NCBI RefSeq assembly: GCF_037975245.1
Contig: NC_092563.1
Location: 1,019,001 to 1,083,000 of the forward strand
DNA: 64,000 bases
Origin: Apostichopus japonicus
Taxonomy: Eukaryota > Echinodermata > Holothuroidea > Aspidochirotida > Stichopodidae
Reading direction: 5' to 3'
The notes under the pieces are model-generated. The model had not been told where the DNA came from and did not search any database. It saw only the letters and a program-made list of their open reading frames with translations. Below are positions 1 through 64,000 of this stretch, piece by piece. Numbering within the stretch: position 1 is the stretch's first letter; each line of letters begins with the position of its first letter. The position numbers and the translations under genes are program-made.

Positions 1-96
1 AATTAAAGATCCAAAGGTAAGCTTTATCTCCGATATTTGGTTGCCTAATTCTGTGGAGGTATACATCAAGTTAAGCCGATAAAAATCCGTTAATTT

Positions 97-103
97 ATGC
101 CAT

Positions 104-136
<33 letters not shown>

Positions 137-300
137 AGTCAGTCCGTCCGTCCGTCCGTCCGTCCGTCCGTCCGTCCGTCCGTCCGTCCGTCCGTCCGTC
201 CGTCCGTCCGTCCGTCCGTCCGTCCGTCCGTCCGTCCGTCCGTCCGTCCGTCCGTCCGTCCGTCCGTCCGTCCGTCCGTCCGTCCGTCCATACATCCATC
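97..300. repeat. (CCAT)n/(CCGT)n tetranucleotide array
   Basis: About 40 bp of CCATC repeats pass into a nearly perfect (CCGT)n tract at about 143-288, then return to CCAT. The ~100 bp to its left (from base 1) closely matches the ~120 bp left of the (CCAT)n array at 10633. The two arrays therefore occupy the same site in two duplicated units, but one has been converted to CCGT and the other has expanded as CCAT. The SVRP-type and TDGR-type open frames across it are artefacts of the repeat. Confidence 0.95.
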
Positions 301-399
301 CCATCCATCCCGGACCTCCCGCTTTATATGCGGAGACCCTGGCCCACTGGGCTAAGGTCGCTAATTGTATGGTCAGTGAAACAGGTGGCACCACTGTAG

Positions 400-3300
400 G
401 CATTTGCCACCTGTATAGAACAATGCTATCTATTTGGGTGACATATTTTGCCTTACTCTAGAGATCAAACATGATGTTAGCCAACTCGAAATCATTTGTG
501 ATTCCTACAGCCAGAACTATTTATATAGTCACAACACAGTTATCTGATCACAACACGTATATAAACACAATGAAGATGGCGATATGTTGTATTCTTCCAG
601 TTTTAGACCGGATCCTAACAGGATTATATTGTAGCTTATTTGTCGTGCAGGTTGTGAGGTGACTATAAAAGAACTATAGGTCAGTTGGAGGAAAGATGGT
701 TGCTAGTTTGCCTCATTTTACCAATATGAACCTATGCCTATAGATACCAGCGGGAAATTTGAATGGAGTATACGTAGTCCTTGACGATGATCGGTGAAGA
801 GACTTGCATGAGATTGGGCAGTCGGTAATTATCATTCTTTTATATGTTTAGTACCTTTCGACTTTCTATGTGGAAGTTCATTTTCATTAAACTGTTGCTT
901 CCTACTTTGACAACTCCAGACACTGGAGATGATAGATCGCGGTAACGGAGAACGGTAATATACCTAGGCTTAAACCCACTTCGAGTTATATTAACAAAGA
1001 CAATTAATAAATTATCTCGTTTGGACAATTTCGTAAACATGTCAAAGTTGATTCTCTCTCCATTAGCATTACCGAACCCATTTATAATTCAATGTCTATG
1101 CGTTTTACTTTATGGTTTTATTAACTTCCAAGGGGTATTAAATAAGGGACATGGGTTGGCTATGTATTACTCAATGTAGTTGCGTTGATTACACCAATGA
1201 ATTCACGCTATCAGATGATCAACCAAAGTTTATTTGCGCCCTCGATTTTCTGTTCGTCAACTTTTGCAAGGTTGTTAAAAAAAATGTGACCAAAAAGTGC
1301 AAAAAATGTCTATCAATTAGAACTCTCTGTCCATACATTGAATTTAAAATAAACAATAGACCTCGATACTTTAATATTGTTTCATATTGAAATTTATGGA
1401 GAAAGAGCAGAGGCAATGTTTCAAATGTGTTTGTACCTCTTTAGTGTTTCAAATGGTAGTTCCCGAACAACAATAATGGGCGTATTGAAATGCGTGTTGC
1501 ATATTTTTGCAGCTTAATTGTTTATTACATAAGTTGCGATGAAGGAGTGTGATAAACTCCTTCCCTGATAAGTCAGTCTGGTAGTATATGTTAAAACGTA
1601 CCCCTCCGGCCTCCTGGATAGGAGGTTAACTATAAACATTCAGCTGAGCTAAAAAATACCATCGTGAAGACGCATGGAAAATGACAGAGTGTATCAAACT
1701 AGCCAACAAGAAATTCAAATAAAATCACCGACTTTCTTCCAAGAAAACAACAACAAAACATTAAAAATGAAAAAACAAAACATGCTTACCTTATATGTAG
1801 TGGCTCTAAATGCCCCGCAGTTTGTAGATAACAATGTTTTCAATCCAGCAGATGTAGCAAGAGTGTTGTTTATGCCAAGATACTGTCGTCATTTATATTC
1901 CGGACTATGGGTAGCAACACACGATAGAGGTCGGAGGTTCAGAGGTCTGAGATCAAATACATTTTTGTTCATAAGCGGAACATTGTTAAAGTTGTAAGGA
2001 TTGATGTAGGCACTAGAAATACACGAAGCCGTGTACTGGGTTATATTCTTTGTTTAACATAAAATGTGATGGATTAAAGTTTAACATAAAATGTGATGAA
2101 TTAAAGTGTTAGTCGTTTTTAGTACGTAATATTTTGTTGGTTTGATCAAAAAAATAGAATCAGTATGTCGGACAAGATTTCTGAGGCAGACCAGTCTATC
2201 CTACCCTTTAATCCAATCCATTGTATGCAGAGTGAAGTACTAAGGAAGTTGCCATATATATGTTTAATGGGTCTACTTCCTTCCGTTTTTCAACTGTGTG
2301 TGCGTTTTTGAAATTGTTATTCCTGGCGAAGGAGATCGTTGATTGTTTTAGTTATACTAATATTGTAAGAAAATGTTACCATACAAAGCATTATTATAAG
2401 TGGGTGACCGTGACCCAAGTTCGTCAAGTTTGCCGCCATAAAGTACATTTAATACAGTGGCTCAAGTCAAGGACTCGACTCGAACTTCCATGTAATTAAC
2501 TACGGGTAATGTTTAGTGACTTGACTTCGAATGAAGTAAACTCATAACTACAAATCTGACTAATAATGGTCAAAGATGACCACAGCTTTCATGCCGACGC
2601 ACATACAAACTGGTGAGGTTCGTGTCCTTCGGATGACCAACACCCCACCCAACCACCACCCAACCACCACCCCAACCAATAAATATCAAATCACTTTAAA
2701 GTTACTTTCTGTTAATTCATTCCGTTCCATTTTCTTTTACACCAGTTTAAACAACTGGAGGGCACCATATAAGTAGCTTTGAAGTTATGTCCAACTTAAT
2801 TCTAATATCAGGTTGACCGCCGACGGAAGGGTCGGGAGGGTAGGATGAGGGGGGTGGTGGTGTCAGACGAATCAATAAGATGCAAACTTGTAATATATTT
2901 TGTAACGTTTGAAACAAAGTTGAAGAACTTTCGACTGTTTAGATTGTACCGAATATGCATGTTATATCTGTATTACTGTACACTAGACCTTTGTGTAGTA
3001 TTCTGTCTGTCAGTGAGTGTGTGGGAGTGTGGGAGTAGGGGGTGTGACTTCCTGATTTAATTCCGGGGGGGGGGGGGCGGTTGTTAAAGTCCCCCCTCGT
3101 GGTTGTGCCTTTGGTCATACGAGTGACAAGATGATGAGGACATTTCAAGGGTGTAACTTTAAAACGTGTTCCCAAGATGTCTAAGTGAATACCATGATCT
3201 TCCCTTATACTCCGTCACTATTTACTTCTCGCGTGACCTTAATTGTAATTTGAATATTCATGTGACATTGAGATCATACACCAAGACCCCAGGTTTGTCT

Positions 3301-4440
3301 TGGTTTTTTTCATCTCCCAAGACAAGTTATAAGGTGGCAAGTTACATTGCCTCAAGAAGTACGGTATTGTATGATACTACATGTGATGCAGTATTTCTCG
3401 GGTTAGGGTTAACCCTAACCTAGGGTTTCCCCGGTCCACAAAATGCGCCATTCATTGGGGCTGTACCATGCATGATGATATTGCTCGACATATTAAACTG
3501 TGTACATAGCGGTTCTCTTGAGAAATACTGTCACGTGAGGATTGGCTGGATCATGATACTAAAGTGATGCTTCTGAAAGACCTTTTCTGAGCCTGTATAG
3601 CAACAACAATACTTTGAAAGCGGCCTGCAACTTGTAAAGCATTTAAATATTGACCTTCGGCTGACATCACGTACGTACAGACCAACCAGATATAATATTT
3701 TCATAGAATTGCTGATTGTTTATCTTGACAAGAATTTTTTAGGGGATTCCCCCATTTCAGCGAGTCATGCCATTAGCAATTTATGTTACCTGCCACCTAC
3801 TGAAGAGTGAAATACCACTACGAGTATTGAATAGTATAGAATTGCTGATTGTTTTTATTGCGTACAAATTCAATAATATATCAAACAATCATAACTTTGA
3901 TAAGGAGCACAAAAAAAAATGGGTAGGGGTATTCCCATATCAGAGAGGAACGTCTTCATCAACTGACGTCACATTGCCAGTAACTGTAAAGTAAACAAAG
4001 TTAATACTTTTTTTATATCAAAACTTCAACTTTTCATTATCTTACATGAACTGATTAGAGTTTTGGAATATAACAAAGTCGCAAGTTGATTGCTTTCTAA
4101 GAAAGGAACATGAAAATCCCTTACAAGATAGATCAAACAGGTAAACATTTTTCACATTTGCATTTATAATGTATTTTACAAACTGGTGCAGGCATGATTA
4201 ATGGTGTCGTATATAGAGAAGGTTTTATAAATCTTTTCAAATAATCCCGACATTAGAAACAGATCTATCCGCTCTTTGGTTCTCTTCATTTATTTTCTTC
4301 ATTATCAATCAACTAGTGGAGTGACACAATGCACAGAGGGCTAGAGTGTGGGACCATTTACCCTCTGTACGTGGTTGGGATATATCTTGGATGATGCTGA
4401 ATTTTACCCTGGTACTGCTTCATTATTATCTAGATAGTTT
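400..4440. repeat. Segmental duplication block, copy 1
   Basis: This non-coding block recurs at about 12060-17750 (copy 2) and 23750-30200 (copy 3) in the same order and orientation. Landmarks include the stretch following 'ggcatttgccacctgtat' (400 and 12128), the segments at 840-1060 and 12540-12810, at 1674-1980 and 13409-13720, and the 'caggttgaccgccga' motif at 2810, 14560 and 27917. Reading frames are not kept across copies, so I call no gene. The 1674-1980 segment is better conserved than its surroundings and on the minus strand ends at a good donor (gtaagc, about 1787-1792), so it may be an untranslated exon of an avidin gene lying left of the window. Confidence 0.85.
3401..3428. repeat. 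Interstitial telomere-like repeat, head-to-head
   Basis: GGTTAGGGTT is followed directly by AACCCTAACC and TAGGGTTT. These are a few TTAGGG-type units meeting in inverted orientation. They are far too short for a telomere and sit inside the duplicated block. Copy 2 lacks them. Confidence 0.6.
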
Positions 4441-4503
4441 CTCAGAATAAACCAATGTGAGTTTAAAACGGATGTAAAACAGTAAAGGGAAGGGGAGGCT
4501 AAC

Positions 4504-5260
4504 CTCTGTGCATACTGTTGACCGGTTTCATCTCCGTAGGTAGAATAGAGCAAATCCGACTCTTCTTTGCTGAGATTTGAGTAAGTTGAGTCATACTTAG
4601 GTGCATAAGAGCTGAACGGACCGTAGTATAAATAAGTAACTGTTGAGGCAAACTAAAGCAAAAGTGACAATCTTTTAAGCTAAAATTTCTACACCAGTTA
4701 TGCATTTATACCAACTCGGGGGAAAAACACAAAAGGAATTATTTTGTTAACGTTTGTTTCGTGATTAACATTTAGATGTTACTTATCTGTGTGTGAGCAA
4801 GTCTTACTTGGATTTGCTTTGTCATTGTAGTGCGCGTGCGCGCTACAATATTGGCATTACTGACCAAATGAACGATACTTACATGACTAGACGTTGAAAC
4901 TTCAAGTTTCATATAATCTCTGTACATTTGCAGTTTCAGAGGCTAGCTGCGTAGCCAACTTATTCTGAGCCTGTCATGGCGCTCACAAGCGCCCTCATTT
5001 TTTAGGTACCTACATGACTAAACTCCCTGGTGTGTTGTCCGCCCAAAAAATAACACCATGAACAAACGAAAAGTTGTTCCTAATACTGCAAGCACTCCAC
5101 GCGCAGTAAAATACTGCTTATTTGCAGGCAAATACAGTTCTTAGTCCGTTTGTCATCCCTGAATCCTGGTTATGATCCTGCTCCGTTTGGAGGTCAGTTT
5201 GCCCAGATCGACTGCATATCTATATCGTGAGGGTGCGATAGATTCGATGATACCACCGTA
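4504..5260 (-). pseudogene. Duplicated BRD7/9 exon fragment (one exon intact, one broken)
   Basis: Bases 4504-4639 are identical over all 136 bp to the tenth coding exon of the bromodomain gene (35012-35147), including the flanking acceptor and donor dinucleotides. The intron sequence on both sides has diverged (about ten changes in the ~90 bp on the left). Next to it, about 4803-4830 and 5146-5260 match the following genomic exon (35328-35508). That copy is split by ~315 bp of unrelated sequence, has lost 8 bp ('gcattaat') and has a small insertion that breaks the frame. Upstream, 4320-4500 matches intron sequence at 34835-35011. The bromodomain gene's 3' exons (31.6-34.5 kb) are missing here, so this is a truncated duplicate and not a working gene. 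Confidence 0.85.
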
Positions 5261-5469
5261 CGATGACCTCGTCCACACGGAACACCCGGTGGCCTGCAAG
5301 CAGGGAATGAACACCAACCACGACAGGACCGGACGGGTAAGCATGGTAACAACGGTATACATAGGCAGGCTTACCTTGGGTTTGATTGATACACTGTGCG
5401 GAGGCGTCGAGGGCCACGTCGGTCGCCCCGGAGACAATATTACCATCGAGCCCCCTGTTTGCATTCTTC

Positions 5470-7715
5470 GTTCTCCTTATGTGTATTATGGAAAAGAGAA
5501 TACGCTATTCTTTATCCCGCAAATTTCCGCGAGGTCCTTTCATATATTATCATTTCCTAATTGAACATAGGCCCTGGATGTCGCCCCTGGCCACCCCATA
5601 TCTTCGAGTCTGACCTAACCCTCCCCCATCCCTCTCCCTCCCCTCGCCATGCCTGGCAGTCTACACTGTCACCATCACAACACAAGAAGCAACAAAAGCA
5701 TGCTGACCCCCGTCTTTCTGTACTATGCCCAGATATTGTAGAGGGTTGAAATGAATTATTAAACAAATGTCTATCAGCATCATTGCAACGATTACTGACG
5801 ACATTTAACTATCAAATTTATCTTTGACCCCCCCCCCCACACTCCTCAACCCCCCACCCCAAACAATCGGTTAGTGCATGTTTAAACCCTTATCTACAGT
5901 TTTCGAGTTTGCCGAAAGAGATTAAATTTAGCTTTTAGCATCAGATCCATAGTCCAAGCTTTACAGTAGCTTCCATGCATTCTGAGGATGGGGATGGGGG
6001 TATAGGGTGGTGGGGGTGGGGAGGGAGGGGCTCTAGTGGGTCGCTGCTCAGAAGATCCTGGGTCTTCATGGGTCTAGATGTCCAGATGACACATGCAAAG
6101 CACGACGTGTTTATGAACTTTCACCATAGACTAGCGCACTGGTCTTTTTATGATTTTTTTTTATATGTTTGCCAGTATACGCCCACATTTTCCCCTCTCC
6201 TGGAATTGGCAAAGATTAAGTAAAGAATGACTGAATAACTTATTGGGATAAGGTCACTACTTTATGAAAACTTTACAGTGAAGTGATAGGTTTTTGCTTA
6301 TCTGATTTAAGCAATTTTAGCACAGGCTCTTTGGTTAAGTTAGGGCTAAGAAGGCAAGTTGTATTGGAGATGTGAGGAGGGTGAAGGTAGGGGAGTTAGG
6401 GGGGAGTTAGAAAATCTGATCAACATTCTCCATTGTGGGCAAATTTCAATCAATACTTTTGGTCAAGAAATTGAACATGAAAATGGGGGGCCTGTGAGGG
6501 GTGACGCACCCTCGGTTCTTCATTCACCCTGGCTGAAAAGTGGTTGGCACGAATTATTAAGTTAATTCTCACGCGTATGGAGAAGATCAAATAATTAACC
6601 GCTTGTTTGATGTTACTGTGTGGACAATAATTGATATTCTGTATAGTTGTCAGTATGACGTTCTGAGTTCTGAGTTCGACGGAGTGAAAGTTCACTCTTT
6701 TGGGAGTAACCAGGGTCATACTCTTTATGGGAGGGGGATTGGTATGAGGGGTTAATGGCACTGCTTTCTAAGAGTGACACAGTACCAATTTATCTTCAAA
6801 TTGAGCGGAAATATCTTATATAGTTTAGTCTTTGGTAACAGTGAAAACCCTCTTCAAAAGCGTGATATCCTGGAAACTCTCAAAGAGTGAATTGTTACTT
6901 TTTGAATAGTGAAGAGAGTAAATGGATTTAACCGTCAACTATACATCGATAATTCAGCAGAAGATTGGCTCTTATTTTGTATTTTAAGTTTACTTTTTAA
7001 ATAACTTTTGACAAACAGTTTCCTTTTCCAAAATGTATATGCAATTTGAATAGTCTTTATGGATAGAAAATATATAAATAAAGAAAATGGATACAATTTG
7101 CTGCTGTTCTTTATTGTGGAAATATTATTAAATTGCAATACCAGCAATTTATAGAAAAAGAACTAAGTTTGCACTAGTAAGTGGTGTCAACTTTTTACTC
7201 ATCATGCATGAGGCGGACACTGATACATTTTAACCAATCTTAATTTGGCAGTTTTCGAAACCTTATCGCTTAAGAAAAACCTGATACATTAATACCTAAT
7301 ATATATCCATTTACAGGACTAGGTACGTTCTGAGGCGTTGCGGCCCGTAGATGGAGCACCAAACATTCACTGTGGCCCTTAAAATCAATTTAGGGCCCAA
7401 CCTTGACATAAGACTGCTTTTTTTCTCTCTCACTTTACTGGAATCCTATACTTTAATATTGAAGGAAACGGCTGGGTGTTGTAATCTAACATTTATTTCG
7501 ACCGTTTCTCCGTCTGAACACATTCTTAATATGTTTATGTGACTAGTATAAGTTGCAACAAAACCCTGGACTCTAATCATTATTTCTGAAACCCATTCAG
7601 TCCTCAACACTCTTCTCATTCCTACCCTTGAAAAAAAAAAATGAGAAATCGTTGTTCCTGCACATAATTTTGATCAGTACTCAGTTATGTAGAATATTTA
7701 TCCTTAAATCATCGG
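5470..7715. other. Non-coding stretch; 5770-7300 matches 17760-18480
   Basis: I see no convincing exon. From about 5770 ('gcaacgattactgacgac') to about 7380 the sequence aligns with 17775-18480, so it is the 3' flank of avidin copy A, shared with copy B. Bases 5270-5770 are CT- and C-rich sequence with no match that I recognise. Confidence 0.6.
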
Positions 7716-10394
7716 TTAAGTAGTTGTTGGAAAAGTTGTAGTTTCGTCGGTAGATCTGGCGCCGTTTCGTTCAAGAAAACGAAGTCTTTCTTTAAAATCT
7801 CGAGGATTGTTGGTGTTGTCGGATCTCCGAGGACCTTGTTCCTGTTCAACTCGAGTGAAAATATCGGAACCAGTAAAACTACAGAAGAGAATGAGGAGGG
7901 AAAAGGGAAGGTTTTAAGAGTGTAGCAGTTAAAGTAATCATGTGACCATTAATTGTGTTTCTAACATATTTGAAGCTATTTGACTGATTTCATTGTTTTC
8001 ATCATTTGTTTTTTCAATATGACTCATTGGAACCATTTGTTTTACAGAAAAATCCGTGAGAGAACAACATGTGAGAAGTAGTTGATAGAAAAGGCAAATG
8101 AATTAGTGAAATAATCCTATAACTGCAAGAAATGCCATACTAGGAGCTAAATAGTTACTTATTATTGTTCTATATTGACTAGACCTATACCCCCCATGTA
8201 GTGTCACAGTGGTATAAGTGTGTCTCAACAAGGGGGCTAATATTCATGGATACAATGAATTATGATTTTGGACTCTCCCATTTTGCTCATATCATAAATA
8301 TATTTACAAAGCAAATCGGACTTACGTAGTAATGTCTTCCTGACATTGCCTAGGTACCCTTCTATGAAGTACCCATAAAGTCGTCAGGGTGTCCACACCG
8401 TCACAATGCACACAGACCCCAGTCCAGCTGGCTGCTGAAGTGGTGTTATATCCTTCGTATAGGGCGGTGAAACCGAAAACTGTACCTTCCATGTTGGACC
8501 AACCTGTGATGTAGCTAGGGCCGTCACCTTAAAATATATCCAAGATAAAGGAAGATGACAGAGAAAGAGAAATGAAAAGCAGCCCAAAATTCCCTCAATA
8601 TGTTCCACAATATCCTTCTTCGATATCTCAAAAGCCAGATCGTCTTAAAGTTTACAGTAGCATACTCAAAAGTCCAATTCTGCTGTCGAAGATCCCAAAC
8701 CTGGCCACCGGTTTTCTACCTCCCTCATCCGCCCACCACCTCCCTTCCACTTCTTTGATAGCTTCCTACGCCACTGTTTGGTTGCATTGTCCGAAAGGTT
8801 CTCAACTCCAGTGACGCTATCACTCACTGCAGTGGTAGTACTCGAAAAACGGTCCTCGTTACTCGAGTACCGTAGTATACCCACGTATTCAGTTTTCTTA
8901 TCCATGTACTCGAAAACTCCTCTTTCGTTACTCATATTCGTATGATAAAATACACGTACTCGTATTAAAGTACTCGATTCTTGTTCAGAAAGAGAAATTT
9001 ATGAGCACGTAAGAAAGCACATAACTGGCGCTACCAACGTTAAGGCGAATATTGTTTGGTGTTCCTTTTGGCATCCCATAATATTACTCTACAATGTCTG
9101 ATATGAGCATAACAATCCGAAAACAGGTAACCATGTTCAAAATTAAGAAGCTGCAAATAAAACACATTTGAACAGTTTACGAAAAAATACTATCAAAAAA
9201 GTGTTAACGAAAGTCGAATAGAATGTGGTATGGGAATCACCTGCAGCACCATCTGAAAATTCGACAGCGGTTCGGTATTCTCCTTTGATGTACCCCTCAC
9301 GAGTTACCTGTAGGTACATCTCTGACCCTCTTTGATTGTACCAGTACCCTTTCAAGTTACAACCTGATGGTTAAAGAGGACGATTTGCTACGATAGGAAT
9401 ATTTTCGTAGTAGCGGTTGTTCTATATGAGAATACGTATGTTACTATAATGCAAACTTACCCTTGTTGTTCCGAGTCAATGTGCAAGGTTAAAACTGCCT
9501 CTCCCTTCATGCACGAACACCACAATGTAATCACATCGACAAGTATAGGCTAGCAAGGGAAGCAATATTAGGGCAGGGGTAGACAAGACGAACTTTGTGC
9601 AACAAAATTATTTCCTGTTTCAATAATCCATATACATGCAATTAACGTGAAGATTTGAAGGGGGTGGGCGGTTTTACCTCAAGATACGGGAACAGAGATC
9701 TAAGGGCATTCCACGTTTGTTTATCAAATGAAATGACTTTTTTTAAGCAGAGAAATCACCAAATGAAACTGGAATTACAACTTACCTGTGTTAAAGTCAT
9801 GTGTGACAAGGTCTACGATCTATAATGAGAAGATAAAAAACGAATCAACTTCAAAGGAATTCATCTCGACGAAGAACATGTTGGATTTGAAAGCAAACTT
9901 TAATCAGGATGTTTAGATTGTGGTCTTCCTGTACAGGGCCAAATAAATTTGCATGTGAACTGTATAATTCGTACGAGTATTGGTCCACGTCATCACATGA
10001 CATTTGTATCAAGTCAAAAACTAGCACGCACTGAGGAGACACAGCTCTTGTGTACCATCCATTTGTAAAACAGAAGCCACCTCCCCTCTCGCCCCTCTCG
10101 CCCCTCTCGCCCCTCTCGCCCCTCTCGCCCCTCTCGCCCCTCTCGCCCCTCTCCGTCCTAAAAAACACGTTGAATGCAGTTCGAAGCGTTTTTGACCAAA
10201 CCATCCATATTGACACCTACAATGGGCCCACCTATTGTAGATTTTAATGTATAGAATCAACTTTGTTCAGAATCTAGACGAACGTTAAATTTAAGAGAGA
10301 TAATTTTCTGACTTACCGCAGTAGGACTGCTTGAAGGATCTATCGTTTGTTCACAAACAGCAAACAAACAGTATATCCATGTAAATACGCCCAT
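7716..10394 (-). CDS. Avidin-like secreted protein, copy A
   Basis: Five coding exons on the minus strand: 10317-10394, 9786-9819, 9241-9363, 8326-8527 and 7716-7878, with GT-AG junctions and phases 0/1/1/2, giving 199 aa. Residues 1-~20 are a likely signal peptide. Residues 39-156 match the avidin/streptavidin fold in order: Cys39, the YWYNQRGS strand (Asn47, Ser51), GEYRTAV (Tyr67, Thr69, Val71), FGFTALYEG, SWTG (Trp113), Cys117, LWVL (Trp130) and GSDIFTRV (Asp151, the streptavidin Asp128 position). Two biotin-pocket positions differ from the family and from copy B: Tyr102 replaces the pocket Trp, and Ala111 replaces the pocket Thr. The inter-subunit Trp (avidin W110) is absent. There is a ~40-residue charged, Thr-rich tail. 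The exon at 8326 appears to stop, but a perfect gtaagt donor bypasses the stop. The initiator exon follows an acceptor at about 10400, so an upstream 5' UTR exon is expected. Biotin binding is inferred, and doubtful for this copy. Confidence 0.9.
10082..10153. repeat. 9-bp minisatellite (ctcgcccct)n in avidin A intron 1
   Basis: About eight tandem copies of a 9-bp unit lie in the first intron of avidin copy A. Avidin copy B has only a short C-rich stretch at the equivalent site (about 22980), so the expansion happened after duplication. The GERGERG open frame across it is not a gene. Confidence 0.9.
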
Positions 10395-10632
10395 TGTTCC
10401 TATAAAGATAAGACAATATAAAACAATTGTATCAGAAATATGATTATTGACGAATATCGGCACAAGTCCAACGTTGTTTATAATAGTAAGATGATATTTT
10501 ATTTTAATTAAAAGATCCCAAGGTTAGCTTTATCTCCGATATTTGGTTGCCTTATTCTGTGGAGGTTTATACACCAAGTTAAGCCGTTAAAAACCCTTAA
10601 TTTATGCCAACAACGGAGCACTTTAAATGTTG

Positions 10633-11458
10633 TCCATCCATCCATCCATCCATCCATCCATCCATCCATCCATCCATCCATCCATCCATCCATCCATCCA
10701 TCCATCCATCCATCCATCCATCCATCCATCCATCCATCCATCCATCCATCCATCCATCCATCCATCCATCCATCCATCCATCCATCCATCCATCCATCCA
10801 TCCATCCATCCATCCATCCATCCATCCATCCATCCATCCATCCATCCATCCATCCATCCATCCATCCATCCATCCATCCATCCATCCATCCATCCATCCA
10901 TCCATCCATCCATCCATCCATCCATCCATCCATCCATCCATCCATCCATCCATCCATCCATCCATCCATCCATCCATCCATCCATCCATCCATCCATCCA
11001 TCCATCCATCCATCCATCCATCCATCCATCCATCCATCCATCCATCCATCCATCCATCCATCCATCCATCCATCCATCCATCCATCCATCCATCCATCCA
11101 TCCATCCATCCATCCATCCATCCATCCATCCATCCATCCATCCATCCATCCATTCATTCATTCATTCATTCATTCATTCATCCATCCATTCATCCCTCCC
11201 TCCATCCATCCATCCATCCATCCATCCATCCATCCATCCATCCATCCATCCATCCATCCATCCATCCATCCACCATCCATCCATTTACCCATCCATCCAT
11301 CCACTAATCCATCCATCCATCCACACATCCATCCACCCATTCATCCATCCATCCAGCCATCCATACATCCATCCCTCCATCCACCCACCCACCTATCCAC
11401 CCATTCATCCATCCATCCACCCATCCATCCATCCATCAATCCATCCATCCATCCATAT
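10633..11458. repeat. (CCAT)n array, perfect core with degenerate right arm
   Basis: About 520 bp of uninterrupted CCAT units (10633-11153) pass into TTCA-type variants (11153-11180) and then a ~280-bp degenerate CCAT region. It lies upstream of avidin copy A. The left flank (10503-10632) matches the left flank of the array at 97-300. The long IHPS and WMDG frames are repeat artefacts. Confidence 0.97.
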
Positions 11459-14400
11459 GTAAGTTTAGGGGTTTTCTGTACTGGCGTGCCCTCCCAAAAG
11501 TATGATGACTCAGGGGAGAGAAGTTGTAAAGATAACGCAGGAACAAAAGATTAACGGTAACTTGAAGGATGTAATAACAATTAACTGGAACAACGGTATG
11601 CTTGAATAGTTTAACAACAATTAACTAGAACAACGATATACTGGAATAGTTTAACAACAATTAACTAGAACAACGGCTTACTGGAATCATTTAATAACTT
11701 AACCAACTAACTATAAAATATAATTTACTTACAAGCTCACTTCCCACATACAGTATAACTCAAACGTACTCACAAGTGTTGGCCGGTCAACCATGCATCC
11801 GTATTCACTGCCTCATTCATTCGCTCTCCCAAACATTTTCAAAAACAAGAAAGTTCTCTCACACCACACGCACACACTCACACAAGTTACACGCACGCAA
11901 CACAATCAGCGCGCCGCGCCCGATACATTTAAAAACCTCCGTACGTAATTAAACAGCGATGCATCGATACAAGCGCACCATAGCCTAACGCTACACTATA
12001 TACATGTACGCCCACACAAGAATACGCCTTTCGTATTAATCGCTCATTTACACTTACATCTGACCCACTGGGCTATGGACGCTAATTGTATTGCCAGTGA
12101 AACGGTAAGAAAATTCGTAATTCCACTGTAGGCATTTGCCACCTGTATCGAACAATGCTATCTATTCGGGTGACACATTTTGCCTTACTCTCGAGATCAA
12201 TCATGATGCTATCCAACTCGAATCATTTGTGATTCCTACAGCCGGATCTATTAATATAGTCACAACACAGTTCTCTGATCACAACACGTATATAAACACA
12301 ATGAAGATGGCGATATGTTGTATTCTTCCAGCTCTTAGACCGGAACCTAACAGGATTATATCGTAGCTTATTTGTCGAACAAGTTGTTAGGTGACTTTAA
12401 AAGAACTATAGGTCGGAAGGAGGAAAGATGGTTGCTAGTTTGCCTCCTTTTACCAATATGAATCTATGCCTATACCAGCGGGAAATTTGAATGAAGCCGC
12501 AGCGGAGTATTCGTAGTCCTTGACGATGAACGGTGAAGAGACTAGGTGTCACTGTTCCCCATGAGATAAGACAGTCGGTAAATATTATAATTTTCTTTAT
12601 TTAATACCTTTTGACTTTCGATGTGGAAGTTCATTTTCATTAAACTGTTGCTTCCTACTTTGACAACTCCAGACACTGGAGATGATAGCTCACGGTTTTG
12701 GAGAACGGTAATATACCTAGGCCTAAACCCACTACGAGTTTTATTAACAAAGACAATTAATAAATTATCTCGTTTGGACGATTTCGTAAACATGTCAAAG
12801 CTGATTGTCTCTCCATTAGCATTACCGAACCCATTTATAATTCAATGACTATGCGTTTTACTTTATGGTTTTATTAACTTCCCAGGAGTATTAAATTAGG
12901 GACATGGGTTTGCTATGTATTACTCAATGTAGTTGCGTTGATTACACCAATGAATTCACGCTATCAGATGATCAACCAATTTTCTGTTCGTCAACTTTTG
13001 CAAGGTTGTTAAAAAATATGTGACCAAAAAGTGCATAAAATGTCTATCAATTAGAACACTCTGTCCATACATCGAATTTAAAATAAACAATAGACCTCAA
13101 TACTGTCAATATTGTTTCATATTGAATTTCATGGAAAAAGAGCAGATGTAATGTTTCAAATGTGTTTGTACCTCTTCAGTGTTTCAAATGGTCGTTCCCG
13201 AAACAGCAATAATTGGCGTATTGAAATGCGTGTTGCATATTTTTACAGCTTGTTTATTACAGACGTTGCGATGAAGGGGTGGTGTAAACTCTTACCCCGG
13301 ATAAGTCAGTCTGGTAGTATATGGTTAAAACGTACCCCCTCCGGCCTCCTGGATAGGAGGTTAACTGAATACATTCTGCTGAGCTAACAAATACCATCGT
13401 GAAGACGCATGGAAAATGACAGAGTGTACCTTACTAGCCAACAAGAAATTCAAATACAATCACCGACTTTCTTCCAAGAAAACAAAAACAAAACATTAAA
13501 AACAAAAAAACAAAACATGCTTACCTTATATGTAGTGGCTCTAAATGCCCCGCAGTTTGTAGATAACAATGTTTTCAATCCAGCAGATGAGGCAAAAGTG
13601 TTGTTTATGCCAAGATACTGTCGTCATTTATATTCCGGACTATGGGTAGCAACACACGATAGAGGTCGGAGGTTCAGAGGTCTGAGATCAAATACATTTT
13701 TGTTCGTAAGCGGAACTCGATGAGATTATTGTTAAAGTTGTAAGGATTGCTATAGGCACTAGAAATACACGAAGCCGTGTACTGGGTTATAGTCTTTGTT
13801 TAACATGAAATGTGATGGATTAAAGTTGAACATAAAATGTGATGAATTAAAGTGTTAGTCCTATTCAGTACGTAATATTTTGTTGGTTTGATAAAAAAAA
13901 AATAGAATCAGTATGTCGGACAATATTTCTGAGGCAGACCAGTCTATCCTTTAATCCAATCCATTGTATGCAAAGTGAATTACTAAGGAAGCTGCCATAT
14001 ATATGTTTAATGGGTCTACTTTCTTCCGTTTTTCAACTGTGCGTGTTTTTTTGAAATTGTTATTTCTGGCGAAGGAGATCGTTCATTGTTATAATTATAC
14101 TAATATTGTAAGAAAATGTTACCATACAAGGCGTTATTATAAGTTGGTGACCGTGACCCAAGCTCGTCAATTTTGCCGCCATAAAGTACATTTGGTACAA
14201 TGAATCGAGACAAGGACTCGACTCGAACTTCCATGTACTTAACTACGGGTAGTGTATAGTGACTTGACTTCGAATGAAGTAAACTCATTCATTACAACTA
14301 CAAATCTGACTAAACATAGTCATAGATGATCACAGCTTTTATGCCGCCGCACATACAAACTGGTGAGGTTCGTGTCCTTTGGATGACCAACACCCAATCC

Positions 14401-15321
14401 AACCACCACCCAACCACCACCACAACCAAAAAATATCAAATCACTTTAAAGTTACTTTCTGTTAAATCATACTTTTCCATTCCCTTTTACACCAGTTTAA
14501 AAACATAGATGGCATGCACATATAAGTATTTTTGAAGTGCTGCCCAAATTAATTCTAGTGTCAGGTTGACCGCCGACTGAAGGGTTGGGAGAGCAGGCGG
14601 TTTAAATAACCCCGACTGATTTAGGTAGGGTATTTAGAACCTTAATGAGGAGGGGGGTGGTGGTGTCAGACGAATCAATAAGATGCAAACTTGTAATATA
14701 TTTTGTATAACGTTTGAAATAAAGTTGAAGAACTTTCGACTGTTTAGACCGAAAATACATGTTATATATGTATACTGTACATTAGACCTTTTTGAAGTAT
14801 TCTGTCCGCCAGTGAGTGTGTGGGGGTGGGGGTGTGACTTCCTGATTCAATTCCGGGAGGGGGGGGGGGTTGTTGAAGTCCCTCCGGTTTTGCCTTGGTC
14901 ATAAGCTGTGACAAGATTATGAGGACATTTCAAGGGTATAACTTTAAAACGTGTTCCCAAGATGTCTAAGTGGATACCATGTTCTTCCGTCTTGCTGTAG
15001 CTTCCCTTATATACTCCGTCACTATATATTTACTTCTCGCGTGACCTTAATTGTAATTTGACTATTCATGAGACATTGAGATCGTGATACAATAGTGATA
15101 CTATACAATACTTTGAAAGCGACCTGCAACTTGTAAAGCATTTAAATATTGACCTTCGGCTGACAATCGCGTACGTACGGACCAACCAGAAATAATATTT
15201 TCATTGAAATACGGATTGTTTATCTTGACAAGAATTTTTTAGGGGATTCCCCCATTTCAGCCAGTCATGCCATTAGTAATTTATGTTACATCGCCACCTA
15301 TACTGTAAAGTGAAATACATC

Positions 15322-17282
15322 CAGGCGCGTATCCAGGATTTTCTAATCCGGGGGGCGCGAATTACTATCTAAGCGGAGCGCCACCATCGGTTGGCGCGGA
15401 GCGTACAAGAAAATTTCTGGTTTTGATACCCCCCAGATCACCGGAAATGGCACTTCTCGGGCTTGAAAATGACTAACCAGATATACACTTTTGCCTGAGA
15501 ACCAAGTATTTCCCAAAAGTTTTTTTTTCCCATCCATAACCTTTTTGAAGATTGTCATCAGTCACACATCATGTTCGATCTCATTGCAAGTCCTATGGAT
15601 GATTGCTTTTGTAGGTGATTCTACGTCACGGCCTACAATATCCGAAAGCCCCACTTTTCAAGGTTTTAAGCCCATTATTTGTTGAGAATTTGAAAATTGA
15701 CATTTCTCGTGAATAAAAATCACTTCAAAACATACCCATAATGTTGCACAAATTCTATCTATGGACAACCAATATAGAAAAACCTCCTTGAACCCCTAAT
15801 AGACAGGTCAAAATTGAACGAGTAGAGGAAAGTATGATGAAGATTGTTGGTGAGGAAATTTTCGAAAATTCCGACACAGTTAATTTCTTGGTGTAGAAAT
15901 ATTGCAACCTCTTATAATGGCTATTATAAAACTTGGTTGAAGGAAATGACAAATAGCAGATATTTCCGATATCAGGTATATCGAAACCGAACGCTACACA
16001 CATAGGCGTAGGTCCCGTAGGAGGCGGGGCTGCAGCCCCACCCCCCTTCCCGCAACCAAATTTTTTCCCATTTTTTCTGGCACCTACTGAAAGAAAAATA
16101 AATAGCAATGAATAGCTTAAAAATGATCTCCTTGGTAATTAAAATAAAGTTCAAAGCTTGGCCGACATAACTATACTGTAAAAGAGAGTTTTGACATAAA
16201 TGGATCTGTATGCTTTCTCTCCATCTACAAAAGACATTTGGTTGTTTACATTAGCATCCGGCGGTATACTGTGCAACTTTCACGGACCTTAAGGCACACG
16301 ATGCCATGCAATGTAATGACCGATGCTTGCTTATATGATATTGGCATCGATGTGTTGAACGCGCGCTTCGCGCGCGAAAAATTTTGGCTTTTTTTTCGGG
16401 CAAGTCGTTACAGCCCCAAATCCAATTTGGCTCCTACGCCTTTGACTACACACAGACAGTTTTTGATGCTGTTCATCGTGGAACATGCATTTCAATGCTC
16501 ACTGATATGATGTTATATCTGCTCTTTGCTTTACAAATTCGAACAGGCGTGTAGCGAGTAATTGCCAAGGTAGGGGAGAAGCCTGTAGGCAAACTATCTA
16601 AACGAAGCGCCACCATGGGTTGGCGGGAAGCGTACAAGAAAAATTTTGGCCGAAAATGCCTCCCAGATCGCTGGAAATGACACTTCCCATGCCTTGTAAG
16701 TTGCATCTAAGCATTGTCTATTTTGAAATTACTAGCGATGTCGTAAAGAAAATTTGCTCGGGGGGGGGGGGGGCGGTCGCCCCCTTCCCGAAATGCGTCA
16801 TGTTCCCCGACGACTCGTTCGAGTTCAAGACCAGCCACAGTTGGTTCCATATATCACAATTGTACAAGTGTTAAGGCGTCCATACACACACACGCGTTAT
16901 GATAGACCATATATAGTATTTATATAGATACATTAGTGAGAGAGGAAAAATGGAAACGTCAAAAATGGAGTTGTCGGTGTAAGGGGTAGGGTGAGGCGCA
17001 CACCCCCTCCGTAATCCTTGATCTGTCACTGGCTACCCTGTGTATATAATTGGGATCAGCGCTTTAACTATGACTTTTCCTTTTTCTCTTCCCGAGGTCT
17101 TGGCTATCTTCTACTCCCTCCTTTTCTCCTTTTTCTCTCTTTTTTCTTTTTCTTTTCCCTTCCTTTCTCTCCTCCTTTTCTTTTTTCCCCCTCCTTTTCC
17201 CTTTTTTCTTCTCTTTTTTTCTCTCCTCTTTTCCTTACCCGGGGGGCGCGCGCCCCCAACGCCCCCCCTGGATACGCACCTG
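15322..17282. mobile_element. Composite non-autonomous DNA transposon insertion
   Basis: The ends are inverted copies: CAGGCGCGTATCCAGG at the left and CCTGGATACGCACCTG at the right, bordered by the 5-bp direct repeat 'acatc'. Inside are two copies of a core shared by many elements in this window (around 15375 and 16601), a nested element at 16001-16444, and long CT- and GC-rich stretches. No transposase frame is visible. It is absent from the equivalent site in copy 1 (about 3800). Confidence 0.7.
16001..16444. mobile_element. hAT-like MITE, nested
   Basis: Terminal inverted repeats CATAGGCGTAGG and CTCCTACGCCTTTG are flanked by 8-bp near-identical target duplications (gctacaca / actacaca, 7 of 8). 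The 444-bp element has no coding capacity and lies inside the 15322-17282 insertion. Confidence 0.7.
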
Positions 17283-17749
17283 ACATCAACAATTTAAAAG
17301 AGCCCCAACAATTGGTAAAATATGTAGAAATTGACCTTCGGCTGACAACATGTACATATACGGATCAACCACTACGAGTATTGAATAGTATATAATTGCT
17401 GATGGTTTTCATTGCGAGCAAATTCATTTATTTATCAAACAATCATAACTTTGGTTATAAGGAGCACAGAAATGTGTAGCGTTTTCCCCATATCAGAAAG
17501 GAACCTCTTCATCAACTGACGTAACTTTGCCAGTTACTGTAAAGTAAACAAAGTTGATACTTTTTACATCAAAACTTCAACCTTTTCCTTATCTTACATG
17601 GACTGATTAGAGTTTTGGAATATAACAAAGTCGCAAGTTTATTGCTTTCTTAGAAAGGAACATGAAACTCCCTTACAAGATAGATCAAACAGGCAAACAT
17701 TTTTTCACATTTGCACTCTATAATGTATTTTACAAACTGGTGCAGGCAT

Positions 17750-18920
17750 GATATATGTTCTCTAGCATAATTTGTAACGATTACTGGCGATATTTAAGTA
17801 TCACATTTCTCTTTGACAAAACCTTTATGGGGAGGGGTTAATTTCACTACTTTCTAAGAATGACACACTACCAATTTATCTCCAAATTTAGCGAAAATAT
17901 CCTATATAGTTTAGTCTTTGGTAAGAAAGAAATCACTCGTCAAAGGCGTGATATCATGGAAACTCTCAAAAAGTGAATTGTCACTTTTAGAATAGTGAAG
18001 AGAGTAACTTGAGGAATTTATTTTCTAATTTTAACCGTCAACTATATACATCGATAATTCAGCAAAATATTGACTTTTAGTTTTTATTTTAAGTTTGCTT
18101 TGATTTTGAGCAAAACACATTCCTTTCCTAAAAGGTATGCCTATGTCCACATAGGCAATGCAATGTTGATTAGTCTTTATGATAGAAAATAAAGAAAGAA
18201 AGAAAATAAAATCAAATATTTGATGGTGTCCTTTATTGTGACAATATTTTCAAATTCAATACCTGCAGTAAAATGTATAGATTAAGAATTAAGTTTACAG
18301 TAGTAAGTGGTTCCAACTTTTTACTCATCATACATGAGGTGGATGCAGATACATTTAAAAAAAAACATCTTAATATGGTGGCATGTGGCCCTCGGGAATC
18401 TTTTCTAGGTTGAACCGATAAATATAAATATTGATACATTCTGAGGTGTTCCACTGTGGCCCTTAAGATCAACTTCGTGGCCAACCTTGACAGACGGGAA
18501 GACTAACGAGTTGTTTTGTTACGCCCTCACTTTATTGGAAGCCTACTTTAATATCGAAGGAAAGGGCTTGGTGTACGGTAGTCTGATATTTGTTAGGGCA
18601 CTCCCTGCCTTTCTGCGGTTGGAAACATTCCTAATATGTTTATGTGCTAGTATAGGTTGATTACGAACAGAACCATGAATTCTTATCATTTTGTTGTAAC
18701 CCCCTCTCCAATCCCTCATCCCAACCCCTGCCCCTTACTCTTAGCTACATTACTTGCTATACATGCTTCGATCACTGAGAATGTATCCACGTACATGAAT
18801 ACTCTACATGTGGCTTTTCTTACAAAAAAAAAATAGAAATGTTATTATTCCTGCACATAATTATGATCAGTAAACAGTTATGTGCAATGTATATCCTTAA
18901 ATCATCGGTTAATATATTAC
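17750..18920. other. 3' flank of avidin copy B, non-coding
   Basis: Bases 17775-18480 align with 5775-7380, and 18800-18920 with 7620-7715. I see no exon. The shared segments show that the duplicated unit runs through the avidin gene and its 3' flank. Confidence 0.65.
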
Positions 18921-21900
18921 TTAATATGTTGTAGTTTCGTCGGTGTCGTTGGCGCCGTTTCGTTCAAGTAAACGAAGTCTTTCTTTAAAATCTCGAGGAT
19001 TGTGAGTGTTGTCGGAGCTCCGAGGACCTTGCGCCTGTTGAACTCGAGTGAAAGTATCGGAACCAGAATAACTACAGAAGAGAAGGAGGAGGTAAAAGGG
19101 AAGGTTTTAAATAATTATGTGACCAGTAGTTGTCTTTCTAGCGTATTTGAAGCTATTTTGTTCATTGTTTTCATATTTCTTTGTTCAATATGCTTTATGC
19201 CAGGCGCGGCGGAACGGAAAAATTATTGGGGGGGCTAATGTGTGGAGACTATCTAAGCGGAGCGCCACCATCGGTTGGCGCGGAGCGTACAAGAAAATTT
19301 TGTTTTTTTTCAAACCCCCAGATGGCCGGAAACGGCACTTCCCGAGTGTTTTATGCTGCGAATACCTAGCCCTAAAATATGGGTCTCAAGCCTGCAATTT
19401 CTCAGATTGCACGTAAAAGTCTGTAAAAACATTGTAATTTGTATATTCGATGGTGTTTTAAGAGAGTAGCTATTACTCGTAGTGTACTCGCAAAGACGTT
19501 TTTGAGTGTAGTAAGGGCAGTGGCGGAGCTAGGGGTATTGGTCAGGGGGGGGGGCAAGAATGGTCTGTAGAGGCGCTTTCGACACTATCTAAGCGGAGCG
19601 CCACCACAGGTTGGCGCGGAGCGTACAGAAATTTTTTGAGTAAAGATACTCCCTAGATTGCAGGAAATGACCCTTTCCGGGCCTTGCTAATTTGCAGATA
19701 AACGGAGAATAAATAGGTGTCGTCGCCATTTTGTCGGAAAATTACACCAACAGAATATGACAAATGTCAATAGGTATATGAGAGCGCAATAAAATAGTCA
19801 ATAATCGCGAATAAGTAAAAAGTAGTGAAAAGCTGAAAAGGGCGCCAGCAGTCCATTTGAGTCGGTCAGGGGGGGGGGGGCGGTATCCGCCCCTGACTGT
19901 ATATATGGACGCTCCGCCACTAAGTAAGGGGATGTTGGAGAACTGGCTGAAATGAGGTAAGTCATTGGCCTAAGACGAAGTTGTGTTACGCTTACCGGTA
20001 CTCACACTCACTGCTTCCACTTTTCACGGGGCGTGAAGACGCGGTTGGGGTGACAATGTGGTCTATAGCCAGGGGACGGGCCGAGCGTCCCCCAGCAAAT
20101 TATTACACCTATATAGTATACGTGTGCATCGGACAGATCGACAAGTATGCATTGAAAAATGGGCAGATGCAAGTTTCGGTGCCTTGGTAAATATTGGGGG
20201 GGCTTATCATGCATTTGCCCCCTCAACTTTTTCATTGGGGGGCTGAGCCCCCCCAAGCCCCCCCGGTTCCGCCGCCACTGCTTTATGCAAACCATTTGTT
20301 GCACCGAAAAATCCGTCAGAAAAACAAGTGAAAAGTAGTAAATAGAAAAGGCAAATATATATTTGTGACATACTCATAGTTGCAAGAAATGCCCATGCTA
20401 GGAGCTAAACAGTTACTTAATATTGTTCTATATTTACCAGACCTATATCCCATGTAGTGCACAGTGGTAAGATTGTCTCAACATGCGGTGTACGGATACA
20501 AGGTGAAATATAAACTAGAAAAGCATATGAATCTCTGAAGTTCTTATATCATATATATACAAAGCAATTAAGGCAAGCTTACACAGTAATGTCGTCTGTA
20601 CATTGTCTAGGTACACTTCTATGAAGTACCCATGCGGTCGTCAGGGTGTCCACACCGTCACAATGCACACAGACCCCAGTCCAGCTGGTTGTTGAAGTGG
20701 TGTTGAATCCTTCCCATAGGACGGTGAAACCGAAAACTGTACCTTCCATGTTGGACCAACCTGTGATGTAGCTAGGGCCGTTACCTTGAAACGTATCCAA
20801 GACAAAGGAAGATAAAATTAAAAGAGAAATGAAAAGCAGCCCCAACATTCCCTCAATATGTTCCTCAATATCCTTCTCAGATACCCCCAAAGCCAGATCG
20901 TCTTAAAAGTTAACAGTAGCATACTCAAAAGTCCAATTCTGCTGGCAAAGATCCCAAACCTGGCCACCGGTTTTCTACCTCCCTCATCCTCACACCCCCT
21001 CCCTTCCACTTCCTTTATAGCTTCCTATGCCACTATTTGGTTGCATTGTCCGAAAGGTTTTCAAACTCCAGTGACGCTTATACTCACTCTAGCAGTGGTC
21101 CTCGTTACTAAAATACCGTAGTATACCAAAGTATTCAGTTTTCCTATTCATGTACTCGAATACTCGTCATTCGTTAATCACATTCGTATGATAAAATACA
21201 CGTACTCGTATTAAAGTACTCGATTCTTGTTCAGAAAGAGAAATTTGTGCAGCACCTATAAAAATAATAATAAATGACCCTGCCAACATTCAGGCGAATA
21301 TATATATTTTGGTTGTCCCTTCTGGCATCCCATAATATTACTCTACAATGTCTGATATGAGCATAAAAATCCGAAAACAGGTACCATGTTCAGAATTAAG
21401 AAGCTGCAAATAAAACACGTCTTTACAATAGGTATACGATTCATACTAACAATAAAGTGTTAAATAAAATTCGAATGGAATTTGGTATAACAATCACCTG
21501 CAGCACCATATGCAAATTCGACAGCGGTTCGGTATTCTCCTTTGATGTACCCCTCAGAAGAGACTTTAAGGTAAACCTCTGACCCTCTTTGATTGTACCA
21601 GAACCCTTTCAAGTTACAACCTGATGGTTAAGGAGGAAAACATGCTACGATAGGAATATTTTCGTAATAACGTTTGTTCTATCTGAGAATACGTATGTAA
21701 CTATAATGCAAACTTGCAAAACGCTTGATTCTCCGAGTCAATGTGCAAGATACAAACTGCCTCTCTCTTCATGCACGAACACCACAATGTAATCACATCG
21801 ACAAGTATAGGCTAATCTTCGGGACTCGATTGTGGGATTGGGAAGCAATGTTAGGGCAGGTGTAGACAAGACTATAATCCAGTACAATAATCCAATCGTG

Positions 21901-23411
21901 GGGGAGTTGACGAAATGGGTTTGGCGTGGGAGTTCGGTGTTTTTACCTCAAGATACGAGAACAGAGATATTTAAATAACATTTATGTCCATTCCACTTTT
22001 GTTTATGAAATGAAATGACCACCTGAAAATGAAATTACAAACTTACCTGTGTTTAACTCTTGTGTGACAGGGTTTACGACCTATAAGTAGAAGAAAAAAG
22101 TGTTAACGTACCTCACAAGCCTTATCGAAATATCACAGAGACATTGAATACATGGCCATTATACGGACTGTTTAGACAAACACATCACATACACATATAC
22201 AAACATACACTTACCATATACAGACGCACATATATTCAGACGCAGGAAACATAAACTTACACTGATGTATCCAAGTTTGAAGATTGAAGATAATTGGATG
22301 CAAATTACACGCCATCACACTTGTTAGCTTCAAGTTCAAAGCTCTGATAGGTACAAAACGAATCAACTTTAAAGGAATTTATCTCGACGAAGAACATGTT
22401 GGATTTGAAAGTACACTTTTATCAGGATGTTTAAATTGTGGTGGACCTGTACAGGCCCAAATAAATTTGCATGTGAACTGTATTCATACGATTTTCGGCA
22501 AGACTTTTCTGGCTAAGCCACGCGCCAACTGATGGTGGCGCTCCGCTAAGATAACGTCATGATGGTTCCTTTTGGGAAATGGCCCACTCACTAGACTTTT
22601 CTTTAAAAAGGCCCAGGTATATACGCACATAAAAAAGCACCACTTTGTAACATTTGGACAATACATAATGTACATAATATAATCACTTGTGACTATTGTT
22701 AAAATGTGTTTATGGCTGACAAATCGATTGAGGGACCAAACAGAAGCAAACTTGAAGATTTCTAGATGTGAGTCCGCCCCCTGGACTCGCGCCGGGAGTT
22801 CGCTTCTCGACCCCATCAGGGACCCTAAGGAGGGCCCCTTGACCGATTTGCGCCAATTCGGTCTCGGTTTAACTACGCGCACACTACTTCAGTTTAATCC
22901 ACGTACAGTCATTTATGCCCCCCTCCCCTTTTCAATTGAGATTGACGCCCCTGGTACAATCCTTTGTAACACAGAAGCTCCACCCCCCTTCCCCTCCTAA
23001 AACAAACCACGTTGACTGCAGCTCGAAGCCTTTTTGACTGAATCAATAATAAAAAAAAAGAATAGAAATCTACTATCTAAAAGCTTTGGCAGCAGAAAAA
23101 TGACGACACGGCAATACTAGTGTCCCTTCGTAACACATTCAGTTATAAGCGAACAGTACTGAATTTACATGGCATAGCTCAAATAAACCCCATGCACTTA
23201 CAAGCCCACCCATGCACTTATATAGTTGGAACCATCCGTTTTAGGCCCACCTATTGTAGAGTTATGTGTTGAGTCAACTCTGTCCAGTATATAGTCGAAC
23301 GTTAAATTTAAGAGAGTTAATTTTCCGACTTACCGCAGTAGGACTACTTGAAGGGTCTATCGATTGTTCACATAGAACAAAGAGACAGTATAGATATGCC
23401 AATACGCCCAT
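18921..23411 (-). CDS. Avidin-like secreted protein, copy B
   Basis: Five coding exons on the minus strand: 23334-23411, 22047-22080, 21498-21620, 20583-20784 and 18921-19071, with the same phases as copy A, giving 195 aa. It has a signal peptide, then an avidin domain at residues 39-156. It keeps more of the biotin pocket than copy A: Asn47, Ser51, Tyr67, Thr69, Val71, Trp102, Ser109, Thr111, Trp113, Trp130 and Asp151. Trp110 of chicken avidin, donated by the neighbouring subunit, has no counterpart in the DDITVYSGSD stretch, as in dimeric avidins. Cys39 and Cys117 match the disulfide of chicken avidin; Cys120 and Cys140 are extra. An NTT sequon lies in the loop before Trp113. The C-terminal ~40 residues are hydrophilic and unlike known avidins. 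Introns carry MITE insertions (19201-20280, and about 22495-22950). A secreted biotin-binding role is inferred from the family. Confidence 0.92.
19201..20280. mobile_element. hAT-like MITE with exact 8-bp TSD, hosting a nested MITE
   Basis: The left end CAGGCGCGGCGGAACGG and right end CCGGTTCCGCCGCCACTG are inverted repeats. Both sides carry the 8-bp target duplication 'ctttatgc' (19193-19200 and 20281-20288). It sits in the last intron of avidin copy B. The equivalent intron of copy A (around 8020) is an empty site, so it inserted after the duplication. It contains the MITE at 19518-19922. Confidence 0.85.
19518..19922. mobile_element. hAT-like MITE nested in another MITE
   Basis: Ends CAGTGGCGGAGC and GCTCCGCCACTA are flanked by exact 8-bp duplications 'agtaaggg' (19510-19517 and 19923-19930). 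It is 405 bp and closely related to the element in the TRIP13 intron at 53865-54233. No open frame of note. Confidence 0.9.
22495..22950. mobile_element. MITE-like insertion in avidin B intron 1
   Basis: The reverse complement of the core found in other elements ('ggcgctccgctaag') lies at 22535-22550, and the segment ends near 'gacgcccctgg' at 22945. The equivalent intron of copy A lacks this segment. I could not define both ends or a target duplication. Confidence 0.5.
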
Positions 23412-24995
23412 TGTTCCTATACAGATAAGAAAATAGAAGAAATATGAGACAAAAATATGATTATTGACGAATATTGGCACAAGTCCAAAGTTGGCATATG
23501 ATATTAGGTTAATCTAATCGGAGGTGTATTTTCCTATGGTTGTAAAAGTATTTGAGGTCTTTTCTGAACAGTTTCCTTTTTTTAACTCACCTATTGTCGC
23601 TCTAGACGGGAGAGACCAAGAATGCACTTATTTTTTAATGAACTAAAGAAAATGCAGTTTCTAAAAAGACTTAGCCTTTACAGAAAACATCATAGTTAAG
23701 TGACGCCCTGTCACATGGCCACACATATTCATCTTATCGTATATATGTATAGTGCAGAAGATACATGTCATCGCTGACAGTAGCAGTGCGTGTTTCTGTA
23801 CGTATATGTATATAAAGTCACAATACGACTCTCTGATCACTGCAGGTATATAAACACAATACGATGGCGACTTGTTGCATTCTTCCAGCTCTTAGACCCT
23901 CCTCACACAATATGAATCAATTTTAGGCATTTATGCCTATAATACCAGCGGGAAGTTTGAATGGAGCTCTCGCTGGGTATATGTGGTCCTTGATGATTAA
24001 CAGGGTAAGAGACTATAGACATGAGCCTTTGAACAGTCGGTAAATATTGCTCATGTTTATTTAATACCTTTCGACATTCGGTGAAGTTGAAGTTCATTAA
24101 TTGTCATTAAACTGATGGCTTCTTGCTTTGACAACTCCATACACTGAAGATGATAGCTCACGGTTTGGAGAACGGTAATAAACCTAGGCCTAAACCCACT
24201 ACGAGTTATGTTATATAGACAACTTATAAACGTCTCGTTTGACAATTTGGGCAAATTTCTGATTTCAAGCTGATTCTCTCTCCAGTAGCATTACCGGACC
24301 CATTTATAACTCACTGTCTATACATTTTACTGTATGGTAGCGTAATATCCCGAGGAATATTAAATTAGGGACTGGAACAGACTTTGTATTTATTCAGTGT
24401 TGTTGCATTGCTCACATTCATGACGTCATACGGTCAGATGATCAACCCACTCGGTCCGCATGTTATTGTTTGGTCAACTGTTCCAAAGTGGTTAAAAATG
24501 TGCGACCCAAAATGCCAAAAAATGTCTATCAATAGGACCATTTATCAAATAAAAAACAAAACCTCAATACTTTCAGCTTTGTTTCATATTATATATTATG
24601 GAGAAAGAGCAGATACAATGTATCACGTGTGTTTGAGCCTCTAAGGTGGTTTAAATTATCGCTCCCCCAAGAACAATGATAGGCGCCTGATTGAAATGCG
24701 TGTTGCATATTGCTAAGCATGTTTCTATAGCAGTATGTTTTTATAGCAGCATGTTTTTATGCCTGACATACGTCAGTTTGGTAGTATTTACCCATCCGAC
24801 CTGGATTTTGCATATTCATGTAATTAACTTACAACAGGACGTCAAAAACTTAAAAGCAGAAACTATTTGTTCTTCATGTTCCTAGACGCCACGGAAGGGG
24901 CAAATGATCACATTTTCGTGCCCCTGCAGACACCCTGTAACATGCAATTCGAGACTGCCCAACCTCCACATCTCCACATTCCGCTATATCGCTCA

Positions 24996-24999
<4 letters not shown>

Positions 25000-25069
<70 letters not shown>

Positions 25070-25100
25070 TATATATATATATGTGCATATATATGCATAT
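25000..25100. repeat. (AT)n microsatellite
   Basis: About 66 bp of pure AT dinucleotide is followed by ATGCAT-type variants. The YIYIYI frames are artefacts. Confidence 0.97.
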
Positions 25101-26988
25101 GAAATATGTTCACATTCTTACCTATAACTTAAAAAAAACTAGGCATTTACTTCAGGGGGTTGAAAATTACAAAAATAACACATTACATTCTAATTTGGAG
25201 CAGGCGATTAGCATCTCTCTATAGTTATAGGAGCAGCTGATTAGTTGTAACCATATATCCGATCTTAGAATGAAGGGGAGGGGTGGATCCATTTATGTGG
25301 ATAATTCTCTGATTTAATAATATGTGAATATTTCATGATTTTATAGAAATATCGTAAAGTTATGAGTAAGGCAAAATGCAGCGCTTACAACTTCCTCCTC
25401 CTCCTCCCCTTCTCCTTCCCGGACCTAATACTCCTCGTTCCGATTTCACAAAGCTATCCTCCATTACTCCCATACACCTATCTTTTGACATGGGTGTACT
25501 CATGGATGTTATACAACAGCCTACATCCCGCTACAAACCACCCTTCAGCATTTCACATGCATCGACACCAATAAAAACTACCATCTTGAAGACGCATAGA
25601 AAAAGGCCATAGTCTACCTAAACCGTAGCCAACATGAAATTAAAATAAATCACCTAACTTAATTCTTGCAAAAAAAGAAACAAAAACAAAACAAGCTTGC
25701 TTACCTTCGGTGTGCAGCGATTCAAAAATGCCCAGATTATAGATAAAGTGTTTTAATTCAAATTGAGAAAGCACACATGTAGCCTGAAGAGGTAGCAACA
25801 GTGTTGTTAATGGCAAGATAACGTCGTGATTTAAACAAATCCCTACCAATGGATGGGTAGAAACAGATGATGACAGTTCAGAGGTTCGTTTGAGATCAAA
25901 GATCACCTCGTCGGGAGTATAGCAGAACTCGATGACAAGATTGTTAAAGTTGTAAGGACTGCTAGTCGTATTACGTGTATATGGTGAATTGTTATATGAC
26001 TGAACTGGGTTGGTCTTTGTTCAAACGTAAAGTGATGGATTAGAGTCTTACTTACAGGGGGTAAGAAGCTTCCAAAAAGTAGGGGGAGGGGTGACAACGT
26101 CAGAAGGGCGCTTTCTCATTCCACAACCACCACTCGTTATGCTATAAACCGATACACACCGGCCATATCCCTTTAATATATATGATGTGTTAGTATGCTT
26201 TCAATACTATTTATTGAGATTGTTTATTGTTAACCATGCTACTAAAAGATATGGGATGCCATATTAAAAATAGCATGTACAGACTAAAAATAAGTAATTT
26301 ATATAAAATATTACAAATTAACAAAGGCTTAAGATATCCAAAAGACAGTTCTTCATTTATTTGCCAGTAGGGCACATTTGCTATTTTGGAAAAAAAGTGG
26401 GGGAGGGTGCACGTACCCCCAGTGCTCCCCGGTTCCTACCCCTGCTTACTTAGTACGTAATACTCCGTTGGTTTGATACAAAAAATATAATCAGTATGTC
26501 GGACAATATTTCTGAGTCAGACCAGTCTATCCTACCCTTTAATCCAATCCATTGTATGCAGAGTGAACTACTATGGTAGCTTCCATATATATGTTTACGC
26601 GGTCTACTTCCTTTGTTGTTTCAACTGTGTGTGTTTTTGGAAAGGGTTATCTCTGGCGAAGGAGATCGTTCATTGTTTTAGTTATCTTTACTAAGATTGT
26701 AAGAACAGGTTACCATACAAAGCTTTATAAGTTCATTCTTTTGAAGGGAAGCAGATTTATTTGACCGAAGATATGCTTAAACACTGTTATAGTGAGTCAA
26801 GGAGCTCGAGCCACTACGCGACCGTGACCGACCTTCGCCGAGTTTGCCGCCATAAAGTACTATACATTTAGTACAGTGACTCGAGGCAAGGACTCAACTC
26901 GAAACATGCAATTAAATACGGGTAATGTAGTGACTTGACTTCCAATGAAGTAACTCGGTACAACTCTGGCATAAAATAGTCAAACATG

Positions 26989-27614
26989 CAAGGGCGGCGG
27001 AAGCATTTTTAATCTGGGGGGAGGGGGCACCGACATCAAAGGGCACTTTGCAGAAATTCGATTGGACTGATGCAGCCTTATATTTAGTACCCTTTATAAC
27101 TCTTATTGTATCATCTTATTTGCGTATACACATCACTCCATCAACGCCCCCCCCCCCCTCAAGGAAAATATGCATACTATAGCACTGCAATATCCAATGT
27201 GAAAAAAATGAGGTAAAATCATGTTAGTTGCTAATGTAGGAATCTTCCGAATTAGAGTTTATTTCTTGTTAATATCTTAACAAATTTTGTTTCCATTCGA
27301 AAAAGCTTTGAGTTTGACCCACAGAAATTCAATAAAAGTCAGGGGCATAGCCAGGATTAGCAAAGTTGTATGCACGACTATCTGAGCGGAGCGCCACCAT
27401 CGGTTGGCGCGGAGCGTATACAAGAAAATTTTTGGTTTTACAATGCCCTCAGATGGCCGGAAACGGCCCTTCCCGAGTGTTCATTCTGGTTCCCTGGCCT
27501 CTTGCTGACTTGAGACACCTCAATTTTTATGTAGAAAAAGGGCACATTTTTAACCTGAGGAAAAGTGGGGGGGGGGCACGTGCCCCCTGTGCCCCCCCGG
27601 TTCCGCCGCCCTTG
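26989..27614. mobile_element. hAT-like MITE with exact 8-bp TSD
   Basis: Terminal inverted repeats CAAGGGCGGCGGAA and TTCCGCCGCCCTTG are flanked by 'caaacatg' on both sides (26981-26988 and 27615-27622). The equivalent sites in copies 1 and 2 (about 2570 and 14325) lack the insertion. It holds the shared core (27381-27430) starting near a secondary end-like motif at 27341, suggesting a composite element. Confidence 0.88.
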
Positions 27615-29487
27615 CAAACATGGCCGCAGTATTTATGCCGCCGTACAATCTGGTGAGGGGTGGTTCAAATTGTGATTCAGACGACCACCCCCACCCCCAC
27701 CCCTCCTCTACACCCGAAAAAATAGCAAATAACTAGAAAAGAATCACCAACCCATATCCATGTTCATATATTTTGATCGTTCAAATTACTTTAAAGTTAC
27801 TCTCTGTTAAATCCTTCCATTCTCTGCTTTACACCAGTTTATAAGCTGAGGGGCACTATATCAGAAGCATATTAAGGTCACTAATTTGTAGTGCTGCCCA
27901 GCTTAATTCTAATGTCAGGTTGACCGCCGAGGGAAAGGAGGGGAGGGGGAGGGGTGTAAATACCCCGATGTACACAGGGGAAGAAACTTTATGGATGGGT
28001 GAGGCGAATCACGGATTTTATAAAGGCGTGGATGTGGCCCTGGGTTCGTTGGAACCGAATCCTATGCAGAGAGTATGGGGGTCCTCTCTTAAAAGAAGAT
28101 TAGATTGTTAGACGTTCATTCTGAGTTATATTTAGACTTCAAATTAGCTCTAAAAGCAAGGTTGTGCTAATAATATAAATACTTAGAATGTTTGTGTGAG
28201 GTTGTAAATATGAAGGAAGGAGAGGGGGGGGGGCCGCCGGGACGCGTAACCACGAGGAGGCGTGTCCAATTCTTGTACGACTGAATGTAAAATAATCCTC
28301 GCCTAACGATGGATGTGGGGGTTTAGGAAAAAGGTGGCCCTTCGCACAAACACATTGATATTTATGAGGCTCAATCCAAATAATAAAAATCAGAAAATAT
28401 TTTTTTCGAATTTCGGTATGTATTCCTCTGGATGGTGGATTTGTATTGTCTTTGAATGCATGTCTATGCAGACACAAGTCTATGCAGGACAAGTCCCACC
28501 TCATTAAAGTATCCAATTTTATTTGTTATTACCCTAATGATGAGCAGGGACAGTGGTGAGGAGGGTTAGGGTGTAAGATATCTTCCAAGGAGGAGGGGGT
28601 TAAGAAATCTTTGTGAAATGGTGCTGAGATGCAAACTTTTCCTATCTTTGTAACTTGTTAAATCTTTTTTGAAGCTTTTGAAACAATGTACACTATAGAA
28701 CTTGTTTTTAGTATCTGTAATACGCGTATGTCGGTGAGCGTGGGGTGGGGGTGGGATGAGCCCATGATTTTATTGTGGATGAGACGGTAAACCCCCCTAG
28801 AGGTATACATGGTTATGTGGGGGGGGGGGGAGGACGTCTCGATGTCTAAGTGGATTCCCTGTTCTTCCGTCCTACTAAATTCCGTTTCGTCACAATTACT
28901 TCTCACGTGATCATCATTGAATATTCATAAGACATTGAGATCATGATATGACAGTGACTGCTGAAAGACCTTTTATATATTACTGTATGTCAAATTTCGA
29001 ATATCTAAGCAACAGCTATTATTTGAAAGAGGTCCCCCAACCCCCCCCCTCCCCCCAAGAAAAGGGAAGAACAGATAGATGATGACCTTCACTTGACATC
29101 ACAGGCAGACAGCCCATCCAATAAGATTTTTCCCTGGAATAGCTGAGACTTTATCTGGCGCAGACATTATCAAAACAATTAAACAACCACAACTTTGGTT
29201 AGGAGCCAAGAAATATGAATCTCATTTTCATCATAACAAGTGAGTAATGTCTTCAAGCACTTTATGTCACATTGCCAACTACTGTGAAGTAAACAAAGTG
29301 GCTACTTGTATTCATATCAATACTTTAAACGATTGGTTCAGTTGTCATACATGGTTTTGTTATATGAAAGCGGACAATCAAAGAAACACAATGGTGAAAA
29401 AACTGTTCAAATATCTTTTTCGGTTAAAGAGATATTTAAGTGTAAAGTTTTATCAGATTGTGTAGAAACTGCTGAAATCTGACTAGC

Positions 29488-29730
29488 TGTGATGTCACAT
29501 CCTCACATTCCTGAAAATTCTTTATTTTTTTCTCTAAATATTTTGTAAGATTTCATGACTTTCAACCAAAAGATATGTCAGGAGATCTCATATTTGTCAA
29601 AGGAAGTATTTGAGATTAAACATCTGAAGAATTTTGATTATATTATTTTCAAATGTTTTAAAAAAATGTAAATAATATTAAAAAAAATATTTTCACAAAT
29701 GTTAAGGAAGTGAGGATGTGATGTCACACC
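29488..29730. mobile_element. Inverted-repeat element, MITE-like
   Basis: TGATGTCACATCCTCAC at about 29490 is mirrored by GTGAGGATGTGATGTCA at about 29710, enclosing a ~200-bp AT-rich interior. It lies in a segment of copy 3 that is absent from copies 1 and 2. Flanking duplications are not clear. Confidence 0.5.
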
Positions 29731-31239
29731 CTCACAGTAAGTCTTTCTACACCAGTCGTTTTCAAAGAAATTTTGATATCTTCAAAGTGTCATATCTCCT
29801 TAACAGAGCATGCTATCATGGTAGTTTCTTCACTGTTCTATTTGTCTTTTTTTGCTCTTTCATACAAAATAGACGAGTCAAACACCTGAACCAATCCTTT
29901 AACTTCTTCCTTATCTTACAAAACAAAGATGTAAGTTTAGGAATGTAACAAAGAGGCAAGTTGATGGTCTGCTAAGAAAGGAAAATAAATATCCTTCACA
30001 CGATAGATCACACAGGCAAACATTGTTCACATTTGTACACAGAATGTATTTACAAACAGGCGCAGGCATGATTTATGGCATCAAATATAGAGAAGGGTTT
30101 CAAAAATCGTTTCCAATTCATTATTCATCTTGACATCAGAAACAGATCAATATTTGTTTTATTCTCTTCATTTCTTCTCTTCACTATCAATCAACTAAAA
30201 ATATAAGAAAATTATTGTCAATCTCTATGATGGCATTTAAAAAAAAGTTTTCTTTTGTAGCCAGACAAATATTTTTCAAACATAGTTCATTCCCTTTCGA
30301 TAACTTGGTAAAATATGACACAAAAAACATCATTGAAATGTTAATTGATGTGTAATAAATGGGAGCATTGAAACCAGGTCAGGCCCTGGTGATAATTATG
30401 TCACCCGGCCCCCAGAGATTCCAAGAAGGGGGAGAAAGGTGATTGAGGAAGAAGATTAATGTAGAAAATTCTTCTCCCTTCTTCCATACCCATCATTGCT
30501 CCCATTCATTTATATGACTAATATATTAGGTTGCTACCCATCACCCTTTCAAAAGGAAGAGAACAATATTTGTACGCTACTTGCAACGTATCTTTAACTC
30601 AGAGTTGGTGTGTAAGGCCCTCACAAGGAGCTCTATGCTACCTCCTAAATGCCCCTCTATCTTTGCATTCTTAATGATGCCTCTGGCATATTTTGGGAGT
30701 GGTTTATCTCCCAACAACCCTATCCCCCCTCCACCCCTCCCCCCTCCCCCCAACAGCACCTAAAACACAAAAATCTTTTTCAAGTTTCTGGCACCTCTGA
30801 ACATGTACATTCATTTTTCAAGCTAGTAAATATTACCTGTTGAATAAACACTTGATGCCAGTCATAGGATTTATTGTTAAGTCTATTCTAACGACCTAGG
30901 TCAAATCCATGAAGACAGCACCCTCCCCAATCACCGATGAACTGACTTTAGCATCTAATGTGACACTACTCTTTGTAACATTCAAGAACTTGCCAGCTGG
31001 GAGACATTACTTGTTCTACCTGGGAAAGGCAGACAAATCTGTTCCTAAGTTAAGCATCTAATGCGACACTGCTAATGTGGTTCAAATACTTGTCAGCTAA
31101 GAGACCATGGCTGCAAGAACCTGCTTCTTTGTACATATTCTTCTTATCACTGTTAAAGCAAAACAAAGCTGTTACTGTACTACAATGACTCTTCCCCACT
31201 ACCACTACTACCCCAAACCATCACAAACTACCTAAAGCT

Positions 31240-31460
31240 TGTTAACATACAGTATTAACCTTCACAGATACTGTCCAACCCATCACAAGCTACCTAAAGC
31301 TAATGTACAGTATTGACCTTCACCAATACTGTCCAACCCATCACAAACTACCTCAAGCTAATTTACATACAGTATTGACCTTCACCAATACTGTCCAACC
31401 CATCACAAGCTACCTAAAGCTAATTTACATACAGTATTAACCTTCACCGATACTGTCCAA
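31240..31460. repeat. ~66-bp tandem repeat, about 4 copies
   Basis: The unit contains 'acagtattgaccttcaccaa', 'tactgtccaacccatcacaa' and 'gctacctaaagctaatttac'. It lies about 170-390 bp beyond the stop codon of the bromodomain gene, so it may be part of that gene's 3' UTR. Confidence 0.9.
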
Positions 31461-31631
31461 ACTTCAAGGTCCGTTTTCTACACATGACACAGAGTGGATT
31501 CTCATAACTAACAAATATTTATGATGTCATAGGGGATTCTTGGTTTATGTTAATTATTCTTTTAATGGTGATGGGAGAGAGGGGGAGGAGAGAGGGGGGA
31601 AGTAGGAGGGTTGAGCAGGCTGGAACTTCCA

Positions 31632-34600
31632 TTAAGATATTTCTACCACTTCTGGTGATTTGGTGTCATGCTGGGGGCTATCAAGGAGGTCCAGTAGTTC
31701 CTTGTTTGGTCCACTCTCAGGAGGGTCATCATCCAGGATCTCTATTGTCTCTGTGAGGGGTTCATCGTAGTGGGGAGGGTGACTGCTGATACCCATGGCA
31801 CTCCTCACTGACTCGGTGCTAACGACATCAGCAGGTTTGGCCTGAAAGAGACAAGTCATGATGAACTAGCGATTCGTCTCTGCTGGAATTTGATTATAAC
31901 GATCATAGAAGACAAGGCCTAACAACATCAGCTCTGACCATGTTCTACACCAGCAGACAAATTTTCTGCAGCTCACAAGGTTTGCTAAATCACTTTAATG
32001 TGGCAGGCAAATATATGACATATACATTTACTTTCTGTAGAGATTGCATGCAATAACTACTTGTCATAGGATATTTTGACATAGTAGGTTGGACATTACG
32101 AATATAGAAAATACATATCGGTCACATCCCATACACACTGCTGTATTTCCATCTTTGTCACAGAAGCAGGTCCCATCCTGTGGTCTCTCAAGATAAATAA
32201 TTTGTACACTATATGGGGATCTTAGGCACAATTGCCATTAAGATATCACACACTCAAACTGTTGTTGCCAAAAGCATACATGGGTTTGACCAAGAGACCA
32301 ATTGGCATATTTTTCCAACAATTTAGATAAACAGAACACTTATACTGCTAGATATATCCCTTATAGCTGTTGACATCAATTATCATCGAGTAAAATATGC
32401 AAAAGTAGCAGAGTTCGCAAACAGTCATGACTTGTGATGATAATGTTTTACCTTTGAGATCAGGTTCTGTAGCCGATTGCTGAGTTTGTTGGCCAGTTTG
32501 TATTCTTGTTCCGATGGTTGCGGTACGTACTGAAGATGGATGGGAAGCTTTTGACTCAGTCGCTCCTTCTGGGTTTTTTCCAGTTGTTGGATGAGATCTG
32601 AAGTCTTGTTAAGCTGTGAGGTCACATCTTGAGGTTCTTCAGGAAGTGGCACTCCTTGTTCTTTCAAATCTTTTGCTGATGAGAGATAAATATTAGACAA
32701 TTCAGGTAAATATGATGGATGGTGAGAGGCTGGTCAAAGATGTCACATAGACAAAAAGAGAAGTACTCATTATTCATGAAGAGACGACAACATCTTCCTT
32801 TAATGTTTTTGTCTCCTTCATATAAAACGTAAAGTATAATGTGGACTAGTCTTTCAAAATCTAAAGATCTAAAGATACAAAACAAAACTAACAGATGCAG
32901 GAATTTGGAAATAACTTCACAGGTCGATGGAGAGAATAGTGCACGGTTTACACTTGATTCTTTCTACTCCATTCTGGAAATGACAGGGATATTTTTTCAT
33001 TTCCTCCAGATATATCTGTATCAAACAGGATATATGTTAAAAGTAAAGACATGTCATTTATGTTTGATAGGTTACCCTATCATACATTGAAAGGTTACTG
33101 CTTATGCAGCTTGTTTACAGGTGTGCACCAAAGAATCAGATTATGTCAAACTAGAAACTCAGAATATGTCAAACTAAACCCTTACCTAGAGCGGGTAGGA
33201 AGGACATATCTATACCGAGGTCGGACAAAGATTTCAATGAGTCCAAGTCAAATCCTGGTGGTGGCTGCTGGATATTCTTGCTGGGATCTGTGGAATTTGT
33301 GACGTTAGCCTGACGAATGAGGAAAAAAAGTTGATGTCGCATTAAAATTTAATAAATAGACAAGATGAAAGCAAATGTATGATTTTGAAATCAACGTTTG
33401 CTTTGAATAAAATATAAAACTGGGCTGAGGAGAATACTCAGTTATTACAGTATCAAAGAACACTTTGATATATAATAAACAAAAGACCTTTATTTATTAG
33501 GAAAATGACAACATTCTGTCAGCGAGTTTTGTCAATGAAACAAACAAGCAAGAAATTCCACAGAATAAAGTTACCATGGTTACAAGGAACTGAGAAGTAA
33601 AGCATATGTTTTTTTTTATACTGATGTTGTAAGATACAATTAATTAAACATGATGACACAATCTATAAATGTTCACAGAATCCCTGATCATTATCCACTT
33701 TAAACATGAGCGGGAAATATTCCAAACACACAATCTCGGACAGAGGAAAATGAACAACCAGACCGACTTACTTTCTCACTTGATGGGACAGTGGTATCAG
33801 TATTTGGAGCTGTCTCTGTTGAACTTTGACCTGTTTTTCGGTTCTAAAACATACAAAAAGCAGAGTATGAGCTGTATGAATTATTTCTTCCAACATACAC
33901 ACAAATATTACTTTTATGGTAGAGATGAAAATCAACCAATATTCACATCAGGTTTTGCTAACAGAATTTGAATTCATTACACAGAGGCTAACTTTGTCAC
34001 ATATTAACTGAAATTTTTTTGCTTCAAAATTGTACTTTGGGACAAAACCAGGAAAGAGACTACATTCTTATTGACAGAAAGGATGTGCTTAGGGTGTTAC
34101 AACCATTACAGAGTCTACTAATTGACTCCCACCATTGACATACTAACCGCAAGAATGCAACTTTGTCGAGGTCCAATTACCATGAAAACATATATGAGTA
34201 TGTTTTTCATGGGCCCCAACAATTCTAAAATAAGCCATGCTTTACAGATTTCAACATATCTCAGGTTGCAATTTTCTGACTTGTAGATGAACAGAACGAT
34301 TGGTTGATATGAGTATTTAACTACATCGCTGCTCCTTAGAAATGAGTTCAGAGCTCTCTGAACATTGTTTGTTTCTACTTGCCTCTTTGAGCGTAGCTAA
34401 TACTTTGGAATGTTCTCCTTCTGTTAATGTATCCAATAATGAATCCACCATCCTGGTCACGTAATTATCGCAGTCCTTTGTGTAACCCTGAATACTGTAA
34501 GATCAAGTATCGATAAAATAGGACGTTCATTTGCACTATTACTTCTTTCAGCTTCTCTGAGAGCACATGTGCAAAAAAGAAGGTCTGATACAAGACTGAA

Positions 34601-37600
34601 GGTTGGAAATTTATAGTGATTAAAGAAGTAGTTCTTACTCCAACAGGAAGAATGAAATCATTAAAAAAAAACACAGCATGAGAAACAAAGTGACAACATT
34701 ACCCCTCCAGCAAAAAAACCCACCTCACCTAAACTTTACTTAGATGTCAGACGTTCCCCACCTTGTCCCACCAACACCATCCAAGCATAAAATCCTTCAG
34801 TCACCTCCTCCCACCTCCCACCCCCCTTATGGAGCTACACAATGCACGGAGGGCTAGAGTGTGGGACTATTCACACTCTGTGGTTGAGATATATCTTGGA
34901 TGATGCTGAATTTTACCCTGGTACTGCTTCATTGTTATCTTGATAGTTTCTCAGAATAAGCCAATGTGAGTTTTAAACGGATGTAAAATGTAAGGGTAAG
35001 GTGAGGCTAACCTCTGTGCATACTGTTGACCGGTTTCATCTCCGTAGGTAGAATAGAGCAAATCCGACTCTTCTTTGCTGAGATTTGAGTAAGTTGAGTC
35101 ATACTTAGGTGCATAAGAGCTGAACGGACCGTAGTATAAATAAGTAACTGTTGAGGCAAATTAGAGCAAAAGTGACAACCGTTTAAACTCAAAAGTCTAC
35201 ACCAGTTATGCAGACTACAAAATTTATACCATTTAAACCAAATCTGGGGGGGGGGGCACAAAAGGAATGATTTTGTTGATGTTTGTTTCTCGATTTAACA
35301 TGTGATCTGTGTATCAGCAAATCTTACTTGGATTGGCCTTGTTCCGTTTGTCTTCCCTGAATCCTGGTAATGATCCTGCTCCGTGCATTAATTTGGAGGT
35401 CAGTTTGCCCAGATTGACCGCATGTCTGTCGTGAGGGTGCGCTATATTCGCTGGATTGACAAAATTAAGAGATGTGGTTCCATCTTGTTCTCTTCTTAAA
35501 AATCCCATCTGAATATGAAGATGAGAAGGGAGGGAGGACAATTAATCAAAATTGAGAGTGAAAATAATAAAAAAATGAATGTGCAAGAAATACAGATATA
35601 TATGGAGAAAAAACTTTTTTGGCAGGTAAAAAAAACAGCAATAATTTTTTTTTTTTACTGAACCAATGAAATTGGTCTACATGATATGCAAGTTACTTTG
35701 GCTTCTGACTGGCATCCCTAGTTAAGGAAATGGCCATATAGAAACCACCATGATGTAAGGGATGAATAATTCAATTGGTGGAACTTGGGATTTGTTAGTC
35801 ACCGAGGAACGATGCCATTTCTAGCCAAGAAAATCTCTCTGCTCTTTCACAACATATGCTTAGTTCAAGTAGTCTCCTGAATTTCAAGAAATTTTTCATG
35901 TGTTGTTCCAAAAAAAGAGAGAAAAATGTCAAGTAATCTGACCTTGCTATTGGCCATTTTTGTGGTGAGTCTATCTCTGGCCTCCTTGGCAGCCTCCAGG
36001 ACCTCTTGAATCACCCCACTAGCCTCTTCATCTGTGAGGTCATCAGTTCCCTCTGGATTTCTGGTGAAAGCATGAAATCCATTAAGCCCAGATATAACTG
36101 ACAGTGCAAAATCAGTGCATGAGAATATGAAAGTGCTGCACACAGTATTTACAGTACACTATGTATTCTTTCTGATACCCCAATTCTTAAGTTCTTCTTT
36201 TGTTAAAATGACGCTACTGGTGGTAGTTCCAAGTCCAAGACCATAGAACCAGTGAAATTTAGTTCAACAAACTCTGACCAGTAACCATCATAATCACATG
36301 TCATTACCATCTAGGCCTAATGGAACAAAAACTTTTATTTGATGGGTGCAAAAGGGGTAGAGGTGGGTAAGAGGAAAATAACATCAAAACATGTTTTTGG
36401 TCAGGCTGATCCAGAAATAAAATTGTCATTCCAACACCCTTTCATATCACCTCCTTCATCCTACTATAGACACTGTTCTCACCCTATAGTAGTGTTAGGT
36501 TATTCGAGTTGTTCATCTACCAGCATACTCTCGGATTCATTAACTTCTCCTCCCTCCTCCCCCCCTCATTGACCCCATCCTACAGTATAAACCTGTTCTC
36601 ACCCTATACTAGTGTTAGGTTCTTCAAGTTGTTCCTCGGCTTCACTTACTTCTCCTCCCTTCCCCCCCCCCCTCCTGATTGACCACATCTATCCCATCCT
36701 ACAGTGTAAACCTGTTCACATCCTATAGTAGTCTTAGGTTCTTCAAGTTGTTCATCTACCAGCATACTCTCAGCTTCACTAAGTTCTCCTCCCCCCCCCC
36801 CAAATAGCCCCATCTCTTCCATCCTACAGTATAAACCTGTTCTCACCCTATACTAGTGTTAGGTTCTTCAAGTTGTTCATCTACCAGCATACTCTCGGCT
36901 TCACTAAGTTCTCCTCCCTCCCCACCCCCCCCCCCCCTCATTGACCACATCCCTCCCATCCTACAGTATAAACCTGTTCTCACCCTATACTAGTGTTAGG
37001 TTCTTCAAGTTGTTCATCTACCAGCATACTCTCGGCATCACTAAGTTCTCCTCCCTCCCCACCCCCCCCCTCATTGACCACATCCCTCCCATCCTACAGT
37101 ATAAACCTGTTCTCACCCTATACTAGTGTTAGGTTCTTCAAGTTGTTCATCTACCAGCATACTCTCGGCATCACTAAGTTCTCCTCCCTCCCCACCCCGC
37201 CCTCATTGACCACATCCCTCCCATCCTACAGTATAAACCTGTTCTCACCCTATACTAGTGTTAGGTTCTTCAAGTTGTTCATCTACCAGCATACTCTCGG
37301 CATCACTAAGTTCTCCTCCCTCCCCACCCCCCCCCCTCATTGACCACATCCCTCCCATCCTACAGTATAAACCTGTTCTCACCCTATACTAGTGTTAGGT
37401 TCTTCAAGTTGTTCATCTACCAGCATACTCTCGGCATCACTAAGTTCTCCTCCCTCCCCACCCCCCCCCCCTCATTGACCACATCCCTCCCATCCTACAG
37501 TATAAACCTGTTCTCACCCTATACTAGTGTTAGGTTCTTCAAGTTGTTCATCTACCAGCATACTCTCGGCATCACTAAGTTCTCCTCCCTCCCCACCCCC

Positions 37601-40600
37601 CCCCCTCATTGACCACATCCCTCCCATCCTACAGTATAAACCTGTTCTCACCCTATACTAGTGTTAGGTTCTTCAAGTTGTTCATCTACCAGCATACTCT
37701 CGGCATCACTAAGTTCTCCTCCCTCCCCACCCCCCCCCCCCCTCATTGACCACATCCCTCCCATCCTACAGTATAAACCTGTTCTCACCCTATACTAGTG
37801 TTAGGTTCTTCAAGTTGTTCATCTACCAGCATACTCTCGGCATCACTAAGTTCTCCTCCCTCCCCACCCCCCCCTCATTGACCACATCCCTCCCATCCTA
37901 CAGTATAAACCTGTTCTCACCCTATACTAGTGTTAGGTTCTTCAAGTTGTTCATCTACCAGCATACTCTCGGCTTCACTAAGTTCTCCTCCCTCCCCCCC
38001 CTCCTCATTGACCACATCCCTCCCATCCTACAGTATAAACCTGTTCTCACCCTATACTAGTGTTAGGTTCTTCAAGTTGTTCATCTACCAGCATACTCTC
38101 GGCATCACTAAGTTCTCCTCCCTCCCCACCCCCCCCCCCCCTCATTGACCACATCCCTCCCATCCTACAGTATAAACCTGTTCTCACCCTATACTAGTGT
38201 TAGGTTCTTCAAGTTGTTCCATCTACCAGCATACTCTCGGCTTCACTAAGTTCTCCTCCCTCCCCCCCCCTCCTCATTGACCACATCCCTCCCATCCTAC
38301 AGTATAAACCTGTTCTCACCCTATACTAGTGTTAGGTTCTTCAAGTTGTTCATCTACCAGCATACTCTCGGCATCACTAAGTTCTCCTCCCTCCCCACCC
38401 CCCCCCCCCTCATTGACCACATCCCTCCCATCCTACAGTATAAACCTGTTCTCACCCTATACTAGTGTTAGGTTCTTCAAGTTGTTCATCTACCAGCATA
38501 CTCTCGGCATCACTAAGTTCTCCTCCCTCCCCACCCCCCCCCCCTCATTGACCACATCCCTCCCATCCTACAGTATAAACCTGTTCTCACCCTATACTAG
38601 TGTTAGGTTCTTCAAGTTGTTCATCTACCAGCATACTCTCGGCATCACTAAGTTCTCCTCCCTCCATCCCATCAGGCTTCCTCTCTGCTTTCTTACGTAA
38701 GGTTCTATTTCTCTGTTTGGATAGGCTCTCCATGTCGTCTGTGTAGTCGAAGGCCCGCTTGACGGCAGCAAGTCGCTCCTGGATTCCAGAATCAGAGAGC
38801 AATTGAGATTATTGATGCCTTGCTACACTTAATAGAGCAATTGATATTAATGATGCCTTGCTACACTTAATAGAGCAATTGAGATTAATGATGCCTTGCT
38901 ACACTTAATAGAGCAATTGATATTAGCGATGCCTTGCTACTTAATATGAGGACAACAGTAGACTGCACACAAGGTTTTTCATGTGTTGATATTACTCTGG
39001 TTTTGATATTACTTCATGTTTTAATATTATTATAACATTAAGATACTTCCAGTCCGGTGGACACAGATTTCAAGAATGACTTTCATCCTAGATTTACTTT
39101 TGGAGTTATTGATTTTGTACGGATGTTTTAGACTTTGACCTCACTTGACCTTTCTTAAAACAATAGGGTGCTCGAGGTGAGTTGACTAGCAACACAGAAA
39201 GAACAAAATCATAAAGTAGCATGACAAACTGACTTACCAAACTATTAAAAAAAAGATAACCATCCAATATTTTTGTAGTAATCATGTTTAAGAGCAATAT
39301 AGTAGCTCTCACAAATAGCAAGCACACATACCAATGACATTGTCAAGTGTACAGTATATATATATATATATACCTTTCTGCCTAAGCAAAGAATCAAAGC
39401 AGAAAATACCATCCATGACCACTTGCATTTCAAATTAGTAAATCAAATGTAAAAATATTCTTGTTTCCTCCACAAGTTGGGAGAAAAGATGAAGATACCA
39501 CAGAAAAGAATGTCAAAGAGTAAGCCAATAATTGTGAAGCATGGTTAATATTTTTGACTTGATTTCTCAAACTTATTATTTTCCGTACAGTTTTGTTAGG
39601 CTTTACGAAGTATTGATCAAAGAGAACGTTAATTATTACCTTGCCCATAATTTTCTGCCCGGCAGCCAGTAGTTTCTTAGCAGCTTTAAAGTAAATAGTC
39701 TCTGGTTGGTTGTATGTCATGCAGTTATTACACATCAGGGTGAAATCCTCCTAAACAATATGAAAAGGAAAAAAAAGCGTATAAAGTGATTTCCTTGTCT
39801 CAGGAAATGAGATTTCGATGATACTGAAATGAAGTTAGCTCCAACATATTACTTTAAATGAGGTTTGAAGATTTTTGATATGGAATATAATGTGTTCATC
39901 TCTTGGTATAAAATATCATATTTCCTTTCAACTATATATTTGTATGCATATTGTAAATTATGATCCAATTGGTAGGAATACACGGTGCAATTATGAAAAG
40001 AGGGAAACATTCTTAAATCTCAAGTCTTTACTGTTAACACATAAACACACACACATCTCTTCCAGTCCTCCAACCCCTTTTGGTTTGCAGATATGTCACA
40101 AATAACTGATTATACCCTGTCCAATTAACAGGTAACATCTGTACCTGGTATTGTTCTATCAGAAGGTACTTTCTCTCTTTGATTTTCTTCCTCATGGTAC
40201 TGAAGTCCATCGGTTCAGCTATAATGGTGGAGTAACCTGGCGCGATCAAATCAGTCACAGGGTGAGCAAAGAACTTGTCCACATCTTTCCTGTAGAAAGG
40301 ATGGCAGAGGGGGGAAAAGAGTTAACCCCGATTACAGCCATGTGTCACTATCAAAGCATCTGACAGAAACAGAAACCAAACCTCAATCTATTCAGCCATG
40401 TTGCACTTGTCCTAGTAAAGGAGCTAATGTTATGCTATAAATGCAACTTGAAATTGAAGTTAGAGAGTGTGATTCACCACAAAACATCCCCCTTGACGGG
40501 TATGAATAAGAACTGAAATCAACCTTTACCTACAATGAACAAATAAACAATATGGTTTTGTATGATCAATGTTACAATTAAGAAGACCTGTACAGTACAT

Positions 40601-43600
40601 AAGTGATGAAATACAGGTTTTTATTCAGTTACTTACTTTCCCAATGATGTGTGTAAACTCTCCAGCACCTTGGTCAAGGGATCTTTAGCATCGAGACCTG
40701 CAAAAAGAACATGCAAGTCTGTGAAAGTACTGCCCGCACATTTGAAATTTACGCACTGACCATAAATTCTCTGGACAATGGTATGGTATGGTAATGGACA
40801 ACGATGATTTCAGGAAAATGTATACAGAACAGAATCCTGATAATAAGATCACCAAAATGAACTAGCAATATTGTATAAATTTTATCGAAATAGAATGGGA
40901 TATGTTTCAGCTTTTTTCCTTAGTCCAATGATATAGTAAGAATGGACACTTTGTAACAAGATATGCATTACCCTGTTATGTCACTACATGTTTACAAAAT
41001 ACACATGTGAAAAATGCCACTTAACTGGACTTCTGTCTCGGTCTGTACAAGGAACCAACGTACTAACTATTAAATAACTACCTTATACTAAACTACATTG
41101 CAAAAAACTTAAACATGCTTTTGCCAAGGGGTTTGAAAGTTGGAAAAAAAGGAATTGGGGCAAAATTTTGATGGTCGTTGGTCCTCTGAGATGACCAAGT
41201 TCCTGTACGGATGACTAAAATCACCATTGGAGGTTGTCCGGTGGACTGATTGTTTACATTGAATTCAGATTGCATTGTAACTGAATATCCCCCCCCCCCC
41301 CTTTCCTGGTGACTGTATGTTTTGTTGAAGACCTAAAGAGCTCCTTCACAAACGTAAACTGAACTGAATTTGGCCAAACTAGTTTCACCAAAAAACATCA
41401 TAGCATTGGAGAAATTAACAGGTTAATTGTAGCTTTAATTTTGGAGTTGAGAGATGTACAGTACTTCTTGAGTTATCATGTTTACAAGATTTTCAGACTT
41501 TGACTCAACTGTTGACCGCAAATGACCTTTGACCGCCACCAAGTTCCATAGGGTGCTTGAACTCACCAAGCTGGATCTGCATACCATGTATGAAGTTCAA
41601 CAAAGAGCTACTTTTCAAGTTATCGTATTTCATGTCAACAAAGTTGCTACACTTTTTAAGGACAGCCAAACTCGTGTTCGGACAACCAAAGAGGAAGACC
41701 TGGTTGTCCAAAGGACAATCAGCCAAAAGAAAACACCTTAAAAAACATTTGCCCTGCAGTATGAAGATATAAATATATTGATTTAGTAGTGAACCACTAG
41801 TTAGTCCAACGACTTAAAAATAAACAATTTCTCTGTACCTAGATTGAATTAGATAACCTACCCAAGCCTCTTATTTTCACTTCTTTCTCCCTTCCTCCTT
41901 TTGGTGATTGTTTTCTCTCATGATGAGCGGCGAGAAGTTTCTTTAGAGGTAAAACAGGAGTCTTTTCGCTGATATTAGCTTCAGGCTTCTCTGCCTCTGT
42001 AGCTTCCTGTTCTGCCACTTCTTCAACTCTTTCTATTTCTTCTTCGACCTCTGTTTCTTTGGTTTCTTCTTTCACACACTCGGCCGCCACCTCCTCCTCC
42101 TCCTCGGTTGGGTCCTCCATTTCAACCGTTTCGCTACTAGTGTGATCCGACTCCTTACTCTTCCGTAAAACAACAACCAAACATAGAGTGGTGATTAAAA
42201 GTTCAGAAGCAAGAGGAGATGTAAACACTCATAACAGCTTTTAATGGCAAATTAAAAGATACTAGAAAGTTCTATATTTACCTCAAAATTGTCAGTTTTC
42301 ATATAAACTCACATCAAACTGTGAAGAGAACCGTTCCTTTCTTATCCTCACTTTACAAATATGTAAATATTCATAGTCACAATTGTAACTAACAGAGATG
42401 TCAGAAGAGGGGTTCAATCACCATCACCTAAACACTTTTTAAATTACCTTGGCTTCATGCTTTCTTTTCTTTCTCCGTTTTCTCTTCACGGGCTCAGGTG
42501 TAGAGGCTGGCTCAAGATCTTTTTCTGGAGGGAGGACCAACTCCTGTGGTATAGCTATGCTGCTAGAAGCACCATCCTTTCCAACTTTCAGAACCAATTT
42601 CAGGGGTGGTTCTATGTGGGTAAATAATTACAATACATCACCTCATTTGAGTCTAAAGTTACAATTTGTGCATGTTTATATTTCTTTGTGAGTATTGCAA
42701 GAAGACGATGTCCCTGAGTAATTAGTAACATTTTAGGAAAGCTGTAACATGAGACCTTAACACTTATGGTATGCTCAATAAGCAAAAATTAACAATAATT
42801 TTAATTTCTTTTACTTCAAAACATAAATTTTGAAAATCCATTATTTTCATGTTCTGAGTGTTAAAGAGACAAACAGACAGGCCTTAACCCAGATTAAATA
42901 TCAGGCAGCGATCAACACTACTATCTATGGATATTCATCTATATTTCATACCATCGTTTTCAGCTACAAGCATGAAACATTAGACGGCGAAGTGTAGTTT
43001 GAGAGAAACAGGAATATCATGCCCATATATCTCCTCTTGTTTGCTTTGCTTCATTGTGTTTTATTTATTTATTATACTTATTAGTGAACAAAAGCAGAAG
43101 AGCAAATAACATTTAAGTATAACTTCAGTATGAAAGGAATAGTAGAAAGAGACCCCTTGTAGTACTTTACCCTATCTGTGAGCTTAAGTATGTGTTTTTA
43201 GAAATAAGTCAGGTCTATCCTGCAGAGCAACAACCATCCCTAATAATCTCACCACCTATCCTGCCCAGCCACATAAAATAGCAATTACACAATAAATAGC
43301 AATGTTTTACCAAATAAAATATAAATAGTACAATTTTATATATGAATATTATAGAACATCAGTAAAGATGAAATGAAATAATCTAATGTGATACTGACAT
43401 TTACAAATTATCCATTAAATCTGCATATAAACTTAAGGTAATTCTAGTTATTGCAAACATCTAAACAAATTGTAATATGCAAGACTGTTAATACTGATTT
43501 AAAATGATTGCAAATTTAAATAATTGAATGGCTGTTGTTTGAGCATTAAACTGAAAGGGACAGACCCAGTAAAAGATAGTCATGTTTGAAAGAAAAAATG

Positions 43601-44290
43601 CCACAGATTTTAACCTCCCCTGTTTAAGAGTAACCTATGAGCAAGCCAGTTATAATCATATTAATATCAATAACAAATAACCAAACTGTGTGTTTACTCA
43701 TTCTTTGAATTTTAATATGACAAGTTTACTCAAGTGTTTGCTGCTACAGGTCGACTCTGGTATTTAGAGGATTGCTCAAAACTATGCAATTCACTGACCA
43801 TAGATGAATCTTTTCATGCAACAGAGGCAACCAAGCCAATAAATGCAATCCTTAGTTGTAACATGATTCAAGCAAAATACATGCAATGTGGTACTAGGCC
43901 TAGTACTGGTAGACCCTACAGTAAATGCCAAAAAAAAGATAATTGACTTTTGATCTTTCGTTCGAAAACTCCCTGGACAACCAGACTGAAATAATTTTAT
44001 TACAAGGTTAAAGGCTACAATTTGTGCAGTAAACGCTGCAGAAACTGCAACTCCGTAAGTTTGCTTAAGTCTAACGTGTATTTGTATAATTTTCGTCTAA
44101 CTGGTACAAGTATAAATACAATCACCAATTTAGACAGCAACTGAGTCCTATGTTGTATTAGTTCAGTTAGAAAGACGAGTTCATTGGAAAGTAACAGAAA
44201 AATTTAAACACATGGAATGCTTCACGAAATAAAGTTACCATTTGAAGAAGGTTTTTCTGCTCTGTATTGTCGTTTGTTTTTTCTTCCCAT
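31632..44290 (-). CDS. BRD9: BRD7/BRD9-type bromodomain protein (SWI/SNF subunit)
   Basis: Fifteen coding exons on the minus strand: 44239-44290, 42448-42611, 41862-42159, 40637-40697, 40145-40289, 39640-39750, 38591-38778, 35943-36060, 35328-35508, 35012-35147, 34383-34494, 33772-33843, 33186-33309, 32452-32675 and 31632-31841. All phases agree (2196 nt, 731 aa; human BRD7 and BRD9 are ~600-650). The N-terminus has the family motif PPLKLVLKVG and a KRKRRKKRKH basic stretch, then a Glu-rich linker (residues ~73-170). The bromodomain spans ~172-277 (APGYSTII, PMDF, and the acetyl-lysine Asn254 in MTYN). The C-terminal half has the BRD7/9-specific blocks MGFLRREQDGTTSL, YGPFSSYAPKYDST and YSTYGDE, ending near SVRSAMGIS. 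BRD7 and BRD9 are acetyl-lysine readers in the PBAF and ncBAF remodelling complexes. Invertebrates usually have one co-ortholog; the symbol follows the TRIP13 linkage. Intron 11 starts with GC (AAAGAG|gcaagt). It is divergent with TRIP13. Confidence 0.95.
36445..38650 (-). repeat. Exon-derived minisatellite, ~17 copies of ~120-137 bp
   Basis: Each unit contains, on the minus strand, the coding stretch for ELSDAESMLVDEQLEEP, the end of coding exon 7 and its donor GG|GTGAGA, then ~25 bp of intron, a poly-G tract of variable length and 'gtggtcaatgag'. The copy nearest the unique part of exon 7 (38591-38650) is the functional one; the other ~16 follow in the downstream intron. Copies at about 36.5-36.9 kb are more diverged, those from 37.0 kb on are nearly identical, and they differ mainly in poly-C length. 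The repeated plus-strand SLPSYSINLF frames are artefacts. Confidence 0.93.
38806..38940. repeat. ~43-bp tandem repeat, 4 copies
   Basis: Units of the form 'agagcaattga', 'ttaatgatgcc', 'ttgctacacttaat' occur in the intron just upstream (in transcription) of bromodomain-gene exon 7, about 28 bp from its acceptor. Confidence 0.92.
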
Positions 44291-45675
44291 CTTCGTTGAA
44301 ATTATACTTTAACCTGACTGCTATTCATTGAGAAGTAACAGACAAAGCGATGTTCAGAGCTAACATAGTTTGAGACCAGATATAACAATTCTCACGATCT
44401 CTCCGTGTGAAGTCCATTGATAACTAATGTATTAGATGACGTTGTAGACTGAAGGGTTAATCTGACCGTACGTTATCTGAGCTCGTTCATCTTTCTGTAC
44501 GGGTCTAAAAAACCGTGTGGGAGATATAATATAGGCATGTAACCTAAGTTTTTCGGGTGAAATTGTCTGGCGGAAACTTCAACTTATAATTTTATGTAGC
44601 TGTACGGTCTTTATAGTGCGTCGATGCTGAGTTATTTGTTTGAAACTTGACAAGGAACTTCACCTCACATTATGAAGTGATCCATAGCAAAAGTCCAATA
44701 ATCCGAATCAGGCTGTAGTTGAGACTGTAGGACAAAGTTGATAGTCTTCAAGTTCAAGCACATTACACCGGGTGAATAGTAATAGTAGGCTACTTCAATA
44801 ACCTAATTTAACTTAAAACCTAGGAGGTCCTAACAATCGGTACATGATGAGGACTAGCCTATATGCCATTGTAGCCTAGGCTATACCGTTTGGCATCTAG
44901 TCAAGGATAGCGCTGTTGTTTTAAAATTTATGTGGTTAAACCTAAAATACCTAATTAAAAGTATTCAACATAGACTAGGCCCCATTTCTATGGTTTTAGA
45001 TTATATCAATGACCATACAGTGTGAACTTGAAAGAATATTATGATTAATATTAACCTAAATGACTGAGTCTGATGACTAGAATGTGAAGTCGGCATATGT
45101 TAACTAAGTTATAGTTATACGTAAGTTAGCGATCATTCTAAATTGTAAGAGTTAAAACAATTAAGCATTGCAAAAAAATAATTACAACTCAATGTCATTT
45201 GGAATCATTTCTTATTTGCAACTCTTATTCTTAAGTTTTAGTTTGGCATTAACTTGTAATAGATTTAAGGACTAAGCTAGTTTCTGATGATATTTAGCCT
45301 GGCTAGGCCTAGATACCGTTTACCCAGTTTGCAATACATTTAACGGTGTTATGATTGGCATGATGAGGATAAAATAATATTTCGTAATGATAATTTAGGC
45401 CTAACACTACAGTGTGACCTAGGTACGATAGTAATATCTGGGGGCTGTGTCATTCCGCCATCGGTACTTTCCGCCATTTTTCTTGCCTAAGAGGCATTTA
45501 ATTTCCCAAACCTGATGACTTTAACCAAAATATTCATGATATTTTAGCTGTGTTTCATGACTTGCAACCTTGGAATTACCCCCTTGTTATGAATTGAATT
45601 GAAATAATTATGACTTTCAGAGATTGCAAAGTGTGCATCGAATACTTACTCTACAACTTGCAAGTAGCCACAACG
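44291..45675. promoter_or_regulatory. Divergent BRD7/9-TRIP13 promoter region
   Basis: About 1.4 kb separates the two initiator codons, which point away from each other, so both promoters and any 5' UTRs must lie here unless there are distant non-coding exons. The sequence is AT-rich and I see no CpG-island-like stretch or clear TATA box. The human pair BRD9/TRIP13 is also arranged head-to-head. Confidence 0.7.
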
Positions 45676-48600
45676 ATGAATGGCGTTGGGGAACTCGGTG
45701 CAGCCCTACCTGCCTCAAGTTCTGGTGACAGAGAGGTTTCTTCTGTCCACATTGAAGTCTGTCAGAGTACATACAGGTAATACAAGTATTCAAAATGGAA
45801 AGCTGTACTTTGTGTTTTGTTGTTATTCTGATTCATCATGACTAAAGATTCATGTGTAATTTGATACACCTCAATCTAATTGTCATATATATTTTGATAC
45901 AATTGTGTGGCTATTCCAACTTCACAAGTTAGTAACTCTTTAATCTTATGGGTACAGCAAATTTGTGTGTGTTCATTGTTTTGGTCGGCACCCCTTTTGA
46001 AGTCTATGCCAAAGTTCATTGTAAGCTGTAGCAATTTTGGCAGTAGACTAATATAACAGATTATATTTTCAGGTACCTTTATATATCCTTGAAAATTGGA
46101 GGACAGTACCACAAGCATTTTGCAAATTCAATGCAAAATTCAAATTTACATATTGCAGATATGAAGTCACTGAAATGCAAATGAAGTCCAATTGAAAGTA
46201 TTGTCTCGATGTGTTGGAATAATCTTTAACTTTAAAAATGCACAGCATGATAATCTCCCAACATTTGGTCATATGTGGTGGGGGTAGGCTCAGTCGGGGT
46301 GGGGGTGGGGAGGGGACTAGGTGGCAAAATACATAATCACCTAAAAACTTCATGAATAGATGGATCTGTTCTGTGCAATGTAGCGCAAATTTCTTTTAAT
46401 GATAATAATAATCAGCAGTTATTTTATCGATGCTTATGTGTTGGGTGGCTTCCAATTCAACAGTTTGGCTCAAATTTGGAATCTTTTTCAATTTAGTAAG
46501 TCCTTTCAAATGGGAAACCGTATATTGCTCTTGAATGAAAAACCCACCTTACTTTTGATTCGTCCGGGTGTCAAACACGGAACCTACTGATTGCTTCAAA
46601 TGGTACCATCCTTATCCACTCTGCCACAGCTCTGGTTTTTTTTCAACAAAATATATTACCTTGTTTTTTACATTCCCAAACAAAACAGGCACTTTTAATA
46701 CACATCTAAAATGTTTCCAAAAGGCACTAATACAAATGGGGTGCTTTTCATTAACAGAAAGGGGGCACTTTTGATGTTTTTCACAAAACTGGGGGCATGG
46801 GTCTCCCTCACCCCAGCTCCACTGTCCTTGAATGTGTTATGGAATATTAAATAACTACTTGTTTTCATTCAATTACCAAGAGAGAAGGGTTATATCTCTT
46901 TACTATTTAAAGTAAACGAGAGAACATTTTCTGTTACAGCACAGTAACAACAAGCGAAATCCAAGATCATGTTCGCGAAATGCTGTACAAGATGAAAGAT
47001 CTATACGGGGACATTCATCTAGCAGAATTTGAAGACCCTTTCCTCACTGAGCATGTAAAATACATTGCTATAACAGACACAGAATTAACTGGTGCTGGCA
47101 AACAGGTGAGTTAAGTGAAATTCAGGATATATATGCTATTTATATACAGAATGGATTTTGTGTTCTAACTTCTACGACAAACTGGGGTTTGTTAAACAGA
47201 CTTATCATTTGTTTATGTACTTAATATCTACTAGCAGAAACGGCTAGTGCCTCTTAGGCTCTTTTTCTAGTGATAAATGGTGAAATCCACTGGCATGTAG
47301 CCATTAAAATAGCCAGATTTTTGAAGTCTAACATGGCAAGTACATCAGTCACCTTGTAATAATCATATCTGCAGTAAACTGTAGTTTAACTGTTAGGAAG
47401 GAGAGTATCAATATGAATTTTCTCAGGGACTGGTTATATTTTTTCACCCCTTTAAGTGTAACATGCCGTTGGACTCTGGCCATTATTAAGGAGATTTGTA
47501 ATCGTTAGGAATTTCTTTGTTTTGATTGTCCGTAGACTGTAAACCTTCGTTCTGTTCATCTCTGGATACACGTCTTTAGTCTGAATGAAGAAGGACCAGC
47601 AGCAGAGGAGTTAGAAGGAGAAGAAATGTCAGCAGCCAATCACTGGCTGCTACCTGCAAGTAAGACATGGTCAGGGGCGGTGGAAGTGGGGTCAATATCG
47701 GAGGGGGCAGGGGGGGAATCAAACTTTGAGGAGCATTGGGACATGTGACTGACGTAATTTAAGATGTGACATTGTATCATAGGTTTTATATATGATATTA
47801 CATAATTGTGATATGTAGTGTTTGGCTGTCATGCAATATAACACATAACAAATGTATTATATCTTCTGATGTGATGTGATATGATTTAATATTGTTAAGT
47901 ACAAAAGATTGTGTGCTGTTAGTGAGCTATTTCAGGCAGTACAGAGCTTGAAGCTTCCCACTTTTTTTTTCTTTTTTTTTGTTGCCAAGGATCTGAATGT
48001 GCTTTTCAATATAACATAACTTACAAATTTATGTTTTGCTTTTTTTGTGTTCATACCGGTGTTAAATATCATTGCAGATGATATGGAAGGCCTTTGGGAT
48101 AATTTAATATTTGATGGTCCAATCAAATCCAACTTACTGCAGTATGCGATGACAACCCTTCTATTTTCTGATCGTAAAGTGGACCCTAGTATCATATCCT
48201 GGAACAGGGTGGTACTCCTTCATGGTATGGACTTTTGCCCTCCTGTGTGTATTACCATATTCATGAACTTAAGTTACGGTGTACATCAACAATTTAGGAC
48301 ACATTTTGTGAGAAGCTTTTGACTCAGTTTACACTGCTGGGTATTAAATAGAGGTTTGAAAAGTATAATTTCTTATGTGTCGAGTGATATATACAGGAAA
48401 CTGAAAATGATTTGTTCCAGTATGAAACAGTAACTGCAGTGTTATGCTGTATTATTCATTTTACTTTTGTGAAATTTTGTGATGGCTCCTCAAGTTTTTA
48501 ATAGCATAGTGTGATATTTTAGTAGTAGCAACAACTGCCTCCGAGAGTGCACTTCAGTTGTGTTCTATTTTTAGTAGTAGCAACAACTGCCTCCGAGAGT

Positions 48601-51600
48601 GCCCTTCAGTTGTGTTCTATTTTTGGTACTTGCAGGACCACCAGGTACAGGGAAGACATCTCTCTGCAAAGCACTAGCTCAGAAGCTGACAATTAGACTT
48701 TCCGACAGGTAAATTACACAAATATTTTGATGTATTTGTTTTGCATTCTAAATTCTTAAACCCTTTGTTTATATGTGCTCAAATTTGTAATACATAGTTA
48801 TTATTTTCTAACACAGTAACACAGTGATAATGAATTTATCCTGTTCTGGAAAGCATTTAGAATTTGTTTATAGTCCTTCTGCAGTAAGATTTGATAACAG
48901 CTGTTTGGGTCTACAGGTGATGTTTAGTGTCTCTGGTCATACATGTTCCTCAGCACAAAATATGGTTTGTTGGATATTTGTCAAAGCAGATGTTGTTTTT
49001 TGAAATGTTGCAAAGTTGATGGAAAAAGATTAGTTAAAGAAAGGACACAGAACTGCTTAATACTGGTGCAATCAATATATTGTGCTCTCTGCTACGGCTA
49101 AGATGTGACTGGATGAACAATAGGATGCTTGTATAGTGTGTAGAGACAGAGATATAACCTATGACCTTGATGATGTAGTTAGTTGCTATGCTGAAAATCA
49201 AAACCAATTGGAAGTGAGAGGATAGTGGATTGGTCCATTATGTTGCTAGTGGTGTTGGTATAAGGGATTAGAAGAAGACACATGTGGAATATAGTTTGAA
49301 CAGTACATTATTCAATAGCCGAATTATGTTGAGTCTTTATAAGTCTTTTTCAGTGGTGCGGTGTATGGCCCGATGTAGATTGCAGGGTATCTAAGTGACC
49401 TTCAAACAATATTAAGCAATAATTGGAGAGACAAAATGATCAAAAATCTTGATTTTTTTTTTTTTTTTTTTTTTTTTTCTGCTAACGGTTATGATCACAA
49501 TTTTGATGTGTTTGTCCATTTTTTTCCTCTCTTTTATGTAAATTTTGGTAAATCCCAAAATGAAATAGAAAAGTTTATTTTGTCAACTTCATGCAGGTAT
49601 TCGTTTGGCCAGTTTATAGAAATAAACAGTCATAGCCTATTTTCAAAATGGTTTTCAGAGGTGAGTTGGTATTTTTCACAAGATTATATATTAAGTACAG
49701 ATGACTAATATTAAGTTTCATATTAAGTTTCAATGAATATATTAAGTATTTATTTCACAAGACTATATTAATTTTATATCATGTGTCTCAACATCTTGTG
49801 ATACTTAGAGGTAGAAACAGTTCTGAAATTGCTACAATAAGAAGAACAAACTGGCCACACTGTCACATGGTTCAACACGGATCTGAAATTTATCTTCCCT
49901 AACTTTAATTTCCTTTGAAATGGATATATTGTCAACATGAGTCCACCATAAGAACTTTTGAGGATAAAATTTGTGACAGATATGGAAAGACAGTTAGCAA
50001 GCAGACAGTTAATATGCAGGAATAAGGTACTTGGATAATACTAGTACTCTGTAATCTTTGATGTGGACACATAGTAACTTGTTTTATTGTGTTACATTTC
50101 ATAACATAAAAACAAAACAAATACCTTTATGATATAACTCTTTAGGAATTGTTGCATGCTGGCTCCTTTGTTTCTTGACAAACTTGATGACAATGCTTCT
50201 CATGACAGAAATCTAATATTGTGTGACACACACTCTTGCAAAAATGTTAAAAGAAAGTAACTTTTTCCTCTCAACAGAGTGGCAAACTTGTAATGAAAAT
50301 GTTTCAGAAGATTCAAGAGCTCATAGATGACCCTGAAGCAATTGTCTTTGTTTTAATTGATGAGGTAACAAAGGGATAATCCTAGTGCAGTAAGGTTGTT
50401 GTTTTTATACCATGAAAGAAATAATCAAGCTTCATCATTTTTGCAATTTCCTTTGTTTTAGTTGATGAGGGACTATAAAAGGCGATACACTAACAATAAT
50501 AATCATTTACGCCATTATCTTTTAAAGTTGTTGGTTGTGTTTCCGACATAACTAGCCCTCCCTTGCATAGCACTTGATCACAACATATATCATTAAGCAT
50601 GTTACATGAATGCATATAAGTTTCATTAGCTCAAGAAATTTCCATTCAAGCATATTAAGACAGAACTTTATGAAGAGCATTGCTCCCAACAGTTTCATAA
50701 ACAAAAAAAAACTCACTCCACTTGGGAGATATCTTTAGTCTATTATTGGTATCTGGGTGGTGTCATTTTGTAAATCTGTGAAGTCATAATGCCACAAGGA
50801 TCTGAAATGATAACTTCCTCTCTTCTTTTCTCTTCCAATTTTCAAAGAAGAATGTTGCTATTGAAATCAGTACCATCAGTAGGTCATGTAAACAATGTTT
50901 CAATGTTCTAGATTCAGTTTTTGCAAAGCCCATCTCCATTACAGAAAATAAACATATCTTAGGTATGAAGGATAAAACGTAGTAAAAAGAAGATCAAAAA
51001 TCAAAACGATGTCAAAAATTAGAACTCAATAAAATCTGAAAAGTTTTGTTTACAGGAACAATATTTTTCTGTTAAATTTCCCAAATGGAATCAGTTATTT
51101 TCTGAGTTGTTTGGGGAGGTTGTTCAAGCCAGATATCTCTATCACAGATATCAATAAGGATGGCTGGTTACGTCCTCTTTTAAGCAAACATTTAGTGTGG
51201 GCCCTTCAGTGCTTTAATACTATTAAAATGTGTTTATGTTAATGATATTATTGAAAAGCAGCTAGTTCATTAATTGACTTACAAAAATAATGAAGAAAAA
51301 CATTTTTCAATTTTTTTTATTTTCCTGTTTCGTTAGGTTGAAAGTCTTACGGCAGCAAGACAGAGTTCACTGAGTGGTTCTGACCCGTCTGATGCAATAA
51401 GAGTGGTCAACGCCCTCTTGACACAAATTGACCAAATTAAAAAGTAAGCAGTGAATATCCCTTAAAAAAGTAGTATTCTTCCTCCAGAGGTGTTTCCTAT
51501 ATGTTCTTAATTATACAAGATGTTTTCAAGGCTCTGGTGACACATTAACCAAATTATAAAAAGTTAAGTAATAAGTATTCTTAAAAATGCTCAATTGTTT

Positions 51601-54373
51601 ACCCTCTGGTGTTCCACCTGACATAAAGTTGTAGATATATATAGTTATATTTTTGTTTGAGGGAATGAAGAAAGCTGTTCTACTCTTCTTCTAACTTCAA
51701 GTTGCCAATTTGATTTTTACTCTCAGAAATCCCAACGTGTTGATCCTGACCACGTCTAACGTGACGGGAGCAATAGATCTGGCCTTTGTTGACAGAGCGG
51801 ATATCAAACAGTATATCGGACCTCCCTCAGCTGCTGCCATCTTCAAGATCTATCATTCCTGCATCAACGAATTGATGAGGGTAGCGTTTGCTTCTATACA
51901 ATTTCCATCCATATAATTCTTTTGTCTTTATATCTTTCATTGTTCTTGATCAAGTCTTGGTTATTTCATGCTAACACTATTTTGACACCTGCATGCATCC
52001 ATCATATTGATTAAAGCAATTTGCTGCTGAGTGAAGGTTCCTTTATGGCAGCATTTTTATGGAGCATCACAGGTTTCCCATCAAGATGAAAACACTGTAG
52101 GACTTTGGCATTGAAGAAGGTTTTGTGAAGGGAGGCAGGGGGGATGATGGGAGTTAAATTGGAGAGGGATGGCTCGGAGCTGTATTTAATGATGGTCAAT
52201 CTCTTTCCATCGTGACTACTTAGATATCAAAAATGGAAATCTATATATCTATCAAAAAACATTCCCCTGCCAAAGGGAAGTCAACAAATTTTTTCAACTC
52301 AGTGCTGTAAATTTGAAGACATTTTGGCTTCCATCAAATCCATGAATTTTTCGTAAACTGCAAAAAACCATTTGAAAGATGTTTAGCATCACACATTTTA
52401 GTTTTTGATGAAAGTTTAAGAGGTTTTCAGAGTTTTTATGTTTGTTGCCCTTGACTTGCAGACTGGAATTATCAGCCCATCTCAACAGATTCTTGATTTA
52501 AGAGCCCTGGAAGTTGTGAGGTATCTTGAAAATGATGCTACCAAACATAGCCTCCGACTGAGGGAGATTGCACAGTAAGTATATACATATATATATATAT
52601 ATGATGTACTGGTATAGGGATGTGTTCTCATTCAGATCTTTACAATCTAAAGCCTCCTTGAAATCTGAGCGATGCACAAGGTTCTTTTTTATTTGTCAAA
52701 GTCGTTCATGTTTTAATTCTGAATAGAACCAATTTCTCATTCTATTAGTTAACTTTCTGTACTTCTGATCAGACAAGAAATAGAGAAAAGTTGCTGGTCA
52801 TCAACTGGCAAGGGTAGTTGCATTTCATTTTTTGGTTGGTTGGGGGAAGGGGAGGGCGAGTGGGAACAGTTTGATAGTGCTCATATGGAACATTGCACAA
52901 GTTATACAAGTGAATCTTGGGGAGGGGGGAAGCTGCAACTCCCACATGGTGGAGTAATTTAAGAACCAGCTTCATTTAATGCTTAGTAGCTATTCTTTCA
53001 GACATTTGTGGATTAAGCAACACTAACATTGGAGTAACTTTGTATGACTGATTTAATTAAACATCTTTCTGTAACATAATAATGATACATCAAAATATAT
53101 TATGCATTTTATTCTTGCAGAGAAAGTTATGGCCTCAGCGGGAGAACACTGAGAAAGTTATCCTTTCTTGCACATGCACTATTCATCCGGGTAAGGTTAA
53201 AGCAATCAATCAATTTCAGGGTCACTCTCCCTCCTTCCCTCTTCCAGGGGTTATCAGTGTGATGTGTGAACAATCCTCAGGGAATGAATATAGCTTTCTG
53301 GTAGTTAATGGCTGTGAACAATATGATTTTTGTTATACATAATGTTACAACTATTTTTAGCTCCTATGTAGAATTTTTGACACTTTCCTCTCTTCCCATC
53401 TTGGGATACAGTTTGTTGGTGAGGGAGGGGGGGTGGGAGTGATGGGTGGCAAATTAATGCCAACATGTTCTTCCATTCCAGAGAATGGTAGGACTTGTCA
53501 CATTCAATGCAGTGCATAGGGGAACTCACATGTGCAACTCCAAATTTTTGCAATCAGGTAATAAATTTTTATTTTTTTATTTGGTACATTTCATATATTG
53601 TAAGTTGTTTTTATTTGTTGAGGGGGTTCATCACTTATTTCAAACTATGCTCCCTAATTGCAGTAATGTTTGCTGCAATGTCGATGAATCACCCAATATT
53701 TCTCAACATGGAGTGACCGAATTGTTCAAGACTGGGTGGGGTCACCGTGATATATGTTTTGTGAAAACTCCTGTATTGTAAACTGGTTTCTAAACATCAA
53801 CAGTCAAGAACATCCCGAGTAGCCTATCATGTTTCATAAACAAAACATTTCGTAACAGTGGACTCAGTGGCGGAGGTATTGGTCAGAGGGGGCGAGAATG
53901 GTCTGTAGGGGCGCTTTCAACTTTATCTAAGCGGAGCGCCACCACAGGTTGGCGCGAAGCGTACATAAATTTTTTGTGTAAAGATACTCCCTAGATCGCC
54001 GGAAATGACCCATTCCGGGCCTTGCTAATTTGCAGATAAACGAAGAATAAATAGGTGTCATCGCCAACAAAATGTGACAAATGTCAATAGATAGATGAGA
54101 GCGCAATGAAAAAGTCAATAATCGCGAATAAGTAAAAAGTGGTAAAAAGCTGAAAAGGGTGCCAACAGTCCATTTGAGTCCGTCAAGGGGGGGCATCCGC
54201 CCCCCCCCTGACTGTATGGACGCTCCGCCACTGAGTGGACTCATTAAACATACAGTATTTTGCTTTGACTTATACAGAGCCATACCGTTACATTAGAAGA
54301 ATTTCTGGAAGCGCTGCAGCGTTCTGTGTTGAAACAATTCGAAGAGAGGCAAGATCTGGTTGTTAAGACATGA
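45676..54373 (+). CDS. TRIP13: TRIP13/PCH2 AAA+ ATPase, complete
   Basis: Twelve coding exons: 45676-45776, 46940-47105, 47536-47659, 48078-48224, 48636-48708, 49597-49660, 50278-50364, 51337-51443, 51727-51880, 52462-52574, 53121-53190 and 54278-54373. All junctions are GT-AG with consistent phases, 1302 nt, 433 aa (human 432). The N-terminal substrate-binding domain is followed by the AAA+ core: Walker [10 protein letters not shown] (residues 180-188), Walker B VFVLIDE (248-254), sensor 1 TTSN (298-301), the FVDRAD Arg finger region (Arg313) and the sensor 2 motif [10 protein letters not shown] (Arg387). TRIP13 remodels HORMA-domain proteins (MAD2, HORMADs) with p31comet, in the spindle checkpoint and meiosis. 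An in-frame ATG at 45610 could add 22 residues; I chose 45676 because it matches the family N-terminus. It is divergent with the bromodomain gene and convergent with the F5/8C gene. Confidence 0.97.
48528..48633. repeat. ~52-bp tandem duplication at an intron 3' end
   Basis: 'tagtagtagcaacaactgcc' and what follows, through 'gtgttctattttt', occur twice with one base difference, directly before the acceptor of TRIP13 exon 5. The polypyrimidine region and possible branch site are therefore duplicated. Confidence 0.9.
53865..54233. mobile_element. hAT-like MITE with exact 8-bp TSD in TRIP13 intron 11
   Basis: The 369-bp element has ends CAGTGGCGGAGG and CTCCGCCACTG, and exact flanking duplications 'agtggact' (53857-53864 and 54234-54241). 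Its interior matches 19518-19922. Its right end is only 44 bp from the acceptor of the last TRIP13 exon. Confidence 0.93.
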
Positions 54374-55353
54374 ATGTGCCAATATTAGGAATGGACGGGA
54401 CCTATCTGAACAGCGTGAAGCAATGCAAGTTGGACTGTTGAATCTGATGGGGTTAAATACTATTTTGTTAAAAGCATTGAGATAATATTCCTAATTAATG
54501 AGTATGCATCAGAATATGGCTAACAGCAGTTCTGTTTATGTCTATGACAACCTTTGTTGGGCAATATGCGTTACTAAGGTTAAAAATTAATAGAAACATG
54601 ATCAACTTTATACCTCAGTTTTACCATACCATAGATGTATTATTGGTAACCTAGGAAACTAAGGCGAGAAGTACAATACATCGGACAGTGGAAATGATTC
54701 AAATTAGAAAGTGTGTGCAAAGTTGCTATTGCATATTTGGCCATCAGGAAACAATACGACCCCTTCAAAAGGTTCTCTGGAAAGTTATGTATCGTTGGTT
54801 CAACTTTTAGGTAGTGAGGTTGGGGGGGGAGGTAAGGGTAGGGGAACATGGGTAGGGTGCTGCTGTAATTTCCCATGTTTGTCTGTCGAATCTAAGCATA
54901 TTAAGCAAATTTTTTCAGTATTGTCTTCTCTTAAACATTCTCATGAATATTTAGCATGTTATATATCATTCAGGGGTCTTAATACTGTACTTTTGGCCGT
55001 ATAATTTAACCAGGTTTTTGATAGTTTGTGGGTTGAATTTCACTAGCAGAATTGGTGAAGAGTGCCCCCATATAATGTTCCAATTTGTTGTCTGCTACAT
55101 CGATGCTGTGTCCATCTTCATGAGATGGCAAACGCCTAAGGGGAAAAAAAATCGACTTATTTATAGAAATATTCTGTGGGATTTTATAGGCTGTATATAA
55201 ACATAACCATAGAAAAAACAATGTTGATACATGACATCAAAACAATAGAAAAAGTAACAAAGAAGTTCTGCTTGTATTATGTATTTATTGTGCACCTACT
55301 TTTTGTACACAGATTCTCATTTTGTTTTAAATTGACAGAAACAATTCAGCTTA
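54374..55353. other. Convergent intergenic region
   Basis: About 980 bp lies between the TRIP13 stop and the stop of the minus-strand F5/8C gene, and should contain both 3' UTRs. I see no AATAAA close to the TRIP13 stop and no other exon. Confidence 0.5.
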
Positions 55354-58300
55354 TCACAAGAAATATCGAATAGAAGAAAGTAGCACAATGAGAGCTAACA
55401 TTGAATTTAAATATTGCCTAGCTGCTGCCGAGGGATTCTTGTGTAAGATTCCGTCTGTCGGTTTCATCTCGGAATCTTCCTTCTCGTTAAGAACTGGTCT
55501 TTCAGTTGGCTCTTTAAGTTCGTATTCAAACTAAATAACGATAAAAGGATAGTTATGTATAGTGTTTTATAGAAGTTTAAATGCTATTTGACTATGAAGC
55601 AATAGGCATAGGAAATGGGGGACAGGGGAGGGGGTAGGAGGAGACGCATGGACAGGAGTACATTTATGACCACTCTCGTTCAACTAGGAATGTAGTCCAT
55701 GGTTGGATCCTTTTGTTAATGCAAAAGGACGGCTACAGTAGGTAATTAAATTATCAATCATTTTCATGTTACTTTATAACCTCATAATAAGTTTAAATTT
55801 TCTAGTCTTTTCTCGAAATTTTAAAGTGAAAATAGCCCAAATTTCAATGAAACAGTACAGATTATTTTTCTACTAAACAAAACCCATGGAAACGCCCATT
55901 CATGCAGTCGGGACAGAATAATCTTACCTCAACTTGTGGTACAATGCAATCCAACATATCTGCAGAGTAAATGTAGCCTTTCAGACAAATACAATCCAGC
56001 TCTTTGGGGTCATGCAGTGCTGTCTTGGGGCATCCTTTATCCAGTATTAGTGCTGTAGCCATCTGAGGTTGTGTTGATTCAGATTGTAAATCTCTTCGAA
56101 CGATATCCCTTCTCTTGCGTTCAGATTCCCTCTCCACCAGCTGTTATAGCGGAAAATAATTATTTATAGCGTATTGAGTTAAGAGCAATTGCTTTTTCAC
56201 TTTCAATGGATCTCCCTTGTTCCAACCTCTCCCCGCACACAGCCTATCCACCACACATTGCACCATTACGTCCCAAGGCCAACGACCCCCGCACTATTCT
56301 TATTGCCAAGAAACTGCAGTATTTGAGGGGCGGTGCTCACCTTAAAGACGGTTGATATCGTGTACTCTCGGGTTTGTCCAGACAGCGCCTTGTTGATGAA
56401 TCTAATTCTGTATATTTCATCATCGTGTACGTAGCTTTGCTCCGACAGTACCTTATGAGTAGGAAAAAAATCATAAATATAATTTCAATAAGTTATTCTA
56501 AGGAAGCAAACAGGTGGGGCGAGTGTAAGGCTTCCTACGAAGTAAATGATCGACTGCATGACTTACAGTAACAAATGGCAGAGCATTGTTTGCTCAAAAA
56601 TCATGTTCATATGAGTTGCGAGTGGAACCAATCATTAGTGCATGCGGTGTGTAAAGCACCCATATACCTGTGAGGAACGATTTTCTGCCATTGGGTTAAA
56701 AATCCCCTCCAAATAACAATGGAAAAAGTCGAAAATGCTTAGCTTTTTCGAGGGTGGAGGGGGGTATTTTTTTGGGGGGGGATAATATGCCTATCAGGAA
56801 AATATCGCAAGTATTGTCCAGCAATGATCCATCCAGGCTAGATCATTGTTGAGGTACATCCATGTCCCTAACTGACCCCGGGGCTGTAGCCCCACCTTAC
56901 CCCTCTCTTCGGCCTAGTCATACCTGTGGTGAACTTGTGATGTCATAATTTCTTAGAATGGAACCCTCGACCTCTCCGTTCCTTGGTGTCATCTGGTAGT
57001 AGAAGTCATCAGCTATGTAAGCAGCGTAACGATCATCCACCGGAGCCGAGAGGCAACCCTGTATAGAATGATGTTACCATGTGTATATTAAATGCTGAAT
57101 ATGTCCTGCACACAATATAAGGAGGCTTATATATGTAAGATAAACATACATGTAACGAAATTGAAGGTGCCAGGATAGTTAGAAATGTTTCAGCCATCAG
57201 TGGGGGCCCTTTAGAATTTACATAGTGAAAACTTCTACCAATATGGCTTTTGTTAATTTGACCACCGTAACCGTTCATGGGCCTAAGCCTCTACATGTAA
57301 TTATTGACTTCAATTTGCTTATTTGTGAAGAACTACTCACATCCGGGTCCTCATTGTAGTCTTCCCCTACGCAGACCATGAAGAGGGTCAGCTCCAACTG
57401 TAAGCTGCTCCGCAGAAATTCCGGGAAGAAAGCTATTTCAATGGTAACTTCCTCTAGATGAGATACACCAGGTTTGTATCCTCCGACCAGGTTGATTGCA
57501 TTATTTCGGCCATACACCTGCTTCACAACCAACCTGGAAACCAAATTAATCTTGAATGTTTATAAGGAAACTAAACCCCTTCGCTGAAGCCCCTATATCC
57601 CCATCGTACAAGCTAAGCTTTTGAGCTACACTGTCATTGCATCTATACCAGTACTATAAATACCGCATGTTCCGTCTATAGAAGAGGAAATAACCAAAGT
57701 ACTAAATGCAAGTTGGCAGTGCGACTGATGGGCCCAAAATACTATACGAATGTGGATGCTCTAGCGGCATACATTGCTTCTAACTCAGCTGTGAGACAAC
57801 CCTAATACTATACGACGCTGTGGCGGCATACATTGCTTCTAACTCCGCTGTGAGACAACCCTAATATTATACGAATGTCGACAGTGTTTCTTTTACAAAG
57901 TGGCTATTCTTACGACTATTCGTAAGAATAATTTCCGATTACGCATGCGCAGTTGCTATTTTTATGACAGGAGTACTATTTTTACGACCAGGAGTAACAA
58001 TAATTTCCGGTTAGGGTTAGGGTCAGGATTGGGGTTTAGGGTTAAAGTTAGGGTTACCCCTACTACATGCGCAGTTGCTTTATTTACTTTACTGCGCTTG
58101 AATTCGCCTTTGTCGTAAGAATAGTTTTTAAATAATTCTTACGACTAGTTGTAAGAATAGCCACGGCCTTTCTTTTACCATGAAAAGCAGATGTTATGTA
58201 CGATTACCATGAAATGTAATTGGTAGGTATAGTTTAGAGCGTTGACTACAGATATGTAAAGCCGCTATATTGGTGTTTGTGCGAAAGGGCGATATGGAGA

Positions 58301-61300
58301 ACGATTTTTCATTTCAGTATTCTAAAAAACGCAAGCTTTTACTCTTTTTTTTTAAAATTTTACCTTGGACTATCTCGTTCTGCATCGATGAGTTGCACTG
58401 TGCTCTGAAGAGTAATCTCGTGCGATATGATAGCGTCTGGTACCTCTAGTAGTTCACATGTATCCACACTGCTTGATGACATTGTTAAGTTTGAACACTT
58501 GTAGGTTTCATATTTAAATTGAAAGTTACCTGCAAGGCAAGATGAGACAGAAGAGTATACTGCTTTGTTTTTTTTCATGAAGTCAGGGGACATTGTTGAC
58601 TCCCCTATTCTTCAACCCCCCCCCCCTCCATATCTTGACAGTACTTACTTTGCACGATGAAAGGGAGGGACAGGGGCGTAGCCAGGAATTTGACAAGGGA
58701 TGGGCAAAGTTTGTTGGCAAACTATCTTAGCGTAGCGCCACCATTAGTTGGCGCGAAGTGTACAAGAAAATTTTGGCCGATCGCTGGAAATTGCACTTCC
58801 CAGGCATTTTTTATATCATACAAAAAAAATATGCTCAAGGGGGGGGGGCGGTCACCCCTTCGTCCCCTCCCCTGGTTACGCGCCTGTGACGGGATGGCAT
58901 TTTGAGGATCTCCGAGTGTTTTAGTTGGTCAAAACACCTCATCGAGAAAACAAATATTTTGTTCAAGATCAAAACGAAATGCCAAAAAACGTGAGGTCTG
59001 AAAACTGGAAATCTCACTATTCATCACTGCATTTGCATTTCAAGTTATGAAACTATTCAATTGTATTAGGTTGCCTTTATTTGTGAGCAAATGAGCATTC
59101 CTATGGACACTGCTAATCCGAGGACAGTACATAGGTAGGCTATGAAACAAAACCAGATTTTTTTTAAAGGCTGGATGCCGTCACTAATGGAATTGCCGGT
59201 GATATTTCAGTAATACTTTCTCAGAAAGTATGTAAAATTTAATTCCTTTCAAATTCTTTACCAGTTGCATCGATTGGTCTGTCGTTTGTTACACTGGCTT
59301 CATCAACATTTAGTACCAGAGTGAAGTACCACTGTTGAGTACACTGTCCACGGTACTCGGTAAAGTCGCATTGGGGTGTATGGTTTACGTCTAGATCAAC
59401 CAACGCTTCTATGGTCTCATCTGAATAAGGATAAAAATACGACCCATATATATGAAATGCCATATACGATAGCCATGGGATTAACGGTGTCTGTACAGTG
59501 GCACAAAAAATATGGTAGCTAATGCGAGAAAAGACAAACTCCCAATTAGCATAACAGGCGGGTCACAATTATATTGATTTTGGTCACAAACTCGCCGGTT
59601 TTCTTTAAGAGGGGAGGTGCGGTTAAAGGGAAGGGAAAGTTTCAGCATGCAATGAAAAGCTCAGGTCCGGAGAAACATTTGTCGGTGCTGGATTCACAGG
59701 TGTAGAATTCCATTGTCTTCCGCAAGGGGTTTTGTTTTCATAAGTAGGCTAGATTTCGTCCCTTAACAATAGCAGTTAAAATGTCAAACACTCATTTTTT
59801 ACCTGGGCAACCTAACAGTTCCAGACGCAACGATGGTTGGTTGTTAAATGTCAAAGGGAAAATACGTAAAACCTGAGCCTTCACTGGGTTAGAGAAATAG
59901 TTGACTACCTGAGTCGATGAATCGAAGTTACCACTGAACGTCTGAAAGTAAGAAAATGAATTATGGTATTTATTGCAGCTTTTCCAACAGTAACATCTCG
60001 TACGAGAACGTGTGTCATATAGCTTTCACTTAGTGTCAAGTTAACTTCAAATCATAAATAAAGTGGGGAAATCTGTATCCCCTGTATAGCCTCTATATGT
60101 GAATCGAAGTTTTGCTAAAGTATGGCCAGAGCATCCAAGAATATTCCTAACATTGATAAAAAAAAGAGTCCTTGGAAATGTTGCACAATTTAAGATTTTT
60201 TGTTTTGACATTCTAACATTGCACAGTGACTGATGAAAACTATGGATAGAAGGGAAAAAATACCTATCTGATTTCTTATTTTCATATATGAGGACAATAC
60301 AACATAAAAAGGGTTCGATTTGAAGAGAAAAGTATATAAAAAATTGTACAAACTTCGTTATCACCATCATGGTTTGTGACTAGTTTCCAAGGTTCACCTG
60401 GATTGCTGTAGGCAACTTGGAAAGTCTTCACCCACTGCTGAAAGCCTAGATTTCTCCCTTGCGTGATCACGCCTGATATGGGGATGGGTGCAAGAAGATC
60501 GATCTGTGGAACGAGAAAAAAATAAAGGTCTGTAGTTTTTCCAACAGACAAACATTTACAGGCCTTGTCAATAAGAATAAAAGTCCTCAAGGGAGAGGAC
60601 TCACTTAATACACTGCTTAACGGTTGGCTTATATGACAGATCTTGTGAAAAACTCCCGCTACAGCTTAGAATTTTTTTGTCCCGTTTGGGAAATTAAATA
60701 CGTGCTATCTCCGATTGTTTATCTTAGCTGTTTTGCAAGGTTTAGCAAGGTTTATGACTATAATACCATGTGGCTGATTTCGTATCTACTTTAGTTCGGA
60801 TTATGCGTGCATTGTATGGTGACAGGTATAAAAGAGTTAAGTAAATAATAAAGGGCAGTTACTGAAACCCATTGGCTTATACCTGTATGTATGGATTAAG
60901 ATCACCAGAGTCTGGAATCCATGCTCCACCACTATCACTCTCCTGTTCAGTATTTAAGCGACCATTTTGAGGAGCATATAATGCCGTACCAGGCGAGGAA
61001 GCGAAGGAAGAAGAGGCACTAAGTTGAGAATCCAAAATATTACCATTTTCCATGCCAAGGGCTGTATTACAACCTTTATATTTGTAAAGAAAAGAGGAAA
61101 TAAAATAACCTTTGTTACTGAACCAAAAGTGAAGAAAGGTGAACAAATTTTCAGATCGATGGGAGGTGGTAGTAAGGGGGGTGGCCCTTAAGTCGTGGTG
61201 GACACTCCCATGTAGTGGTCATGGCACCACAGGAAAAAAGACTGTAGACGGCAGAGTGAGGCTATAAATTAGTTTTCAGCCTTGATTTGTAAGGTTTATA

Positions 61301-62401
61301 CACAAGGTTGCGCTCTAAATAAGGGAGTGCCAGTTGAAAGTGTAGTGGGACCAACTCTCCTTGGATCTGCGCGCTTGATCGAATAGCATAACGCCTTGGG
61401 CTGATCGAATAGAATAACGCCTTCGAAATGTTGTAAACATGTACGCCAATAGATGGCGCTGTTTACAATAATACATATAACTTACCTCTTGATGGTAGTA
61501 GCTTGATGTGGCTGATAGTATTCCTGCTGTTTGCTGATGTATATACTAACGAACCATATTTATAAACAGAAATGAGTTCACCGTCAGAATCTGTGATGGT
61601 CTTGAATGCCATCTCTACTTCCGCTCTGGAGCTGTAAAGTGAAATTAAATTGCTTAACTATAATATCATGTAACCAGAGATCCAATCTGATATGACGTCA
61701 CAGGACGCACTAGCGTAGAGATGAGATTGGAGAAAGTGAGGTAGTACAGTCTTTTGAGCTAAGGACAAATGGGTCAATGGTCCTATAAGCTTGCGTCATG
61801 CATAAGGCACTAGGAATACAATGCTCTAACCACAATATCCTGTACTTCAGCAAAGATCTTGCAGTGTGGCTAGTGTATAATTGTTGTACTCCAGCCATGG
61901 CAGCCGATCACATGTTAAGTGTCATTGTACTTCAGCCACAGAAACTTACTATTCCGTCACCCTTTGCAATTTTTGTAATTCACAACTAGGCCTATTTGAG
62001 GATAAGAAGAGCCTTGCTATGATGAATGAAGTTCGTCCAATCCAGATGTAGTGCTTACAGCTAGTTACCCTAAAACGTATCTGGTTTGGATGTGGGTAAC
62101 AGAGGAATGAAGTAATTCCATACCACGTAGGCCAATATAAAGGTATACATTTCAAAATCACAAAAACAAGTTCTCATCGTGTATGGTTTATTGGAATCCA
62201 ATAGTTGAAAAGGTAAAGTACCAGACAACCCATACGAACGAATTAAATTGGTGATATTTGCCAAATTTACAACAAAGAAAATAAGGCGGGAAAATACACT
62301 ACCGGTCGATATCATTGTCGGGGTCGTCTTCCAAATAAACAGTCTTTACGATAGCATACTGAAAGATTGGTCTCAATCTCTCGGTAGAACTAATTAAAAA
62401 C
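55354..62401 (-). CDS. F5/8 type C domain surface protein, 3' part (5' end missing)
   Basis: Twelve exons on the minus strand with consistent phases: 62303-62401, 61486-61631, 60883-61073, 60354-60503, 59803-59941, 59262-59420, 58364-58529, 57341-57533, 56924-57058, 56341-56451, 55928-56140 and 55354-55530, giving 625 residues to the stop. Counting from the first visible residue, ~82-241 is a discoidin domain: it opens with CNTALGMENG, has GVITQGR and QQWVKTF, and closes with LRLELLGC. Before it are ~80 residues that I do not recognise. After it is a ~250-residue extracellular stretch with spaced Cys and an NLT sequon, then a basic furin-like site (RKRR), a Cys pair, and a terminal hydrophobic run (MLALIVLLSS) as in GPI-anchored proteins. 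The layout recalls ZP-module proteins, but I do not see enough conserved Cys to claim a ZP domain. The role is probably adhesion or matrix binding, inferred from the domain only. Confidence 0.85.
57725..57875. repeat. ~68-bp imperfect tandem duplication
   Basis: 'ggcatacattgcttctaact' followed by 'c(a/c)gctgtgagacaaccctaat' occurs twice, in an intron of the F5/8C gene just beside the MITE at 57900. Confidence 0.85.
57900..58164. mobile_element. MITE with ~34-bp inverted repeats and internal telomere-like motifs
   Basis: The left end GTGGCTATTCTTACGACTAT and right end ATAGCCAC preceded by 'gactagttgtaagaat' are inverted copies over about 34 bp. The interior has several TTAGGG/GGGTTT-like units (58011-58053) and a repeated CATGCGCAGTTGCT motif. 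It is not related to the hAT-like family elsewhere. A target duplication is not evident. Confidence 0.75.
58671..58886. mobile_element. Short hAT-like MITE in F5/8C gene intron
   Basis: CAGGGGCGTAGCCAGG at the left and CCCTGGTTACGCGCCTG at the right are imperfect inverted repeats around the shared core at 58731-58770. The flanking 8-mers match only partly. Confidence 0.65.
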
Positions 62402-62454
62402 CTGTAAAATACAAAACAAATAGAATAAGTCATAACTAGGGTCGTACGGTTATT

Positions 62455-62793
62455 CAGTGGCGTAGGAAGGTACTTTTGAGTGGGGGGGGGGCTGAAGACT
62501 GATGGCTGGCCTGGGGGAGGGGTCTAAGGAAAAAATTGGAAATTTTTTGCATTTCCAGGTGGCCTCAGATGCAATTTGGTGCAATATAGCACACTTCAAC
62601 CCACCCACTCCATTTTGTATTGATTTTGCATTTTCACCTGGCCTTAGATGCAATTTGGTGCTCCAAATGAGATTTTTTTCTCATTTGTAAATGAAAAAGG
62701 GGTTTTCTGACTTGCGAAGCGGGGGGCGGAATGATACTTCCGCCCCTCCATATTTTTCACTGGGGGCTGGCGCCCCCGGTTCCTACGCCCTTG
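62455..62793. mobile_element. MITE with CAGTGGCGTAGGAA ends
   Basis: The left end CAGTGGCGTAGGAA is mirrored by TTCCTACGCCCTTG. The interior has two related segments ('cagatgcaatttggtgc' and 'tagatgcaatttggtgc'). No clear target duplication. Confidence 0.65.
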
Positions 62794-64000
62794 GTAATTC
62801 ATTAAGAGCAGCTTGATTACGTTAGGTTGTCACGCTTCTCGATATCAGGGGCGTATCCAGGGGGGCGCAACAGGCGCGCGCCCCCCCTATTGGCCGTCAC
62901 CAAAAAAAAAAAAAAGTTTAGCAAAAAAAAAAAAAAAAAAAAAAAATTGATGACGACCTTTATGTGAGATGTCGGTGATCGCTCAACCCCCCCCCCCCCT
63001 CCCGTATGCTTTATTTTTTGTTTGCCAAAAAAAGGTTCTGGCGAAGTTCGGCGGCATAATAGTTTTAGAAACATAGATGGTAATTGTGTTTGTATTATCA
63101 CTATAAACACTAAATGACATGCCAGCCATACTAAATTGTGCATTTTGTGTCCATATTTACTGGAAATGTTGCTTATTATTAAGGTCGAAAAATGGATCAC
63201 ATATGGCCATGGGCGGCGATCCTGGGTGGAGGGGGGATATATCCCCCCATGAAAATGGGTGGAGGGGATGTAATGCACCATATCCCCCCCCCACCAAATG
63301 CCAGGGATAAGAATATTTTCATGCCTACATTTATGCATCTTCGTTAATGTACGGCTCTTTTTTAGCTTCATTTCTCGCCTACCATAAACGCAGTGCGATC
63401 TTTTCAAATAAAGCGTCTTTATAAAGCAAAAATAGTTGACTGTAGGCTTCATTGGCCCTATAACAACAAAATGTATTATTGCGCCCACGGTATTGATATA
63501 GTACATATATGCACCCTCATAGTATTCATATAGGCCCTATAGTAGGCCTACACACGTACATGTTCCCTCGAACAGCTGAGAATCTCATGTAACCAGGGTA
63601 ATGCTTAATACACGTTTCACCTGGATGCCCTAGCAATCGGTACCTAGGAATGTAACTATGTGTAATTGTGTATTGCATGTGTATAGGCCTATAATAGCCT
63701 GCATGAGGCCATTTTCTTCATCGAATAATATAACAGAGCTCTCGAACATTCTAACGTTGCGCCTGAAACAAGATTGACAGGGGCAATTTTCCCAAAATAA
63801 CACCCGAAATTAAAAAAAAAAGTATTTTGGATCCTGATTATGAGATATTTCGGACATGACATCCCTATTTTAAAGTTGGGTATATGCCGCTTGGAAACCT
63901 CGGGAAGTGCCGTTTCCGGCCATCTAGAGGGTTTGTTAATCCCAAAATTTTCTTGTACGCTTCGCGCCAACTCATGGTGGCGCTTAGATATAGTCACGCT
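62794..64000. mobile_element. Further MITE fragments, no exon recognised
   Basis: An element-like start (CAGGGGCGTATCCAGG, about 62846) is followed by long A and C tracts (62900-63000). The 3' edge (about 63890-64000) is the reverse complement of the shared MITE core and runs out of the window. The 229-residue minus-strand frame at 62817-63506 is built from these tracts. I find no upstream exon of the F5/8C gene here. Confidence 0.55.

Follow-up and report, generated by a model that had tools for sequence, protein, structure and literature searches.

Three avidin-like genes lie in tandem in this echinoderm genome, and we put at roughly 0.5 the probability of the following reading of them, which we draw from sequence. 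The copy called A would be a recent, still coding but weaker biotin binder, and its neighbours Z and B would be secreted avidin-like proteins that hold biotin less tightly than chicken avidin does. Each of the three tandem copies would encode an echinoderm avidin-like protein that is secreted and stand-alone, laid out as a signal peptide, an eight-strand avidin barrel and a tail of ~40 residues. Z and B are predicted to clasp biotin through within-subunit residues, without the tryptophan that chicken avidin borrows from a neighbouring subunit, which is why their binding is expected to be looser. At some later time a Trp-Thr pair (Trp70 and Thr77 of avidin) would have become Tyr-Ala in A, with loss of a hydrogen bond to the biotin sulphur and of part of the aromatic wall. 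As two residues that hold biotin are lost, A probably binds biotin less tightly, and its binding would most likely be weak or reversible.

Gene models and the tandem duplication

The window, that is, the whole stretch of DNA that was analysed, is C3:1019001-1083000 (64,000 nucleotides), and the genome searched comprises 671.6 Mb in 35 contigs. Models rebuilt from the sequence make A and B avidin genes of five coding exons each on the minus strand. Gene A runs from a start codon at 10394 to a stop codon at 7716 (coding exons 10394-10317, 9819-9786, 9363-9241, 8527-8326 and 7878-7716), with a coding sequence of 600 bases and 199 amino acids, and gene B runs from 23411 to 18921 (coding exons 23411-23334, 22080-22047, 21620-21498, 20784-20583 and 19071-18921), with 588 bases and 195 amino acids. 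The initial annotation had described two five-exon avidin homologs here, and the rebuilt models reproduce its outer coordinates, 7716 and 23411, exactly. They also agree with its statement that the frame and splice sites of A are intact, as all four introns of A, like all four of B, begin with GT and end with AG. The spacing of ~11 kb that it gave holds for the stop codons (11.2 kb) but not for the start codons, which are 13.0 kb apart. The N-terminal residues of A and B form a hydrophobic, signal-like segment, as judged by eye. All three genes have a pyrimidine-rich stretch and an acceptor-like AG ending 5 bases before the ATG, so a further, non-coding first exon at the 5' end is likely.

Within the window, tblastn found no avidin exons beyond those of A and B (the remaining rows had E > 0.5). 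A further copy had been predicted to the left from a duplicated block at the left edge, and gene Z is found there, at C3:1018901-1016115, with the same five coding exons and with its start codon (C3:1018901) 100 bp outside the window. The tandem segmental duplication proposed at the same time is borne out by matches of 87% identity between 12060-15083 and 339-3275 and of 80% identity between 20290-22099 and 8031-9838. The first duplicated unit (1-7594) is the 5' side of Z, the second (7632-18702) holds A and its 5' side, and the third (18824-30197) holds B and its 5' side and is ~67-87% identical to the other two, in pieces. Intron 4 of B carries an insert of ~1.1 kb (19200-20290) that is absent from A and Z, and a dispersed repeat inside this insert (19518-19925) is 83% alike to 53865-54236. 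We also observed a tetranucleotide array, (TCCA)206, at 10633-11456, ~240 bp upstream of the start codon of A, and, in the corresponding position next to Z, a TCCG array (103-289).

To the right of the duplicated units, a minisatellite with a 132-base unit in ~15 copies (36635-38665) adjoins the exons of a bromodomain gene (PF00439, 8.2e-9; best PDB match BRD7, 4.4e-15), beyond which lies an F5/8 type C exon (1.3e-8, with factor VIII matches). Neither has any bearing on the avidins. Translation of COX1 on the mitochondrial contig (C35) gives MNLSRWLFSTNHKDIG only with code 9 (AAA as Asn, AGA as Ser), which is the code used by echinoderms and flatworms; taken together with the fibropellin-type gene described below, it indicates an echinoderm. 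ND1 and ND2 (names recognised by eye) and the large rRNA are on the COX1 strand of this contig, an arrangement in keeping with a sea urchin or sea cucumber and not with a sea star. Further COX1-like fragments are found outside it, at C29:14745-31219, and represent either a mitochondrial insertion or unplaced mitochondrial sequence.

Avidin domains across the genome

Both proteins encoded in the window match the Pfam family Avidin (PF01382) over profile positions 1-116 of 116, A with E = 1.5e-21 (77.4 bits) and B with E = 5e-23 (82.1 bits), against a curated cut-off of 24 bits. It is the sole Pfam domain returned for either, and their best PDB matches include xenavidin, zebavidin and streptavidin. 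A profile search of the genome gave at least 12 exon matches at E <= 0.001 (of 15 candidates) and a protein search at least 17 matches at E <= 1 (of 18), from which we count at least seven avidin-domain genes in four settings: the tandem, presumably secreted copies Z, A and B on C3, a pair on C23 (C23a and C23b), one gene on C15, and one of fibropellin type on C19. The C23 genes, at C23:3706647-3707892 (+) and C23:3779170-3782768 (-), are near-identical and lie ~70 kb apart on opposite strands; they keep Trp70, Thr77, Trp97 and Trp110, and their predicted sequences make them the best candidates in the genome for tight biotin binding. The C19 gene (C19:12870001-12900000) combines EGF-like repeats with avidin exons that have Arg at both the Trp70 and the Thr77 positions. 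EGF-like repeats were called by regular expression only; all 14 matches fall in the C19 loci, upstream of the avidin exons, with none in the window or the scanned C3, C23 and C15 loci.

We aligned 11 domains (the seven paralogues of this genome, three vertebrate rows and streptavidin) and compared them at a list of biotin contacts. Residues 102, 111, 113, 130 and 151 of A and B fall in pocket columns of avidin and streptavidin, with 102 corresponding to avidin Trp70 and 111 to Thr77. The initial annotation had B keeping Trp102, Thr111, Trp113, Trp130 and Asp151, which the alignment supports, and had A carrying Tyr102 and Ala111, which the rebuilt model supports. Nine of the 11 domains have Trp at position 102, the exceptions being A (Tyr) and C19 (Arg). 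Position 111 is Thr in seven, Ser in zebavidin, Ala in A, Arg in C19 and Val in C15, so that among the paralogues the Thr77 position is altered in three lineages (A, C15, C19) and the Trp70 position in two (A, C19). Asn47, Tyr67 and Trp130 hold across the alignment, as do Thr69 and Trp113 apart from a Ser in streptavidin at the former and a Phe in AVR4 at the latter. Ser51 is present in 10 of the 11; the aligned exons of C23, C19 and C15 do not include Asp151. Z and B retain all the within-subunit contacts compared (Asn47, Ser51, Tyr67, Thr69, Trp102, Ser109, Thr111, Trp113, Trp130 and Asp151), except for the variable loop 3-4.

The absence of the inter-subunit Trp110 from A and B, noted earlier, is confirmed: both have Asp143 in that column, as does Z, and C19 has Ala and C15 Pro, while Trp occupies it in 6 of the 11 domains (four vertebrate or bacterial rows, C23a and C23b). 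A C-terminal tail is present as claimed, in A as ~43 residues and a stop codon after FTRV in exon 5 (7716-7848, minus strand), and exon 5 of B and Z, of 49-53 residues, likewise ends in a tail beyond the last strand. The description of this tail as unusual does not stand within this genome, because tails also follow the last strand in C23a and C23b (in a 46-residue reading of exon 5, with a weak pyrimidine tract at the acceptor of C23a) and in C15 (32 residues); no tail exon was found for the C19 gene. Neither the loss of Trp110 nor the long tail is thus peculiar to A and B in this genome.

Both Cys39 and Cys117 are found in Z, A, B, C19 and all three vertebrate rows, and neither in C23a, C23b, C15 or streptavidin; we take them to be the Cys4-Cys83 pair of vertebrate avidins. 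Cys120 and Cys140 are found in all seven paralogues (with an offset of one column between the C3 genes and the rest), which suggests a second, paralogue-wide disulfide. Two predicted disulfides, 39-117 and 120-140, are therefore likely, and the latter does not occur in the vertebrate avidins compared.

Divergence of copy A

Since Z and B keep Trp102 and Thr111, Tyr102 and Ala111 arose in A after the A-Z split and are the derived state of A. The coding exons differ by no indels between A and B, where 15.1 were expected at the intron rate (P 2.8e-7), and by none between A and Z, where 5.4 were expected (P 0.0045, for the A and Z branches jointly). This lack of coding indels, despite many in the introns, indicates that the proteins have been kept. 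A-Z dN/dS is 0.54.

We consider it unlikely, though deserving of real weight, that the pocket changes reflect drift or biased gene conversion in a relaxed, redundant copy that is heading to a pseudogene, with no selection involved. Between A and B, dN (0.124), dS (0.125) and intron divergence (0.126) are equal. Change is not enriched at pocket contacts (P 0.24, 0.48 and 0.80), and a nucleotide scan of the whole gene for a cluster in A is not significant (P 0.27). Between A and Z, dN is higher at the 27 family-conserved columns (0.051) than at variable columns (0.023), on few events. Exon 4 holds 8 A-derived changes where 5.1 would be expected (P 0.14), and 6 of these 8 run from A/T to G/C, compared with 13 of 34 in introns, as biased gene conversion would give, so conversion may have contributed. 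The absence of A-Z coding indels argues against this explanation, as do the reading frame of A and its splice dinucleotides, every one of which is intact.

It seems to us improbable that Tyr102 and Ala111 have reshaped the deep end of the pocket in A and retuned it to a different ligand. This reading is favoured by the stretch of codons 100-111 in exon 4 (8430-8465, minus strand), where the A-specific replacements V100A, W102Y, T110A and T111A fall. These are four of the six replacements on the A branch in the mature protein, and the 12 residues that contain them include the pocket pair (P 0.010-0.027, post hoc); the 36 bp carry 5 A-derived base changes against 0.9 expected (P 0.0024, local and unscanned). 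The change from TGG to TAC also requires two base substitutions, and by the genetic code its single-step intermediates are a stop or Cys. However, the whole-gene scan gives no significant cluster, known avidins altered at these positions still bind biotin, and A retains every one of the ureido contacts Asn47, Ser51, Tyr67, Thr69 and Asp151. The suggested change of ligand or affinity in A is thus upheld in part: the lost Trp-Thr pair favours weaker affinity, and a new ligand is possible at most. Neofunctionalisation, in which loss of the hydrogen-bonded Trp-Thr pair would have let a different small molecule, or the conserved C-terminal tail of a sister subunit (Z, A or B) acting as an intrinsic peptide ligand, into the deep end of the pocket, we regard as a long shot; if true, the secreted paralogues at this locus would form an array whose ligands are graded or different.

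It is also quite improbable, in our view, that oligomerisation is the main role of the barrels, as has been stated for fibropellin, with biotin binding lost or unimportant in Z, A and B. Trp110 is absent from Z, A, B, C19 and C15, Arg occupies the Trp70 position in C19, and fibropellins are described as binding no biotin, with Trp110Lys together with Trp70Arg reported to abolish binding by avidin (PMC8033661). Against this, Z and B retain their within-subunit contacts outside loop 3-4, and the scan of their flanks found no EGF-like repeats. Finally, we give very little credence to Tyr102 and Ala111 being assembly errors or a polymorphism of one haplotype, because although the assembly is the sequence of one haplotype only, the differences specific to A consist of several distinct base substitutions rather than homopolymer indels, and no second haplotype of the cluster appears among the genome-search matches, whose counts are lower bounds.

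Relation to known avidins

Like the vertebrate avidins (chicken avidin, AVR4, xenavidin and zebavidin), Z, A and B are single-domain barrels, presumably secreted, with pocket residues, and their loop 3-4, EFSDGAA, resembles ESTRGAA of zebavidin. They differ from them in having no Trp110, a second cysteine pair (120/140), a tail of ~40 residues and five coding exons. Sea urchin fibropellin shares with them an echinoderm avidin-type domain without Trp110, but Z, A and B are stand-alone and predicted to be secreted, and Z and B keep Trp70 and Thr77. The C19 gene is the fibropellin-type member, with EGF repeats and avidin exons that have Arg at Trp70, as reported for fibropellin (PMC8033661).

Trp70 of avidin is hydrogen-bonded to Thr77, so both changes in A strike one unit. 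Bradavidin resembles A in that Trp70 is replaced (by Phe66) and this bond is described as absent, and it was crystallised with biotin (PMC5398887). Bradavidin and hoefavidin are also described as having C-terminal tails that bind in the pocket as intrinsic ligands. Z, A and B share the possession of a tail, but theirs is longer and of different sequence, and the disulfide between loops 3-4 and 5-6 of those two proteins has no counterpart among the aligned cysteines. Chicken AVR2, like A, is a family copy with lowered biotin affinity (predicted in A), partly through a change at Thr77: with Ser at this position it is reported to have a larger cavity, lower affinity and dissociation >5000-fold faster than avidin (PMC1282572). 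Unlike A, AVR2 is described as keeping the inter-subunit Trp (Trp-108) and as owing its low affinity mainly to Ile109. Zebavidin, reported to have high expression in gonads, loses biotin ~100,000-fold faster than avidin (PMC3811995). Given that weak avidins such as AVR2 and zebavidin are ordinary, A is best read as one more.

Sea urchin and lancelet are among the eukaryotes already listed with avidins (PMC8033661), and several copies have been counted in some fishes (PMC13425791). The array of Z, A and B adds a new if modest case to an already known gene family. Its value lies in the fact that avidin is the textbook example of extreme affinity and that here a very recent copy without the Trp70-Thr77 pair sits beside two copies that have it, which makes A versus Z and B a clean natural comparison of how extreme affinity is given up.
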